This document shows positions 1 to 64,000 of a stretch of 64,000 nt of DNA, piece by piece. The stretch is from a virus. Position numbers and translations under genes: made by a program. The notes beneath the pieces are model-generated. The model did no database searches. It was given only the letters and a program-made list of their open reading frames with translations, and was not told the origin of the DNA. The stretch is from positions 16,076-80,075 of IMG/VR virus record IMGVR_UViG_3300003690_003399, one strand, 5' to 3'. Each line of letters opens with the position of its first letter. Position 1 is the stretch's first letter.

Positions 1-1040
1 TATTGATTGTTGGTACTGGCACAATTGGAGAACCTCTTATTGGTCTCCTGGCAGACTTCAGAAAAAAATTAAATATTGGACATGTGATATTTCACAAGCG
101 CACCCCCCTAGTAGACGAAGTGGCAAAAGTTAATAGTTTAATAAAAAGAGGTGCGAGACTGGCTGTAAATGAGGATCTGATTCCAGCTTTTAAAGACCTG
201 GGGCACGATGTAAAATATGATTTCCAGACAGCGTTGAAGGCGGCGGATGTTGTAATTGACTGCACCCCCGCTGGCAATGAACATAAAAAGAAGCATTACG
301 TAAAATACCCAGGCAAAACTTTTATAGCACAAGGAAGCGAAAAGGGATTTGGAGTGCCATATGCACACGGCATCAATGACGAGGTACTCGATAAGAAACC
401 AGCTTTCATTCAAGTTGTTAGTTGTAACACACACAATATTGCTTCTATTTTAAATTCAATCGACCCAAGCGTTGCTAGCATAGAGCGTGGAGACTTTGTT
501 TGTATTCGGAGAGCTAACGATATAAGCCAAGAAGGGGGCTTTATACCTTCCCCACAGGTAGGCGCCCACGATTCTGAAAAATTTGGTACCCACCACGCCA
601 AAGATGCATATGACCTGTTTCGCGCGAAGGAAAAGTTTGTTAATATTTTTTCAAGCGCCCTTAAAGTTAATTCTCAATATATGCATATTATTCGCTTTAA
701 TGTGGTAGCTTATGGATACATATCAAAAGAAAATTTAATTAATCGCTTTAGAGAGAATAAGTTTGTAGCACTCACCCACAAAGAAGCTACAAATAGAGTA
801 TTTTCTTTTGGGAGAGACCATGGATATTATGGACGTATTTTTAATCAAACGGTAATATCAATACCAACCCTCGCAGTCGAGAATCTACCGGGCAAAACAA
901 AAATAAGTGGATTTTGCTTCACGCCACAAGATGGAAACTCACTTCTCAGCAGCGTTGCGGCCGCACTATACGGAATATACGAAGAAGAATATCTTTCTAA
1001 AATGAAGTTATTTGATGATTTTCTTTTTGCGGAGATCTAA
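1..1040 (+). CDS. Type II glyceraldehyde-3-phosphate dehydrogenase-like protein, 5'-truncated by window edge
   Basis: The reading frame is open from the left edge, so the first few residues are missing. The visible start has a Rossmann nucleotide-binding loop (VGTGTIG). About 80 residues later comes VIDCTPAGN, matching the DATPGG segment of archaeal-type (type II) GAPDH, then AQGSEKGFGVPYA and the active-site stretch VVSCNTHN with the catalytic cysteine near residue 141. A later segment, SSALKVNSQYMHII, fits the family's conserved MHxH-type region. Family members interconvert glyceraldehyde 3-phosphate and 1,3-bisphosphoglycerate with NAD(P). Type II enzymes are typical of archaea and uncommon in bacteria, so a phage copy is notable. 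It could act in host carbon metabolism or on another sugar phosphate; the substrate is inferred. It overlaps the next gene by one base (TAATG). Confidence 0.72.
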   Translation, partial: LIVGTGTIGEPLIGLLADFRKKLNIGHVIFHKRTPLVDEVAKVNSLIKRGARLAVNEDLIPAFKDLGHDVKYDFQTALKAADVVIDCTPAGNEHKKKHYVKYPGKTFIAQGSEKGFGVPYAHGINDEVLDKKPAFIQVVSCNTHNIASILNSIDPSVASIERGDFVCIRRANDISQEGGFIPSPQVGAHDSEKFGTHHAKDAYDLFRAKEKFVNIFSSALKVNSQYMHIIRFNVVAYGYISKENLINRFRENKFVALTHKEATNRVFSFGRDHGYYGRIFNQTVISIPTLAVENLPGKTKISGFCFTPQDGNSLLSSVAAALYGIYEEEYLSKMKLFDDFLFAEI

Positions 1041-1366
1041 TGAAATTTAATCGTAGCTACGTTTGCGAACCAAATAATATATCGATAACAGCTGAAAACA
1101 CTCCCCACCACAGCAAGGGAATCAAACTTATTTTTTATTTTGACAATAAAGAAGCATTTGCCACAACACAAGGTTTACCAACATATATTCCCGATAATGA
1201 TGATATTGATAATATAGTTCGTTCCTATTGTAATTTGATAAAAGGCTGTACTAAAAGGTATATACAAGACAGATTTCCAACAGATAAAGTAATGGTAATC
1301 ATGTTAGTAAATAAATCTTTAAAGACGGTGCGCGCAAAAACTGGAAAGCTAATTTGGAGAAGCTAG
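1040..1366 (+). CDS. Hypothetical protein, 108 aa
   Basis: I do not recognise this protein. It starts at the ATG overlapping the stop of the GAPDH-like gene, so the two are probably translationally coupled. It has mixed charge, no membrane segment or signal peptide, a hydrophobic beta-like stretch near residue 30 (KLIFYF) and another near 85 (VMVIMLV), and a basic C-terminus. It ends base-to-base against the stop codon of the reverse-strand protease gene. Function unknown; coupling to the dehydrogenase is the only contextual hint. Confidence 0.6.
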   Translation: MKFNRSYVCEPNNISITAENTPHHSKGIKLIFYFDNKEAFATTQGLPTYIPDNDDIDNIVRSYCNLIKGCTKRYIQDRFPTDKVMVIMLVNKSLKTVRAKTGKLIWRS

Positions 1367-2110
1367 CTAAAGGTGATAATATTTAGCACTTTTTTCTTCA
1401 ATAAAGTCCATCAATGAGTTATAAGGTGGCCCAATAGAAATTTGAGGAAATCTTCTAAGTAACGAGTGAATTAACCCTATTAATTCAAATTTATCATTTA
1501 AAACCATTGATCCTGAAGATCCCGGCGCCGCCATCAAAGTGTAGACAGAAACGCGATCAAGGCCCCATTTGTTAGTGGCTTCTCCGTTATAAAAACCCTC
1601 ATTGATTGGCACCATTTGATAATCGAATATTCCTATGGGCGCGCCAATATTGTATATACGGGATCCAGGCAATGGCTTGTATGCCGCAACCTTTAGTGGG
1701 GGCCTACGTAAGTCTTTAGAGAAGAGCATACATATATCACTAGCATTATCTTTTGTTAATAAACGGGCTTTATATTTTTTACCATCAATATCGATCAATT
1801 TAAATGTGGTATAAAAAGCGGTGGGCGCCGAAGTGCAAACATGAGCAGCGGTTATAACTAAACTTCCATTATTGGTATTTTTTATTACAAAGCCAGATCC
1901 GATATAATGAGCAGTCTGGCCAATTTTAAAACATCTCTTAAAAAGACATATTTTACTTTCTTCCTTCACAGTCACAAACATAAAAGATTCGCGAGGTAAA
2001 TTATGAGCCGTTTCTTCTGCGGTATAGTTATAAGTATTTCTATGATGGTGGTGAGTATATGTACAAGTCATCAAAAAAAGAACTAATAAAGGCATTAGAA
2101 ATTTTTTCAT
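1367..2110 (-). CDS. Exported trypsin-like serine protease
   Basis: A 247-aa protein with a hydrophobic N-terminal signal (KFLMPLLVLFLM) followed by a cysteine at residue 16. The sequence before that cysteine is not a canonical lipobox, so lipoprotein status is uncertain. A His-rich run follows. The chymotrypsin-fold catalytic triad is visible: His90 in ITAAHVC, Asp125 in NASDICML, Ser199 in PGSSGS. Two cysteines around residues 55-60 may form a disulfide. It would act outside the cytoplasm, in the periplasm or on the virion. It is the second gene of a two-gene reverse-strand operon, overlapping the upstream gene by 4 bases, in an otherwise forward-strand window. Substrate unknown. Confidence 0.83.
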   Translation of the reverse strand: MKKFLMPLLVLFLMTCTYTHHHHRNTYNYTAEETAHNLPRESFMFVTVKEESKICLFKRCFKIGQTAHYIGSGFVIKNTNNGSLVITAAHVCTSAPTAFYTTFKLIDIDGKKYKARLLTKDNASDICMLFSKDLRRPPLKVAAYKPLPGSRIYNIGAPIGIFDYQMVPINEGFYNGEATNKWGLDRVSVYTLMAAPGSSGSMVLNDKFELIGLIHSLLRRFPQISIGPPYNSLMDFIEEKSAKYYHL

Positions 2111-2571
2111 TTCTTAGCCAACTCCAATTTCCATTTTATTTTAACACTTTTCTTCCCATTCTTATCTTTGAATTCCTTTTCTTCATATTCTGCAACCACT
2201 CTCATTCCTTTATTTGTCCACTTTGCAACCACCTTTTCAGGATCCATTTCAGGATAGCGACCCATTACTACGTCAATTATAAATTGTATACTTGCTTTAA
2301 TAAGAGCTGCATCTTCTGTTTCATATCGCGTGACTACATGCTTTTTTTTATCCTTATGAATTTTATCCAACCAAACAAGACATCTTGCAAATTTGGGTAA
2401 AATTTGCATTTTAATTGAGGCCTCCTGTGATGCGCTAACTTCATATAAAAATCCTTTAATGGCATATACCTGGTCGTTATCCATGGGGGTACAACCCTTC
2501 TCACATAAGGCGATTTTAGCTTGCGCTATAGTCGGGATAAGTAAGAATGTAACTATCAATGCTTTTTTCAT
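2107..2571 (-). CDS. Secreted hypothetical protein, 154 aa
   Basis: The N-terminus is a textbook Sec signal peptide: MKK, a hydrophobic core (ALIVTFLLIPTI) and an AQA-type cleavage site near residue 18. The mature part is lysine-rich, begins with two cysteines (residues 23 and 27) and has no motif I recognise. A strong ribosome site (AGGAG on the reverse strand, bases 2583-2587) sits about 11 bases before the ATG. It is the first gene of the reverse-strand pair and overlaps the protease start by 4 bases, so the two products probably act together outside the cytoplasm, for example as protease and partner, substrate or inhibitor. That relationship is inference. Confidence 0.72.
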   Translation of the reverse strand: MKKALIVTFLLIPTIAQAKIALCEKGCTPMDNDQVYAIKGFLYEVSASQEASIKMQILPKFARCLVWLDKIHKDKKKHVVTRYETEDAALIKASIQFIIDVVMGRYPEMDPEKVVAKWTNKGMRVVAEYEEKEFKDKNGKKSVKIKWKLELAKK

Positions 2572-2646
2572 TTTTAAAAAGTCTCCTAATAATAACTATG
2601 AATGAATTAAAACAACAGTTCTTTTTCTTATTAAAATAATTAAAAC

Positions 2647-2681
2647 TATTTATAATGTGTATTAAATACAAATTATTTATA
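2647..2681 (-). promoter_or_regulatory. Two candidate T4-type late promoter elements (TATAAATA) for the secreted pair
   Basis: On the reverse strand the octamer TATAAATA occurs at 2681-2674 and again at 2654-2647, in the divergent gap upstream of the secreted-protein and protease operon. TATAAATA is the T4 late promoter element read by gp55, and a gp55-like gene lies at 23303. The predicted leader would be about 70-100 bases and would include the AGGAG site. The gap is very AT-rich, so chance matches are possible. On the forward strand the same gap has TATAAT at 2651-2656 with only a weak -35. Confidence 0.4.
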
Positions 2682-3997
2682 TGGCGAAGAAAACTTATAT
2701 CCTAGACACAAGCGTGTATTTGACAGACGCTACCGCAATAACGGCTTACCACAATAATGATATAATTATTCCATTTAAAGTGTTGGAAGAAATTGATAAG
2801 CACAAAAAACGACAAGACAACGTTGGTTCTAATGCTCGAAGAACAATTCGGACGTTAGATTCACTAAGAGAACGAGGGTCTTTATATAAAGGTGTTCGTT
2901 TAGCCAAGGGCAAAGGAATCGTCTTTGTTAAAAGCTGTGATAAGATCACAAAAAATTTAGATTTATTTGTCGCAGACAATGAAATAATTACAGTTGCGTT
3001 AGAAGAACAACAACGAAACCCCCAAAGAAAAGTAATTCTTGTTTCACGCGATATTAATATGCGCGTTAAATGTGATGCGTTGGGTCTTTTAACAGAGGAT
3101 TACATTATTAATCAAGTAGTTGAAGATACGGATCATTTATATACAGGCTTTAAAACACACCTCGTTGATGAACAAACTATTGATCAATTTTATAATGGTG
3201 AAAAAATTTACTTAGATAAAGAAGAAGTTAAATTACAGCCAAATCATTTTTTGATGCTAGTTTCAAATTCGAATGAAAAGAAAACAGCACTTGCAAGATT
3301 TTATAGTTATTCGAAACCACTTAAAAGGATTAATGGAGAATACAAACAGGGAATATGGAGCGTTCGTCCCCGGAATAAAGAACAAAGCTTCGCTTTTGAA
3401 TTATTGATGGATCCAGATATACGAGTTGTAACATTAGTTGGAAAAGCCGGCAGCGGCAAAACGCTTTTGACAATTGCTGCAGGCCTTGCACAAGTTGTGG
3501 AAGAGTCAAAAGAATCTATATACAAAAGATTAATTATTTCACGCCCAATTGAACCCTTGGGCAAAGATATTGGTTATTTACCAGGAACTATGGAAGAAAA
3601 AATGATGCCATGGTTAAGCCCAATCCAAGATAATTTAAGATATTTAATGGGGAACGATAAAGAAACCTTAAGAATGTATACTTCACAAGGTATAATAGAA
3701 ATTGAAGCTTTGACTTACATAAGAGGCCGGTCAATTGCAGATGCCTTTATTATAATTGACGAAGCGCAAAACTTGACAGCACACGAATTAAAGACTATAA
3801 TTACAAGAGTGGGCGAAAACACAAAAGTTATACTAACTGGAGATATCGATCAAATTGATAATGCCTATGTTGACGAAACGTCAAATGGACTAGCATATGC
3901 AGTTGAAAAATTTAAGAGTCATAGCATAGCAGGACATATTACACTAGTTAAAGGTGAAAGATCTAAAGTTGCGACACTAGCAGCAAAAATTCTTTAA
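2681..3997 (+). CDS. phoH: PIN-PhoH (PhoH2-type) ATPase
   Basis: A 438-aa protein with two recognisable halves. Residues 1-150 are a PIN-like nuclease domain (YILDTSVYL, FKVLEEIDKHK, ILVSRDINMR carrying the expected acidic residues). Residues about 215-438 are the PhoH ATPase, with Walker A GKAGSGKT at 255-261 and Walker B IIIDEAQN around Asp360-Glu361, followed by the TGDIDQID sensor-like segment. PIN-PhoH proteins are thought to be RNA helicase/RNases; phoH is very common in marine phages and its role there is unsettled. No ribosome site is visible before the ATG; the leader is nearly pure A/T. The gene stands alone, divergent from the secreted pair. Confidence 0.93.
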   Translation: MAKKTYILDTSVYLTDATAITAYHNNDIIIPFKVLEEIDKHKKRQDNVGSNARRTIRTLDSLRERGSLYKGVRLAKGKGIVFVKSCDKITKNLDLFVADNEIITVALEEQQRNPQRKVILVSRDINMRVKCDALGLLTEDYIINQVVEDTDHLYTGFKTHLVDEQTIDQFYNGEKIYLDKEEVKLQPNHFLMLVSNSNEKKTALARFYSYSKPLKRINGEYKQGIWSVRPRNKEQSFAFELLMDPDIRVVTLVGKAGSGKTLLTIAAGLAQVVEESKESIYKRLIISRPIEPLGKDIGYLPGTMEEKMMPWLSPIQDNLRYLMGNDKETLRMYTSQGIIEIEALTYIRGRSIADAFIIIDEAQNLTAHELKTIITRVGENTKVILTGDIDQIDNAYVDETSNGLAYAVEKFKSHSIAGHITLVKGERSKVATLAAKIL

Positions 3998-4002
3998 AAA
4001 AC

Positions 4003-4031
4003 TTGACAAGGTAATATATTATATATATAAT
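4003..4031 (+). promoter_or_regulatory. Perfect sigma70-type promoter (TTGACA-17-TATAAT)
   Basis: TTGACA at 4003-4008, a 17-base spacer and TATAAT at 4026-4031: a full consensus housekeeping promoter just after the phoH stop. It probably drives the small acidic gene at 4042 and the run behind it. The expected start of transcription, near 4038, falls downstream of the GGAG ribosome site (4032-4035), leaving a leader of only a few bases. Confidence 0.75.
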
Positions 4032-4041
4032 GGAGATAAAT

Positions 4042-4308
4042 ATGAGTATTGAAAATGAAAATCCAGATCTGCTTAAGCCAGTAGAGAAATCGAATGAACT
4101 AAAAGAGTGGCTTGTAGACTACGTAGGAAACAAATATGATCCAGATTCTGAAGAAGTAAATGTAGAAATGATTATTAAAACAATGGCTGACGAGTTTCCT
4201 GAATTTCTTTTAATTTTAGCCGAAGAAAATTTTATACGAGGATACCAACAAGCCATGGCTGACATCGATGAAGGAGAAAAGTTGATGAGAAAAGAAGGGC
4301 TGATCTAA
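4042..4308 (+). CDS. Hypothetical acidic protein, 88 aa
   Basis: I chose the ATG at 4042 (MSIENEN) because GGAG lies 6 bases before it; an in-frame ATG at 4030 overlaps the -10 element and has no ribosome site. The product is strongly acidic with probable helices (EWLVDYVGNKY, EMIIKTMADEFPEFLLILAEENFIRGYQQAM), no cysteines, no signal peptide and no known motif. The next gene begins 2 bases after the stop. Being the first gene after a consensus promoter it may be expressed early by host RNA polymerase. Function unknown. Confidence 0.6.
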   Translation: MSIENENPDLLKPVEKSNELKEWLVDYVGNKYDPDSEEVNVEMIIKTMADEFPEFLLILAEENFIRGYQQAMADIDEGEKLMRKEGLI

Positions 4309-4310
4309 CA

Positions 4311-5012
4311 ATGAACTATATTTCGGAAAGTGCCGAGAGGGCGAAAAATAATAGTAGAGAAAAATATATTTATGGAGATAAATTAGTTTACATAAAAGAT
4401 CAATTGCCTTATGGATTTGATTTAGATTACGTACTCAAAACAATTGAGAATTTGATTCCGCGTAATTTTTTTGAAAACATTGATTCAATTTATATAGGAA
4501 AGTTTAAAGACTTTGAAAATGGAGACCTCCCCTTTAACGCAAAATACAAAGACAACGCTTTATATGTTACAAACAAACAAGATAACGAAAATGATATGAT
4601 GGATGATATTATACATGAAGTAGCACATGCTGTCGAAGAACGTTTTGGAGACCAAATTTATTCTGATTTTACAATAGAGAATGAATTCAAAGGCAAAAAG
4701 CGCACCCTTTATCACCTTTTAGATCAGGAGGGCTATGAACCTTCTTTAGAACAATTTGATAATGTTGAATATGACAAACATTTTGATCGATATCTTTATA
4801 AAGTAGTAGAATACCCCACCCTTAGTACTTTAACGACGGGCCTATTTTATTCTCCCTATGCGATAACCTCACTTAGAGAATATTTCGCCAACGGGTTCGA
4901 GAACTACTTTTTAAGAGACAAAAGCTATTTAAAGAAAATAAGCCCAGCAGTATATAGCAATATTGCTGATTTATTAGATAAACAATTAGGAGAAGAAAAA
5001 AATGAATATTGA
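4311..5012 (+). CDS. Zincin-type metallopeptidase-like protein
   Basis: A 233-aa protein with the zinc-protease signature HEVAH at residues 102-106 in a helix (DDIIHEVAHAVEE). A second helix has a likely third zinc ligand, Glu190 in LREYFANGFENYF, the layout of gluzincins. There is no signal peptide, so it would act in the infected cytoplasm or be packaged. Residues 60-90 look like the beta-sheet edge strand before the HExxH helix. The C-terminus is lysine/glutamate-rich and overlaps the next gene by 11 bases. Substrate unknown; the protease assignment rests on the motif and its predicted helix. Confidence 0.65.
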   Translation: MNYISESAERAKNNSREKYIYGDKLVYIKDQLPYGFDLDYVLKTIENLIPRNFFENIDSIYIGKFKDFENGDLPFNAKYKDNALYVTNKQDNENDMMDDIIHEVAHAVEERFGDQIYSDFTIENEFKGKKRTLYHLLDQEGYEPSLEQFDNVEYDKHFDRYLYKVVEYPTLSTLTTGLFYSPYAITSLREYFANGFENYFLRDKSYLKKISPAVYSNIADLLDKQLGEEKNEY

Positions 5013-5319
5013 GTTCATTAATGAAAATACTGTTAAAATAAATGCATCAATGCATTGGTCGGGCCAAAGACCGCCGTCACCTCAGAGGAGCTTTATAAAA
5101 AAATCTGATGTGGCTAGAAAGTTTAACGAAAAGCACCGACGCTATGAAATTAAAAATATTACCGGTCCAGACGAGATATGTAACTTTAGAGGAGAAGGGC
5201 ATTCTAAAGGTGAATGGATTCTCACCGTCGAGAAGACGACACCCAAAAAAGTTTTCCCCAGACCTACCATCACTACAGTTAAACCATCTACAAAAAAGAC
5301 CACCAAGAAAGGTGCATAG
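5002..5319 (+). CDS. Hypothetical protein with basic tail, 105 aa
   Basis: Not recognised. It overlaps the metallopeptidase gene by 11 bases and its TAG stop shares one base with the GTG start of the next gene (TAGTG), so it is translated as part of this run. Residues 1-75 look like a small mixed alpha/beta domain with one cysteine. The last 30 residues are rich in Thr, Lys and Pro, suggesting a flexible nucleic-acid-binding tail. The PD-(D/E)XK nuclease next door makes a DNA-related role possible, but that is inference. Confidence 0.55.
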   Translation: MNIEFINENTVKINASMHWSGQRPPSPQRSFIKKSDVARKFNEKHRRYEIKNITGPDEICNFRGEGHSKGEWILTVEKTTPKKVFPRPTITTVKPSTKKTTKKGA

Positions 5320-6095
5320 TGCCACATATATCTTTTTCAGAACTGAAATTATGGAATGAGTGCCCCTGGAAACACAAATTAGTCTATTTAGATGGGATTA
5401 AAGTTTTCGAGGGCAATGAGCATACTGCTTTCGGCACTGCCGTTCATTCAACCTGTGAACAGTTAGTCGAAAACAATATTAAAAATGCGGCCGAATACTT
5501 TCAGGAACAATTTTTGAAAGAACTGAAAGAACTTCCAGAAGGCTACGATCTCAAAAAAGACCTTATAGCCAGTATGCGCATGCAAGGATGTATGCTGACT
5601 GGTCATATACTGCCTTCACTAAAAGAATATTTTGGCCAATATACTATGATTTCTGTGGAAGAGAAACTATATGAAGACATCGAAAGGTACGATGATTATA
5701 GTTTTAAAGGGTATATCGATTTAGTTTTAAAGACTTCAGATGGAAAATATCATATCATTGACTGGAAAACATGTTCGTGGGGATGGGACACGAGACGTAA
5801 AAGCGAAAGAATGACGACATATCAATTAACACTATATAAGCATTTCTTTTGCGCAAAACACAATATAAATCCATCAGATGTAACTACACATTTTGCATTG
5901 CTTAAAAGAACAGCTAAAAAAAATAATATAGAAATATTTAAGGTTACAAGCGGTAACAAAAAAACTGAAAATGCCCTTAAATTATTGAATAAATCTCTTT
6001 ATAATTTAACTAATAAAAATTATATTAAAAATCGCATGGCATGCCAAGGAAAATTTGGTCTTTGCGAATTTTTTAAATCACAAAATTGTAACTAA
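5319..6095 (+). CDS. PD-(D/E)XK nuclease (RecB/Cas4-like), possible Fe-S protein
   Basis: A 258-aa protein from a GTG start overlapping the previous stop. It has the ordered motifs of RecB-family nucleases: FGTAVHS with His43, GYIDLVL with Asp134, IIDWKT with Asp148 and Lys150, and the YQLTLY helix with Gln169. One cysteine near the N-terminus (Cys15) and three near the C-terminus (Cys242, Cys249, Cys257) match the split-cysteine plan that holds an iron-sulfur cluster in AddB and Cas4 exonucleases. Likely role: single-strand DNA end processing in phage recombination or host DNA breakdown. No cas genes are nearby. Confidence 0.8.
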   Translation: MPHISFSELKLWNECPWKHKLVYLDGIKVFEGNEHTAFGTAVHSTCEQLVENNIKNAAEYFQEQFLKELKELPEGYDLKKDLIASMRMQGCMLTGHILPSLKEYFGQYTMISVEEKLYEDIERYDDYSFKGYIDLVLKTSDGKYHIIDWKTCSWGWDTRRKSERMTTYQLTLYKHFFCAKHNINPSDVTTHFALLKRTAKKNNIEIFKVTSGNKKTENALKLLNKSLYNLTNKNYIKNRMACQGKFGLCEFFKSQNCN

Positions 6096-6104
6096 AAGGC
6101 CAAC

Positions 6105-7373
6105 ATGAGCGAAAAAATTAAGATCATGACCATTAGTGATATGCCTTTCGCGCCTTCTGGCGTGGGCACGCAAACAAGATATATCATCGAAGGCATGTTA
6201 AAGACCGGTAAATACCAATTTGTTAGTTTAGGCGGAGCTATGAAACACCCCAATCATAATCCAATTAGGACAGAAGAGTGGGGCGATGATTGGGTCACAT
6301 TTCCTGTTGATGGATACGGTTCACAAGAGATTGTGAGATCTATCCTGCGACAGGAAAGACCCCATATTCTTTGGTTTATGACTGATCCACGTTTTTGGGG
6401 CTGGCTGTGGGAAATGGAAAATGAAATCCGCCCATTAGTTCCTATGATATATTACCACGTTTGGGATAACTACCCTTATCCCACTTATAATAAAAAGTTT
6501 TATGAATCAAACGACTTGATTGCAACCATCTCCAAAGTAACTGATGATATCGTTAAAACAGTTGCCCCCTCAGTAAAAACAATCTATTTGCCACACGCAG
6601 TTAACACGGAAGCATTTAAAAAGTATGATGAAGAAAAGGTTAAACCATTTATTATGAATAGTTTTGGCGACAAATATGATCCAGATAAATTCATTTTCTT
6701 TTGGAATAACAGAAATGCGCGCCGAAAACAAAGCGGTTCATTAATTTTTTGGTTCAAAAAGTTTTTAGATAAAGTAGGACACAATAAAGCATCTTTAGTA
6801 ATGCACACTGATATTAAAGACGCGCACGGGCAAGATCTCGAAGCCATTATTCAGCACCTAGGAATAAACAATGGAGAAGTAATGTTCTCACAACAAAAAA
6901 TAGAACCAGAAATGTTAGCGCTTTTATATAATATGGCTGATTGCACTATTAATATATCAGACGCAGAAGGCTTTGGTCTCTCAACTTTAGAATCATTAGC
7001 ATGCGAAACTCCAATAATTGTCAATATGACGGGAGGGCTTAAAGAACAAGTAACAGATGGTAAAAAATGGTTTGGTATCGGTGTAGAGCCAACATCTAAA
7101 GGAGTAATTGGTTCCCAAGAAATATCATGGATTTATGAAGATCGTCTCTCAGAAGAAGTGGTAGTCAACGCATTACTAGAAATATACAATAAACCAAAAG
7201 AAGAGAGAGATGAGCTAGGTCGTAAAGGGCGAGAGCACGTGATGACTAACTATAATTTTGATGACTTCATTCAAAAGTGGGATGAGTTATTTACGATGGT
7301 TTATGAAGAATACGGTTCTTGGGATACACGCAAACCGCATAACGACCGCTGGATTCTAAAGGAGATCGCATGA
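6105..7373 (+). CDS. Glycosyltransferase family 4 protein
   Basis: A 422-aa GT-B fold glycosyltransferase. The N-terminal half opens with a glycine-rich loop (PFAPSGVGTQTRY) as in sugar acceptor domains. The C-terminal half has the nucleotide-sugar site EGFGLSTLESLACETP with the two glutamates of the EX7E motif, followed by TGGLKE. It is the first gene of the glycan island and overlaps the next gene by 4 bases (ATGA). Donor and acceptor cannot be told from sequence. Such enzymes in phages can modify host lipopolysaccharide, virion proteins or DNA; the many sugar-processing neighbours favour a polysaccharide. Confidence 0.87.
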   Translation: MSEKIKIMTISDMPFAPSGVGTQTRYIIEGMLKTGKYQFVSLGGAMKHPNHNPIRTEEWGDDWVTFPVDGYGSQEIVRSILRQERPHILWFMTDPRFWGWLWEMENEIRPLVPMIYYHVWDNYPYPTYNKKFYESNDLIATISKVTDDIVKTVAPSVKTIYLPHAVNTEAFKKYDEEKVKPFIMNSFGDKYDPDKFIFFWNNRNARRKQSGSLIFWFKKFLDKVGHNKASLVMHTDIKDAHGQDLEAIIQHLGINNGEVMFSQQKIEPEMLALLYNMADCTINISDAEGFGLSTLESLACETPIIVNMTGGLKEQVTDGKKWFGIGVEPTSKGVIGSQEISWIYEDRLSEEVVVNALLEIYNKPKEERDELGRKGREHVMTNYNFDDFIQKWDELFTMVYEEYGSWDTRKPHNDRWILKEIA

Positions 7374-8380
7374 AAAAAAAAGTATTAGTTCGAGCCCCAG
7401 TTTTGACACGCTCTGGTTATGGAGAGCATTCTAGATTTGTTTTGCGATCTTTGCGCACACAAGAAGATAAGTTGGATATATATCTACTACCAGTCTCTTG
7501 GGGTCAGTGCGGTTGGATTTACAACGACGACGAAGAAAGACTATGGCTGGATCGCCTCATCACCAAAACCGCTCAATATCATCAACAACAAGAAAATCCT
7601 CAGTACGATATAAGCATTCAAGTTACTATACCAAATGAATGGGAAAAAATGGCACCTGTTAATATTGGTGTCACGGCTGGTATCGAAACTAATCGAACTG
7701 CTCCGATTTGGCTTGAAAAAGCGAATATGATGGATAAAGTTATAACAATTTCTAGTCATTCAAAAAATGTTTTTTTGGATACAGTATATGATGCAGTACA
7801 TAAAGAAAGTGGTCAAAAGCTTCAATTGAGGTGCAACAAACCGGTAGAAGTTGTACACTACCCTGTAAAAGAGTTTGAAAGTATAAATCTTAATTTAAAA
7901 TTGAAGACTGATTTTAACTTTTTAGCGGTTGCTCAATGGGGCCCCCGAAAAAATTTAGAAAACACAATCAGATGGTTTGTAGAAGAATTTATCGATCAGC
8001 CTGTTGGTCTCGTTGTTAAAACTTTCAGGAAAGGCAACTCTATTATTGACCGCGCGCATATTGATACCCTAATTACAAATTTATTAAAAAGCTATGAGAA
8101 CAGAGAGTGTAAGATCTATTTATTACATGGAGATATGACAGACGAAGAGTTACATTCTCTTTATAAACATCCAAAAATTAAAGCATTTATTTCGCTTGCT
8201 CACGGAGAAGGGTTCGGGCTACCACAGTTTGAAGCCGCATATTCGGGACTTCCCGTAATAGCGCCAGAATGGAGCGGCTATCTTGATTTTCTTTGCGCGC
8301 CTAAAAGAGATAAAAAGACGGGGAAAGAAAAAATTAAACCATATTTCGCATGTGTAGATCCCACAACAAGGTTCATATAA
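7370..8380 (+). CDS. Glycosyltransferase family 4 protein, C-terminally truncated
   Basis: A 336-aa GT-B enzyme starting with a glycine-rich acceptor loop (LTRSGYGEHSR) and carrying the donor-site EX7E motif (EGFGLPQFEAAYSGLP) near residues 282-297. The protein stops soon afterwards, at CVDPTTRFI, without the C-terminal helix such enzymes normally have. That helix appears to be encoded just downstream in another frame: bases 8358-8381 read IPQQGSYK directly into the next gene's MKLREVYKD segment. So the gene looks cut by a deletion or frame change, or is read through by a +1 shift. It may still be active with the next gene's product. It overlaps the gene before it by 4 bases. Confidence 0.82.
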   Translation: MKKKVLVRAPVLTRSGYGEHSRFVLRSLRTQEDKLDIYLLPVSWGQCGWIYNDDEERLWLDRLITKTAQYHQQQENPQYDISIQVTIPNEWEKMAPVNIGVTAGIETNRTAPIWLEKANMMDKVITISSHSKNVFLDTVYDAVHKESGQKLQLRCNKPVEVVHYPVKEFESINLNLKLKTDFNFLAVAQWGPRKNLENTIRWFVEEFIDQPVGLVVKTFRKGNSIIDRAHIDTLITNLLKSYENRECKIYLLHGDMTDEELHSLYKHPKIKAFISLAHGEGFGLPQFEAAYSGLPVIAPEWSGYLDFLCAPKRDKKTGKEKIKPYFACVDPTTRFI

Positions 8381-8381
8381 A

Positions 8382-9335
8382 ATGAAGCTTCGAGAAGTTT
8401 ATAAAGATCATGGAAGATTCAAGAAACAAGCAAAAAATTTACAAAAATGGATTCTGGAAAACTTTGCAAGCGAAAAACAGTATTCATTACTTATAGAGAA
8501 TATTTTCGATAAAGAATTTTTAAAAGCTTTTGATTATAAGAAAGTCAGTATTAATGAGATCCCCAAAATAAGTTTAATCACATCGGTTTTTAAGGCCGAT
8601 GATTATATTGAACAGCTAATGGAAGATGTCACTAGACAAACCATTTTTGAAGATAAATGTGAATGGATTATTTTAAATGCTAACGAAAAGGGTCACGATT
8701 ATGAAGAAAAAGTCATTCTTAAGTATGCAGAAAAATATCCTAATAACATAATTTACAAACGATTGGAAAAAGATCCGGGCGTTTATGATACTTGGAACAT
8801 GGCAATTGAAATGTCGACCGGCGAATATATTACAAATGTTAATTGCGATGATCGTCGACGACCGGATGGTCTAGAAGAACAAGCGAAATTGCTTACATAC
8901 AATTCAGATATTGATCTAGTTTATAATGATTCTTATATTGTACGCGAACCTAATATGAAGTGGGAAGACATAAGCCTAGAAACTTCAAGGTATAATTTCG
9001 ATCAGTTCTCTAAAGAAGCGATGTTAAGAGGCAACCTTCCTCATAACAATCCCATGTGGAGAAAATCTCTTCATCAAAAGAATGGCTTTTTTAATCAAAA
9101 ATATAGATCTGCCGCTGACTGGGATTTGTGGTTAAGATGTGCGTTTAATGGCGCCAAATATTTGAAACATCCTGAAATATTAGGAGTTTATTATTATAAT
9201 CCAACTGGGGTCTCCACCAATCCAGAGCACGATTCCTGGAAAAAAGAAGAGGAAAAAGAAATATGGACGGTATACCGTAAAAAACTGCAACAAGAAAAGG
9301 AAGACGAATCAACACCAGAGAGTATTATTTTATAA
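8382..9335 (+). CDS. Glycosyltransferase family 2 protein with fused GT4 C-terminal tail
   Basis: A 317-aa protein. Residues about 55-317 form a GT-A domain of family 2: start strand PKISLITSVFKA, acidic metal-site region NVNCDDRRRP, and the C-terminal acceptor part containing AADWDLWLR. The first 45 residues (LREVYKDHGRFKKQ and on) are basic and helical and look like the missing end of the preceding GT4 enzyme. The frame stays open upstream of this ATG to a TAG at 8355. The ATG lies 1 base after the previous TAA, which suits stop-restart coupling. It was probably once part of one GT4-GT2 polypeptide. Confidence 0.82.
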   Translation: MKLREVYKDHGRFKKQAKNLQKWILENFASEKQYSLLIENIFDKEFLKAFDYKKVSINEIPKISLITSVFKADDYIEQLMEDVTRQTIFEDKCEWIILNANEKGHDYEEKVILKYAEKYPNNIIYKRLEKDPGVYDTWNMAIEMSTGEYITNVNCDDRRRPDGLEEQAKLLTYNSDIDLVYNDSYIVREPNMKWEDISLETSRYNFDQFSKEAMLRGNLPHNNPMWRKSLHQKNGFFNQKYRSAADWDLWLRCAFNGAKYLKHPEILGVYYYNPTGVSTNPEHDSWKKEEEKEIWTVYRKKLQQEKEDESTPESIIL

Positions 9336-9337
9336 AA

Positions 9338-10132
9338 ATGGTTACGACTGTAAAAGATACCCAATTGAAAGCATTAAAGGATGTTGGTGCTTTTCTTAAA
9401 AACACAGATCAGAACAATCCACAGTTAGCTTCAACAATATGGAAGTATATTAACGATAACAATATCCAAACAGTCGTGTCACAAGCGGAATCTAATGATT
9501 ATAGTGAGAATTGGTCACAAGAACTGGTAGGAAAATTACAACGAATATTCGTTAATTACCAACTTCGACAGCTTAATTTGGGAAATCCCTCCCCGGTTTT
9601 TTTTAAACTAAAAGAAGCTTTAGATGTTCTACTGGATGAAAACCTTAGCTTGTCTTTGATCGATATTGGATGCACGAGTGGTTATTACTACGATGTTATT
9701 AACTTTTATTTTTCTAATAAATTCTATTATACGGGATGTGATTATAATAAAGAATCAATTGAATTGGCCAAAGAATATTATCCTACGATTAATTTTCAAG
9801 TCGAAGACATAACAGAACTAAGCTTTAAAGACCGTGAATTCGAAGTTTCTTTATTGGCGGGCGTTATTGAACATGTTCCACAGTATAAAAAGGGATTAAA
9901 AGAGCTATGCAGAATAACGGATAAATATATTGTTTTACACAGAATTTGGCTAACAGATGATGAGACTATTTGCAAAAAAGGAACACAATATTTTGTTCCT
10001 GTGATAAGAAACATGTATAATAAAGAAGATTTTTTTCATATTTTGAAAGAAAATAGTTTTACAGTTAAATGGAGTGGCGATGTTTATGACCAGAATTGTA
10101 GAACGTATATTTTAGAGAGAACAACTGAGTAG
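9338..10132 (+). CDS. Class I SAM-dependent methyltransferase
   Basis: A 264-aa protein. Residues about 105-220 form a Rossmann-type methyltransferase: motif I LIDIGCTSGYYYD, the acidic end of strand 2 in YTGCDYNKESIELAKEYY, a motif II region FQVEDITELSF, and the catalytic-face loop LLAGVIEHVPQYKKGL. The first 100 residues are helical and family-specific. It starts 2 bases after the GT2 gene, inside the glycan island, so a sugar O- or N-methylation role is likely. The closest style is the methyltransferase 11/23 type found with lipopolysaccharide genes. Confidence 0.8.
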   Translation: MVTTVKDTQLKALKDVGAFLKNTDQNNPQLASTIWKYINDNNIQTVVSQAESNDYSENWSQELVGKLQRIFVNYQLRQLNLGNPSPVFFKLKEALDVLLDENLSLSLIDIGCTSGYYYDVINFYFSNKFYYTGCDYNKESIELAKEYYPTINFQVEDITELSFKDREFEVSLLAGVIEHVPQYKKGLKELCRITDKYIVLHRIWLTDDETICKKGTQYFVPVIRNMYNKEDFFHILKENSFTVKWSGDVYDQNCRTYILERTTE

Positions 10133-10139
10133 GATTTTT

Positions 10140-10961
10140 ATGCTATTACCAGTAGCTTCTGTTGTAACTAATAAGACTATTTGCGAATTTGATTTACTTA
10201 AATTAAGCTTAGAACAATATCATGAGTGTAGCTGGGTCATTTCATGCGATGAAACGGCTTATCAAAAATACAATAATGTTGAAAATATTGAGTGTTTGAA
10301 GTTAATAGAAAGCGATGATTGCGATCATAATATAGCTTCAGAAGAACAGAAAGATAATTGGATGAAAGTCATGATGACCAAGTTTGATGCTGTTGAACGT
10401 TTAATCCTAAAGTTTAATCATGCTTTATTTTTAGATTCTGATATGATTTTTGTAAACCCCATTGAAGATAGAATATTAGAAATATTTAACAATGAAAATA
10501 TTGATGCGTGTATATGTCAACATATGACTAATGATTGGCAGAATGAAGCTCAACATGGATTATATAATGGTGGAATGTTTCATGTAAGAAGCAGTGATTT
10601 TATTGCTGAATGGAAAAGTCTATCTAAACAGTATAAAAAATATGGGTTTTATTTTGAACAGCAGCCTCTAGAATTTGTACAAAGAAATTTTAATTCTTTT
10701 AATCTCCCCATAAACTATAACATTGGGTGGTGGAGATTTAACAGGCCTAGCACTCAAAATAGATTGAATTTATTAAAGAATCTCGACGACAAGATATTTT
10801 TTGGCAACAAACCAGCAATTAATTTTCATGTGCATGCTTTACGTGAAATTGGATATCAAAACTTTGGTCAGTTTTTAGTTGAGAAAATTTGCAACTTATT
10901 AGATAACACATCTAATAAAAATTATAGGACGATTTTAGGGGTTATTAGAAATGGCGTTTGA
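10140..10961 (+). CDS. GT-A fold glycosyltransferase (DxD type)
   Basis: A 273-aa protein preceded by AGGA (bases 10132-10135) 4 bases from the ATG. It shows the nucleotide-diphospho-sugar transferase pattern: an N-terminal strand PVASVVTNK, a basic helix (KVMMTKFDAVERLI) and the metal-binding DxD in ALFLDSDMIFV, then LYNGGMFHVRSSDF, typical of GT8/GT77-like retaining enzymes, and a C-terminal His (NFHVHAL). The sugar is not predictable. It overlaps the next gene by 11 bases. Confidence 0.75.
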   Translation: MLLPVASVVTNKTICEFDLLKLSLEQYHECSWVISCDETAYQKYNNVENIECLKLIESDDCDHNIASEEQKDNWMKVMMTKFDAVERLILKFNHALFLDSDMIFVNPIEDRILEIFNNENIDACICQHMTNDWQNEAQHGLYNGGMFHVRSSDFIAEWKSLSKQYKKYGFYFEQQPLEFVQRNFNSFNLPINYNIGWWRFNRPSTQNRLNLLKNLDDKIFFGNKPAINFHVHALREIGYQNFGQFLVEKICNLLDNTSNKNYRTILGVIRNGV

Positions 10962-11574
10962 TTTGGTTGGAACAAATTATGGCGGTTGGATGATTGACAT
11001 TGATTTGATACCGCACCAAAGCGTCATTATTTCTGCCGGTGTGGGAGAGGATATAAGCTTTGATTTACAATTGATAAAAATGCGGAATTGCAAGATTATT
11101 GGTATTGATCCTACTCTCAAGAGTCATAGGTTTATAGAAAACCGAAAAAATCTTGATAACTTTAAGTTAATAAAGGGCGCCCTGCACCCTGCTGATGGTG
11201 ATGTTATCAAAATATACAAAACGAAGAGAAGTGACTATGTTTCAGAATCCATTTTACCAGATCATCAAAGCGTAAATAATTTTGATTCATATTTTTCAGA
11301 AACAATCAGCTTAAATAAAATCTTCGAAGAATATGAAGAGATTTCTGTTATCAAAATGGATATTGAAGGTTCTGAATACGGGGTAATACAGGCTTTAAAA
11401 TACATTCCTGATAGCGTTAAACAATTTTGTGTTGAATTCCATCATTTTTGCACCAGCAAAACCATTGAAGACACTAAAGAAATGATTAAAATGTTAGCAG
11501 AGTTAGGCTTCAAGAATTATGTCGAAAAGCCTTCTACCCAGCATTTAAACGAATTAACGTTTTGGAGGGGCTAA
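10951..11574 (+). CDS. FkbM-family methyltransferase
   Basis: A 207-aa protein with the FkbM layout: motif I VIISAGVGEDISFDLQL, strand 2 CKIIGIDPT, and the family signature VIKMDIEGSEYGVIQAL followed by VEFHH. FkbM enzymes are SAM-dependent O-methyltransferases often found in polysaccharide clusters. It overlaps the DxD glycosyltransferase by 11 bases and is followed with no gap by another Rossmann-type protein. Its likely substrate is a sugar hydroxyl on the island's glycan; the exact target is unknown. Confidence 0.85.
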   Translation: MAFDLVGTNYGGWMIDIDLIPHQSVIISAGVGEDISFDLQLIKMRNCKIIGIDPTLKSHRFIENRKNLDNFKLIKGALHPADGDVIKIYKTKRSDYVSESILPDHQSVNNFDSYFSETISLNKIFEEYEEISVIKMDIEGSEYGVIQALKYIPDSVKQFCVEFHHFCTSKTIEDTKEMIKMLAELGFKNYVEKPSTQHLNELTFWRG

Positions 11575-12369
11575 ATGGATTATTTCACTGACACAAAGAA
11601 AAAAATTATTTATGATCCAATAGAAACCATCGAGGCCCTAAAAGAATTTCATAATTTATATGCTAAACGCCCCGTTAAAAATAATTCAGGAGGGATGCAG
11701 TCTCCTCATCTTTTTAATACTTGGTATGCATTAAAAAAACTAAAACCTAAATTAGTAATTGAGAGTGGGGTGTGGAAAGGCCTCGGAACGTGGGCGATAG
11801 AGAAGGCGCTTCCCAGCGCTCAAATAATTTCAATAGATGTTGATTATTCACATTTAGAATTTAAAAGTTCAAATGCGACTTATCTAGATAAAGATATTAA
11901 AACTCATAACTGGGATAAAGTATTCAATGAACAATATCCCGATATTAAGAGAAATGAAATTGTAGTTTTTTTAGATGATCATCAAGATTTTTTAGAGCGA
12001 TTAGAATTTATTTATAATTTGGGAATAAAGCATATCTTATATGAGGATAACTATCCTTCTTCACAAGGAGACGTTCTTTCTCCTAAGAAAATTTTATCTT
12101 GTCAAGATTATATAATGGAGAGAAGAGGTATCCCCCAAATGAATCAATTTTCATATTTTGATTATGATAAATTTGTAAATTTTGTCAAAACTTATGAAGA
12201 GCTGCCCCCCATTTTTAAACTAGATAAAACTCGATGGAAAGATAAATGGGATCCCCATACTTATCCTACGATAAAAGCTTTGTTACCTTTAGAAAAACAA
12301 AATGAATTTCCTATTTTTTTTGAAGAAGCATTATCATATACATGGCTATGTTATATGGAATTAAAATAA
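11575..12369 (+). CDS. Methyltransferase-like (Rossmann) protein
   Basis: A 264-aa protein with a motif I-like strand and loop (LVIESGVWKGLGTWAIEKAL), strand 2 ending in an acid (AQIISIDVDYSHL) and a later DD in VVFLDDHQDF. This resembles class I SAM methyltransferases of the cephalosporin-hydroxylase/Rossmann type that bind metal and SAM. A good ribosome site, GGAGGGG, lies just before the ATG, overlapping the end of the FkbM gene. The C-terminal 90 residues are unusual and unassigned. Role in the glycan island is inferred from context. Confidence 0.6.
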   Translation: MDYFTDTKKKIIYDPIETIEALKEFHNLYAKRPVKNNSGGMQSPHLFNTWYALKKLKPKLVIESGVWKGLGTWAIEKALPSAQIISIDVDYSHLEFKSSNATYLDKDIKTHNWDKVFNEQYPDIKRNEIVVFLDDHQDFLERLEFIYNLGIKHILYEDNYPSSQGDVLSPKKILSCQDYIMERRGIPQMNQFSYFDYDKFVNFVKTYEELPPIFKLDKTRWKDKWDPHTYPTIKALLPLEKQNEFPIFFEEALSYTWLCYMELK

Positions 12370-12380
12370 GATACGATTAA

Positions 12381-13199
12381 ATGAACACGATTTACATAAT
12401 GAATTTTGATGACGTAAACGACCCTGTTAAAACCGAAGAAACTATCTTCAATCAATTATGGGAGCTTAAAGACACGATTAATACAGATTATGTGTATGTT
12501 GTTTTTCCGTGGGCATTTTCCATCAATCATCATGGCATTGTCCATACCCAGAAGCTTATTGATCAAATTTGTACTCAACACTGTGATAAAAAAATGTTTT
12601 TTGTTTGCCAACATATTTTAGTGAACAAATTAAACTTTCACGGTAATTTGGTCTTTACGCCGCATGCAACTATTTTAGATTCTTATGTGCCAATTCCACA
12701 TTATTCTTGCAATTATGAGTTAGAATTAGTTAAACCCTGGGATGAAAGAGAATATGAATTTAGCTTTATTGGATCTTTTCGTACACACCCTGTAAGGCAA
12801 AAGCTTTATGAATTTTTTAAAGCAAGGAAAGATTGCTTGATTGTTGATACCGGCTCTTGGCATTTTGAAGCATCCGAAAAGAAGCAAGAAATTAATGCAA
12901 GAAAGTACATTGAAATTTTAGGTAATACGAAATATTCGCTTTGCCCTAGAGGCACAGGACCATCTACTATTAGAATATGGGAGTCTATGGCAATGGGATC
13001 CTGTCCTGTGATTGTAAGTGACTATTTAAAAATGCCTTTAGAGCGTGAATTAGATTCTACAATGTGGTTAAGAGTACTGGAAAAGTGTGATAATATAAGG
13101 GATATAGATTTTTGCTTTGATAACGAAGAGTATTGGGAGTGGTTTTCTAATGAGAATTTGTATAGGTCGATTCTCAGCGCGCTAAGGGATAAAAAGTGA
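12381..13199 (+). CDS. Exostosin-like glycosyltransferase (GT47 type)
   Basis: A 272-aa protein whose C-terminal half matches the exostosin family: FSFIGSFRTHPVRQKLYEFF, then the donor-site signature YSLCPRGTGPSTIRIWES and MGSCPVIVSD near residues 188-215. Family enzymes in eukaryotes build heparan sulfate and plant cell-wall chains; bacterial and phage versions transfer sugars onto surface glycans. Its stop overlaps the GTG start of the next gene (GTGA), so the two are probably made in step. Confidence 0.84.
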   Translation: MNTIYIMNFDDVNDPVKTEETIFNQLWELKDTINTDYVYVVFPWAFSINHHGIVHTQKLIDQICTQHCDKKMFFVCQHILVNKLNFHGNLVFTPHATILDSYVPIPHYSCNYELELVKPWDEREYEFSFIGSFRTHPVRQKLYEFFKARKDCLIVDTGSWHFEASEKKQEINARKYIEILGNTKYSLCPRGTGPSTIRIWESMAMGSCPVIVSDYLKMPLERELDSTMWLRVLEKCDNIRDIDFCFDNEEYWEWFSNENLYRSILSALRDKK

Positions 13200-13885
13200 C
13201 AGAAATTTTAGTTATTGGAAACAAACCTTATACTAATCTATGTCTTAACAAGGTTGTTGATCGTTTTGATATAATTTATAGATTTAATCTTGCTTATCCC
13301 GGTAAAAATAATGGTACAAAATTTGGTAAGTTGGCAATGTGTCAACATGTGTACAATAATTTTGTAAAAAATCCTATTAGCAAGGAGCAAATAATACAAA
13401 TATATGGTCGAGAGCAGGAAGCAGTATTTGTAAGTGACTGGTATGATTTCTTTCAAGAAAATAAAGAAAACTTTGATGAGATATTTCATGAAAATGAACA
13501 CAATTGGGGGGAATGGAACAGGATGCTTGAAAAATATGGCAGTCCTCATAAATTTTCAAAAATGGCGTCAACAGGATATTCAGTTATTTTTAGAAATTTA
13601 GCAGCTGGCAATAGAGTATATGTTTCGGGCTTTACTTTATGTAATAATGAAATTAGAAAAACAATAGGAGAGAAAGATGAAGTTGTCAAAGCAAAAAATC
13701 AAGGGAAAACCTGTCACTCATTTTCTGACGAAAGTCGCATCTTAGCTTGGTTGCACAACAATAAAAAGATCGACGCAACATTGTGTATGTTAGATGACAC
13801 CGACGAACTTAGTCTAAAAATCAACGAATATAACACAGAACCTTCGGAGTTCATACTTAATTTATTAAATGGGAAAATATTATGA
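13196..13885 (+). CDS. GT29 (sialyltransferase-fold) glycosyltransferase-like protein
   Basis: A 229-aa protein from a GTG start. It carries all the diagnostic sialylmotifs in order. Motif L: ILVIGN at residues 4-9 with VDRFDIIYRFN at 21-31. Motif S: ASTGYSV and VYVSGFTL around 124-148. Motif VS: His174 followed four residues later by Glu179 (HSFSDE), the catalytic His-x4-Glu spacing. GT29 enzymes use CMP-activated acidic sugars. The same island encodes KDO synthesis, so CMP-KDO is the likely donor, as proposed for plant GT29 proteins. Donor choice is inference; the fold assignment is fairly firm. Confidence 0.75.
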   Translation: MTEILVIGNKPYTNLCLNKVVDRFDIIYRFNLAYPGKNNGTKFGKLAMCQHVYNNFVKNPISKEQIIQIYGREQEAVFVSDWYDFFQENKENFDEIFHENEHNWGEWNRMLEKYGSPHKFSKMASTGYSVIFRNLAAGNRVYVSGFTLCNNEIRKTIGEKDEVVKAKNQGKTCHSFSDESRILAWLHNNKKIDATLCMLDDTDELSLKINEYNTEPSEFILNLLNGKIL

Positions 13886-14232
13886 AAATACAAGGTAAAG
13901 TGTGGGGAAAGACCCAAGATATATTTAAAAACTCTAATTTTGAGCTTCATAGAATCGAGGCCAGAAAAGGCGGGTTTTGCTCAAAGCACCAACATAAGCA
14001 TAAATATAATGCTTTTTTTGTTGAAAAAGGCAAGCTAAAGATAACAATATATGAAATTGATTATGATTTGGTCGATGAAACTATCATCTCCACAGGAGAG
14101 CTAACAATAGTTAAGCCTGGAGCCTACCACAGATTTGAGGCACTCGAAGATACAATTTGTTATGAAATCTATTGGGTAGAATTGGATCATGACGACATAG
14201 AAAGGGAAGACGTTGGCGGGAACATTAAATAA
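13882..14232 (+). CDS. Cupin-domain protein
   Basis: A 116-aa single-domain cupin. The metal-site pattern is visible: KHQHKHKYNAFFVEKGKL (cupin motif 1) and PGAYHRFEAL (motif 2). Small cupins in polysaccharide clusters act as sugar epimerases, isomerases or sensors, often fused to or beside sugar-nucleotide enzymes. It overlaps the GT29-like gene by 4 bases and the kdsB gene by 20 bases, so it is probably tied to CMP-KDO production or use. Exact reaction unknown. Confidence 0.8.
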   Translation: MKIQGKVWGKTQDIFKNSNFELHRIEARKGGFCSKHQHKHKYNAFFVEKGKLKITIYEIDYDLVDETIISTGELTIVKPGAYHRFEALEDTICYEIYWVELDHDDIEREDVGGNIK

Positions 14233-14923
14233 AATAGGTATCATACCAGCGAGACTACACTCAACAAGGTTTCCTAAAAAAATATTAACAGATATAAATG
14301 GAAAGCCGATGGTGATATGCACAGCCGAACAAGCGTCTAAAGCTAAAAGTTTAGATAGAGTACTTATAGCTATTGATAGTGACGAAACATATCAAGCCTT
14401 AAAAGACTTTAATTATGAATTAGTAATGACATCAAACGAGCACAAGTCAGGAACAGATAGAATTGCAGAAGTGGTAAAGCGCATTAAAAGTATTGATATA
14501 GTTGTTAATATTCAAGCAGATGAGCCTTTTATCGACCCTACACTAATTGATAAACTAACAGAAGCCCATCTTGATTCAACTGTAGAAATGTCAACACTGG
14601 TCAGCACACAACTATCAACAAAAGACTATGATAATGAAAGCATTGTCAAAGCTTTTTTAAATGAAAATAATTTCGTAACAGACTTTAAAAGAAAATCTAG
14701 GGCGCGCCATAAGCATTTAGGCATATACGGTTTTACAAGAAAAACATTATTAGATTTTATATCATTTGAACAGACAGTCAACGAAAAAAACAGAAATCTA
14801 GAGCAAATGAGAGCGCTCGATAATGGGATTAAGATTAAAGCTGTGTTAACCAGTAAAGATTCTTTATCTATTAACACATTAAATGATCTTTTATATGTTT
14901 ATAAAAAGGGCAATACGCGATGA
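14213..14923 (+). CDS. kdsB: 3-deoxy-manno-octulosonate cytidylyltransferase (CMP-KDO synthetase)
   Basis: A 236-aa protein with the KdsB hallmarks: GIIPARLHSTRFPKKIL at the N-terminus (CTP-binding loop), DINGKPMV, TSNEHKSGTDRIAEV, VVNIQADEPFIDP and HKHLGIYGFTRKTL. The enzyme joins KDO to CTP to give CMP-KDO. Normal length is about 245-255, so it is near full size. The start appears to be TTG at 14213, 20 bases inside the cupin gene, preceded by GGGAAG; no ATG is available near the conserved start. KDO is a Gram-negative lipopolysaccharide and capsule sugar. kdsA lies at 19836 in the same island. Confidence 0.9.
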   Translation: MAGTLNKIGIIPARLHSTRFPKKILTDINGKPMVICTAEQASKAKSLDRVLIAIDSDETYQALKDFNYELVMTSNEHKSGTDRIAEVVKRIKSIDIVVNIQADEPFIDPTLIDKLTEAHLDSTVEMSTLVSTQLSTKDYDNESIVKAFLNENNFVTDFKRKSRARHKHLGIYGFTRKTLLDFISFEQTVNEKNRNLEQMRALDNGIKIKAVLTSKDSLSINTLNDLLYVYKKGNTR

Positions 14924-15831
14924 AACCCTTAGATATATCTAAAAAGTCTATGAAAAAAGGAATGAAAGACAACATAGAAAGGAAGCAGCCTTCTATAAAC
15001 GATGTCGTTAGACACAAAGGTCTCCCCTTGTTCAGCTTTATTGAATTAAATATAAATGAAATTTGTAATAGAGTATGTCCTTTTTGCCCAAGAGTGGATC
15101 CAAAAATATATCCTAATCAAAATATCCACATGGATATGGAAATAGTGGAAAAAATAGCTGAACAACTTAAAGAATTGAATTTTACTGGTATTGTGAATAT
15201 AAGCGGTACCGGGGAACCGCTACTAACCAAATATATCACTGATATTATAAATGAATTTGGAAAACGAGGAATTCATATTGAAATAGTGACCAATGGTGAT
15301 GTACTGCAAAGCCGGAAAGGGCCAGAGTTAATCAAAAATTTATATGCAGCAGGATTGCAACAGTTTGTAGTTAGCATGTATGACGGCCCTGAGCAAATAG
15401 AATCATTTAATACGTTATTTGCTAGTTGTGGTATAGATGAAAGCTTATACTCCTTAAGGGATAGGTGGTACGATGAATCAGAGGATTATGGGCTCCTGTA
15501 TACAAATAGAGCCGGTAACATAGGGTTTGAACATTTATCGGACATAGCTAAAGAAAAGTTAATAAATTCAGGCAAGTCGGCTTGTTTTTATACACATTAT
15601 TCTATGATGATTGATTGGAATGGTGATGCGTTATTGTGCTGCCAAGACATGTATAATCGTACAGTAAAATTTGGAAATGTTAAAAACAAATCTCTTATCG
15701 ATATATGGAGAGATACAAAACTAATGGAATTTAGAAATAAACTTAAAAATGGGGAGAGGTCATCATCACCCTGTAATAATTGCAATGCAAATGGTCAAAT
15801 ATTTGGAAGCAATCATGTAAAAGCATGGTAG
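14920..15831 (+). CDS. Radical SAM protein with C-terminal cysteine (SPASM/Twitch-like) region
   Basis: A 303-aa protein. The CxxxCxxC cluster motif is at residues 49-56 (CNRVCPFC), followed by SGTGEPLL (the GGE-like SAM contact) and VTNGDVL. The C-terminal third has CFYTHYSMMI, DALLCCQDM and CNNCN, which suit an auxiliary iron-sulfur site as in SPASM/Twitch proteins. It overlaps kdsB by 4 bases. Radical SAM enzymes in sugar clusters carry out epimerisation, dehydration or carbon-skeleton changes; which one occurs here cannot be told. Confidence 0.87.
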   Translation: MKPLDISKKSMKKGMKDNIERKQPSINDVVRHKGLPLFSFIELNINEICNRVCPFCPRVDPKIYPNQNIHMDMEIVEKIAEQLKELNFTGIVNISGTGEPLLTKYITDIINEFGKRGIHIEIVTNGDVLQSRKGPELIKNLYAAGLQQFVVSMYDGPEQIESFNTLFASCGIDESLYSLRDRWYDESEDYGLLYTNRAGNIGFEHLSDIAKEKLINSGKSACFYTHYSMMIDWNGDALLCCQDMYNRTVKFGNVKNKSLIDIWRDTKLMEFRNKLKNGERSSSPCNNCNANGQIFGSNHVKAW

Positions 15832-15839
15832 GTCGAAAA

Positions 15840-16487
15840 ATGAATTATATTTTTAAACCAAATGGAGACAAACTAGAGTTTGTTGGCGATTTTGAGGCAC
15901 TTTATCAAAATGACAACGACCCGTGGAATCAGTCAGGAAAAGATGGAGAAATAAGCTATTACTATGCTCATAGCAGAAAGAGGCTGGTCGATCAGCTAAA
16001 GAAAATCAATCCCGACTCTTTGCTTGAAACCGGATGCGATTTGGGCTATACTACCAAGATCATTCAGAAATCTTTACCAGATTGCAATGTTGTTGGCATG
16101 GATATTAGTAGAACGGCAATAGTGAAGGCTGTAAACTTATTCCCTAATTTGGACTTCATAACTGAAGATATTGGTAGCGCAAACTTTAATTCAGATACAA
16201 AATATGATGTAGTTATTCTAAATCAATTGTTGTGGTATGTCTTAGAATCGCTTTCCGAGACATTTGAAAATTGTTTTTCTATACTAAATCCAAATGGTAG
16301 GATAATAATCAGCCAAGCATTTTTACAGGCACCACAGAAATACGGGAAAGATATTTGTGATGGGTTTGATGGGTTAATCAGTTACTTGAGCGACCACAAG
16401 TTTAATATAGAATATTCTCAATTAGATAATTCTAATTCTTTTGTCCATAATGATGGGCTGATCATATTAAAAAAGCATGATAGTTAA
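15840..16487 (+). CDS. Class I SAM-dependent methyltransferase
   Basis: A 215-aa protein; I chose the ATG at 15840, after the radical SAM stop, because the earlier in-frame ATG lies inside that gene. Motif I is LLETGCDLGYTTK, strand 2 gives VVGMDISRTAIVKA, motif II FITEDIGSANF and the post-motif strand DVVILNQLLWYVL. This resembles NodS- and SAM-12-type methyltransferases. It overlaps the aminotransferase gene by 11 bases. A methylated sugar product is likely; target unknown. Confidence 0.78.
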   Translation: MNYIFKPNGDKLEFVGDFEALYQNDNDPWNQSGKDGEISYYYAHSRKRLVDQLKKINPDSLLETGCDLGYTTKIIQKSLPDCNVVGMDISRTAIVKAVNLFPNLDFITEDIGSANFNSDTKYDVVILNQLLWYVLESLSETFENCFSILNPNGRIIISQAFLQAPQKYGKDICDGFDGLISYLSDHKFNIEYSQLDNSNSFVHNDGLIILKKHDS

Positions 16488-17604
16488 AAAAGCCTATAAA
16501 TGTTATATTGAAAATGATAAAGGTGTCAAGCTAATTGACACCTCAATGGGGTCAGGTGTCCAAATAATAGGACACAACAACCCGTTGATTAAAGAAATGG
16601 GCAAGCAGATAGAAAGAGGAACTATTTATACAATTCCCAACTGCCACACAGGTAAGGTAAATTCTTATTTGAAAGAACACATAAACCCCGATCTTGATGA
16701 GCAATACATATTCTGTAATTCGGGTACGGAAGCTAACATGAGGGCTATAAGATTAGCCCGTGCATACACAGGCAAAAATTTAGTTGGCAGATTCCATGGC
16801 GGCTGGCACGGCGGACTAGATGGTTTCCTAGAAGAACACCCCGACAACAAGGGTATACCTTCAGAGACTGATAGCTTGTTTAGGGTCTTGCCCTACAATG
16901 ATGATCAGTGTTTCGAGAAGATTACTCATGATATGGCTGCTGTAATAACAGAGCCCGTGCAGGGATCTAATCCTAGATCTGACGTTAAACAGTTTCTGCA
17001 AAAATTAAGAGCCCATTGCACCAAGACGGGAGTATTGTTAATATTTGATGAAGTTCTGACGGGATTTAGATTATCCGCAAAGGGTGCCGCTGGTGTTTTT
17101 AATGTGATGCCCGATATAGTAACTTATGGGAAAGTTTTAGGAGGAGGATTCCCAATTGGAGCGGTTGGCGCCAAGTCAGAAATTATAAAAACAAAAAATG
17201 TTTTTTATGGAGGAACTTTTTCTGCGAATCCATTAAGCATGTATGCCGCTATCCTAATTCTTGAAACTATAATTGATACAAAGTACATTCAATACGATAA
17301 GCTAAATTATGCTGGAAAGCTATTTAGAGGTGAATTAAATAAGTTTTTTATTGCGGAAGATAAAAAAATGAGAGTAATAGGCTGCGGCGCAGTCAATAGA
17401 ATTATCTTTACAGATAAATTTATCAAAAATAGAAAAGATAGAGATAACTTTGAGCCTAAAAATGCACAAGAAATGTTTTCTAATAAACTAAAAGAACTGG
17501 GTGTGTTTATTAATGGAAATGGACTATATCATTTTTCTATGAGTCATACACCAGAGGTTATTAAAGAACTTATTAATATAATCAAACTAGCGAGCAAAAC
17601 ATGA
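16477..17604 (+). CDS. Class III PLP aminotransferase, glutamate-1-semialdehyde aminomutase-like
   Basis: A 375-aa fold-type I PLP enzyme. Visible features: FCNSGTEANMRAIRLARAYTG (phosphate loop), GRFHGGWHG, ITEPVQG, the PLP-contacting LIFDEVLTGFR (Asp191) and the Schiff-base lysine Lys219 in TYGKVLGGGFPIGA. These match the HemL branch, slightly shorter than HemL (about 430). HemL relatives outside heme synthesis work on sugars and small keto acids, and the setting among KDO and glycosyltransferase genes suggests an aminated sugar. It is not the DegT-type used for 8-amino-KDO. Overlaps the next gene by 4 bases. Confidence 0.85.
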   Translation: MIVKKAYKCYIENDKGVKLIDTSMGSGVQIIGHNNPLIKEMGKQIERGTIYTIPNCHTGKVNSYLKEHINPDLDEQYIFCNSGTEANMRAIRLARAYTGKNLVGRFHGGWHGGLDGFLEEHPDNKGIPSETDSLFRVLPYNDDQCFEKITHDMAAVITEPVQGSNPRSDVKQFLQKLRAHCTKTGVLLIFDEVLTGFRLSAKGAAGVFNVMPDIVTYGKVLGGGFPIGAVGAKSEIIKTKNVFYGGTFSANPLSMYAAILILETIIDTKYIQYDKLNYAGKLFRGELNKFFIAEDKKMRVIGCGAVNRIIFTDKFIKNRKDRDNFEPKNAQEMFSNKLKELGVFINGNGLYHFSMSHTPEVIKELINIIKLASKT

Positions 17605-18410
17605 AGATTGAAAAGTGCTGCAAAGAGGATATATTTAAATGTATAGACCTACAGGAAAATGATGTTATCTTATATTTGGGGGGAAGAATTGACGATGACG
17701 CCCTATACCCGCCGGGATACAGAGAATATTTAAAGGCTAAAATAAAAAAGTTGAAGCCAACTAAAATAATTTGTCACAACCACTGGTATGCTAAGAAATA
17801 TTATGAGAAGGGAATCTTAACCAAGCATACTAAAATAGATATGGTATTAGTTTGTTACCACCATCTTAGAAACGGTAATTTCCCATCAATTGATCCTGCG
17901 GATTATATCGATCATCGCACCTACATGAAGACATTGATAGATAAGAATCCTAGCATAGTCTATGCAATATATATAAGCCAGGGAAACAAGCCCCCCTCGG
18001 TGGATGTTAACGATGGTTGGTTTAGAGAAGATTACGATCTAAATAATGCTAAATACTTCTCTTTCGATAGAACATATTCTCCCAAGGATTTAACGGATGA
18101 GGAACTGGGTCATGGAGGACGAACAAGAAATGCTAGTGATGGGTTTGCTATGGTTGCCAATTTGGTGAAGGCGGGTTTTAAGAATATAAATATACTTGGA
18201 TTTTCTGCATTTGGATCCGATGAAGACATGTCTTATCATACTGCGTATAAGTCAGGAGACCGTAGGCTCTTCGGTCGAAAATACTTCAATCTTGGTACCT
18301 CGGAAGATCAACCAGCAGAAGCAGATATATTGCAATTTTGGGTAAAAACTAAAAAGATAAAGAACGTGGAAGATTATAGTAAATTGATGTTTCACTTAAA
18401 GGAGAAATAA
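17601..18410 (+). CDS. Putative glycosyltransferase, divergent GT29-like
   Basis: A 269-aa protein sharing one segment with the GT29-like protein at 13196: NASDGFAMVANLVKAGFKNI then INILGFSAFG, which looks like sialylmotif S. Near the end EADILQFWVKTKKIKNV resembles the region after motif VS. A clear motif L is missing, replaced by NDVILYLGGRIDDDA near residue 20 and KIICHNHW near 55, so donor binding may differ. It may be a second transferase for an acidic sugar or only a related fold. It starts 4 bases inside the aminotransferase gene. Confidence 0.5.
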   Translation: MKIEKCCKEDIFKCIDLQENDVILYLGGRIDDDALYPPGYREYLKAKIKKLKPTKIICHNHWYAKKYYEKGILTKHTKIDMVLVCYHHLRNGNFPSIDPADYIDHRTYMKTLIDKNPSIVYAIYISQGNKPPSVDVNDGWFREDYDLNNAKYFSFDRTYSPKDLTDEELGHGGRTRNASDGFAMVANLVKAGFKNINILGFSAFGSDEDMSYHTAYKSGDRRLFGRKYFNLGTSEDQPAEADILQFWVKTKKIKNVEDYSKLMFHLKEK

Positions 18411-18412
18411 AT

Positions 18413-19123
18413 ATGGTAGACAAAAAAAAAAGAGAGGAGTATAACAAATCTTTGGAGTACAACGGACAAGCGTTGGCAGACAAATTTGTTTTAAATTGCA
18501 CAGGTTTTAAGAGGGGTGGTTACTTTTTAGAACTAGGATCTAGGGAGTTTAAACGGAACAACAACTCTTATATTTTAGAGAAAAGTTTTGGATGGAAAGG
18601 TGTGATGGTCGAAAAGGTCGCTACACACAAAGGAGACTATAAATCCAATAGACCGAACAGCATACCTATCATCCAAGACGCCACTCAAATAAACTATAAA
18701 AAAGTATTTGAGGATAATAATTTTCCGTCTAATTTGGATTTTTGGCAATTAGATTTAGAGGTGAGAGACAATACCGCTTTAGATACCTTAATAAAGATTA
18801 ACGAAGAAATACTGGGTTATTATAGTTTTGCAACAGTAACAATGGAACACGATATTTATAATGGTCTGCAAAATTCTGTCAATACTCGAATTAAATCAAG
18901 AGAGATTTTAGAGAGCAGAGGTTACTACTGTGTGTTTAGAGATACTATGACTTTCATGGACGGTCCGCCGAACTCTCCCTACGAAGATTGGTGGGTCCAT
19001 CCAGACTTAGTTAATATGGAATATATAAAATCCCTTCAGGAAAGAAATCAAGATAATTATTCATTAATTAATGTAAAGGGAAGAAATATAGAGTGTTTCA
19101 ACTCTGATCTGATAGAATATTAA
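18413..19123 (+). CDS. FkbM-like methyltransferase
   Basis: A 236-aa protein with a motif I-like loop FLELGSREFKRNNNSYILEK and GWKGVMVEK, the opening pattern of FkbM-type methyltransferases, then FWQLDLEVRDNTAL where FkbM proteins have an LKIDVEG-like strand, and TVTMEHDIY. The SAM loop is less standard than in the 10951 protein, so activity is less certain. A ribosome site GGAG lies 8 bases before the ATG. It sits between the GT29-like and 2OG oxygenase genes. Confidence 0.62.
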   Translation: MVDKKKREEYNKSLEYNGQALADKFVLNCTGFKRGGYFLELGSREFKRNNNSYILEKSFGWKGVMVEKVATHKGDYKSNRPNSIPIIQDATQINYKKVFEDNNFPSNLDFWQLDLEVRDNTALDTLIKINEEILGYYSFATVTMEHDIYNGLQNSVNTRIKSREILESRGYYCVFRDTMTFMDGPPNSPYEDWWVHPDLVNMEYIKSLQERNQDNYSLINVKGRNIECFNSDLIEY

Positions 19124-19138
19124 ATAGAGGGTAATAAA

Positions 19139-19831
19139 ATGCAACCAACCATAAAAGACCTTTTCGATAAAATTCAGAATGCAGAAGTTCAGACTGAACC
19201 GTTTGATCATCTGGTTGTAGATAATTTATTACCTGATGATTTTTTTAAAGAGCTAGCTAAAGAATTAGAGGCTGAGGACTTTCCTAGCAATTATGTAAGG
19301 GGGCCTTACGGAAATAAAGAACGCTTTGGGGTAGATTTAACAGATTATTCTGCTTGGAAAACCTCTGGAAAGAATCTTCCCATAAAGATCCACGAGGGTA
19401 ATTACAAATCATTATCATCGGGAAAGAGTGCCAATGTTCAATTCTTTGTTGACCTTCTTTTGGAAAATGAAAAGGGCTTTTATTCTTTACTTGGCTCTAA
19501 ACTGCCTACTGAGAGATTTCAAGATAACTATTTTTTTCATGTAAATATGACCAAAGATAGCGTAGGCTACACAATAGAAGCCCACACAGACGATAAAGAG
19601 AACATTTTTACTATTCTTTTCTACACTCCAGAGACAGATGTAAATAAAGAGTTCGGACTACATGTCTGTAAAGAAAAAATAGATTTTATGCCTAATAGAA
19701 TGATCATTTTTGCTCCCTCTAAACCACACAGCGAGAGGACACCCACTTGGCATGAAGTAAAGCGCTTATCAGATAAATTAATTGGAACGAGAAATTCGTT
19801 CCAAATGTTTTTTTTAAGAAATAATAGCTAA
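19139..19831 (+). CDS. 2-oxoglutarate/Fe(II) oxygenase-like protein
   Basis: A 230-aa protein. The iron-binding HxD is at His149-Asp151 (EAHTDD) in a jelly-roll strand followed by FTILFYTP, and a distal histidine (His197 in PSKPHSER or His205 in TWHEVK) is followed by an arginine that could hold 2-oxoglutarate. The N-terminal FDHLVVDNLLPDDFF is a usual opening of prolyl-4-hydroxylase-like phage oxygenases. The substrate may be a sugar, a lipid or a protein side chain; the glycan island makes hydroxylation of a sugar or lipid plausible. Confidence 0.75.
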   Translation: MQPTIKDLFDKIQNAEVQTEPFDHLVVDNLLPDDFFKELAKELEAEDFPSNYVRGPYGNKERFGVDLTDYSAWKTSGKNLPIKIHEGNYKSLSSGKSANVQFFVDLLLENEKGFYSLLGSKLPTERFQDNYFFHVNMTKDSVGYTIEAHTDDKENIFTILFYTPETDVNKEFGLHVCKEKIDFMPNRMIIFAPSKPHSERTPTWHEVKRLSDKLIGTRNSFQMFFLRNNS

Positions 19832-19835
19832 GGAT

Positions 19836-20606
19836 ATGATAAATACTAAATTCATAATAGCTGGACCATGTGTGTTAGAATCAAAAGATATGTGTCTAGA
19901 AATAGCAAAATATTGTAAATCTATTTGTGATGAATACGGCTTTACATATGTTTTTAAAGCTTCGTTTGATAAAGCAAACAGGACTTCAATAAATTCATTT
20001 AGAGGCCCCGGATTGAAGAAATCAATAGATACATTCGTTGAAATAAGAAAGCATGTAGACTTCATAACTACCGATATACACGAACCTTATCAGGCAAAAG
20101 AAATTGCTCCATATGTAGATGTAATACAAATACCTGCTTTCCTTTGTAGACAAACAGATCTGCTAGTTGCAGCAGGAGAGACTGGTAAAATTGTTAATAT
20201 TAAAAAAGCCCAATTTTTATCTGTTGATAAGATGGAGCACGCAATTAAAAAAATCTATCATACTGGTAACAAAAATGTGATGTTGACAGAACGAGGTTCC
20301 ATGCTGGGCACGGACGATTTAGTGGTTGACTTCAGGAATATACATAAATTAAAACAATTTGGCTGTCCAGTTATTATGGATGTTACGCATGCTTGTCAAA
20401 CATATAAGCAAACAAATGGTATAACTGGCGGGAATAGAATTTATGGTCCACTCTTTGCTCAGTGTGCTAAAATATTTGGTGCTGATGGCACCTTCGCAGA
20501 GGTCCACCCAAAACCAGAGGCAGCATTGAGTGATTCTGCAAATACTATGAATTTTAATATGTTTGAGAACATGGTAAAAGCATTAGCAACATTGGAGGAT
20601 GATTAA
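19836..20606 (+). CDS. kdsA: 3-deoxy-8-phosphooctulonate synthase (KDO-8-phosphate synthase)
   Basis: A 256-aa aldolase-type barrel with nearly all KdsA signatures: IAGPCVLES at the N-terminus, VFKASFDKANRTS, FRGPGL, TTDIHEP, IQIPAFLCRQTDLL, NIKKAQFLS, MLTERGSMLG, PVIMDVTHACQ and EVHPKPEAALSD. It condenses phosphoenolpyruvate with arabinose 5-phosphate. Slightly shorter than bacterial KdsA (about 270-284). With the neighbouring HAD gene (1-base overlap) and kdsB upstream it could supply CMP-KDO from host arabinose 5-phosphate; no arabinose-5-phosphate isomerase (KdsD) is seen here. Confidence 0.94.
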   Translation: MINTKFIIAGPCVLESKDMCLEIAKYCKSICDEYGFTYVFKASFDKANRTSINSFRGPGLKKSIDTFVEIRKHVDFITTDIHEPYQAKEIAPYVDVIQIPAFLCRQTDLLVAAGETGKIVNIKKAQFLSVDKMEHAIKKIYHTGNKNVMLTERGSMLGTDDLVVDFRNIHKLKQFGCPVIMDVTHACQTYKQTNGITGGNRIYGPLFAQCAKIFGADGTFAEVHPKPEAALSDSANTMNFNMFENMVKALATLEDD

Positions 20607-20926
20607 TGATTTATTACGTTGATATTGACGAAACAATTTGTGATTATGAAGGCGGCGATAAATACGCCGCAAGGGATTATGAGAACGCTAGACCAATAAA
20701 AGAAAACATTCAGAAAATAAATGATCTATTTGATGAAGGGCATACAGTGGTTTATTGGACAGCCAGAGGTAGTACCACTGGAATTGATTGGTATGATCTT
20801 ACTGGCCGCCAACTAAAAGAGTGGGGTGCTAAGCACCATAACTACAAGGTTGGAAAGCCTGCTTATGATGTTTTTATATGTGACAAAGCAATAAATTCTG
20901 AAGTTTTTTTTAAGGAAGGAGAATAG
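20606..20926 (+). CDS. Small HAD-superfamily phosphatase, candidate KDO-8-phosphate phosphatase
   Basis: A 106-aa protein starting YYVDIDETICDY, with the HAD nucleophile and acid/base pair Asp6 and Asp8 (DxDxT), then VYWTARGS where HAD motif II Ser/Thr lies, a lysine in YKVGKPAYD and a final acidic pair near ICDKA. It has no large cap. It begins on the last base of kdsA, so tight coupling suggests it removes phosphate from KDO-8-phosphate, replacing KdsC. It is smaller than KdsC (about 170-190 aa). The substrate is inferred from position. Confidence 0.72.
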   Translation: MIYYVDIDETICDYEGGDKYAARDYENARPIKENIQKINDLFDEGHTVVYWTARGSTTGIDWYDLTGRQLKEWGAKHHNYKVGKPAYDVFICDKAINSEVFFKEGE

Positions 20927-20927
20927 A

Positions 20928-21479
20928 ATGAAAGAATACAATAACACTGATCGAACTGCTAGCTTAGAAAGACTCGCACCGGATTTGTTCAAATATAAAT
21001 CGGTTTTGAATATAGGCGCCCGCACTAGTCGATTTAATTATGGACAAGAATTTAGAGAAGCGGGGTATAATATTACGGTTTTGGAGCCGTTTAAACCAAA
21101 TGTAGAATATTTGCGTACATTACTGTGGATACATGAAGTTATTCAAGGAGACGTTCGTGATTTGAAAGTTTTTAAGGAAAGAGAGCAAAAATTTGATGTT
21201 GTTTTCTGGTGGCATGGCCCCGAGCATGTGATAGAAGAAGATATGATAAAGGTTATACCCGAACTAGAAAAAATTTGTAATCATCTGGTTGTGTTGGGGT
21301 GTCCATGGGGACATTGCCCGCAAGGCGAGATTCATAATAATCCATGGGAAAAGCACATTGGGCACTATTCATATTATGTGTTCGAAGAATTTGGTTATGA
21401 TGTTGAATGCTTGGGCCTACAGAGCGTCGCAGGATCTAACATTACAAGCGTGAAGAGAATAGACGGGAGAAAAAAATGA
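20928..21479 (+). CDS. SAM-dependent methyltransferase-like protein
   Basis: A 183-aa protein with motif I VLNIGARTSRFNYGQEF, strand 2 NITVLEPFKPNVEYL, motif II VIQGDVRDLKVF, and strand 4 KFDVVFWWHGPEHVIEEDM. The layout is that of small class I methyltransferases. Two His-rich segments (GCPWGHCPQ, EKHIGHYSYY) follow. An AGGAGA ribosome site lies just before the ATG. It overlaps the dehydrogenase gene by 4 bases. Substrate unknown. Confidence 0.7.
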   Translation: MKEYNNTDRTASLERLAPDLFKYKSVLNIGARTSRFNYGQEFREAGYNITVLEPFKPNVEYLRTLLWIHEVIQGDVRDLKVFKEREQKFDVVFWWHGPEHVIEEDMIKVIPELEKICNHLVVLGCPWGHCPQGEIHNNPWEKHIGHYSYYVFEEFGYDVECLGLQSVAGSNITSVKRIDGRKK

Positions 21480-22312
21480 AAGTTGGAATTGTTGGTCAAG
21501 GATTTGTAGGACAAGCTCTTAAAAAAGGTTTTGAAAAATATTTTCATATTGAAACTTATGATAAGTTTAAGAAGAAAGAATCAAGTTGCTTAAGTTTAGA
21601 AGAGCTAACATCTAAAACAAAGATAATTTTTATTTGCGTGCCCACCCCAATGAACAAAGATGGTACGTGTAATTTAAATATAGTTAATGAAGTCGTACGG
21701 AACATTGATTTTTGTAATAATAAAAATGTTGTCGTAATCAAATCTACCATCCCACCAAACACCACCGCTATGTTAAACGCTGAGTGTAATAATATACAAG
21801 TTATTTTTAACCCAGAATTTTTAACAGAAGCTAACTTTATTGAAGATTTCAAAAATCAAACTAGAATTATTATTGGCGGTCCGCGCCCAGGTTCAACACT
21901 GGTTAAAAATTTATACAGAAAAGCATTTCCTGAGACGCCATTGATTAAAACTAGTTCAACAATTGCAGAAATGGTTAAGTATTTTACTAACTGTTTTTTA
22001 GCCACAAAAGTTAGTTTTTCTAATGAAATTAAACAAATATGTGAAAAAATTGATATAGATTATGATAAAATAGTAGAGTACGCTTTATATGATAGCCGAT
22101 TGGGGAAAACGCACTTCTCAGCTCCGGGCCCAGACGGAAAAAGTGGGTTTGGTGGATCCTGTTTTCCTAAAGATTTAAATGCGCTAATTAAAACGGCTGA
22201 AAATTTAGATATAGATCCTAAAGTTTTAAAATCAGTCTGGGAAAAGAATCTTGAAGTAAGACCAGAGAAAGACTGGGAAAAATTAAAAGGAAGAGCCGTA
22301 AGCGAATCATGA
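21476..22312 (+). CDS. UDP-glucose/GDP-mannose dehydrogenase family protein lacking C-terminal domain
   Basis: A 278-aa protein. Residues 1-150 form the NAD domain (GIVGQGFVG, then FICVPTPM, KSTIPPNTT and NPEFLTEANF); 155-250 form the central dimer domain, with Lys178 and the catalytic Cys229 in GFGGSCFPKDL. Typical UDP-glucose 6-dehydrogenases have about 390-450 residues and a third, UDP-binding domain, which is absent here. The missing domain may mean a different substrate or a partner subunit. It closes the glycan island. The next gene's ATG overlaps its stop by 4 bases. Confidence 0.85.
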   Translation: MKVGIVGQGFVGQALKKGFEKYFHIETYDKFKKKESSCLSLEELTSKTKIIFICVPTPMNKDGTCNLNIVNEVVRNIDFCNNKNVVVIKSTIPPNTTAMLNAECNNIQVIFNPEFLTEANFIEDFKNQTRIIIGGPRPGSTLVKNLYRKAFPETPLIKTSSTIAEMVKYFTNCFLATKVSFSNEIKQICEKIDIDYDKIVEYALYDSRLGKTHFSAPGPDGKSGFGGSCFPKDLNALIKTAENLDIDPKVLKSVWEKNLEVRPEKDWEKLKGRAVSES

Positions 22313-22485
22313 AATTAGGAATTGGAGTATTGGTAAAACACACTCGACGTTGGGATTTAAGTTTGGGGCTTGTGACCAAAATTTTATATACCGAAGAAAA
22401 AACCCCTTTATACGATGTTTTATGGGCACAAGTACAAAAACGAACAAGTCGTCACTTAAAAGACGAACTACAATTAGCATATTAA
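22309..22485 (+). CDS. Small hypothetical protein, 58 aa
   Basis: A short frame starting at the ATG that overlaps the dehydrogenase stop (ATGA) and ending 16 bases before the next gene. Product: a basic small protein beginning MKLGIGVLVKHTRRWDLS and containing LGLVTKILYTEEKTPLYDV. It looks like a small SH3-like beta barrel (repeated short strands, central Gly and Trp), but I do not recognise a family. Perfect coupling and a full-length open frame make it likely real. Confidence 0.55.
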   Translation: MKLGIGVLVKHTRRWDLSLGLVTKILYTEEKTPLYDVLWAQVQKRTSRHLKDELQLAY

Positions 22486-22501
22486 AATATAGGAGAATAA
22501 T

Positions 22502-22738
22502 ATGTCAAAAGAAATGAATATGTCAGATCAAGCAGTGGGAGCCGTTATGATGGCTCTACAAAAGAGTTTAATGGAACAAAGCGATATTGTCCCAGTATTA
22601 AAGGCTTTTAAATTTAAACTCTCAGAGCAAGGACTAGCCGTAGTAAACCCGCCCATTGTTAAAGTCAATGAAGAAACCCAAAAGAATTTTCAAGAATGTT
22701 TAGACTTTGAAGAGCCCCCCGAAATTGTAAAATCATAA
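22502..22738 (+). CDS. Hypothetical protein, 78 aa
   Basis: It is preceded by AGGAGA with good spacing and ends with a 1-base overlap onto the next gene (TAATG). The product has an N-terminal helix rich in Met and Ala (QAVGAVMMALQKSLMEQ), then a short beta-like part (FKFKLSEQGLAVVNPP) and an acidic tail. No signal peptide or cysteine pair. Not recognised; it sits at the head of the small regulatory run that leads to the late sigma factor. Confidence 0.6.
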   Translation: MSKEMNMSDQAVGAVMMALQKSLMEQSDIVPVLKAFKFKLSEQGLAVVNPPIVKVNEETQKNFQECLDFEEPPEIVKS

Positions 22739-22992
22739 TGCCCATTTATATTTATGGTTGCGGTCACTGTGGAAGCGAAATAACAGTTAGTCACTCAATG
22801 ACTGAGACAATAGAAGACTGCGAAGTATGTGAGATCTCCGGTTCTTTAACTAGACGGCCCCCAATGTTTTCTAATATTAAGAAAAAACCACAGCACAAAC
22901 CCAAAATTGGTGATTGCGTTAAAAGCTTCATAGAGGAAGCCAAGGAAGACCTGCACCAACAAAAAGATAATTTAAGGAAGAAAAATGATTGA
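22738..22992 (+). CDS. FmdB-like zinc ribbon protein
   Basis: An 84-aa protein with two CxxC pairs (Cys8/Cys11 in YGCGHCG; Cys28/Cys31 in EDCEVCE), the FmdB-type zinc-ribbon plan MPIYIYGCGHCG...SGSLTRRP. The rest is charged helix. Such ribbons are frequent beside structural and regulatory genes in T4-like marine phages and may bind nucleic acid or RNA polymerase; function is not established. It overlaps the next gene by 8 bases. Confidence 0.75.
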   Translation: MPIYIYGCGHCGSEITVSHSMTETIEDCEVCEISGSLTRRPPMFSNIKKKPQHKPKIGDCVKSFIEEAKEDLHQQKDNLRKKND

Positions 22993-23299
22993 AATATTAC
23001 TAGGAGTATCCATTTTAGTTAGTGGATTTTTAATATGGTATGTTGTTAGGTTAATAAAGAAATTTCTTCATATTTCTGAAGAGTTAGAAAATCTTTTTAT
23101 TCTTTTAGAAGAATATGCAGACGATATAGAAAAAGTATATAATTTAGATAGATTTTATGGTGATACAACATTGGAACACCTAATGAAACAGTCTAAGTTT
23201 GTGGCCGAAACCTCTAAGAACTTCCGTGCCATTTATGATATAAATTATGATTTAGAAGAAGATGAAGAAGACGAAGAATACGAGGAAGAGGAAGAATAA
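22985..23299 (+). CDS. Membrane-anchored protein with acidic tail, 104 aa
   Basis: Residues 3-24 form one transmembrane helix (EILLGVSILVSGFLIWYVV) followed by basic residues, so the bulk should stay in the cytoplasm. The middle is a helical, coiled-coil-like stretch (ISEELENLFILLEEYADDIEKVY). The last 15 residues are almost all Glu and Asp with a Tyr. The acidic tail resembles those of the tandem proteins at 62296 and 62713. No family recognised. It precedes the sigma factor gene by 3 bases. Confidence 0.6.
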   Translation: MIEILLGVSILVSGFLIWYVVRLIKKFLHISEELENLFILLEEYADDIEKVYNLDRFYGDTTLEHLMKQSKFVAETSKNFRAIYDINYDLEEDEEDEEYEEEEE

Positions 23300-23302
23300 T
23301 GT

Positions 23303-23995
23303 ATGACCAGTAAAAGAAAAAAAAACCACTACTTTACTAAAGTTCATGAACAGGCAATTATAGATTATTGTTCGTCTCATGATCAAAAAGAAAGAAACCA
23401 GTTGTATAATGAGTATATTGGACCCGCTTTTAACGAAATGGTAGATAAAATCGTTTATACATATAAGTTTACCAACTTACCAAATTGTGATTATTTGAGA
23501 GAAGATTGTAAAAATTGGCTAATAACTGTATTAAACAAATACGATCCAGAAAGGGGCTCGAAAGCTTTTTCTTATTTTAGCGTTATTACAAAAAATTGGT
23601 TTATTCATAAAGTCAAAAAAAATTCACAAAGATCTAGAAGAGAGGTGGTGATCGAAGACTATTGTGCCCCGATCAGTCAACAACAAAATATGCGCCACCC
23701 CTTAGTGGTCTACAACACATATATTCAGGATAGTATAAAAAATGAATTTTGGACCTCTTTTAGAGAACAAATAAGTGATTGGGAAAAAATACCTGTTAGA
23801 AATAATGAAAAAAAAGTTATTCAAGCTGTTAAGATTCTTTTCGAAGAATCTGAAAATATAGAAATTTTTAATAAAAAAGCTATTTACTTATACATACGAG
23901 AAATTACGGGCTTGAATACCAAACAAGTTGTTAGTAGTTTGAATAGAATCAGAGTTCGGTATAGGGAATTTAAAGAAAAATGGGACAAAGAATAA
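23303..23995 (+). CDS. gp55-like late-transcription sigma factor
   Basis: A 230-aa protein. The segment LREDCKNWLITVLNKYDPERGSKAFSYFSVITKNWFIHKVKKNS is the region 2-like core of T4 gp55-type sigma factors, which bind host RNA polymerase and read TATAAATA late promoters. The C-terminal 90 residues include a helix-turn-helix-like stretch (EITGLNTKQVVSSLNRI). Length is near gp55 (about 185) with extra C-terminal residues. Candidate late promoters are at 2647-2681 and 58471. It overlaps the next gene by 16 bases. gp33 and the clamp are not visible here. Confidence 0.8.
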   Translation: MTSKRKKNHYFTKVHEQAIIDYCSSHDQKERNQLYNEYIGPAFNEMVDKIVYTYKFTNLPNCDYLREDCKNWLITVLNKYDPERGSKAFSYFSVITKNWFIHKVKKNSQRSRREVVIEDYCAPISQQQNMRHPLVVYNTYIQDSIKNEFWTSFREQISDWEKIPVRNNEKKVIQAVKILFEESENIEIFNKKAIYLYIREITGLNTKQVVSSLNRIRVRYREFKEKWDKE

Positions 23996-24285
23996 AAAAT
24001 GTTGACAAGTACATTGAAGAATCACTTACCAATATAAGGGACGACCGCGCAGTAACTTCTACTCTTTTAACTGAGCTGTTAATAGAGATGAAAAAAGCTG
24101 GCGACCTTGAAACTCACAAACAGTTAGGCCTCATCGCTTCTAAATATGTTGAAACTCTCCAGCGTTCCAACGAACAATTAGTTAAAATTGCCGCGCTGCT
24201 AAATAAAAGACAGGGCGGCTCTATTGAATTAGATGAAAGCGACAAACAAGAACTTTTTGACTTAATCCAGGGAGAAGGTAATTAA
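23980..24285 (+). CDS. Hypothetical helical protein, 101 aa
   Basis: It starts inside the end of the sigma gene and its TAA shares one base with the ATG of the next gene (TAATG). The product is predicted almost wholly helical and heptad-like (LLTELLIEMKKAGDLETHKQLGLI, ETLQRSNEQLVKIAALL) with a short acidic C-terminal helix. Its position directly after gp55 makes a late-transcription or assembly co-factor possible, but no sequence match to gp33 is apparent. Not recognised. Confidence 0.6.
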   Translation: MGQRIKNVDKYIEESLTNIRDDRAVTSTLLTELLIEMKKAGDLETHKQLGLIASKYVETLQRSNEQLVKIAALLNKRQGGSIELDESDKQELFDLIQGEGN

Positions 24286-27200
24286 TGGCCATTAATATGC
24301 GCGGCGACGCGTCGACGACTCCAGCAACGATGCATTATCGGCCGGGTACTCTAAATGTATTGGACACGCCCGAATGGGCAATTGCGATTAGCCCCAATGA
24401 CAGCGGCAAGTCTGTGCAATACTTGATTAATCAACATGTACTTACACCCAACAAGTTTGAAAGTGTTGGCACTCTGTATGGCATTTTGTTACGAGAAAAT
24501 AGTCCTTACAGCGACAATGATCCTTACACACCTTTAGATATTTTGCACGCGGCAACTTTTGCCATGCGCGGCGCCGATGGTCTCAGGTTACCCACTTATA
24601 AAGTTCGCATACCAGAACTTCATTTTATGTTACCGATTCCTAAAAATTTGAATAACCCCACACAGACTGATAAAATTATTATAGATTGTTATCCCACCAT
24701 ACAAGCAGTTGATACAAAAGTATCACGCGCACAACCCGGCGACATAGTAAAAATTGAAATGGCAAATAGAGGCACTATTTCTAGGCTTTATTATCTTGGT
24801 CCCGTTGATCCCGACAGTACAGCAAACCCATGGGTTGTTGGCCCACACAGTCCTCCTTATAACTATGGGCAACTTCTTGAAGAGTGCAAAAAGAAATATT
24901 CTAATGCTGGCTCTCGCGGAGATGTAATCGGCAGGGGTGACAATGTGGCAAAACCAAATAGTGATGTTCCCATCGTTGTTAAAGGCCTCGGCCACGGAGA
25001 AAATAAAATCATCATTGGTACGGTATATAAAAAGTGGCTTCATAAACTATTTCAAAGATTAAAGGCTGAAGACAAATATAAAGGCCTCGTGTGGCTAGGG
25101 GTGTGTAAAAACAATGGCGCAGAAGACCAAGAAAAAATGCTCACAGGCAATGGTGCAACCATAGGCCGCGGCACCGGACGTTCTACTATAATCTACATGC
25201 CGGCTAGCACAGATCCCCATTCTCCACTAGAGATAATTTATTGGTTTCATGACGCCTTGGGGTTTAAAAACAACACAAAAGAGTGGAATAAACTTTGGGT
25301 CTCCTTAAAAGCGATGTCAAAGAAAAAGAGCACACTCGACGGCGCTCGCCGCAATTTTATTCTTGTTATTCCTGAAATGTTGTGGTCCGAAGAGGCATCT
25401 GGAATATATTCTTCAAGAGAGGGAGAATTGATATTTGGCGCCTCAGCCATGCCCACAACAAACGGAGCTTTTTCAGGAGGCTACAAAAATAGAGAGTGGG
25501 CTGCATGGGGGTTTGATGGCATACCAAACGAAAAAAATATAGTATGGGAAACGTTTGGGGACAAATCTATTTCATTTGCGCCAATTTCTTACTCCGAAGC
25601 CGGCGCCCCAGTGTATACAGGTGCCGACCTCCTAAAGATCCCCGCGGGCCATTCGTCTCTTTCCATGGTCGGCAACCCTCGCCTAGGCATACCATTTGGA
25701 TTTCAACCACTTTCTTCACAAGTCGCCCCCATACCATTCGGCGATACAATTACTTGGCAGTGGGTCCAAGGTTTGCCATCGAACGTCGCCGGAGATATGG
25801 TGCTTCTTCACCAAGAAATATTAGCAATATTGAAGGATCGCTTTGGTGTCGCCACCGATACTAATAAATATGTAACGCTAGTTGGCCACAAAAAAGGAGG
25901 AATTGCAATTGCTAATTTGGCGCGCCTAAACAAGCTTGGCAAAGGCCCCGCGCAACTATATGCTTCAAAAATATCTTTCATTGACGGAGATTATGCTGGG
26001 ATGAATTATGTGTCTCCAAAAAAACTCTACGACTATGGAAAAAATTGGTATCATGGTGGCGATTTATACGAAGTTATAAGAAACATAGATGATAGTACTA
26101 CACTAGAAATACATCTTAGTTGGGGCGCAGGGACTCCCCTACGACCAAAACAGACAGCCGGCGCTTTCCTCGGCGCACTGCAACATGTCCGAACATGGGC
26201 ACTTGCACTTCCTGGTTTTAATTTTGATAAGGGGGTTGAAGCATTAGACAAATTTTATTCTTATATTTGGCCAAAATATTGGCCCAACGACTGGAGCATG
26301 ACCGGCCCAGCGTACACTTCGATTGTAACTTATCCAGTCTGGTCCAGCGCCAAGTTTTTGAAAAAAACTTATACTGAAGGATACGGAGCCATACAGGGGA
26401 AAATAAATGAGATGATACAATTACCTTCTCCTTTTTCAAATATCATTTTTAAAGGATGGCCAACCTCCGATGCCCAAGGCGCCTTAGCGTGGCTCCCCCA
26501 CAATGCACCAATGTCCGTTGCAACCGTGAAAGAAACCACACAAGATAAATTTTATAAAAAGTTTAATATAGATCCAGATATTCCATCTAATATAAAAAAT
26601 ATATTTAAAGACTTTAGAGGCAATCTCATATTATATAGATCTCAAAATGTTGGGCCCAGTAAGACTGTAGCGATATTAGAGCCATACGGTACGGCTGCAC
26701 AGGCGCCCTATGAGCTTATTTATTATTTCCATGGAGATATAGGATTAAATGGGGCAGCAAAAACATTCCAATCAGCACTAAAAAATCAATTTAATGTTAT
26801 GATAGGAAATAAACGAAATGTGATTATTGTTTTAATGGATATTGATCCATATCCTATGAGCCCATCATCAAATTTGTGGGATCTAGATCATGATCCTTCG
26901 GCAAGCTCGTTTGGTGATTTTCATCAAGAAGTTTTAAATAAAATATCTTCTATTTGGAGCGCAGATTGGCTGGACACCTTTGGTCATTTCGTATACCCCG
27001 AGTCGGACGCGCAAGAGTTAGGCCCTGTCGAGCAACAGCATTACTCGGAGAATGTACTCCCGTCCTTTGAAATGGCCACATATCCCTCGTTTATCACATT
27101 TAAGGCCCACGGTGGCGCCGGCCGAATGCTTAAACACATTATAGATCATATGAATAATAACGATATCACTTCTACTTGGCAGACAACAACTAAATGGAAA

Positions 27201-28619
27201 TATGACCCCCTCACCGGCGTACCCCTTCCTGACCCGACCACATATTCAATTACGACCCCCCTTCGAAGAATAGATTTTTGGGACGCAAATTGGGGCCCCG
27301 AATATGGGATATTTAATAAAATATATTATACTTGGCCAGCCGCAACACTAGGACCGGCCCAAATGAAAATTAACCCGGGTACAAATTTTGAGATTCAAAT
27401 GGTAGCAACTCCCCGTACATTCCCTCCACACAAGGTAACAGCAATCCAGCGCGCCAAAAAATATATGGCAGGCGAAAAAGATGCAAAACCAGGTCTCTGG
27501 GTTGAACAGACAATTGCCGCTCATGGCACACTTCCTTTTAAGTTTTTTTCAAAACCAAGCAAACTTGATAAATATGTTCCTCCAACGCCACCCGCAGGGG
27601 CTCTGGAAAACAAGGAATATGGAGGATCCCCCCCTGGCGAAGGAGCTAAAAATGTTCCACCCGTGCCCTTGAAATTCGACAATAAAGGGAAAGCATATAC
27701 CCTAGATGGAGAAAAAATGCCGGCCTATGATTTAAAAAAGGCAGCAGCTTTTATTAAAGGCCTCTTGAAAAATCATATCCCGTCAACAGAACAAATCGGA
27801 GGAACCATGGGTTGCGAAGTGGGCTCAAGAAAAACCTATGGTATTACAAAAATCCCATCCATGTCACCAGTCGGAGGAGAGATGTATAAATGCAAAACAA
27901 ATCCGCTTGGATTAGTGGAATATGAGACATCACAGTTTGCTAGCATCAATATAAGCCCAACCAGATCGGGATATTCGTGGGGCTCTAGTGAACTAGACAG
28001 TTATTTAAAGGGGATAGATAATATTTTTTGGACCACGACTTCCCCACCGACCACCTGGGTTGTCAAAGATATATCGCCCCAAGGAGTTAATGGTATCGAC
28101 AAAGTCCGAGGACACGATTCTCATAGAGAGGGTATAGACGTTGATATACTGTTGCCACAATTAAATATTGATACATCACCCCCAACCCCAACCGGAAAAC
28201 CAAATGAGAAAAAAAAGGTGGTTACAGTAAAAGAATTTAATGTTGATAAGGCGCTTATATTTATAATGTTATCTAAATTTTATGGCGCAAAAGTAATCTT
28301 TTTAGATAAAAAGTTTTTTAAGCGCATACGAGATCGAGCAATCTTTATAGCAACAGATGGCACCCCAACGGGCTCTTCTGACAAGTTTTTAAAAGTAGAT
28401 AAAGCATATAAATCATTTTTAAAAGAAAATTTATTTGGAAAGTTAGATTTTGTTAATCAATTGATGCGCCTTCTTAAACACAAAAAACATCATGAGAACC
28501 ATTTTCATGTAAGAATCGGGCGTGAGTGGGGCTCTCATGAAACAAGTGATTATCCTAAATGGGCACTCCAGCGTCTAAAAAGCTTGGGATGTGATTATAA
28601 AAATTCAAGCATTATATAA
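24285..28619 (+). CDS. Giant virion protein with C-terminal M74 (MepA-like) murein endopeptidase
   Basis: A 1444-aa protein. Residues about 1275-1410 match peptidase M74: HDSHREGIDVD gives zinc ligands with the MepA spacing (His-x2-His-x6-Asp), and HENHFHVRI gives the His-x2-His-x-His end motif. Upstream are two related alpha/beta-hydrolase-like repeats: first LEIIYWFHD near 314, TLVGHKKGG near 531, ISFIDGDYAG near 562; second ELIYYFHGD near 809, FKAHGGAG near 937, IDFWDANWG near 991. The nucleophile serine is absent from both elbows. Likely a tail lysin that opens the cell wall during entry, the repeats serving as structure or binding. It heads the virion module. Confidence 0.8.
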   Translation: MAINMRGDASTTPATMHYRPGTLNVLDTPEWAIAISPNDSGKSVQYLINQHVLTPNKFESVGTLYGILLRENSPYSDNDPYTPLDILHAATFAMRGADGLRLPTYKVRIPELHFMLPIPKNLNNPTQTDKIIIDCYPTIQAVDTKVSRAQPGDIVKIEMANRGTISRLYYLGPVDPDSTANPWVVGPHSPPYNYGQLLEECKKKYSNAGSRGDVIGRGDNVAKPNSDVPIVVKGLGHGENKIIIGTVYKKWLHKLFQRLKAEDKYKGLVWLGVCKNNGAEDQEKMLTGNGATIGRGTGRSTIIYMPASTDPHSPLEIIYWFHDALGFKNNTKEWNKLWVSLKAMSKKKSTLDGARRNFILVIPEMLWSEEASGIYSSREGELIFGASAMPTTNGAFSGGYKNREWAAWGFDGIPNEKNIVWETFGDKSISFAPISYSEAGAPVYTGADLLKIPAGHSSLSMVGNPRLGIPFGFQPLSSQVAPIPFGDTITWQWVQGLPSNVAGDMVLLHQEILAILKDRFGVATDTNKYVTLVGHKKGGIAIANLARLNKLGKGPAQLYASKISFIDGDYAGMNYVSPKKLYDYGKNWYHGGDLYEVIRNIDDSTTLEIHLSWGAGTPLRPKQTAGAFLGALQHVRTWALALPGFNFDKGVEALDKFYSYIWPKYWPNDWSMTGPAYTSIVTYPVWSSAKFLKKTYTEGYGAIQGKINEMIQLPSPFSNIIFKGWPTSDAQGALAWLPHNAPMSVATVKETTQDKFYKKFNIDPDIPSNIKNIFKDFRGNLILYRSQNVGPSKTVAILEPYGTAAQAPYELIYYFHGDIGLNGAAKTFQSALKNQFNVMIGNKRNVIIVLMDIDPYPMSPSSNLWDLDHDPSASSFGDFHQEVLNKISSIWSADWLDTFGHFVYPESDAQELGPVEQQHYSENVLPSFEMATYPSFITFKAHGGAGRMLKHIIDHMNNNDITSTWQTTTKWKYDPLTGVPLPDPTTYSITTPLRRIDFWDANWGPEYGIFNKIYYTWPAATLGPAQMKINPGTNFEIQMVATPRTFPPHKVTAIQRAKKYMAGEKDAKPGLWVEQTIAAHGTLPFKFFSKPSKLDKYVPPTPPAGALENKEYGGSPPGEGAKNVPPVPLKFDNKGKAYTLDGEKMPAYDLKKAAAFIKGLLKNHIPSTEQIGGTMGCEVGSRKTYGITKIPSMSPVGGEMYKCKTNPLGLVEYETSQFASINISPTRSGYSWGSSELDSYLKGIDNIFWTTTSPPTTWVVKDISPQGVNGIDKVRGHDSHREGIDVDILLPQLNIDTSPPTPTGKPNEKKKVVTVKEFNVDKALIFIMLSKFYGAKVIFLDKKFFKRIRDRAIFIATDGTPTGSSDKFLKVDKAYKSFLKENLFGKLDFVNQLMRLLKHKKHHENHFHVRIGREWGSHETSDYPKWALQRLKSLGCDYKNSSII

Positions 28620-28634
28620 GGAGAATATTAAAAC

Positions 28635-29774
28635 ATGAGCGAGACATACACGACAACAAGACAGAAGCCACCAAAAAAGACCCTTAGCCGTACAAGAATC
28701 GATGGAAATGAAACACGCACCTCTAATTTATCGAAAGATCAGGAAGTAGAAGCAAATTCTGGAATCGATGGTGCCAAACTTAATGAAAAATTACCTAAAT
28801 TAAAATATCCTACCACCTCAACGGTGATTGGCAATGGACAAGATTTCGGCCGCTGTCACATAGAATTTGGTCGAGACCGAATAAATGAAAGAGACGATAA
28901 GTTTGGCACCTTTAAATACGGAAGTGGGAATGGAGGCCTCGGAGCTATGGCATCTGGCTGCGTACGCATAACCGCAGGATTAGCTTCTTATGATCAATGT
29001 CGAGGAAATGTACCCTCTGAGCCTGTAAATCCGAGCACTGACCGAGACGCAGCGATGTGCTATATTTCTCAAAACGCAAATGTTGATGACGAATTCGATT
29101 GTTCGGGGATAAATGTGAAAAACAGGTCATGTGTAGCTATCAAAGCCGATGAACTTAGATTCCTGGCAAGAGGTACTCTTAAACTTATAACAACGAATGA
29201 TAAGTTTAATTCGAAAGGGCGCGAATTAGGATCGGTGGGAGACATTCATCTTATTGCTGGAAACCAAGACGTAACAGACGAAGACGGCGAGTATACATTA
29301 TTAGAGGGCGCCGTCCGTATGGGTAATCCCCTCGCCGGCGAACCCCCCATCCCGTTACCCGTCCCCACAGGTCAAAATCCATATTTCAAAGTTTTGCAAC
29401 CAGTCCCGAGAGGAGATCTTTTAGTAGCGGCTTTAGATGAGGTGGTAGAAAGACTGGCAGTTTTTTCAGATCTTATGTATGATATGTGGAACGCACAAAT
29501 GACCTTTAACAGTGCAGTAAAATCTCACAACCACCATTGCCCAGGAACCATAGGTCTTGGCGGGATGGTGGGGCAACCCCTCGGATTGAATGGCGGCAAA
29601 AGCTACATGTCTCCAGGCCTTCAAATAAAGGGAGTTTTTACTGGTATAAAACAGCACATAGTACAAATCAAAAAACAAGGTCCTTTCCATGTTACTTTAC
29701 AAGCCGTAAGACAAGAGTATTTAACAACAGGCGCCGCAAAGAGTATATTGAGCACAAACGTAAAAACAACTTAA
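28635..29774 (+). CDS. Putative baseplate hub/spike-region structural protein
   Basis: A 379-aa protein preceded by AAGGAGA. The first 70 residues are charged and flexible, then come a glycine-rich part (GTFKYGSGNGGLGAMASGC), a beta-rich segment (CVAIKADELRFLARGTLKLIT) like the beta-helix or OB parts of spike proteins, proline-rich PPIPLPVPTG, and HNHHCPGTIGLGG with possible metal-binding His/Cys. It lies between the M74 lysin and the giant 2455-aa protein, then gp25. T4-like phages have hub and spike genes here, so a hub role is likely but not proven. Confidence 0.5.
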   Translation: MSETYTTTRQKPPKKTLSRTRIDGNETRTSNLSKDQEVEANSGIDGAKLNEKLPKLKYPTTSTVIGNGQDFGRCHIEFGRDRINERDDKFGTFKYGSGNGGLGAMASGCVRITAGLASYDQCRGNVPSEPVNPSTDRDAAMCYISQNANVDDEFDCSGINVKNRSCVAIKADELRFLARGTLKLITTNDKFNSKGRELGSVGDIHLIAGNQDVTDEDGEYTLLEGAVRMGNPLAGEPPIPLPVPTGQNPYFKVLQPVPRGDLLVAALDEVVERLAVFSDLMYDMWNAQMTFNSAVKSHNHHCPGTIGLGGMVGQPLGLNGGKSYMSPGLQIKGVFTGIKQHIVQIKKQGPFHVTLQAVRQEYLTTGAAKSILSTNVKTT

Positions 29775-29787
29775 AAGAGAACAAAAC

Positions 29788-32700
29788 ATGGCTGAACAAC
29801 CAAATATAGATAACTTTTTAGATGAAGAATTAGAAAAATTATACGAGAGACTTAAAGAATTTCCTGAGATGGGATGGTGGCCAACCGACCCCCCCTTAAA
29901 AGAAGATTGGATCGCAGAAAAAAAAGAAGCTTTTGATAGTTTAGCAGTAGAAACCCCTCCGGTATCTGCATGGAAATTTATAGTTGATTTATACGATCAG
30001 TACGGAGTCGCACCGGCATCAACTATTATTGATGAAAATCAATATGAGACTATTGCATCTCAATTCTCTTTGAAAAATCGCTGGTACCAGAATACAACCA
30101 CTCATCTCTCAAAAGATAGAAAATATTACATAGTTCCGATAGTTTATGAAAGATTGATTAACAATCCAGGTTTAAAGCCATTTATTTCGACCACAACTGG
30201 CAAGTTAAATATCACCGAATTGCTTGAAAACATAACTCTCTCTTCATATGTATTTTTAAAAGCTGCAAAAAGATGGGCCCTCGAAAAAGCCGCCTCTGAT
30301 TTGGCGAAAGCTATTAGTTTAGACCATCAAGAAAAAGCTGAAACGATGGGTTTTTTCCCAAAGAATTCTCAAGGTATCGACGGCACAGAACCAATTGCTG
30401 CCGAGGCCTGGTATATCGATCCCAGGCCGCCAGAATACCAAAATTTGTTTTTAAAAGCGATGTTTCCAAGAGACTGGATAGATAGTTTGCCGAATAAAAT
30501 TGAGCCTTGTCCCGTCGGCGGAGCGACCCGGACTGTTATTCTCCATACAGACACATTAAAAAAAGATTTGGCTCACCTTCGAGAAATATTAAGACATTTT
30601 AATTATCAGATACAAAACACACCAGTACATATAGATTTTGATGGTATATGTTTTGCACAAAAAGTTTCGAAAATTTTTGAACTTTTAAATAATGTATTAA
30701 CATTAAATGAAAAGACAAATTTAAATATATCTTTAACCGGAGGAGCACTCCAGCTTGGTTTCACCGAAAACATGCAATTAAAATATATAGCCCACAGTGA
30801 AATTCCAGATTGCTTATGCGATGAAAAAAATATTAACGCGTATACATTAAAAAAAGGTGTTCATAAATTAAAGACTACTCCCCCTTTTGATTCTCCAACT
30901 GTTAACGGCCTTTTATTTTATCTTCCAGAAATTATAAGAAAATACGCTCCCTACCTGAAAGGCAATAAACGTATGTATCTATTTGCGGCTCAAGAATCGT
31001 GGCTTCACTTCATAAAATCTTATATATTTCCCAAGCCTGAAATAACATACGATACATCCGAAACAGAGGGAGAATTTTTTGTTAAAAAAATAACAGCGAT
31101 TGGCGACTTAACAAAATCTATAGGAAGTGTTACCAAAAATATTTTATATACCAGAGATCCCACTGTTCTTATGGCGCCCGATATACGGCAACGAATTCTG
31201 GGCGCCGTTAGCCAGGAAATGATATATGGCGGCGACAAAGTGATGTTGGATGCTTTAACTTCTGAGATACTTTCTATGACCGCTCTTTATGATAATTTAC
31301 TTAATAAAGTACCAATAACAGAATTAATTAAATTAGCTCTCAGTGCTCTTGTTAAGTGTGTATCAGACGATGATCTTAAGAAGAAGATGTGCGATTCAAT
31401 TTTAAGAGCAATGCCCGGCTCCGAAATAAAAACAAAGGTTATTCCATGCCTACGCGCATCAGGAGCTGATGATGCGATTGCTCATATGGAATCTTTGATG
31501 TTAACACGACGCAGCCTTGTATATCGGCAGGCCCAAGCGCGCGCGCCTGAAAAATTTACAAAAACAGTTGCGGACGCAATGAAATCAGAACTTGATATGG
31601 CCGCCGTCAATGAGCTTTATTGTTCGGACCCAGAATTTCAAGATATCCTCGGGCGCCCAGCTGACGATTTTTCTGAAGAAATGCTTCTTGCGAGGGAGCA
31701 AGATAAAGATGACGCAATTTGCGAATGCATATTATCAGTTTATGGCCCAGTGGAACAAATATTTGGGTTTATAGAAGAGGCAAAAGATACCGGTGGAGAT
31801 ATTTTAGATATACTAGTATCCAATAGAGCACAAGCCATTCAACAATCAAGGTCGGATGTAATAGATCGTATCTTGAGGGTATTTCGAACTTCCGACCAAC
31901 GAACTTTATCAGGTATGGCCACAAGCATCATGACAGCTCTCGTAGAATCATACGTTGCCGTTGTGCTCGCCGCTATGCTAATTGTTTTGCAGCATGTCAA
32001 GAGCACGGTACTTGGAGGTTTAGCTACAGATATCTGCGCAGCACCCGCAAACCCATTTTCAGAGAAAAATTTTAGTAAAATGGTTATGAACTCAACTCTC
32101 TATAAAGATAATGATTTCAATAAGTTAAGAAAAAATTTCAATAAGTTAAAAACCTTGGCTGGCCTCAGCGGAGACATTAATGCCATAATAACAGCATGCG
32201 ATGAGTTAGGTCGACAATTTACCCCTACCGAGTTTAAACGGATCTTTACTACACCATGCAGTGACAATTCCGCTGATGATTTATACAAGCAAATACATTT
32301 TCCAGGTATCACATACGATCCCAAGAAAACCGGAGACGCCCCCTTCGGATCTTCTTTGGAGTACATTCAAGAAATATATTATGGAAGCGCCACGGCGACA
32401 GCGGAAGCCGCGCTTGCTTTAGACGAGGGAGAGTCGTTGGATGGAATAGTAACTTCTTTTTGTGATATGGATAACGAAGGAGGAAGAGGGGGACTCCCTA
32501 TCGACGCTAAACATACTTTGCTGTACAGCTTTGGCTCGCAGGTTGATGATTCTTTTTATGATGAGATTATAAATGATCATGAAGACCTAAAAGCAGAACT
32601 AGCTAATTTTTGTGATCCAGAATCCATCGAAATTTTTTCAAAAACTTTAGGTTCTAGTGACATCGCCGCCCATGCGCAAAAAGGCAAAGAGGATATACTC

Positions 32701-35700
32701 GAAGATATTGTTTCGATATTGCCGCTTTTAGACAAAGATAAATTAATGGACATGATGCCGCCTCTATTTTGTGGCCCTTGTAATCCACGAAAAGTTGGCC
32801 AAAAGCCCCTAATAGAAAATCAGATTCCTGGGCCTCTTTTAGACACATTCGATGAATTGAACAAAGATACGCTTAATACAATTAACAACATGTTTAATAA
32901 CACGGTTGATTCTTATAAGCCAATTTTGCTCGGTCAAACAGATGCCCATTCCGACATGATTGATGCCATTGTCCAAGCAGCAGACGACGCTATGCAGGTA
33001 AAAGAGAAGGACAAAGACGGGAAGTTGGTTTATGATGAAGATGGCAAAACAATACCTACCGGTGTATATTACAAAGGCCCCGCCGCGTTCGGCGCATCCG
33101 GCAACGCCCAACAAGAGTTAATGGAAAGTCTCGCTACGTACGCTCAAGACAATGTCAAGGACGCCGATAAAATCATTTCAAAAAATTTGTTAACCGCACT
33201 AGAAACAGCGACCACTACAGACTTTGTTGCATATGAATATGGCGCCTTTAAAGTTTTCGTGTATACGGTGCCACCAGTTGAAGGAAAAAGCCCCGCAAAA
33301 ACAATATATTTATTATTTAACAAAACGGATAGCTCGAAATCGTATCAAAATCGTATGGTGGGCCCGGGCCAAATAAAAATTGTTGTACAAGAAACGGGCT
33401 CAGATGTTCCACTATATGAATGGCCACCACCCAACAACAATATTGATTTTATGATTGGGGGGGGATCTTCCACTGGTACTGAAATTACTCAAGGGCTCGA
33501 AAAGATGGGGCTCGGTCTTGATTTCGCTGACGTCAGCACTTATGATGGTTATTTTATTAATATTATCCAACTATTGCTTGAAACTATTTTTCTTGAAGGG
33601 ACCAAACATGATATGTTTAATGGGGTTGTTTTTAATAAAATACCGTTAACTGATTTAGAGGCATTACAATCTTGTAACTCCGACGTGGGACGTACACCTC
33701 TTTTAAATATCGAACAAATTCTTAGCGACCTGAGAGATACACAAAAAGCTTTAGAATGTGTGGTAAGCAGGTTTGATACGCCCAGCGCGTTTGAAATAAC
33801 AGCCGTGTATGGGGTATGCAAAGCCTTATTTAAGAGCTGTATAGTAGAAGAATATTTAAAAAATATATTTATTTTTGGTTTTTTAAGAATTGAAGATATT
33901 ATGCAATCCAGCGCTTACATGAAACTGTTATTAGACAACGTAGTTAATTCTTTGCAATCAGCAGTTGGTGCCGATAGCTATGAAGATGTTTTAGATTATT
34001 CATCAAAAATTATTAATGGACGCATGCAACTGGGGGAAACTTTCCCCAACCCCCCCGGCTCTTCAGCCGAAGAGTCGCCGGCTAGCGGTCCGCTAGGAGA
34101 AATGCAGGTATTGAGATCTTCCGAGGATTGTTTAAAGATTTTAATTTTGGAAAGCGCGACCGAAATCAGTGATATTCTCGATAATCGAATACAATCAGTT
34201 GTCGACCCATCCTGGCAGAAAAAATTTAACAAATTTGGCGACGCAGACGGCGCCGCAGCAGAGATAAAGGACACTCTCTCAGAGCGGCTTTTAAATTATG
34301 TGGCATCTTCATCGCCAGAATATTGGTCTCCAAATATATTTCCTTTCGATTATGGAAATGAAGTTAGTCCTTTTGGCAATCTTTGTCCAATGCGTATTGC
34401 CCGCGCGTGGGAAAATAATTCGAAGGCATCGATTCCATGGCCTCTTCAATTTGGTGTTGGCGGCACCAGCGCCGGGGAAAAAGATTCAAGCGAAAGATTC
34501 ACTAACATGGAGGACTTTTTTAACAACACGGGCTGGCCGAACAGAGGCGCCGAAAATGATGAGCCATGGTCAGGAGGCTTCTTTTTTCAACCATATGTAA
34601 AGATTATTCCACGAGTATTTGCGTACGCTGGGCAGCAGTACCACACGTTGGGTGATGTCGTCATGTCAGACTTAGCAGACAATCTCCAAGTTTTTTGGGA
34701 GACTTTTAAAGAATCTTATAAATACTACGCGCCTGACGTCATCAATGAAAACAAGCCGCAAATCTCCGGTAATGCGCCCAAAAATGAATTAATTGATCTT
34801 ATAATAAAACAAGTTGAATACGAGGCGACTCCGGACGGATTGTTCGAGACTGTCGAAGGAACCGACGGCAAACCCACGTCTTGGGTCATCGGCGGCACCC
34901 TCGAAAAGTTTTTTAAGCTTTTCTTTTCGCCGTACGATAATGTCTCAGAAAGCATAGATTCACAGAAATATAGTAGATCTCTTTTTATGAGATTGGTTTC
35001 TTCTTTTGTGCCCAGCAAAGTAGATAATACTTTTACCGACTGGAAAGAAGGGTATTACTATTGGGAAGACCATCCAAGCGGTGCTGGAAACGCACAAAAA
35101 TGGAATTGGATTAACAGGGGTACCACATCAGTCAATCTTGCCTCTGGAGAGCCTTTGGGGATGAAAAATTCACAATTAATGGAAGGACGAGATGGAAGTA
35201 CAATCAGTATGTTTGGCTTTGCTAAAGAATTGAAAGCCCCAGATGCTCCTAATTTTTATGATAAACTAATTGCATTTGCTACCGAGATGGGTAGTGGAGA
35301 ATTCGGTGGAGAAGATGAGGTTATAGCCGATGGCGATGGCGGAACGACCATAGTTCCTTACGCATATGAAACAGAAAAAAACTTTTGGTATGAAATCAGA
35401 GATATAATTTTTGATAGTCCATCTCATTATTGGTTTGATTTTAAAATAGGCATGCGCTTAAATCTGATAGTTAAAATTAATAATTTAGACTCAGAAGTAA
35501 ATACTATTGATTCAGTTACATCGGCGATGGATAACTTTAATTTAAAAAAATATAATGAAGAAAAAGTCTTTATATGGCAAAAAACTGCGGATGAAGCATA
35601 TTATTGCTTCCCTCTTGAAAGCGAAGAACAAGAGGCACGGGACATGTTTAGTGGGCTAGTAAATAACTGGCATTGGACATCGAAGTTGGCACCTGCGAAA

Positions 35701-37155
35701 GTAATATCCCATCCCTCACAAGCGCCTTGCTTGTGGGCTATCAGCCGTGCGATAAACCAAAGACTAGACCATGACAACCAAAGCCAAACTTTAGAAAATT
35801 TAAAATTAAAATTATTAAAAAAACTAAAAACGTCAGAATTGCTAACTAAGGCATTTTCTTTTAAAGACTTGGCAGTTCTAGTCGCCATAATATATCGACA
35901 CTACATGCAATCAGCATATCCGTCTATTGATAGATTGTTTATACCCCTAAAGAACACCATTAATAGATATATAGCAGCCACAACTGCAGCAATTAATGGC
36001 GATTATCAATATGCCGACCCACTAGCCGAAGAAACGAACCCTCTCGCCGAACTTCAGGCCGCCGTACCTGATTTTAATGAATTAAAGAAAAAGTTTACAA
36101 TAATGTGTATTCAAATGGCTGCTAATATTGTTGACCCCACTTGGGTAACTCAATGGTTTCTGCCCGGGCCCATTACGCCGATTGGTATAATTGCTAAGAC
36201 CTTATCTACCAAGTGGACAGAAGACAAAGAAGGCCCCGAAGATATTACGACAGAGCTTTGCCCACCCCCCGATTGGGACACTGTGTCTAAGGAATCTGAA
36301 GAATATAAAACAGAGCTGCAGGCCAAGGAAGCTGAAGAGTTTTTCTCTAGTGATGACGCTGTTGAAGGTACCACACTTGAAGCGTGGATAACTATGCTTG
36401 AACATACTCAGGATCCCCTTGTGAATGAGGAAAGATGGAACAGTGTATTAACTAAATGGACTTTCAATATTCGTTATGCGCTTGGCCAAGCACCCCTCCT
36501 CGGGCCATCGCTGTCCGAATCGATGATCTCTCACGATATGAATGGATTAACCTTAAAGATTGACTTCAAACATGAGTTATCCCCCCTCTCGGAAATACAC
36601 ACATATGAAGCTGCCCTTGACACAAGTTTAAATTCATACGAGTCTTCCATCACCCGTATTGGTGTAAAAGATATAGTCGACAATTGCATCGATGGGGCCA
36701 CAGGGTGTCAGGCACAAATCGGCTCAGATATACTCTTAGGCCAGGCTATAGTACAAAGTATCCAGGCCTTTATAAATAGCATCGAGTGGCCACCCATCCT
36801 TGCACCGCTAGTAACAACTACTTGGGGCCTCTCGGAGATTGCGCAAGCGGTGGGCGGCGCGGGTAATGTCCATGACGTCTACGGCACTGCTGTTTACATG
36901 CAAGGTTTAATTATAAAGCCTCCATATGGAACACTTATTACTACCACCGAAGGACGTCAGCGGCTGACCTACGGCTACCACAATCACGTTTGGACCCCAC
37001 AGGATATCGTCGCGACGCCTCCGCCCGATGAGAGTGGGTACCTTAAGTGGGAGTGTGTACCCTGGGACCACAATATAACATCTTGTGATGACCTTTGGTT
37101 TATTAATTTCACTAACATGAAATACCTTAAAAACAAACCCGTCGGAGTACCTTAA
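29788..37155 (+). CDS. Giant virion structural protein, 2455 aa
   Basis: One uninterrupted frame of 2455 codons. No enzyme motif is recognised. The first 700 residues are helical with scattered cysteines; a single strongly hydrophobic helix (SYVAVVLAAMLIVLQHV) lies near 720-740; further on, acidic and glycine-rich loops alternate with helices, and the last 200 residues are beta-rich and Trp-containing (ILAPLVTTTWGLSE, YGYHNHVWTPQDI). It sits between the putative hub protein and gp25, where T4-like phages keep baseplate genes. It might be an enlarged hub or wedge component; it does not look like a repetitive tape measure. Assignment as virion protein is by position and size. Confidence 0.6.
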   Translation: MAEQPNIDNFLDEELEKLYERLKEFPEMGWWPTDPPLKEDWIAEKKEAFDSLAVETPPVSAWKFIVDLYDQYGVAPASTIIDENQYETIASQFSLKNRWYQNTTTHLSKDRKYYIVPIVYERLINNPGLKPFISTTTGKLNITELLENITLSSYVFLKAAKRWALEKAASDLAKAISLDHQEKAETMGFFPKNSQGIDGTEPIAAEAWYIDPRPPEYQNLFLKAMFPRDWIDSLPNKIEPCPVGGATRTVILHTDTLKKDLAHLREILRHFNYQIQNTPVHIDFDGICFAQKVSKIFELLNNVLTLNEKTNLNISLTGGALQLGFTENMQLKYIAHSEIPDCLCDEKNINAYTLKKGVHKLKTTPPFDSPTVNGLLFYLPEIIRKYAPYLKGNKRMYLFAAQESWLHFIKSYIFPKPEITYDTSETEGEFFVKKITAIGDLTKSIGSVTKNILYTRDPTVLMAPDIRQRILGAVSQEMIYGGDKVMLDALTSEILSMTALYDNLLNKVPITELIKLALSALVKCVSDDDLKKKMCDSILRAMPGSEIKTKVIPCLRASGADDAIAHMESLMLTRRSLVYRQAQARAPEKFTKTVADAMKSELDMAAVNELYCSDPEFQDILGRPADDFSEEMLLAREQDKDDAICECILSVYGPVEQIFGFIEEAKDTGGDILDILVSNRAQAIQQSRSDVIDRILRVFRTSDQRTLSGMATSIMTALVESYVAVVLAAMLIVLQHVKSTVLGGLATDICAAPANPFSEKNFSKMVMNSTLYKDNDFNKLRKNFNKLKTLAGLSGDINAIITACDELGRQFTPTEFKRIFTTPCSDNSADDLYKQIHFPGITYDPKKTGDAPFGSSLEYIQEIYYGSATATAEAALALDEGESLDGIVTSFCDMDNEGGRGGLPIDAKHTLLYSFGSQVDDSFYDEIINDHEDLKAELANFCDPESIEIFSKTLGSSDIAAHAQKGKEDILEDIVSILPLLDKDKLMDMMPPLFCGPCNPRKVGQKPLIENQIPGPLLDTFDELNKDTLNTINNMFNNTVDSYKPILLGQTDAHSDMIDAIVQAADDAMQVKEKDKDGKLVYDEDGKTIPTGVYYKGPAAFGASGNAQQELMESLATYAQDNVKDADKIISKNLLTALETATTTDFVAYEYGAFKVFVYTVPPVEGKSPAKTIYLLFNKTDSSKSYQNRMVGPGQIKIVVQETGSDVPLYEWPPPNNNIDFMIGGGSSTGTEITQGLEKMGLGLDFADVSTYDGYFINIIQLLLETIFLEGTKHDMFNGVVFNKIPLTDLEALQSCNSDVGRTPLLNIEQILSDLRDTQKALECVVSRFDTPSAFEITAVYGVCKALFKSCIVEEYLKNIFIFGFLRIEDIMQSSAYMKLLLDNVVNSLQSAVGADSYEDVLDYSSKIINGRMQLGETFPNPPGSSAEESPASGPLGEMQVLRSSEDCLKILILESATEISDILDNRIQSVVDPSWQKKFNKFGDADGAAAEIKDTLSERLLNYVASSSPEYWSPNIFPFDYGNEVSPFGNLCPMRIARAWENNSKASIPWPLQFGVGGTSAGEKDSSERFTNMEDFFNNTGWPNRGAENDEPWSGGFFFQPYVKIIPRVFAYAGQQYHTLGDVVMSDLADNLQVFWETFKESYKYYAPDVINENKPQISGNAPKNELIDLIIKQVEYEATPDGLFETVEGTDGKPTSWVIGGTLEKFFKLFFSPYDNVSESIDSQKYSRSLFMRLVSSFVPSKVDNTFTDWKEGYYYWEDHPSGAGNAQKWNWINRGTTSVNLASGEPLGMKNSQLMEGRDGSTISMFGFAKELKAPDAPNFYDKLIAFATEMGSGEFGGEDEVIADGDGGTTIVPYAYETEKNFWYEIRDIIFDSPSHYWFDFKIGMRLNLIVKINNLDSEVNTIDSVTSAMDNFNLKKYNEEKVFIWQKTADEAYYCFPLESEEQEARDMFSGLVNNWHWTSKLAPAKVISHPSQAPCLWAISRAINQRLDHDNQSQTLENLKLKLLKKLKTSELLTKAFSFKDLAVLVAIIYRHYMQSAYPSIDRLFIPLKNTINRYIAATTAAINGDYQYADPLAEETNPLAELQAAVPDFNELKKKFTIMCIQMAANIVDPTWVTQWFLPGPITPIGIIAKTLSTKWTEDKEGPEDITTELCPPPDWDTVSKESEEYKTELQAKEAEEFFSSDDAVEGTTLEAWITMLEHTQDPLVNEERWNSVLTKWTFNIRYALGQAPLLGPSLSESMISHDMNGLTLKIDFKHELSPLSEIHTYEAALDTSLNSYESSITRIGVKDIVDNCIDGATGCQAQIGSDILLGQAIVQSIQAFINSIEWPPILAPLVTTTWGLSEIAQAVGGAGNVHDVYGTAVYMQGLIIKPPYGTLITTTEGRQRLTYGYHNHVWTPQDIVATPPPDESGYLKWECVPWDHNITSCDDLWFINFTNMKYLKNKPVGVP

Positions 37156-37232
37156 TAAGCACTTAGAGATTAATATAAAAGCTTAAGAGGAATAATTGTT
37201 TTAATTTCTAATTATTAAAAAGGAATAAAAAT

Positions 37233-37643
37233 ATGGCAGTTGGCTTTTCTCCCAGTTTACCCTTACGATATGATTCTATTGATGGTTTTTATAAATTAAA
37301 TAAAACTTTGGGCGATGTCGCAAAACAAAATTTAAAGACAGTTGTACTCACCGCCCCTGGCGAGAGAATAATGCATCCGGATTTTGGCGTGGGCGCCCGT
37401 AATTACTTATTTGACCAAACCGAAGGCACATACCAAGACCTTAGTACAAAAATAATTGAACAGGTCCGGAAGTATGTTCCTTTTATTAAAATTATTAATA
37501 TTGCTATAGTGGATGTAAATTTAGATGAGACTCGGAAGTACGATTATAAAGACACTCAATATTTAGGTATCGAAATTATATATTATATTCCAAATTTAAA
37601 TTTAAACGAAACTTTAAAAATAATTGTTTCTAGCATCAGCTAA
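37233..37643 (+). CDS. gp25-like baseplate wedge subunit
   Basis: A 136-aa protein of the gp25/lysozyme-like baseplate family (T4 gp25 is 132 aa). It has the conserved opening LPLRYDSIDGFYKLNKTLGDVAKQNLKTVVLTAPGER, then MHPDFGVGARNYLF and the helix IIEQVRKYVPFI followed by INIAIVDV. gp25 forms part of the inner baseplate and nucleates sheath assembly. It has an AAGGA ribosome site after a 77-base gap that holds only AT-rich sequence and a weak inverted repeat. Confidence 0.92.
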   Translation: MAVGFSPSLPLRYDSIDGFYKLNKTLGDVAKQNLKTVVLTAPGERIMHPDFGVGARNYLFDQTEGTYQDLSTKIIEQVRKYVPFIKIINIAIVDVNLDETRKYDYKDTQYLGIEIIYYIPNLNLNETLKIIVSSIS

Positions 37644-37663
37644 CCAAGAAGGAAAAACTAAAG

Positions 37664-39454
37664 ATGCCAAAAATGAAACCATCCATAAATTACACTAGTC
37701 GAGATTTCGAATCCATTAGGGCAGATTTAGAAGCTTACACAAAAAGATACTACCCTGACAATTTTAAAGACTTTACAGAAGCTTCTTTTGGTTCCTTAAT
37801 GTTGGACACCGTTGCGTACGTTGGAGACATGTTATCTTTTTACACAGATTATCAAGCTAATGAATCATTTTTAGATACAGCAATGGAATTTAATAATATC
37901 TTAAAATTAAGCAGCGAATTAGGTTATAAATATAAACCTTATCCATCTTCATTTGGTATCTGTAATTTTTATATAACTGTACCGGCGCAATCTAATTATC
38001 CAGCACCAGATAACACCTATAAGCCGATATTAAAGAAAGGCTCGACTTTCTTTTCTACAGCGAATACAATTTTTACTTTATTAGAAGATGTGGATTTTTC
38101 AAAAAGTACCTATCCCATTGTAGTGGCCGACCAAAATTCAAATACAGGCGCACCTCTTTCATATGCGATACGAGCGGCAGGACAAGTAGTATCGGGCGAG
38201 CTGGCAATTCAAGAAATTTCAATTGGAGAGTTCCAAAAATTCTTAAGAATTAGATTAGATGGCCAAAATATCAGTGAAATAATTTCTATTTTTGACGATA
38301 ATGGAAATCAATATTATGAAGTAGATTATCTCACACAAAACATTTTGCAGGTTCCTGTTTTGAACAAAGGGGATAATTCAAATACAGTCCCTTATATATT
38401 AAAACCTGTCTCAGTTTCCAGGCGCTTTGTGGTCGAGAGCACACCAACAGGTGTGTTTTTGCAATTTGGGTATGGCAGTGAAGAAACACCTGTTTCTTTA
38501 CAAGATCCTTCAGAGGTCATCCTCCAGTTGCATGGAAAAGACTATACCACCGCTACTTCATTTGATCCATCGATATTAAATGAAACTGACAAACTTGGAG
38601 TAGTACCGGCTAATACTATTTTAACGATAATTTATAGAATTAACACAAATGAAAATACAAATGCCGCAGCCAATACTGTAACAAGAGTCGGTACCGCCAA
38701 TTTCCAATTTAATGCCCCCGAAAGTTTAAATCAGGGTAAGAGAAATAGTGTTACAAATAGTTTGGCTACTTTAAACGAAGAGCCGATTATTGGTAACGTG
38801 ACCATAGCCACTGCGGACGAAATCAAACAAAGAGCCAGAGGGAACTTCGCGGCTCAATATCGAGCGGTCACAAAAGAAGACTATATTAGTCTTGCTTATA
38901 ATATGCCTTCAAAATTTGGAAAATTTAAGAGAGTAACAATAGAATTAGATTCCGACTCGTATAATCAGAGAAATCTAAATTTGTATACTATTTCGGAAAA
39001 CACAGATGGAACTTTGATTAAAAGCAATGGCACTCTTAAAAATAATTTGAAAACATGGATAACTCAGTATAAGATGATTAATGACACAATGGACATATTA
39101 GATGCCAAGATTGCTAATATAGGAATTGAGTTTAAAGCCCTAGCTTTCCCCGGGGTCAACAAGTATGATCTTTTAAACGAGGCAGTTACAACTTTACAAG
39201 TTGCCTTCGATCAAACATTTTATATTGGAGAACCATTTTTAATTACTGATGTATACCAAAATTTAAAATCGATTCCAAACTTAATGGACGTAATCGACGT
39301 CAATATTATAATTAAAAGCGGCGCCGCGTACGCGGATTCTCCAATTAGCATCGAAGAGTCATTGTCGGCAGATGGAAGATATGTTATTCCACCAATGGAC
39401 ACAATCTTTGAAATCAAATTTCCAAATTCAGATATAATGGGGACAATACTCTAA
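37664..39454 (+). CDS. gp6-like baseplate wedge subunit
   Basis: A 596-aa protein matching the T4 gp6/baseplate J-like wedge family (T4 gp6 is 660 aa). The N-terminus has YTSRDFESIRADLEAY, then FTEASFGSLMLDTVAYVGDMLSFYTDYQANESFL, the usual core; the central and C-terminal part has RARGNFAAQYRAVTKEDYISLAYNMP and the conserved end ITDVYQNLKSIPNLMDV. gp6 forms the ring connecting wedges around the baseplate. It follows gp25 by 20 bases and overlaps the next start by 1 base. Confidence 0.92.
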   Translation: MPKMKPSINYTSRDFESIRADLEAYTKRYYPDNFKDFTEASFGSLMLDTVAYVGDMLSFYTDYQANESFLDTAMEFNNILKLSSELGYKYKPYPSSFGICNFYITVPAQSNYPAPDNTYKPILKKGSTFFSTANTIFTLLEDVDFSKSTYPIVVADQNSNTGAPLSYAIRAAGQVVSGELAIQEISIGEFQKFLRIRLDGQNISEIISIFDDNGNQYYEVDYLTQNILQVPVLNKGDNSNTVPYILKPVSVSRRFVVESTPTGVFLQFGYGSEETPVSLQDPSEVILQLHGKDYTTATSFDPSILNETDKLGVVPANTILTIIYRINTNENTNAAANTVTRVGTANFQFNAPESLNQGKRNSVTNSLATLNEEPIIGNVTIATADEIKQRARGNFAAQYRAVTKEDYISLAYNMPSKFGKFKRVTIELDSDSYNQRNLNLYTISENTDGTLIKSNGTLKNNLKTWITQYKMINDTMDILDAKIANIGIEFKALAFPGVNKYDLLNEAVTTLQVAFDQTFYIGEPFLITDVYQNLKSIPNLMDVIDVNIIIKSGAAYADSPISIEESLSADGRYVIPPMDTIFEIKFPNSDIMGTIL

Positions 39455-41253
39455 TGGCTATTAAAAGATATACAGCGGATGCAGACACAACAATAACAAA
39501 CGCCTTCAAATCAAACTTGTCTACTCGCGGTGTGAGTGGAAATATGGGCCAATCAGATATTCTTGAAGTCTTTTCGATTTACGCGCAAGCTTCAACAGCA
39601 TCGTCGGAGCTAGAAAGAGTTTTAATAAAGTTTCCCGCTAGCGGCACAGCCGCTGGCTATATTTCTTATGATCGATCACAGGGGGACATACCAGCCTCCG
39701 GGAGTGTTTCATTCTATTTAAGAATGTTCGATGCACCTCATTCGCAAACTACCCCTAAAGATTTCAATTTAATTATTTCTGCTGTTTCTCAGTCTTGGCA
39801 AGAAGGGCTCGGTCTCGATATGGAAGAATATTCCGACGAAGACGAGGCCAATTGGCTCTATGCAACCGACACCAAAATTCAAGCTAGTGCCTCGATTACA
39901 GTAAGGGCAAATACTGCCGCAAACACAATTACTTTTACTGGCTCAAACTCGAATTATTTATTTACATCTATTGATGATGCAACGCCAGCCCCAAATTATT
40001 TTCATATTGGTGCGAACACCAGCGCATGCGCTACAAATATAAAAACAATAATCGATGCATCTGCAAGCGCTGACTTTAGCGCATCTGTGGATTCTGCAGT
40101 TGTCACTATATACGCATTTACCGCTGGGACATCTGGAAATTCAGATTCTCTATCTTCAAGTTTAGCTAGCGTTTTTGATGTAACCGGAAGTGATAGTGTT
40201 GCCAACAGCGGTCTAAGTGGAACTTTTGCAGGGGGAGCCAACTTTACTTCATGGATAGCGGAAGGAGGCGATTATTTAACAGACGCTTCTTCTTCTTTTA
40301 CTGCATCTTTTGACACAGGGTTTGAAGATGTAGAATTAGATATTACTCCACTGGTTGAACAATGGATTAATAGCGCAGGCAATGAAGCAGTCTTAGGTGC
40401 TAGAGGGTCACAATTTTTCTTTAGGCGCCCCTACATAGAAGCGCGTTGGGATTCTTCCACTCAAGACAATCGAGGAAGTTTTTATTATAGTAGTTCATTG
40501 GCACCCGCAGCAGACAATTTAAACACTATTTATCTATATAATTATGTACGCGGGCAATTGAAAAACATCCCAGATATTGGAACAGGCAATATTTATATTA
40601 GGGCCTATTCTGGTTCGGCTGCTAATTCTGCCCCCTCGGGATCCAAATTACAATTAAGTATTGGCGGGGGTGTGATATCAACTGATCTTTATAATATCAC
40701 TGGAGGATATGTATCTCCCGGCGTCTACTCTGCATCCTTTGCGTTCACAGGATCCACCTCTTTAACACGAATATTCGATGTGTGGCATAGCGGGAGTACA
40801 CAATATTTTACCGGGACCATCAATCCAGCTAGCTTAACTCAAGTTTGGCCAGGCCAAGCATATAATCCAAATCAACAATACGTGTCTAGTATCACAAACT
40901 TAAAACCCTCGTATTCAAATCAAAATACAACTGCTAGATTCCGGTTATACACAAGAAAGAAAAATTGGAACCCAAACATTTATAGTGTGGCATCCGTAGC
41001 GGCACCCCTTGATTTGGTAGAGAGTGCTTATTATAGGATATACCGCGTAACTGATGACCTAAATATTATTTCTTATGGCACTGGTAGTGATAATAATACT
41101 AAACTATCTTATGATGATAGCGGCAGTTATTTTGATTTAGACATGTCGTTACTTGAAGCAGATAACGCATATGGGATCAAGTTTGTATATTATCTAAACG
41201 GCCAGTATAATCAACAGCCAGAAAAATTTATATTTAGAGTAGAAAAAGCATGA
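39454..41253 (+). CDS. DNRLRE-like virion structural protein
   Basis: A 599-aa protein. Residues 1-115 look like a beta-sandwich of the DNRLRE/CBM96 type (RYTADADTTITNAF, ERVLIKFPAS, ISAVSQSWQEG), interrupted by an Ala/Ser-rich insert around 145-270 (GTSGNSDSLSSSLASVFDV), and completed by VELDITPLVEQWI and FFFRRPYIEARWDSS. More beta-rich domains follow (ISTDLYNITGGYVSPGVYSASFAFTG). Such domains bind surface sugars or brace fibres. It follows gp6 with a 1-base overlap and overlaps the next giant gene by 4 bases, so it is probably a baseplate peripheral or fibre-connecting protein. Confidence 0.6.
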   Translation: MAIKRYTADADTTITNAFKSNLSTRGVSGNMGQSDILEVFSIYAQASTASSELERVLIKFPASGTAAGYISYDRSQGDIPASGSVSFYLRMFDAPHSQTTPKDFNLIISAVSQSWQEGLGLDMEEYSDEDEANWLYATDTKIQASASITVRANTAANTITFTGSNSNYLFTSIDDATPAPNYFHIGANTSACATNIKTIIDASASADFSASVDSAVVTIYAFTAGTSGNSDSLSSSLASVFDVTGSDSVANSGLSGTFAGGANFTSWIAEGGDYLTDASSSFTASFDTGFEDVELDITPLVEQWINSAGNEAVLGARGSQFFFRRPYIEARWDSSTQDNRGSFYYSSSLAPAADNLNTIYLYNYVRGQLKNIPDIGTGNIYIRAYSGSAANSAPSGSKLQLSIGGGVISTDLYNITGGYVSPGVYSASFAFTGSTSLTRIFDVWHSGSTQYFTGTINPASLTQVWPGQAYNPNQQYVSSITNLKPSYSNQNTTARFRLYTRKKNWNPNIYSVASVAAPLDLVESAYYRIYRVTDDLNIISYGTGSDNNTKLSYDDSGSYFDLDMSLLEADNAYGIKFVYYLNGQYNQQPEKFIFRVEKA

Positions 41254-44200
41254 GCACAGACTATAGTAAGATATTTGGTCAAAAAGATATTATTTTGACT
41301 AATACAGATAGAGACACGTTAGCAGCATCAGCAGAATCTGTCAACTACATGACAGAATATTTTAATAAAAAACAAAGATTTGTACCGCCAGTAAACTTTT
41401 CAAACCCAAAATATTTTGCTAGATTTGGGTCTGCTGAAAAGTATTATATTGATGCTATCGATAGAATCTATAAAACATATCCCTACGATGGCTCGCTAAA
41501 AGAGCGAGTACAGTGGGAACTTAGTTCTTCCTACCTGGATCTTCACGTTTTTGAAAATGGTTACCCTCGCACAAATGGGTATGTCTTATTTTCTGCTGAA
41601 GGGTGGGGAACTCAAGTTGCGACTTCAGATGGTTATGGTGCACCAGCCACTTCTTCTTATGAATATATCTTATCTAAAGGCGGCCCCAACACATCTTATC
41701 GTAGCCAGGGAAAAAACATCAGAGATCAGACTGGAGACTATAAAGACGGGTATGCTAATGTTTGGGATGTCGACAAAAATAGAGAATCTAATCTAAAAAT
41801 TGGCGGTATCGATGGCAATACAGTTGAATTTTGGTTAAAGAAAGGTGAGTTCTTAGGATCTTCTCTCACCAACCAAGAAGTCTTATTCGACCTTCATACG
41901 AGCGAGTTCATTTCATCTAGTTTGAACTACGGGCGCCTAACAGTTGAGCTAACTGCATCCACTAGCGGAAGCCCATTCAGAGTCACTTATATGTCCGGGA
42001 CCGCCGGCTTTTCTTACGAAACTATCGGAAGCGGTATAGATACATCTTCTGTAGCAGACGACTCTTGGCACCACTATGCCTTTACTTTAAAAAACACAGA
42101 AAGCGCAGTAGAGGTTAACTTTTTTGTCGATGGCGCGTGTAACCACACAATTATTACTGGTTCTTCAATTAGTTATGTAAGTGGCAACATTAATGCAACA
42201 CTCGGCGCCTTAGCAACAGCACCATCGGGCACGTTTACCCCAACATTAGGGTGGGGTGGTCTATCTGGTTCTATGGATGAATTCAGATTTTGGAAATCCG
42301 AAAGAACTTCCCAACAAATAGGGCTCCAATATATTGAGCCAGTTGGCGGGGGCACCAATACTGACGACGCAAATACTACTCTTGGCGTTTATTATAAATT
42401 TAATGAAGGCATTACACTCACCGCTTCAATCGATAAAACCATTTTAGATTATTCCGGAAGAATTAGCAACGGCAACTTTGTAGGATACAATTCCTCAGCT
42501 AGAAATATTAATTCGGCCATGGTGCAATCTGGCAAAGTCGATAGAGAATTTAAAGATCCCATTTTGTATAACTTCCACCCAGAAGTGGTTTCGTATTATG
42601 GCACAAAAAAAGAGGAGGGGAGACAATATGATTATTCTAATAATTCATCAATCTATTTTACATTACCAGCATGGATTTTAGAAGAAGATGAAATCAAAGA
42701 ATACTCTCCATTAAGAAATTTTACACAAGTGATCGGCAGCTATTTTGATTCACTTGCTAGCCAAATTGAAGCCATTTCCAAATTAAAGCATAAAAATTAT
42801 TTAAGTTCAAGTTATAAATCATATCCTTTTTCTGACAGATTGTTGGAATCTGTTGGGTTTACTTATTTTCCAGAGTTGTTTTCTGACGCTACGGCACTAG
42901 AACAGTTTAGGAACAGAGACGATAAGAAGCTTTTTCAGCAAAAATTATATGATACAAAAAATCGTATTTATCAAAATATTTATAACAACATAGTTTACAT
43001 TTACAAAACAAAAGGAACGGAAAAGTCTTTTAGAAATCTTATTCGTTGTTTTGGCTTTGATGATGAGATTTATAAAATTAATCTATATGGTAATCGGGTT
43101 ACATACCAATTAAAAGATAACTACTCGTCTGTAGCAGAATCAAAAAATTATGTTAATTTTGCATTAACAGGCACACAAAAAGCAACAGTCCATTCATTCT
43201 CTTCGAGCGGCAATCCAAATTCTACATCATTTATTTCGAATGTCACCCCGAAAATGAACTACTTTGGTTTTACAATGGAAACAGAAGTTGCCTTTCCTAG
43301 GCGCTACAGTGTCGCAGATTCAAACATTACAGTACAATCGAATAAGGGAACAAGCAAAACTTTTAGAGCCTATGTACCTTTTAAGACAGCTTCTCTTTTC
43401 GGGATGCACCAAGTAAACGGAACTACCGAGAATGATTTAACATGGGCAACCACTGATTCCGCAAATTTTCAAGTTTATGCTATCAGAGACGAAGACCATT
43501 CAAAAAGATGCCGGTTTAAACTAACCGGCGTCGGAGCTACGGTCATACCAACATTGACGAGCAGCTATTTTGATGAAGTTTTTGATGATACTCGTTGGAT
43601 CTTTTCCGTCTCAGTAAAGCCAAAGATGTATCCACAAGCAGATTTACCATACTTGACCAGTGTTGCTGTCTCCACCGGCCCGGAACGTGGCTACACAGTA
43701 GAGTTTTATGGTGTGGAGAAGATATTAGATACTATTAAAAATGAATTTTTATTAACCGGCTCGATTACTTATAGCGACGGCCTCGCGCTATTAAATAATG
43801 CAAAAAGTATTTATATCGGAGCCCATCGTACCAACTTTTCTGGGTCCCTCCAAGAAAAATCTGATGGACACATTTCTTCTACGCGCGTTTGGCTAATGCC
43901 GCTCACTACGGGAACAATACAACAACACGCACAAGATGCTAAAAATTACGGAGTACCAAGCCCATATAGAAGTGGATATTTATACCAAACTTCAATGACG
44001 GGTACCCGCGTCCCCGAAATACATACATTAGTATTAAATTGGGTATTTGATACTTTAACTGGATCAGATTCTAGTGGAGAATTTGTCGGACAAGACTTCT
44101 CATCTGGCTCAACGAGTTTACAAAATCGCTATAACTGGATTGGGAATATTGTTGGCAAACAATATTTGCCAAAAGGTATTAATTTTCCACCTTCATTTTC

Positions 44201-47200
44201 CAAAACTCTAAATAAAAAATATGTTTATTCAGCAAAGAAACAATTACCAGAGTTTATTAATAGTTCAAACATGGTTAATGTCATGACCGATGATGACATA
44301 TTCTTTAATAAAGTTGATCTACTGAGACCTACAAACTATTATCTTCACATTGAAAAAAGCATGTATCAAACAATCTCTGAAGAAATGATAAGAATGTTTT
44401 CCTCAATTAAAGATTTTAATAATTTAATTGGGGAGCCAGTAAACAAATATCGTAGCAAATACAAACACATGGAAAAACTTCGTCAACTTTTCTTTGAGAG
44501 AGTAGGGAATACACCGGACCTAGATAAGTATATCGATTTTTATAAATGGGTTGACATCACATTAGATGTCCTCTTGGGGTACCTTGTACCAGCTTCAGCA
44601 GATATTGGTGATCAGTATGGCAGCAATATTCGTACATTAGTAGAAAATCATGTGCTTGCGCGCAATAAATATAAGTGGCAGTTCCCAACGATAGAAGACA
44701 AAACTCCAGACATAGAAGGTCATATTCTTAGTATTAACGAGCTTTTATATGGCTGGGAGTTCGGTCACAACCCGACAAGTAGTCTTCAGGCCGATAATTG
44801 TCTTTGGTGGAAAGAACGCGCAGAAAGAACCGACGCGCTAGCAAGTGGCGACTCAAATGTTAATAACGATAAACAAGCAATACTTAACTCTATTAACAAC
44901 GAGACGAATGCTAAGAACTACATGCTATATGATAGTGCAACTAGCACAACTTATTCTGGTTCTACGTTTGCAATCCGCCGATTAGCTAAACCATACAAAT
45001 TTAAAGTCGACGAATCTCGTACAACTAAGGGTGGTACAAATTATTATCCAAATAAAAAAGTGGACATCATTCGAACGGAAACCAATTTAGAAACTTCTAC
45101 AAATTTTCTTGCAGCTCCCGCAGCCAATGTAGAATCATTTAAAGATTGTAATGATGGACTTGATCTGATCACAAAACGTAAATATTCGTTTAATGCTCTT
45201 TTAAGAAGTGAATTAACAACAGCGACCGAGAAAAACTATTTCAACGCAAAGGGCGCCCTGTTTGCCCCATTCAGTATGTATAGTGCCTCCATTTCAGGGG
45301 GTTATTATGATACAGTTTCCAATAATTTTAAAACTTCTTTAGATATTACTAACTTACATGAAGATACCTATGGAACTTTATACGGTGTACCAGTACAGGG
45401 TCCGTTTACTGACAAGTATGTTGGAGGTCTTCAATCTCGTCATGTCGCCTTGACCGTTAATCCGGCACTGACAAGCTCCGCTAACCGCCCTGAAGGATGG
45501 TCTTTATCGTTTAGTAGCAATATCTTAACAATGTCAGGCCCAGCTGTGGGGGTCGAAGGCAGTCGTCCGAAAGCAACGCGGCTTAGAGACGAAACTGCTA
45601 AGCGCCCCATTAATGTGAGAAACATTCAACAAACAACAGGCTCTACAATAATTGGTAACTATACCAAAGATTATGATTTGTTGATGATCGGTGGTCGCTC
45701 AATTAATAATCGCTTTTTTGTCAAAAACGAAGGCGTTTCCGCAAGCTCGATAAATTCTCAAGCTGTAAGTGGTGTTTTAGATTATGATTTACCAGGTGCT
45801 GCACAGTCACAAAGAGATCGACAAGAAGTTGTTATAAATGGTTTGACTTCATCTGCACGCAATGATTATATTATTGTCAACAGATTCTCTGCACCTGGAG
45901 ACCCTTCAACGATGGGGTTTGCTTATTTAGATATCGAGGCGCAGGAATACTCAATTTATAATTCCTTACCATGGCGCAACTTAATTGTTCGCGACAGCCT
46001 CCAAGAATTATATACAGATCATGCAAAACAATTTGGGTATTTTAGTGATGCACAAAATTCAGCAAGCTATGTGTTGGCTGGCATGCCCTATCCTGGAACG
46101 AGCGGATCTGTAAACGCTCTAGATTATGCTGGAAGCGCGTCGTTTCACAAGGTTAATAGAAACCCGAGAAGAATTATTAAAAGCACAGGAGTAGAGTACG
46201 CCAGTTCATATGCTAGTGGAGTCATTTATGATAATTGGCACGTACAACATCAGATCCCACAATCTGATTTACAGTATGCGTGGATTACAGCTAGTGTAAT
46301 TGAAGGATATACCGGCTCAGCATATTATGGCTTTGAGCAACCAAATTTCAGCAATGCAAGTCTAGCTTCTACCGATATTACATTTTGTAGTGCTAGTGAC
46401 TTTGGCTCTTATTGGAAATCAGCATGGGGATTACGACTTTTTGGTGGTACATATGCTGAATTCGGATCGGATCAATTTGTTCCGACTGATTTTGCTGGCA
46501 TAAATTCTAATGTTTATGAGCCTATAACGTCGTCTTTGAACATTTTGGGATATCCATCAGGAGTAGGATCTTATGCCAACTGCTGTGTCACCCCTGGCAC
46601 CTTTCTTGGCTCATCCTACTATCCCCAACTTCTTAACGCTTTGATTCTCCACCGCCAAGGCCCATACGGGTGGCCTTCTTGGAAACAAATTAGAGGTGAA
46701 AGTCACCCTGTAATTAGAAATCATCGGAAAACTAATCGACAATCATTTTTGAAGCTAGAAAAAATTTCTAATGATACAGACGGTCAACCCCGAGATAAGA
46801 AAGTTTTAATTTCTCAAATAGAGCCGCCAGTAAGTTCAAAATATAAGCCGTTAATTCATAGTCTTTTCTTTAAACAAAACATCGATCCAAACAAGAATAA
46901 TTGGTGGAAAAATTCTGAAGAAATTATTATTGACCACACATATGCAAATGAAAAATGTTATTTTCCCCAAGTCGTTTCGGGCACAAAGGCGCTTATTGAT
47001 GGAAATATAGACTTAAATAAGATAGATTCTATTTCCACTTTGGCTGGGAGTATTTCTCAAGATGATAAAACTTTAATTTATGATTCTCTAAATAAGTTTA
47101 TTTTTGGAGACACAATGCAACCTGCGAACCCAATTAGCCAATTTAACTATCTTAAAATTAAAGAGGTTATTTATCCTCGTGAACACTATACGTATCTAAG

Positions 47201-50132
47201 TGGTACCCGAGAGCGCACGAACTTTGCAAATAATTTCTGGCGCGATACACGGAATGCGAGAGACACCGAAGGATCTCCAGATGGAGGTCCATGGGCCAAC
47301 TCACAAGGCTACATTGTTACCCAAAGTATGTGGCCACTAGACTGCCGCTCTGACACAAGTGTTCCCCCCATACCCAACTACTCTAATTTTACAGCATCTG
47401 CAGGTATGGAAGGGGAGCTACAAAATGGATATAGTTTGTTCTTCTCCTCCTCGAACACGGGCCCATTCGCGGCCGCCACCTATCTGCGCCGTGTACCCGA
47501 TAGTGCGTCAGAGGGAATACTGTATGCTGGTGATACCTTGTGGGAAGCAAACACACAAGCAGGAGTAAACCCATTTTATAATAATTATGCAGAATATATT
47601 GAAGAGGCAAAGAGGATTGGGAAAGATTATGGGATCCTACCAGAATTTAGAATTAGCGAACATATGGATTATTATATTAATAGTAATCCGGACGGCAATC
47701 CAAACTTTTTAGTAACCCCACAGCCACCAGGCTTATTCACATTGACTGGTTCGGTTCTTTCTAGTAGTGCCGACGAAGGATTTTATACTGTGTATTCATA
47801 CAGTGATTTTATGAAGTTTTTTGAGCTAGTTAAAAATGATTATATTAGTACGCCAATACCGCAAAAGGAAGCAGACGAGGACGCCGCCATAAGCACCATG
47901 GTCTCATATCCATCTGAATTAACTCTTGAATGCAAAGTTTTGAAAAAGTTTCTTCCATATGACGGATTTTACCCCGCGGAAAGAACAGTTCAATTAGCAA
48001 AATTATTTAGCCAATCTTATGGAGACTCAGTTATACACGCTGAAGGCGCTAACCCAAATTGGAGAACAATGTTGGCGCCATTATTTGCACCCGGACTATT
48101 ATATAATTCCATCAAATCTGGCATTGCAGTAGACTACCCAATCGTCAATGACACTCTTAGTGATGCTACTATAACTTTTACAGGATCTTCCGTTAATAAT
48201 TCGGCCGACTCAGGCGATGCACGCCTATCGGGAACATTTGGCGCCAGGCTTCCGTTTGAAGCTCTGGCTAGCCCAAAAACCTTTTTAGAGGGGACACACC
48301 TTGTCGACGCAGAGCCTAATCCACAAGCTTTTATTGATAGTAGTGGTAGTTTTATTGCCGCGGCAAACCCGCTGTTTATGTACGCAATGAATAACTTTTT
48401 AGCAGAAATTCCTTCATTCTTTTTGGAAAATAACTCATTAAGCACCTTGACCTCTTATGGAGACGTTAGCGCGGCGCCAACGATGGGCGAGGACGTGACA
48501 TATAAAATGAGAATTGTTCTTTCGAACGGCCAGTTTGATACTCTCCATACATTACAAAATGTTGAGAAGGGGTTTCCACCGGCCCTGGAACGAAGTGATA
48601 ACACTGCGTCGTTTATATACAACACTCCGGAAGTCACAATGTACAATCGCTCTTTTGATAGAAACTCCCCGGCCCGTTATTCCGCAAGCTTTGTAGGCGA
48701 CAACAATGCCACACTAGCTTACGGCTCTTCGTTTGGGCCACCTTGCGAGGCCTCGTCTTCTGTCAATGGGCACGAGGCTAGCTTTGAGCCATTTACACCT
48801 CCTTACTATAACGGCTACAGCCACATTGAAGTTTCTTTCCTCTCTGCGGTAGGCGGTGCAATGGAAATGTCCGATATTCTTGCGGCATGCCGGGAGAACG
48901 CAACTTATTTTAGAGAAACCACCAGATCTGGAAGTCGAGAAAGTTCTACGGCCGGAATTAATGCGATGCAAGCCAATGCGTCTTTAAATTGGGATCAACT
49001 AGTGGTTGACGAAGACGGAAGTGAAAGATGGGTAATTCAGCCGAAATGGGAATGTCCTATATTAGATTTTACTACTTCTGATATTACGTTGCCGGAAGGA
49101 GGAGGCTCCGGCTCCGTGGCAAAAGGCATGTGGCATCAATATGGTTCTATCCCATCCGCCGATAACGGTATATACTTATCAGTTCAAGATGTTATGGACC
49201 CAGAAGGAGGGTGGCAGCCTTCTTTGAAAAAACTACTTGGCTATTCCGATGATAATAGTAGAGTAAAATTAGGCGGTTTGGCTAAAAGCAAAACAATTAG
49301 TGAAGCCGTTGTTGCAATCCCGTTTAGGGCGGATCCCCAAAGCCCAAAAAAGAGGAAATATTTTAATATTAATCCGACGGTCATCGACAGCGCGCTGAAC
49401 CCGAATCCCGGCGCCGACATTCCCGATCCGGCTCCCGTTGCCCCTTCCCAAGGGGTTCTAGATATGGTTGAAAAAATGAAAAAATATGTAATTCCCCCAA
49501 CTTTTGATTTTATAACCAATGCTGAAGAGATCCCACCAATGGCCATGTTAATTTTTGAGTTTGAAACAAACTTAAGCCAGAAAGATTTAAGAAATATATG
49601 GCAGAATTTGCCACCAAATGATCAAGGGGATGCAAAAATAAGCAAAAGCCAAGCAGTTATCCCAGCAATGAAAGATATGATTTTTCCTCTCTTTGCAACG
49701 AGTCCTGGCAGCATGTTTGATCACTATGATAAAATACTTGGATTTCCAACCGATGTACAATGGCTCGTTTTTAAAGTAAAACAAAAAGCAAAAACTAATT
49801 ATTTTGATATAACAGCAAAAGATGAATCTTTAAAAGGCGAGACCATCGATGCCCCTTGGCAAACACAAATATCATCTGAGATACCAAACTATAGTTTTAA
49901 TTGGCCATATGATTTCTTCTCCATGATAGAATTAGCCAAACTAGAGATCACATATAAAATAGATCCGCATGGGGATCCGACCCCAAGCGATGGTGGCGCG
50001 CCGCCGACGGATCCCGAGTTTGGAGATGCTGTAGATAATCAACGTGATAACGCGCCCGGCAAAGAAAAGACTCCCGAGAAAGATGGCCCAACGGTGCGGG
50101 AAACAGCGGTTGTGATAGCCCGAACCGATTGA
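41250..50132 (+). CDS. Giant virion protein with LamG-like domains, 2960 aa
   Basis: The largest gene in the window. Residues about 185-415 form a LamG/concanavalin-like domain (TVEFWLKKGEF, DSWHHYAFTLKN, SMDEFRFWKSERT, GVYYKFNEG). A second similar domain is likely at about 700-905 (DDTRWIFSVSVKP, YTVEFYGVE, ISSTRVWLMPLTTG). Between them FRNLIRCFGFDDEIYKINLYG near 590 is a segment also seen in other marine phage structural proteins. The C-terminal 60 residues are Pro/Asp/Gly/Lys-rich and disordered. LamG domains bind glycans, so it may serve in adsorption or as an enlarged wedge protein like gp7. It starts 4 bases inside the previous gene. Confidence 0.65.
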   Translation: MSTDYSKIFGQKDIILTNTDRDTLAASAESVNYMTEYFNKKQRFVPPVNFSNPKYFARFGSAEKYYIDAIDRIYKTYPYDGSLKERVQWELSSSYLDLHVFENGYPRTNGYVLFSAEGWGTQVATSDGYGAPATSSYEYILSKGGPNTSYRSQGKNIRDQTGDYKDGYANVWDVDKNRESNLKIGGIDGNTVEFWLKKGEFLGSSLTNQEVLFDLHTSEFISSSLNYGRLTVELTASTSGSPFRVTYMSGTAGFSYETIGSGIDTSSVADDSWHHYAFTLKNTESAVEVNFFVDGACNHTIITGSSISYVSGNINATLGALATAPSGTFTPTLGWGGLSGSMDEFRFWKSERTSQQIGLQYIEPVGGGTNTDDANTTLGVYYKFNEGITLTASIDKTILDYSGRISNGNFVGYNSSARNINSAMVQSGKVDREFKDPILYNFHPEVVSYYGTKKEEGRQYDYSNNSSIYFTLPAWILEEDEIKEYSPLRNFTQVIGSYFDSLASQIEAISKLKHKNYLSSSYKSYPFSDRLLESVGFTYFPELFSDATALEQFRNRDDKKLFQQKLYDTKNRIYQNIYNNIVYIYKTKGTEKSFRNLIRCFGFDDEIYKINLYGNRVTYQLKDNYSSVAESKNYVNFALTGTQKATVHSFSSSGNPNSTSFISNVTPKMNYFGFTMETEVAFPRRYSVADSNITVQSNKGTSKTFRAYVPFKTASLFGMHQVNGTTENDLTWATTDSANFQVYAIRDEDHSKRCRFKLTGVGATVIPTLTSSYFDEVFDDTRWIFSVSVKPKMYPQADLPYLTSVAVSTGPERGYTVEFYGVEKILDTIKNEFLLTGSITYSDGLALLNNAKSIYIGAHRTNFSGSLQEKSDGHISSTRVWLMPLTTGTIQQHAQDAKNYGVPSPYRSGYLYQTSMTGTRVPEIHTLVLNWVFDTLTGSDSSGEFVGQDFSSGSTSLQNRYNWIGNIVGKQYLPKGINFPPSFSKTLNKKYVYSAKKQLPEFINSSNMVNVMTDDDIFFNKVDLLRPTNYYLHIEKSMYQTISEEMIRMFSSIKDFNNLIGEPVNKYRSKYKHMEKLRQLFFERVGNTPDLDKYIDFYKWVDITLDVLLGYLVPASADIGDQYGSNIRTLVENHVLARNKYKWQFPTIEDKTPDIEGHILSINELLYGWEFGHNPTSSLQADNCLWWKERAERTDALASGDSNVNNDKQAILNSINNETNAKNYMLYDSATSTTYSGSTFAIRRLAKPYKFKVDESRTTKGGTNYYPNKKVDIIRTETNLETSTNFLAAPAANVESFKDCNDGLDLITKRKYSFNALLRSELTTATEKNYFNAKGALFAPFSMYSASISGGYYDTVSNNFKTSLDITNLHEDTYGTLYGVPVQGPFTDKYVGGLQSRHVALTVNPALTSSANRPEGWSLSFSSNILTMSGPAVGVEGSRPKATRLRDETAKRPINVRNIQQTTGSTIIGNYTKDYDLLMIGGRSINNRFFVKNEGVSASSINSQAVSGVLDYDLPGAAQSQRDRQEVVINGLTSSARNDYIIVNRFSAPGDPSTMGFAYLDIEAQEYSIYNSLPWRNLIVRDSLQELYTDHAKQFGYFSDAQNSASYVLAGMPYPGTSGSVNALDYAGSASFHKVNRNPRRIIKSTGVEYASSYASGVIYDNWHVQHQIPQSDLQYAWITASVIEGYTGSAYYGFEQPNFSNASLASTDITFCSASDFGSYWKSAWGLRLFGGTYAEFGSDQFVPTDFAGINSNVYEPITSSLNILGYPSGVGSYANCCVTPGTFLGSSYYPQLLNALILHRQGPYGWPSWKQIRGESHPVIRNHRKTNRQSFLKLEKISNDTDGQPRDKKVLISQIEPPVSSKYKPLIHSLFFKQNIDPNKNNWWKNSEEIIIDHTYANEKCYFPQVVSGTKALIDGNIDLNKIDSISTLAGSISQDDKTLIYDSLNKFIFGDTMQPANPISQFNYLKIKEVIYPREHYTYLSGTRERTNFANNFWRDTRNARDTEGSPDGGPWANSQGYIVTQSMWPLDCRSDTSVPPIPNYSNFTASAGMEGELQNGYSLFFSSSNTGPFAAATYLRRVPDSASEGILYAGDTLWEANTQAGVNPFYNNYAEYIEEAKRIGKDYGILPEFRISEHMDYYINSNPDGNPNFLVTPQPPGLFTLTGSVLSSSADEGFYTVYSYSDFMKFFELVKNDYISTPIPQKEADEDAAISTMVSYPSELTLECKVLKKFLPYDGFYPAERTVQLAKLFSQSYGDSVIHAEGANPNWRTMLAPLFAPGLLYNSIKSGIAVDYPIVNDTLSDATITFTGSSVNNSADSGDARLSGTFGARLPFEALASPKTFLEGTHLVDAEPNPQAFIDSSGSFIAAANPLFMYAMNNFLAEIPSFFLENNSLSTLTSYGDVSAAPTMGEDVTYKMRIVLSNGQFDTLHTLQNVEKGFPPALERSDNTASFIYNTPEVTMYNRSFDRNSPARYSASFVGDNNATLAYGSSFGPPCEASSSVNGHEASFEPFTPPYYNGYSHIEVSFLSAVGGAMEMSDILAACRENATYFRETTRSGSRESSTAGINAMQANASLNWDQLVVDEDGSERWVIQPKWECPILDFTTSDITLPEGGGSGSVAKGMWHQYGSIPSADNGIYLSVQDVMDPEGGWQPSLKKLLGYSDDNSRVKLGGLAKSKTISEAVVAIPFRADPQSPKKRKYFNINPTVIDSALNPNPGADIPDPAPVAPSQGVLDMVEKMKKYVIPPTFDFITNAEEIPPMAMLIFEFETNLSQKDLRNIWQNLPPNDQGDAKISKSQAVIPAMKDMIFPLFATSPGSMFDHYDKILGFPTDVQWLVFKVKQKAKTNYFDITAKDESLKGETIDAPWQTQISSEIPNYSFNWPYDFFSMIELAKLEITYKIDPHGDPTPSDGGAPPTDPEFGDAVDNQRDNAPGKEKTPEKDGPTVRETAVVIARTD

Positions 50133-50193
50133 CCGGCGCCTCGGGCAGTGGCTCTGATGACCCATACGGAAGATAACTTATGAGGATATATAA

Positions 50194-51255
50194 ATGGAAT
50201 TTTTAGACGCCAAAGAACAAGTTATTAATTTAGAGTTGACTTCATACGGAAGATTTTTGCTCTCCCAGGGGAAGTTTAATCCAAAAATATATGCTTTTTT
50301 TGATAGTGATATCGTTTATGATTATCGTTTTACGCAGAGCGGCTCGGCCACTAAAACCAAAGAATTACAAAACGACACAGAAGGCCGGATACAAGAAAAT
50401 ACTCCTCGCCTTGCAGCGCAAACTCTTTATAGAGGATCAGAGCTTGGAGTTTTCTCTGCAGAGCCAAATTTAATTTATAATTTGATGCCAGGAGTCTTAG
50501 CAGACAAGAATAATTTAGTAGTAAATTTAACTCAAACGCCTGATAAATCTTATATCTTCCAGGAACCAATCGGTAACTCGGCATATAATTCTAACAATAT
50601 CGCCGCGTGGAACATAGGATTTTATAAGGCTCCCCTTTCTAGTTCAAGCACTGTTTGGACTGGCTCAAGCGACGATATCCCTACCACTTTTATTCCACAG
50701 CTATCTTGTTCTATACAATATGGCCTAGAAACATATGATGTACCAATAGACAATCAAAGCTCAACCAACAGTTGGAAAGACATGGGCGACAAAAGCTTTA
50801 AAGACTTAGAAAGTAAAAAAACAGTTTTGTATGACCCTTCTACGCCAATTATATTTGATGGCGACGGCTACATGATTTATAAAGATGATTTCGCTTTATT
50901 AAAAATAGAGGAAGTAAATACTGAATTTTTAAAAGAGAATTTTGAATTAGAAGTGTTTCGAGTTCATAAGTTAGAGGGCACTGTCAAGGGAGAAACAACT
51001 TATACTGAGACCCTAGAAAAGTTATATTTTGAAGGCTCAGATGTTAAAGAAACAAATCGTGTCGATTATTATTTTGATATTAATTATGATTTTGAAATAA
51101 ATGAAGAAGAATATTGCAAGCTGGCCAGCACCGTAGACAAAGTTAAAAATATTTATCTTGATCAAGTATTTAATTGTGAGAGCAAAAAAGAAATATTGCA
51201 TTCATTAAATATTTATGAAACTGGAGAGAACCAAGAAGAAGAGGATGTGTGCTAA
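50194..51255 (+). CDS. Virion-associated protein with N-terminal FLD-type module, 353 aa
   Basis: The first 50 residues (MEFLDAKEQVINLELTSYG, RFLLSQGKFNPKIYAFF) align with the N-terminus of the protein at 58492, giving the shared pattern M-x-FLD...LT-x2-GR...YAF-x-D-x2-I-x-Y. The rest is mixed beta with a charged C-terminal half (EEYCKLASTVDKVKNIYL) and an acidic tail. Unknown function; position in the virion module suggests a tail or fibre component. The gap before it (61 bases) has a GAGG ribosome site and no other clear signal. Its stop overlaps the next ATG (TAATG). Confidence 0.6.
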   Translation: MEFLDAKEQVINLELTSYGRFLLSQGKFNPKIYAFFDSDIVYDYRFTQSGSATKTKELQNDTEGRIQENTPRLAAQTLYRGSELGVFSAEPNLIYNLMPGVLADKNNLVVNLTQTPDKSYIFQEPIGNSAYNSNNIAAWNIGFYKAPLSSSSTVWTGSSDDIPTTFIPQLSCSIQYGLETYDVPIDNQSSTNSWKDMGDKSFKDLESKKTVLYDPSTPIIFDGDGYMIYKDDFALLKIEEVNTEFLKENFELEVFRVHKLEGTVKGETTYTETLEKLYFEGSDVKETNRVDYYFDINYDFEINEEEYCKLASTVDKVKNIYLDQVFNCESKKEILHSLNIYETGENQEEEDVC

Positions 51256-54200
51256 TGAATTATGAATTTAATGGGCTCCTAGATTCTATTCTACCTAATA
51301 TCTATATTAATAGGATTACCTTAGAACAAAAAAACACACAACCACTCTCAAATAATAAATATGATATGACGCCACATATCAACCAAACCATAATCCCAGA
51401 CAACGCCACATCTTTGACCCCAGATTATGGTGGTTTTGAAGACAAATTGAAAGTCACTTTTGATTTATTTTTAGAAATTCCAAATATTGATAGTAATGAT
51501 TTCTGGAAAGAAATATTATCTCAGGAGTTTTCAAAGTATTTACAAGTGCACATAGTGCTTTTTAAAGACAATAAGGCCAAAGAATATTATAAAAAACTAT
51601 TAGGGCAAAGCAGTACCGCGTGGCCGGGCACCACCGTCACGCCCAACGCCCAAGACATGATTTATTTTTTGCAAACAGGTGTTTCCCCCCACGGCGATCT
51701 CGGGCCAAACGCCACGTGGAGTTTTTGGGATCTCACTCAAGGGGTTGATTATGAATATATTAAGATTAGCAATATATTTAGCCACTTAATTGCATCCGTG
51801 GGCGGCAGTGATATAATGTCGAGTAAAGAAAAATTCCACCATATTAAAGAAAAATATACAAAAATATTACCAGACGGGACGATTGTACATAAGGTACCTA
51901 TTCAGATGTCGACAGAAATCAATGGTGCGTTTCCATCTGATTTGGCCGCGATTGCATACTCTGCGCCACTCGCATCTGAGTTTTCGGAGGTTCTAACCAT
52001 GTATGGCGTAGAAAATATGTCCAGTCCAGTCGCCGGCGACGATAACGCTGTCCCCACCCACCCCACGGGCCGACTCGCGACCGAAGTAATTATTCAAAAT
52101 GGTAAAATTCAAGATAGGGGGATGATTTTCTTTGTTTCAGCCAAGCAAGATAGTCTAGAATTTAAGCATATGGAGGGACAACTTTGGTTTGGCGGAGTAC
52201 ATAAAAATATTGACAACGATGGGAATAATAGATATGCAGCCGGCAATGAACATTCAGAGTTCTCACATCCTTATTTAGATTATATTATTGTACCTAATCA
52301 GAGAATACAAGATTTTAGACAAATAGCAATAATGCAAAAACATGTTGCTAATTTCAACCCTATTACACAATTAATATTTGGAGGAGATTATATTGATTTA
52401 AGATCAAATACCGCAGCTGCAAGCTTTGATAATTATGGAACATTTTCTAATCTTTTAACTGCAGTTGACAAGGGCAAATATGTAAAATTATTTTTTAGTA
52501 TTGATTGGGGGAAGTTGCTTAAAAAGCACTGTGCGGTACCAGCATTAATGGACAAACTCGCATCCGACCAAACAGACGAAAGTACAAATGAACTAAAAAT
52601 GATGATGAATGCCACCGCTACACCAGTTTCATTTAAAGTATTCAGAGAAAGAATTGGAGGCCCCACCGAAACAAGAGTGGTAGATACAAAAAATAATGCT
52701 AGTATTATGATAAACCGATTAGGAAGAGAATTAATTTATGATAATTATCCAGCACTCTATTATTTTAAAAACAAAAAAGATCCAGCTAACAATGCTGCGT
52801 CTTCTTTATTGCCCATTAAGCTTAGTCCAACTTTCCACAGTTTTAATGGATTTGCAAAAAGTTATTCTTTAACAGATTATGATATAGGAGCAATATCTAG
52901 TGGCCTTTTTAAATATTCAGTTGAGATCGGAATAAAAGATCCAACAATTAGTTTTTTTGTACTCGGGCTTGACGTCATGCGCGCCGGCACGAAAGCGCTG
53001 AAAAAATATATGTATCTAGCTAATGGAACTGGTACCGAATTAGGAAAGGCGGCACAATTGAATTATTGGAATTCTTATTTAGGAAAATTTGAAAGTGGTT
53101 TTATAGAAAAGGCTACCGACGCGACCGGTGCCTACGGGTTCAGCATAGCACCAAACGATGATCCTCTTTTGAATTTGCCATTAAGCATCCAGTACGCGCT
53201 CACTGCCTTTGATTTTATGATGAAACTTTCTAAAAAAGACTGGACCTCTCTTAAAGTCGACATCAGCACAGAAGATACTCCAACGCTCTCGTCTGAATGG
53301 AAAATAGCAATTGCTAATATGTTGAACCCCGACACAGCAAGCCCCGCTTCTATCACAGCGGTCTATGAAATATTTGATACATTAACTTCCCATCTAAATA
53401 ATTTTATTAATTCTTTCTCTACAGCAAAGATGCCCAAAGTGGACAGCGGAGAATTTTACGAAGTCGACGATGCCGGGAACACAGTTTCTTTCTCGGGAAG
53501 CCCCCTTCTTCTCACCAATTCCCCAGTGTCTTCGGGAACGCCACAGAAAAATATTATTGTTACTCACACCTTTGAAGATCCCACGGAATTAGTGAATACA
53601 ACAAATTTTGATGCCGGGTATGATGTATTCGCGAACATCAAAAATAAAATGAATTTCAGTAATGGACTCAAAGTTATGCAACTTTCATTATTGTCGGCTA
53701 GATCACATCAAGAATATGAAAAATATTTTAAAGCAAACGGCACTTTAGACGTACCTTTCCATACCAAGGCCCCAGACCCTTTCGGCGGGGGCGAATACGT
53801 CGCGAATCTTTCCGACGCCATAGATGATGGTGGATTAGTTCCTACATCTGTTTTTACGGTAGCAATGAATGAATATGTGCAAGGTAAGTGGACACAATAT
53901 ACAAGACTTCCTTTAGCCATCAAAGATTTAAATGAAGAAAACGAGTATTGGAAATTAATAAATAACATAATCCGCTATAAGCTTAATTTAGCCGGAAACC
54001 CGGGCGACGAATCGTGGTTAGGTTACGGTGGCCCCGGGGGAAAATCAAAGGATCAAATACCGGGAAGCCAATTTATCAGCAATACGATGGAAAGAATTCT
54101 AAAAGAATACCAATCATTAGCTTATTTGGGTGCCAATTTTATTCATGAGCACAAAGCATTTTGGGGTGAAGGCGAAGAAGGACCCAAGGGGGGCAAAGGC

Positions 54201-54980
54201 GCTTTTCAAAAAGGTGTTGAAGGACTTCCTTATGCCGCAAACTATGCGGAACTCCAGGAATTAGAAAAAAATGGTACTTTGGTGCCATGGGCAAAGAACG
54301 TTAAACAAGAAAGATTTTTATTATCATTGGCTATTCAAGATTATTGTAATTTAAAATATTTTGATAAAAAACTTGGGTCTTATAATGCAGGGACTAAGAA
54401 TTCTCGGATAAACAAATTTCTTAAACTAGATCCAAGCGTCGTTTTACACGCGCTCCCCCTTCAAATTAAAGTTTTGGTGGCTTGTCACAATACCATCAAT
54501 CATACGCTCATACAGTGGGATAAAAATTATTCTACTGATAATAATCTTTATATAGGTGAAGTGGCCCCGAACGCCCCACTCGACGCCGCTAATAATAAAA
54601 GTTTACTTTTAGATAAATTTGGAGATTTTTGGTATAACCACCAAAATTTATTTGCAGTAGAATACTTATCAGGGTACAAAACAATAACACCACCATCTGT
54701 CCCAGGCCTGGTTCCACCTTCCACAAAATTTGAAAATATTTATAACTCTACTATTAAAACACCAGTTTGGAGTCCACTACCTACAGGTCTGCAGTATACC
54801 GGAATTTTATTATGTCGAATTAAAAAATTGAGATTTTCCTTTTTCAACCAAGGTCTCTATGATCTTTTCGATATGCCTCTTTATGACGAATATTTCTTTT
54901 TAAATTCAGGAAATATTCCTAACAATTGGGTAAATCAAACTAAGGGACAACAAATAACGTCAGACGTGGGATGGGCTTAA
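51255..54980 (+). CDS. Large virion protein, 1241 aa
   Basis: I chose ATG at 51255, which shares its first base with the previous stop (TAATG) and has GAGG 10 bases upstream; a GTG two codons earlier is possible. Beta-rich N-terminal part (KLKVTFDLFLEIPNI), then a long alpha/beta body, with no enzymatic motif I can name. Near 365-430 are YIIVPNQRIQDFRQIAIMQKHV and PITQLIFGGDYIDLRS. The C-terminus has a hydrophobic-aromatic section (KKLRFSFFNQGLYDLFDMPLYD). Probably a large baseplate or tail-fibre protein by position; function unknown. Confidence 0.58.
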   Translation: MNYEFNGLLDSILPNIYINRITLEQKNTQPLSNNKYDMTPHINQTIIPDNATSLTPDYGGFEDKLKVTFDLFLEIPNIDSNDFWKEILSQEFSKYLQVHIVLFKDNKAKEYYKKLLGQSSTAWPGTTVTPNAQDMIYFLQTGVSPHGDLGPNATWSFWDLTQGVDYEYIKISNIFSHLIASVGGSDIMSSKEKFHHIKEKYTKILPDGTIVHKVPIQMSTEINGAFPSDLAAIAYSAPLASEFSEVLTMYGVENMSSPVAGDDNAVPTHPTGRLATEVIIQNGKIQDRGMIFFVSAKQDSLEFKHMEGQLWFGGVHKNIDNDGNNRYAAGNEHSEFSHPYLDYIIVPNQRIQDFRQIAIMQKHVANFNPITQLIFGGDYIDLRSNTAAASFDNYGTFSNLLTAVDKGKYVKLFFSIDWGKLLKKHCAVPALMDKLASDQTDESTNELKMMMNATATPVSFKVFRERIGGPTETRVVDTKNNASIMINRLGRELIYDNYPALYYFKNKKDPANNAASSLLPIKLSPTFHSFNGFAKSYSLTDYDIGAISSGLFKYSVEIGIKDPTISFFVLGLDVMRAGTKALKKYMYLANGTGTELGKAAQLNYWNSYLGKFESGFIEKATDATGAYGFSIAPNDDPLLNLPLSIQYALTAFDFMMKLSKKDWTSLKVDISTEDTPTLSSEWKIAIANMLNPDTASPASITAVYEIFDTLTSHLNNFINSFSTAKMPKVDSGEFYEVDDAGNTVSFSGSPLLLTNSPVSSGTPQKNIIVTHTFEDPTELVNTTNFDAGYDVFANIKNKMNFSNGLKVMQLSLLSARSHQEYEKYFKANGTLDVPFHTKAPDPFGGGEYVANLSDAIDDGGLVPTSVFTVAMNEYVQGKWTQYTRLPLAIKDLNEENEYWKLINNIIRYKLNLAGNPGDESWLGYGGPGGKSKDQIPGSQFISNTMERILKEYQSLAYLGANFIHEHKAFWGEGEEGPKGGKGAFQKGVEGLPYAANYAELQELEKNGTLVPWAKNVKQERFLLSLAIQDYCNLKYFDKKLGSYNAGTKNSRINKFLKLDPSVVLHALPLQIKVLVACHNTINHTLIQWDKNYSTDNNLYIGEVAPNAPLDAANNKSLLLDKFGDFWYNHQNLFAVEYLSGYKTITPPSVPGLVPPSTKFENIYNSTIKTPVWSPLPTGLQYTGILLCRIKKLRFSFFNQGLYDLFDMPLYDEYFFLNSGNIPNNWVNQTKGQQITSDVGWA

Positions 54981-54998
54981 AATAACATATTTGTTATT
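54981..54998 (+). other. Perfect 7-bp inverted repeat after the 1241-aa gene
   Basis: AATAACA, a TATT loop and TGTTATT begin immediately after the TAA of the preceding gene. The stem is AT-rich and no U-run follows, so it is not a classical terminator. It could shape mRNA processing or translation between the 1241-aa gene and the 99-aa gene. The effect is not predictable from sequence alone. Confidence 0.35.
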
Positions 54999-55027
54999 AA
55001 AACTAATTAATTATAGGAAATTTAAAT

Positions 55028-55327
55028 ATGGCAATTAGAGTAACACAATTATACAATTCAAACTTTTTTTCACAAGTAGGCAATGAATACATTTGCACCG
55101 GGTACATGTTTGATGAAGATCTTCAAAAAGAGCCCATGGACATTCAATTAGAAAAAGCCAGTATTTTCATGGCCAATCAAGTAATGATTGATCCAAACAC
55201 TGGAGAGGTTTTAACGGGCGCCACCGCCAACGTAGCAGCTGCAGCAGCCACAGCCAAGTCTACCGGGGGCGCATCAGCGCCTGGTGCTTCGTCAATGGGC
55301 GGCGCAACACAAGGCAGCAATTATTAA
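55028..55327 (+). CDS. Small virion-type protein with Ala/Gly/Ser tail, 99 aa
   Basis: A ribosome site (TAGGAA) precedes the ATG. Residues 1-55 look like a small ordered domain (TQLYNSNFFSQVGNEYICTGYMFDED). Then VMIDPNTGEVLTGA matches the start of the next protein (AYIDPKTGDVLGED). The last 35 residues are low-complexity Ala, Gly, Ser and Thr, a flexible linker-like tail. It lies 2 bases before the next gene. Perhaps a tail cap or connector for the 1034-aa protein; inferred. Confidence 0.55.
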   Translation: MAIRVTQLYNSNFFSQVGNEYICTGYMFDEDLQKEPMDIQLEKASIFMANQVMIDPNTGEVLTGATANVAAAAATAKSTGGASAPGASSMGGATQGSNY

Positions 55328-55329
55328 AA

Positions 55330-58300
55330 ATGGCTTATATTGATCCAAAAACTGGCGACGTTTTAGGCGAAGACAGCCCCGAAGTTGAAAGTGCTATATT
55401 AAACTCAATAATAAAGGGTGCTCAATCACAATTAATTTGTATACCTTTTGGCATACCGTATGCGTGTCCCGAAGGGTATACTTGCCCAGGAATACCCTTG
55501 GGATCCCAGGCCTGGATGCCCGGCGTCCTTGATTCTTCTGATTTCGCTGAGAATTGGGCTCTTCAACTACTCGATACAGTCGTGTCGAATATGACGCCTT
55601 ATAATTATGATTTTTCAATCGGTGGCAATGGCAATTCCGCGGGCTGGAACGCACACCCAGGATCTTTCGCGCCACTTGCGCAGGATGTTCATGACTTAGA
55701 CAAATTAAGAGGGCTTGTTTTTTCCAGAATTAAAGATACTAGATATGATACAAACTCCTCAAATGCCCCTAAAATTTTTATAGAAGAGCGTTCCGCTGAT
55801 TATCTAAATTATTCATATAGCCCGTACGCGCTGACGATGCAAAACGAAGGCGGCATGGGAATCAGCCAGGAAAACCTTAAGTTTTTGTCGGGCTGGATAC
55901 CAGACCCACAAGAGGCAGCGATTGGACAAGATAAAGGCCACGATACCTTGGGCTTGCTTTTATTAAAGATGGCGCTCACGGTCCCAGCCAATTCTTATCT
56001 AGATGCGACTTTTAGAATACAAAAATCTTTTGCCGAAACGGCGTATACTGAAGCTGCTGGGGAGGCGCTTGGAATTTCAGATCCTGTAAAAGTTAAAGCG
56101 CATTATAATTTTTATATACAACCATATGAAAAGATAATTAAAGACTTACACAAACTTCCACTCGGTTCGACTGATATATTGATGACAGAAGTAATAATAC
56201 CTAATTTATATGCGTTAATGATTGATATGCCCAAACTTGGAAATCCAGGATTAACATCAGAGTTCGACCTCGAACATGGAGATCAGTGGCAATATCATGG
56301 CGACGACGAGGTGATATACACCAATGCAGCTTTTAGTTCTGGATACGCCCATGCAGCAGCCACCATCACCCCAGGCATAGTGTACACCCCAAAGGCGAAG
56401 TCCGGGCCGGTCGAAACCTTCAATGAGTATTTAAACAAATTTGCAGAAGCTTTGAAAAAAACTGCCGAAAGCCACACTGGCGACGTACCTTATTCTTTGA
56501 GCCTCACTCTTCCAGAGAAAAGAAAATATGATACTATTGGGGTATCGGCATATAAAATACAAGATTATATGGATGAAGCGGATAAGATTAAGAAGTTTTT
56601 TCCAATGCATGTTGATATAGAGATTCCGGCAGAGAATGGCGGTAAGATTGGAAAAATACTTTATGAAGCTTCATTATTTGATGAGTTTATGCAATTAATA
56701 ATTGCAGCCATGTTTCCGCGCGGCACCAACAACAACGTGGATTTCCACTGGCCGACAACTATAATTAAGAAGGATTCCTCTATCTATGATGATCCTCTTA
56801 CACAGGGGGTTGATCTCGCAAAAGAGAAAGACACTCTTTATCGCGAACCTTTAATTAATCTATGGCTGAATGATATCTTGAACGACGCCTCGATGCCAGA
56901 TTTAGATAATTTTAAAACCAATACTCTAGGCACTCTCATTGATGATGGCCCCACACTCAACTTTTTGAAGAAGATCAACCCCTCATTGTCCGCGCCCTTT
57001 ATTAGACCTATTATTTTTGGAAAGAAAAAAACAAGCAGTATGCCATTCATTACTAATTTAAAATGGGCCGCCGCAAAAAAGAAAATTTTAAATTTTATTA
57101 GCCAGAAAACAAGAGCAGTAAGTGATATATATGATGGCAAGCTAGCTTATTCTGAAATACTTTTCTACGAAGTGGTAAAGTTCCGCCGCACCGGGACCCC
57201 CACAGATTTTGGAGGAACATTTGTGCAAAATATTTTCTTACCAAACACACCCAATATGGCAGTTTTAAAGTACATTGATACGCAGGTTAAATACGACAGT
57301 GATTATTATTATCAAGTATATGCGCACACAGTTGTTATTGGTACACAATATGACTTTGCGAACATATCTAAAAGTGAAGATGTCCTTACATTGGACGACA
57401 ACACCGAAGCAACAGAGACCCATATTTCCTATTTGTACACCCCATCGGTCTTTTTGATGCGCGTGCCTTACTATAACACATATGTCACAATGAGCGATGT
57501 CCTTACTGCCGAAGAAACAGGCCAAGACTTCACTGTAGATACAATGGATATAGATAAGAATGCAGCCAAGCTAGAAGAAACTCCTATTGTTTCTCACCCA
57601 CCAGTTTTCCCGGATGCTGTCTTTATCCCCCTTTCTGGTGAAAAGAATAAAATATTACTAAATGCAGCCTTAAATATAGGAGAATATGATTTAGTTCCGG
57701 AGTCTATTGAGGATAACGGAGACTGGGCAAGCGACTTGGAAAGAATTAAAAAAAATCAAAAAAAGATCGGCACCAAAACAAAAATAACTTATAAAGAAGA
57801 TGATTATTGTGGCCAAATAGAGATTTTAAGAATAGAAAATCGGCCTCTGGCGTGGGCAGACTTTGCTCCAATAAGCAATTATTTAATAGGCTACGCTGGG
57901 GGCTCTTCCAATTTTGGACAGATCATCGAGCAACAGCCCAACAAAGACTATTACTATACCGTGAGAGCTATCGATGTGCATGGATATTATTCTAATCCAT
58001 CGCCGATCTATCAAGTAAGAATAGTTAATAAAGTTGGTGAGGCACCCTATACTATAGTCAACATGTTTTTTATCGATGAAGAGCCAGAGAAGAAAACAGT
58101 AGGAAAAAAAGATTTAATGAAGTATATACGAATTCAGCCAGCTTTTAAGCAATCATATCTTGACGATAAATCAATCACAGAAGATTATAATTCTGTAGAA
58201 GATTTTACAGCTGCCATAAGCAATGGAACCGCCGTCTTGTATAATTTCATTGGAGACCAAACCTTAGAGGAGGATAAAGAAGTATTTGGTCATGAATTTA

Positions 58301-58434
58301 AATTTAGATTTACTAGCAAAAAAACTGGAAGAAAGTTTGATTTGAACCTTTCTATCGATGAGCCGTACACAACAGCAGGAACTGGCGAAAGTACACTAGG
58401 CGTAACAGATAGCTATAGCTCAGGAAAATGTTAA
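55330..58434 (+). CDS. Large virion protein with fibronectin-III-like domains, 1034 aa
   Basis: The N-terminus carries a paired-cysteine loop (CIPFGIPYACPEGYTCPG). Around residues 640-680 and again near 870-905 are fibronectin-type-III-like strands: DSDYYYQVYAHTVV in the first and DYYYTVRAIDVHGYYSNPSPIYQVRIV in the second, the usual YxxVxAxD...S pattern. A weakly hydrophobic, charged centre lies between. FN3 domains are common on virion surfaces and bind sugars loosely. No enzymatic motif. It follows the 99-aa protein by 2 bases and shares its IDPxTGxVL motif. Confidence 0.6.
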   Translation: MAYIDPKTGDVLGEDSPEVESAILNSIIKGAQSQLICIPFGIPYACPEGYTCPGIPLGSQAWMPGVLDSSDFAENWALQLLDTVVSNMTPYNYDFSIGGNGNSAGWNAHPGSFAPLAQDVHDLDKLRGLVFSRIKDTRYDTNSSNAPKIFIEERSADYLNYSYSPYALTMQNEGGMGISQENLKFLSGWIPDPQEAAIGQDKGHDTLGLLLLKMALTVPANSYLDATFRIQKSFAETAYTEAAGEALGISDPVKVKAHYNFYIQPYEKIIKDLHKLPLGSTDILMTEVIIPNLYALMIDMPKLGNPGLTSEFDLEHGDQWQYHGDDEVIYTNAAFSSGYAHAAATITPGIVYTPKAKSGPVETFNEYLNKFAEALKKTAESHTGDVPYSLSLTLPEKRKYDTIGVSAYKIQDYMDEADKIKKFFPMHVDIEIPAENGGKIGKILYEASLFDEFMQLIIAAMFPRGTNNNVDFHWPTTIIKKDSSIYDDPLTQGVDLAKEKDTLYREPLINLWLNDILNDASMPDLDNFKTNTLGTLIDDGPTLNFLKKINPSLSAPFIRPIIFGKKKTSSMPFITNLKWAAAKKKILNFISQKTRAVSDIYDGKLAYSEILFYEVVKFRRTGTPTDFGGTFVQNIFLPNTPNMAVLKYIDTQVKYDSDYYYQVYAHTVVIGTQYDFANISKSEDVLTLDDNTEATETHISYLYTPSVFLMRVPYYNTYVTMSDVLTAEETGQDFTVDTMDIDKNAAKLEETPIVSHPPVFPDAVFIPLSGEKNKILLNAALNIGEYDLVPESIEDNGDWASDLERIKKNQKKIGTKTKITYKEDDYCGQIEILRIENRPLAWADFAPISNYLIGYAGGSSNFGQIIEQQPNKDYYYTVRAIDVHGYYSNPSPIYQVRIVNKVGEAPYTIVNMFFIDEEPEKKTVGKKDLMKYIRIQPAFKQSYLDDKSITEDYNSVEDFTAAISNGTAVLYNFIGDQTLEEDKEVFGHEFKFRFTSKKTGRKFDLNLSIDEPYTTAGTGESTLGVTDSYSSGKC

Positions 58435-58470
58435 TTAAAGAACGAAAAAACAAATAAAACTTACTAATTA

Positions 58471-58478
58471 TATAAATA
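58471..58478 (+). promoter_or_regulatory. Candidate T4-type late promoter (TATAAATA)
   Basis: TATAAATA lies in the 57-base gap before the gene at 58492, 13 bases from its ATG, with AGGAG following. It matches the element recognised by gp55-type sigma factors. The implied transcript start would fall near 58484, giving a very short leader, so the match could be chance in AT-rich DNA. Confidence 0.4.
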
Positions 58479-58491
58479 AAGGAGTATTATT

Positions 58492-59466
58492 ATGGGATTT
58501 TTAGATAATAGTGGTGACATTATTTTAGATGCAGTGTTGACCGACGCTGGCCGCAAAAGACTAGCAGAGGGAAATGGCTCATTTAAAATTACTAAATACG
58601 CTTTTGGCGACGACGAGATTAACTATGGTAATTATGATCCCACTAACACCAACGGCAGCGCATACTATGATTTACAAATTCTACAAACCCCCATACTAGA
58701 AGCCTTTACAAACAACACCGCAACAATGAAATCAAAATTGATGACCTTAACCAATAACAATATTCTTTATTTACCCGTAATCATTGTAAGTCAGGCCATC
58801 TCAAGATACCAACTTAATAATATTATAGGATCCGGCTCAGTTGTAGTACCAGTAGATATCACAACTGTTAACAAATTCACTGATGTCGACAGCGCACCCG
58901 GGCTCGGCATGGGGCCTTATATTGATGGCACGAACCCTGGTGGATCTACGAGTCAAGATATTAGATGTGATCAAGGTCTAAACACATTAGAAATACCAGC
59001 AACATATAAGCTTGATGCTGAACTGACAGAACATCAATATATTGTAGAAATAGATAATCGTTTTGGACAAATTACAGCCGGCACATTAGCCGGCACCGGC
59101 CAAGTGGGACAAGTTAAACAATCATATTCTTTTATTGATGATGATAATGTTGCTAGCTATTATTTGTCAACAGCAGTATACGTTGATGATATCAAAGCAA
59201 AATCCACAACGGGCATCAGCAACGCCGAAGAACAATCGAATGACGCCCTCAAAGGCCCACGTGGCACCAAGTTAGAAATTAGAATTAGAGCCTCCACAAA
59301 TTTGAGGACTAGCACGTATCTATTTGAAAGATTGGGAAGCACTTTTTCTTTTACTATCAACGGCGTCGTCACCGATTTTTATGCCATTGATACAATTGTC
59401 AGAATCACCGGCGCAACTACAGGATATAAATTGGACCTCCCAGTTAAATTTGTGAAACAACAGTAA
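58492..59466 (+). CDS. Virion-associated protein with N-terminal FLD-type module, 324 aa
   Basis: Strong ribosome site AAGGAG. The first 45 residues (MGFLDNSGDIILDAVLTDAG, then RKRLAEGNGSFKITKYAFGDDEINYG) are a module shared with the protein at 50194 and familiar from marine phage tail genes. The rest is beta-rich with short repeats (AGTLAGTGQVGQVKQSY) and ends in a beta strand (DFYAIDTIVRITG). Probably part of the tail fibre or baseplate periphery. It is followed by two related fibre-like proteins, and the TATAAATA element just upstream suggests late expression. Confidence 0.65.
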   Translation: MGFLDNSGDIILDAVLTDAGRKRLAEGNGSFKITKYAFGDDEINYGNYDPTNTNGSAYYDLQILQTPILEAFTNNTATMKSKLMTLTNNNILYLPVIIVSQAISRYQLNNIIGSGSVVVPVDITTVNKFTDVDSAPGLGMGPYIDGTNPGGSTSQDIRCDQGLNTLEIPATYKLDAELTEHQYIVEIDNRFGQITAGTLAGTGQVGQVKQSYSFIDDDNVASYYLSTAVYVDDIKAKSTTGISNAEEQSNDALKGPRGTKLEIRIRASTNLRTSTYLFERLGSTFSFTINGVVTDFYAIDTIVRITGATTGYKLDLPVKFVKQQ

Positions 59467-59482
59467 TTAAAGGAAGAAACAT

Positions 59483-60547
59483 ATGGCTACTACATTTAAA
59501 ACGTTTTTGAATAACGACATTGCAACAACAAGAACCTTGTTGCACGAAGCAATCCCCATAACGGGAACCATTGTATCGGGGACATATAGTGATAATAATA
59601 TTAAAAACTACACTCATGGAATGTTTCAATCTGTTTATGATTATCCATATTTAAGTTCTTCCGCAAACCATATTTTTGATCTTACGGTTGGAATGGGCGC
59701 CAATAGTTTCTTTTCTTCTTCTAAAGTTAGTCAACAATTTACCAAAAAGAGAAATGTTTATGACCAAATGGCACAAGTTTTAGTTCCCTATGATATTAGC
59801 GGCAATATTCAGGCGTTTGACCAGGACGGCAAAATCCAAGATGGTGGTAACAAATTCAATGATGCCTTTTTCATTAATTTTGCTCGCCTCTTAAACAAAG
59901 ACGAAGTTAAAAAAGGATCCTTTACCATAGCCTTCTTAACGGGAGGAGTTGGAGGAGACACCACTAATTCATTAACAATATCAGATTATGGCGCCACAAG
60001 CAGCTTTAAAGTGAACAGCCCCACTGGTGAATACGGGTTGCTTTACACAAGTTCTGCCACCCCAGCCACAGACAGCGCGGTCGGGCATATTTATTATCAA
60101 GCCGGAATCGCAGTTATAACCGCTAGCATTTTTAGTAATAATTACTTAACCCCAACAGATTTTTGTGAATTCGGGGCCCCCGGAGCTACTTACGATACAG
60201 GCAGCTACCAAGCCGTTTTATCAGCTTCTACAATTCAATCCTTTGCGGACGGCTTAAGAAACAGATTATATAATATTCAATTTAATAATACAACTGAATT
60301 AAATTCAACAATTTACTTCTGTCGCGCAAATACAGGCGATTATAATTACTCTTCAAACCCGACATATATAAGCTCTAGTAAAATTGTGGTGAAAGCTAAT
60401 ATGCCTTTCAATGAACCCATTTCATATATAACAACAATTGGTCTATATTCTCCTCAAAATGAACTTTTGGCCGTAGCTAAAGTATCAGAGCCATTGAAGA
60501 AGACTCCTAGCAATGAGCTTACGTTGCGCGTCAGATTAGATTACTAA
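59483..60547 (+). CDS. Fibre/appendage-like structural protein A, 354 aa
   Basis: Ser/Thr/Asn-rich, beta-type composition typical of tail fibres (KNYTHGMFQSVYDYPYLSSS), with a glycine-rich central part (FLTGGVGGDTTNSLTISDYG). The C-terminal 80 residues (NYSSNPTYISSSK, ITTIGLYSPQNELLAVAKVS, LKKTPSNELTLRVRLDY) are clearly related to the next protein's C-terminus, so the two are paralogues that share an end domain. It has an AAAGGAAG ribosome site. Likely subunits of one structure; receptor binding is possible. Confidence 0.62.
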   Translation: MATTFKTFLNNDIATTRTLLHEAIPITGTIVSGTYSDNNIKNYTHGMFQSVYDYPYLSSSANHIFDLTVGMGANSFFSSSKVSQQFTKKRNVYDQMAQVLVPYDISGNIQAFDQDGKIQDGGNKFNDAFFINFARLLNKDEVKKGSFTIAFLTGGVGGDTTNSLTISDYGATSSFKVNSPTGEYGLLYTSSATPATDSAVGHIYYQAGIAVITASIFSNNYLTPTDFCEFGAPGATYDTGSYQAVLSASTIQSFADGLRNRLYNIQFNNTTELNSTIYFCRANTGDYNYSSNPTYISSSKIVVKANMPFNEPISYITTIGLYSPQNELLAVAKVSEPLKKTPSNELTLRVRLDY

Positions 60548-60551
60548 TGTT

Positions 60552-61724
60552 ATGCCTTATTATGAATTTAAAGACAAAGACATCCTTAGAAATACTTTAA
60601 AGACACATCCAGAATATCAATTTAATATTTATAGTGGAAGCATTTATTTAAATAATCAATATAATATATCTGGCGCCCATGTAAATAATGTAACTATGGT
60701 ACCCTCTGGCTTTGTTAGCTTATACGAATTAAACATTGATAGAACTTCCGATGATAAAATTTATCCTTTTATCACAAAGGATGGTAATTTTACATCTATT
60801 GGAACAGTTACAAATGCTGAGTATAATAGTAGCTTTCAATATGGAGACGTGATCAGCGGCTCTTATCCAATGTCGGCTAGTATTGTACGGCAAAGATTTG
60901 TCACTGGTCATGGTGATTCAGCTACTTCTCGGATTACAGCCTTAAAAAACACTTTAAATTATTATACATATCTCAGCCCCGCTTATCAATATAGTTCTTC
61001 CTTGGGAGATAAAGCTCAACAAGAAATTAATTTGATAAGTATTCCATCTATCTTTTTTGATAGTGGAATAAAGCCTGGTTCTGTTGATTTAAAGTTTTAT
61101 ATTACTGGCACTCTTGTTGCACAAGCCACCGATAAAAATAAAAATGGTGAATTATTTCAAGTAACAGGAAGTACATATGCACAAGCTAACGGTTCAAACT
61201 CTGTGGCTGGAGTTGTTTTATATAATGAGGGCTTTGTTCTGTTAACTGGAAGTTGGGATATAACAGAAGCTAGCTATGATTTTGGAGACATCACTCGTGT
61301 AGCTTCTTGGCGAGATTTCGCAGCCGGCGCCAACGATAATCAAGATACCACACTCACTCTTTCGGCCAGTTTCCAATTTAATTTTAAAGGAACGAATGAA
61401 ATCTCCACACTAGCTATGTATGCAATTGCGCCCAAGGGCAACTTAAACCATTCAAGTAATCCAACTTATCGTTTATATGAGAGTGCCTCTTTGGCACCTC
61501 GCTCGGAGCGCCATGCTTATGTAGAGTCTCCAAACATCCCAATGGCAAATACAATAAGCAGTTCATTCTGCAATTTTTCTGCGTCCTTTAAAAAACAAAC
61601 ATTTATTAGTAAAATAGGGATATATGATGACGATAGAAATCTTATAGCGGTAGCAAATTTGGCCACCCCTGTAAAGAAGACTGAAGATCGAGCGCTCACT
61701 TTCAAATTAAAACTAGACATTTAG
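60552..61724 (+). CDS. Fibre/appendage-like structural protein B, 390 aa
   Basis: Starts 4 bases after protein A. The N-terminus differs (YYEFKDKDILRNTLKTHPEY), the centre is beta-rich and Ser/Asn-rich (TITGTLVAQATDK-like strands), and the C-terminus ends NHSSNPTYRLYES, ISKIGIYDDDRNLIAVANLA, TPVKKTEDRALTFKLKLDI, which aligns with protein A. The two probably arose by duplication and then diverged at the N-terminus. No catalytic motif. Likely partner of A in a tail appendage. Confidence 0.62.
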   Translation: MPYYEFKDKDILRNTLKTHPEYQFNIYSGSIYLNNQYNISGAHVNNVTMVPSGFVSLYELNIDRTSDDKIYPFITKDGNFTSIGTVTNAEYNSSFQYGDVISGSYPMSASIVRQRFVTGHGDSATSRITALKNTLNYYTYLSPAYQYSSSLGDKAQQEINLISIPSIFFDSGIKPGSVDLKFYITGTLVAQATDKNKNGELFQVTGSTYAQANGSNSVAGVVLYNEGFVLLTGSWDITEASYDFGDITRVASWRDFAAGANDNQDTTLTLSASFQFNFKGTNEISTLAMYAIAPKGNLNHSSNPTYRLYESASLAPRSERHAYVESPNIPMANTISSSFCNFSASFKKQTFISKIGIYDDDRNLIAVANLATPVKKTEDRALTFKLKLDI

Positions 61725-61736
61725 AGAATCAAACAT

Positions 61737-62309
61737 ATGATATTAGGACTAGACATCTCAACCAGTATCACTGGCTATACAGTGGTAGACCATGAAGGCA
61801 AAATAATTCGCTGCGATGCGTGGGACATGCGTAATAAAAAGATATTTAAAGATCATTTTGAAAAGGCAAAATCTATAAAAGATGACCTTTGTTTTTTAAA
61901 AGCCCAGTACCCCATTAGTCAAATTTATATTGAAGAGCCATTTATGTTTTTTAACTCGGGTGGCTCTTCAGCAAAAACCATGGCGGTCCTTCAAAAGTTT
62001 AATGGGATTGTTTCATGGATTTGTTATGATATATTTACTCTCACACCAAATTATGTGAGAGCCGGCGAAGCACGGAAGCTTTGTGGAATAAAAGTACATA
62101 GAGGACAGAAAGCAAAGAAAGTTGTCATTCAATGGCTACTTGACAATGAGCCAGATTTTAAGGTAGAATATACATCAAAAAACAATCCGAAGCCTAAATA
62201 TTATGATATGGCGGACTCAGTGGTAATTGCTAAAGCTGGCTACTATTTATTCAAGAAGCAGAACCCACAAGTTTGTTATAACAAGGACTTACCAAATGAA
62301 ACTAACTAA
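61737..62309 (+). CDS. RuvC-like Holliday-junction resolvase/RNase H-fold nuclease
   Basis: A 190-aa protein with the RuvC catalytic layout: Asp6 in LGLDISTSITGY, Glu66/Glu67 in IYIEEPF, and Asp157/Asp160 in YYDMADSVVIA. The lysine/basic part (KVHRGQKAKKVVI) near 120 suits DNA contact. Such phage nucleases resolve recombination and replication branches before packaging. Its last 14 bases overlap the first gene of the tandem array, which starts at an ATG in another frame. Confidence 0.88.
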   Translation: MILGLDISTSITGYTVVDHEGKIIRCDAWDMRNKKIFKDHFEKAKSIKDDLCFLKAQYPISQIYIEEPFMFFNSGGSSAKTMAVLQKFNGIVSWICYDIFTLTPNYVRAGEARKLCGIKVHRGQKAKKVVIQWLLDNEPDFKVEYTSKNNPKPKYYDMADSVVIAKAGYYLFKKQNPQVCYNKDLPNETN

Positions 62310-62712
62310 ATCAAAACTTAAGCAACTAATCAAAGAAGTCTTTGAGGGCGAAAGCAAAGGAACCGACGCATACCCCCAATATGAATATCTTTTAGATGAA
62401 TTAGTTGACGCCGCCAGAAACGCTATAATGCCACTGGCAGTTGAAAAACTAAAAGAGGTGGGGGCCTTGAGCGAAGAAGAGGGAAGAGGTTTAACTTATA
62501 ACGATGTTGAATTAGAAATTGAAGAACCCTTAATGGATGCGCTTAAGCCACTAGCTAAATTAATTCAAGATAAAGTAGATCATGCCCCGGGCCGAGAGGA
62601 TGAAGAAGAATACGAAGAAGAGGAAGAGAAATACGCGCCTTCTACGGAATATACGAGTCCGAGTTTTCGCACGGCGCGAATGCAAAGCGGCTATTTCCAA
62701 GGAAAAAATTAA
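62296..62712 (+). CDS. Tandem-array protein 1 with shared N-terminal peptide, 138 aa
   Basis: I chose ATG 62296 because the same nucleotide block begins the next three genes; longer in-frame starts lie inside the resolvase gene. Protein: MKLTKSKLKQLIKE, then VFEGES and a helical body (LLDELVDAARNAIMPLAVEKLKEV), then an acidic stretch (EDEEEYEEEEEKY) and a Ser/Thr/Arg tail. The N-terminal peptide is a basic amphipathic helix ending I-K-E. It resembles the targeting/cleavage peptides of T4 internal head proteins. Family unknown to me. Confidence 0.65.
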   Translation: MKLTKSKLKQLIKEVFEGESKGTDAYPQYEYLLDELVDAARNAIMPLAVEKLKEVGALSEEEGRGLTYNDVELEIEEPLMDALKPLAKLIQDKVDHAPGREDEEEYEEEEEKYAPSTEYTSPSFRTARMQSGYFQGKN

Positions 62713-63075
62713 ATGAAACTAACTAAATCAAAACTTAAGCAACTCATTAAAGAAGCATTCGAAGAAGAACTCGATGAGCCAGGTACCGGCGAAGAACGGT
62801 ACAACAATCGAGGGCCCCACCCGGAAGGTGCGCTTCCAGGCCAAGGCCCCGGGGAAAAGGACTGGTGGGTCCCTGTAATGAGTCAGCTGATTCATGATGC
62901 AGCGGCCTTGTTTAAAAACGTGCCCGGCCGCGGCAAGGAGCTTTTAATAGAAAATTTCGAAATGACCGCTGAAGCATGGAAGAAAGACCTAGGTGGCTAT
63001 GAGACAAAATGGAAAGCAGAACTAGGAGCTGACCACCCAGAAGAGGAATACGACGAAGAAGAGAGAGAAATCTAA
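62713..63075 (+). CDS. Tandem-array protein 2 with shared N-terminal peptide, 120 aa
   Basis: Starts right after array gene 1. N-terminus MKLTKSKLKQLIKEAFEEEL is nearly identical to gene 1, and the first 43 bases differ at only two positions. Body: a Gly/Pro-rich segment (GPHPEGALPGQGPG), a helical Trp-containing stretch (DWWVPVMSQLIHDAAALF) and an acidic end (PEEEYDEEEREI). LIKE followed by Ala gives I-x-E/A, as in T4 head protease sites. Its stop overlaps the next start (TAATG). Confidence 0.65.
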   Translation: MKLTKSKLKQLIKEAFEEELDEPGTGEERYNNRGPHPEGALPGQGPGEKDWWVPVMSQLIHDAAALFKNVPGRGKELLIENFEMTAEAWKKDLGGYETKWKAELGADHPEEEYDEEEREI

Positions 63076-63458
63076 TGAAACTTACTAACTCAAAACTTAA
63101 ACAACTTATTAAAGAAATAGCAGAAGAAAGCGAATGGGATGTTAGCAAGCGCACCTCGTTTCCTCGCGTCGTAGCCCAGATCTTAAGCGCCCTAAGAGAA
63201 GCACAAGACATTCTCGAAGGTGGCCACCTAGATGAAGAAGCGCCAGTTTCTTCTTCCACTATAGAAAATATACAAAAGATATTAGATCATCCCGCGCTTG
63301 CGGCGATGGAAGAAATGGTACCTCCCGAGGAAGATGAATATGAAGCATCTGTTTATGACAAAGAAGAATCTGCTGCTCGCCGAGAAGGCCCGTCAACTCC
63401 GATGACACCAGAAGACAGCGCGCCCCTTTGGGACGACGATGACGAAGAGGGCTGGTAA
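63075..63458 (+). CDS. Tandem-array protein 3 with shared N-terminal peptide, 127 aa
   Basis: N-terminus MKLTNSKLKQLIKEIAEESE keeps the shared helix with one Lys-to-Asn change and several synonymous base changes. The body has a helical region (RVVAQILSALREAQDILEGG), an acidic/proline stretch (MVPPEEDEYEAS) and a very acidic end (WDDDDEEGW). No cysteines or membrane segments. It overlaps gene 2 by one base and gene 4 starts 2 bases after its stop. Confidence 0.65.
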   Translation: MKLTNSKLKQLIKEIAEESEWDVSKRTSFPRVVAQILSALREAQDILEGGHLDEEAPVSSSTIENIQKILDHPALAAMEEMVPPEEDEYEASVYDKEESAARREGPSTPMTPEDSAPLWDDDDEEGW

Positions 63459-63459
63459 A

Positions 63460-63795
63460 ATGAAACTAACAAAATCACAACTAAAGCAAATCATTAAAGA
63501 AGAGCTTCAAAAAGTATTGCAAGAACGGCAGCGGCGGCCAGCCGAAACCATCGGAGGGACGAAGGAGTACCCCTATGTCCCGGACATAGAACCCACACCG
63601 GAAGATTATGAATGCACAGACGTAAGCGATTGCTATGAAATATTTCCCTCTGTGGCCGGCCAGTGTGATGAAATCGTTTGTCTAGAGTGCCGGCCACCGG
63701 CCAATCGCATGCCTTGGCCAACGCACCGGCCGCGCGGTCGGTGTTACGACAAAGTAACCAAGGAGTACTGGGATGAGGATTACGAGACGTCTTAA
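63460..63795 (+). CDS. Tandem-array protein 4 with shared N-terminal peptide, cysteine-rich, 111 aa
   Basis: I chose ATG 63460, where the shared peptide begins (MKLTKSQLKQIIKEELQKVL); an in-frame ATG 21 bases earlier lies in gene 3. The body is unlike the other three: six cysteines (DYECTDVSDCY, QCDEIVCLECRPP, GRCYDK), a knottin- or zinc-like pattern, and Pro/Arg-rich stretches. The DNA from about 63640 to 63750 is much more GC-rich than its surroundings, with GGCCGGCC and several CCGGCC words, which suggests a different origin for the body. Confidence 0.62.
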   Translation: MKLTKSQLKQIIKEELQKVLQERQRRPAETIGGTKEYPYVPDIEPTPEDYECTDVSDCYEIFPSVAGQCDEIVCLECRPPANRMPWPTHRPRGRCYDKVTKEYWDEDYETS

Positions 63796-63812
63796 AATGC
63801 CATAGTAAAGTT

Positions 63813-63830
63813 ATGAACCTAACTAAATAA
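63813..63830 (+). pseudogene. Relic of a fifth array copy (MNLTK then stop)
   Basis: ATGAACCTAACTAAATAA matches the first 18 bases of the array genes except for an A-to-C change (Lys to Asn) and a C-to-A change that turns TCA into a TAA stop. It follows array gene 4 after 17 bases. It reads as a broken or trimmed copy of the shared block, possibly a leftover of array expansion or deletion. Confidence 0.5.
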
Positions 63831-63834
63831 ACCC

Positions 63835-63863
63835 TTGACATATTAAATTACATTTGATAATAT
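63835..63863 (+). promoter_or_regulatory. Sigma70-like promoter before primase, giving a leaderless start
   Basis: TTGACA at 63835-63840, 17 bases, then TAATAT at 63858-63863 (four of six consensus; GATAAT at 63856-63861 is an alternative with 15-base spacing). The primase ATG lies only 6 bases after the -10 and no ribosome site is visible, so the transcript probably starts at or next to the ATG. It is one of only two intergenic TTGACA boxes I saw. Confidence 0.6.
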
Positions 63864-63869
63864 TTATAC

Positions 63870-64000
63870 ATGCACTTTGACAAACTTCGAATCCTCGAAG
63901 AAATACTAGGAAACAATTACCGATCAAACGATGAACACTTATTCTTTTGTCCGTTTTGCAAACACCACAAAAGAAAGATGTCAATAAATATATCTAAAAA
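63870..64000 (+). CDS. DNA primase (DnaG/gp61-like), N-terminal zinc finger, cut by window edge
   Basis: Only the first 43 residues are visible: MHFDKLRILEEILG followed by HLFFCPFCKHHKRKMSINI. Cys27 and Cys30 and the histidines at 32-33 open a zinc-binding primase finger of the CPxCxHH type, followed by the usual basic and beta stretch. T4 gp61-type primases make RNA primers for lagging-strand synthesis with the gp41 helicase. The remainder lies outside the window. Confidence 0.82.
   Translation, partial: MHFDKLRILEEILGNNYRSNDEHLFFCPFCKHHKRKMSINISK

Follow-up and report, generated by a model that had tools for sequence, protein, structure and literature searches.

A shared N-terminal peptide on unrelated proteins of marine T4-like phages: a probable capsid-targeting propeptide

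Four tandem genes of an uncultured marine T4-like phage open with one peptide, here called tag A, and continue into bodies that are unrelated to each other. We consider it probable, at roughly 0.7, that this peptide is a T4-like capsid-targeting propeptide carried by a hypervariable set of cargo proteins. Docking to a partner, packaging, cleavage and injection are steps that we infer. The sequence-only reading of this DNA had proposed such an address tag, cut after I-K-E. Selection on the peptide, the unrelated bodies, the exchange of tags, the link to a prohead protease and the clustered L/I-x-E motifs speak for the proposal, while the placement of the cut and the length of the tag had to be revised.

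The tagged locus and its relatives

The window is the stretch of 64,000 nucleotides that was analysed, G000:16076-80075 of an 80,075-base virus record (G000). Its four tagged genes (Table 1) lie in tandem on the + strand at 62296-63795, as had been read from the sequence, and each starts at or adjoining the stop of the preceding one. The common N-terminal peptide is conserved in the DNA as well: two changes, both synonymous, separate the 42 bases of copy 1 from those of copy 2. The bodies of the tandem genes are indeed mutually unrelated, with a best blastp E value of 4.3. Acidic tails had been ascribed to all four genes; they are present in copies 1-3, and the end of copy 4 is weakly acidic.

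Over all pairs of the five copies in the record, the 42 bases of tag DNA differ at 2-8 positions, the next 42 bases at 21-34, and the 30 bases upstream of the tag at 18-24. Thus, the similarity begins at the ATG and ends about 14-16 codons later, and a shared upstream regulatory sequence was rejected on the last of these counts. In-frame start candidates are found upstream of copy 1 (TTG 62227) and copy 4 (ATG 63439); the conserved start codon in both genes is the ATG opening the tag.

Table 1. Features of the tagged locus (window positions unless a record is named)
Feature	Position	Strand	Basis or remark
Left flank, conserved, RuvC/RNase H-like resolvase	61737..62309	+	Sequence motif; without Pfam match
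Tagged gene copy 1, 138 aa; two-helix body, disordered acidic tail	62296..62712	+	ORF, tag, homologues, model
Copy 1 tag MKLTKSKLKQLIKE	62296..62337	+	I-K-E14 is the sole L/I-x-E in residues 1-30
Tagged gene copy 2, 120 aa	62713..63075	+	ORF and tag
Copy 2 tag MKLTKSKLKQLIKE; second L-x-E site LDE22	62713..62754	+	Motif
Tagged gene copy 3, 127 aa	63075..63458	+	ORF and tag
Copy 3 tag MKLTNSKLKQLIKE; second site IAE17	63075..63116	+	Motif
Tagged gene copy 4, 111 aa, Cys-rich body	63460..63795	+	ORF and tag
Copy 4 tag MKLTKSQLKQIIKE; second site LQE22	63460..63501	+	Motif
Right flank, conserved primase gene start, zinc-finger end, cut by contig end	63870..63998	+	
Tagged gene copy 5, N-terminus MKLTKSKLKQLIKEELRKALHES, outside window	G000:14321-14665 (= L001:14321-14665)		

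In the structure model of copy 1, the N-terminal helix (residues 5-16) stands apart. Residues 15-26 are modelled with low confidence and read as a flexible linker; they are followed by a body of two confidently predicted helices and by an acidic tail predicted to be disordered. This prediction is compatible with a detachable tag on a folded body. Foldseek gave no credible match for the model and no PDB match. Homologues of the copy 1 body are found in L067 (79%), L114 (66%), and L060 and L020 (43%), and every one begins with a tag. Scans of close relatives gave no match to the copy 1, 2 or 4 body, and for copies 2 and 4 no relative of the body was found. Copies 4 and 5 are Cys-rich, with about six Cys each, and tagged bodies overall are Cys-poor (0.4%); these two are possibly disulfide or metal-binding cargo.

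The flanks of the locus are stable. The primase start is 98% identical over 43 aa in L154, and the resolvase is 90%, 71% and 58% identical in L154, L155 and L157, where the neighbourhood is kept. The order tail - resolvase - primase is retained in G033 (resolvase 90%), G034 (71%) and G035-G037 (58%), with tagged or tag-like genes between resolvase and primase or just after. Between close relatives, the bodies are wholly replaced and the flanking genes are 76-98% identical. A prohead protease is encoded about 12-18 kb beyond the locus in G034-G037.

A cultured relative is Flavobacterium phage immuto (MW353175), which encodes gp21 and gp23. A diverged tag, MKKSxLxxIIKEL, opens its genes 176, 177 and 191; it is shorter and does not match the strict tag pattern. 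Genes 176 and 177 lie four genes before gene 180, which is annotated as DNA primase, and occupy the same place as the window locus. A second common N-terminus, ENFDLKKFLVENKLTxNSxLLxE, is found on genes 179, 194 and 195 (L148:41806-42354, L144:5632-6932) and is possibly a further address tag. The tagged proteins of immuto are annotated as hypothetical.

The record also holds a surface-sugar gene block at window positions 6105-22312, with a glycosyltransferase, a class-III aminotransferase, a UDP-glucose/GDP-mannose dehydrogenase, a cytidylyltransferase (kdsB-like, 14213) and a DAHP-synthase-family protein (kdsA-like, 19836). With these genes, the phage may synthesize or modify a sugar of the Kdo type. 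Outside the window, L001:1262-2203 combines MENWRKGQEKLLLE near its N-terminus with a TMEM65 domain (E 3.5e-30), and L001:7118-11152 encodes a 1344-aa protein with the murein endopeptidase domain Peptidase_M74.

Distribution of the tag

In IMG/VR, a degenerate tag pattern has matches in at least 119 stretches. At least 333 ORFs with tag A were collected, and 39 with tag B and 10 with tag D, two sister tags, were added; the bodies of these ORFs fall into at least 317 families. The peptide, sought on other genes of related phages, is therefore present on hundreds of otherwise unrelated proteins. Reversing the pattern gave 0 matches in 33 records in which the true pattern gave 1-14 per record, and the true pattern had 0 matches among 50 random viral contigs, so the occurrence of the tag is not due to chance. 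Among 84,980 bacterial and archaeal genomes, the pattern matched five stretches on three contigs, all from MAGs, and a phage protease is also present in two of the three MAG assemblies. By this pattern, the tag appears to be restricted to viruses.

Searches of cultured phages using tblastn with the 22-aa tag found nothing; the low-complexity filter may mask the tag, so this null is no evidence that it is absent. The strict pattern has no match in S-PM2, Syn9 and P-SSM2, and the tag is thus not universal in T4-like phages. Searches of the literature turned up no description of the motif. No Pfam or PHROGs family corresponds to the shared N-terminus, and no family matched more than two of the 122 proteins scanned.

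A cleavage motif at the end of the tag

Of 242 nonredundant tagged proteins, 135 (56%) have an [L/I]-x-E, the motif of T4 gp21, within residues 15-26, against a shuffle expectation of 46 +/- 5.5 (z about 16); later windows of the same proteins give 19-27. At offset 20, L/I and E occur jointly in 70 proteins, compared with 46 for independent columns. The clustering of this second motif at residues 15-26 indicates a tag of about 22 residues. The sequence-only reading had described a basic helix ending in I-K-E; the conserved unit extends beyond it. The full consensus of tag A is MKITKSQLKQIIKEEL-x-x-V-L-x-E. Across 310 ORFs, conservation is partial at residues 16, 19, 20 and 22 and absent from residue 23 onwards. 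The hydrophobic moment of the tag helix is non-significant against shuffles.

T4 gp21 cuts at sites with a small residue directly after E. In 92% of tagged proteins, position 15 is occupied by E, so the second site, near residues 17-22, is a likelier cut than I-K-E14, which is also possible. The expected motif is thus present, displaced from the cut first proposed. Four of the five copies in the record have a second site; copy 1 has I-K-E14 alone, and LDE22 of copy 2 is followed by proline. A conserved [VL]L[RK]E, followed by [AS], is also found in the propeptide of the clade's major capsid proteins. Comparable T4 sequences are FLTE (gp23), LIAE (gp22) and FIAE (ipIII), each followed by A, with the T4 cut positions taken in part from PMC5694885.

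The head module and the sister tags

Co-occurrence with a gp21-like protease was checked with Peptidase_S77, which is present in 19 of 33 large tag contigs and 2 of 14 random contigs (Fisher p 0.007). The controls, all >50 kb, are few and unmatched in lineage, so common ancestry may explain part of this co-occurrence. Among tag contigs >100 kb, 13 of 15 encode the protease, and no S77 protease is detectable in the other two. It was also sought in the G000 record and not found, probably because this fragment ends before the head module. The nearest tag lies within 12.5 kb of the protease in 14 of 19 contigs, compared with 6.1 expected under rigid shifts; some tags are located far from head genes.

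The head module has the order portal - protease - conserved ~140-aa protein - S21-like - gp22-like - gp23. In 11 of 19 head modules, tag A- or B-like ORFs lie beside the protease or up to about two genes away. The N-terminus of the conserved ~140-aa protein is itself a tag-like helix, which reads KRSVLKQLIKECLVEILVEG in one jumbo phage. An HMM trained solely on tag sequences matches this protein in L165 with E 3e-4 (best reversed match 0.12); the similarity is significant in this one jumbo member and weak in others. This resemblance suggests that the tag may be a copy of a core-protein helix. The ~140-aa protein has no match among cultured phages, and its predicted model is poor. The small basic ORF between it and the gp22-like gene in most of L126-L143 resembles ribosomal protein S21, and the homologue in Microcystis phage Mel-JY01 is annotated RpsU. 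In L143, a head-module protein (8692-9675) begins with a tag, and its C-terminus has a tag-like helix.

Tag B (MKLLFENWRKYLxE) and tag D (MAIRKNKKxIDPRYF(L/M)xE) are both unrelated to tag A. They are likewise short and N-terminal, and end in L/M-x-E; in tag B, [LI]xE falls exactly at W+4 in 24 of 38 cases. The G000 record carries tag B at L001:2181 and L001:3329. A single gene with two tag A units, 114 residues apart, is seen at L060:5919-6770 on the - strand.

The tag could instead dock proteins to another machine, such as RNA polymerase, the replisome, the tail or baseplate, or the membrane, and have nothing to do with head packaging. The position of the window cluster, between tail genes and primase and outside the head module, would suit such a role. 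However, L/I-x-E clusters at the tag end, tags occur near the prohead protease, and tag A is exchanged with the similarly built tag B, which is found in head-module slots. We regard docking to another machine as unlikely.

Separate histories of tag and body

In 7 of the 38 body families with more than one member, the tag (A, B or D) differs between homologous bodies. The best cross-tag pairs reach an identity of 67% for A/B (109 aa), 82% for A/D (77 aa) and 75% for B/D (71 aa). Pfam finds scattered domains on the tagged bodies, none of them common, including P-loop kinase or zeta-like, NUDIX, pentapeptide and leucine-rich repeats, and kinase-like domains.

These results bear on the possibility that the genes are recent duplicates whose bodies have diverged past recognition, leaving the tag as the slowest-changing part of one family. 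The tandem layout and the acidic tails of several copies would fit duplication, as would the synonymous divergence of the tags, which is lower within G000 (0.25) than between contigs (0.42). The bodies, however, belong to distinct domain families across contigs, homologous bodies bear different tags, and the sequences break abruptly after the tag. Tag and body therefore have separate histories, and a single diverged family is improbable. Plain whole-gene duplication was rejected, as the bodies are unrelated and tags are exchanged on homologous bodies.

In codons 2-15 of 310 tagged ORFs, positions 1 and 2 are kept and position 3 varies at most codons, which indicates that selection acts on the peptide. 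The near-identical DNA of copies 1 and 2, and the potential of tag DNA as a recombination seam, would suit a stretch that acts as nucleic acid (a translation start signal, regulatory RNA or recombination site), but the free third positions, which largely refute a nucleotide-level element, and the lack of common upstream sequence make this very improbable. The sequence TATAAATA is over-represented in the window; it lies mostly on the opposite strand and was left unused for that reason.

Proposed mechanism and relation to known systems

If the peptide is a capsid-targeting propeptide, its helix of about 14-16 residues would attach the small, unrelated cargo proteins to the prohead core while the head assembles. 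The short stretch after the helix would end in L/I-x-E near residues 17-22 (possibly also I-K-E14), where a gp21-like prohead protease would cut, leaving the cargo inside the head. The rapidly replaced cargo would then be ejected with the DNA and act on the host or its defences; by analogy with T4, it is presumably injected into the host.

The capsid-targeting sequence (CTS) of T4, carried by the internal proteins and Alt and cut by gp21, is likewise a short N-terminal peptide on unrelated, variable cargo. Both systems share the I/L-x-E motif, and many tag-carrying phages have a gp21-type protease and a T4-like head gene order. In contrast, tag A has no alignable similarity to the ipIII sequence MKTYQEFIAE, and tag B resembles ipIII in layout only. 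The T4 CTS has 10-20 residues, whereas the tag here has about 22. The system described here also has a far larger repertoire of putative cargo, several interchangeable tags and clustered cargo genes.

The giant phages SPN3US and phiKZ package head cargo with N-terminal propeptides that are cut (PMC5694885). In SPN3US, the first 15 residues of two paralogues are identical, a feature that the authors likened to a CTS (PMC5694885). The propeptides of these giant phages, however, are mostly >100 residues and cut at A-x-E, whereas the protease associated with the tags here is of the T4-type S77 family. Immuto is similar in its diverged tag before the primase and its second common N-terminus, although this second tag differs from B and D.

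A broader proposal, which we hold tentatively at slightly less than even odds, is that a marine T4-like phage group, jumbo members included, uses at least three unrelated, interchangeable N-terminal codes to load hundreds of hypervariable cargo families into the head, with the main code copying the N-terminal helix of a conserved head-module protein and the tag DNA serving as an exchange seam. On this proposal, the sequence of an unknown phage protein would be enough to tell whether it is packaged and reaches the host.

The majority of small proteins in phages lack an assigned function. If packaged cargo is what the tag marks, hundreds of unknown proteins from uncultured marine phages could be classed as virion-internal and probably delivered. 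Cargo turnover at one locus could then be interpreted as the trace of conflict with hosts. The tag also provides defined peptides and candidate cut sites, and would be a further system, separate from T4, in which to study how internal proteins are chosen by a T4-type head.
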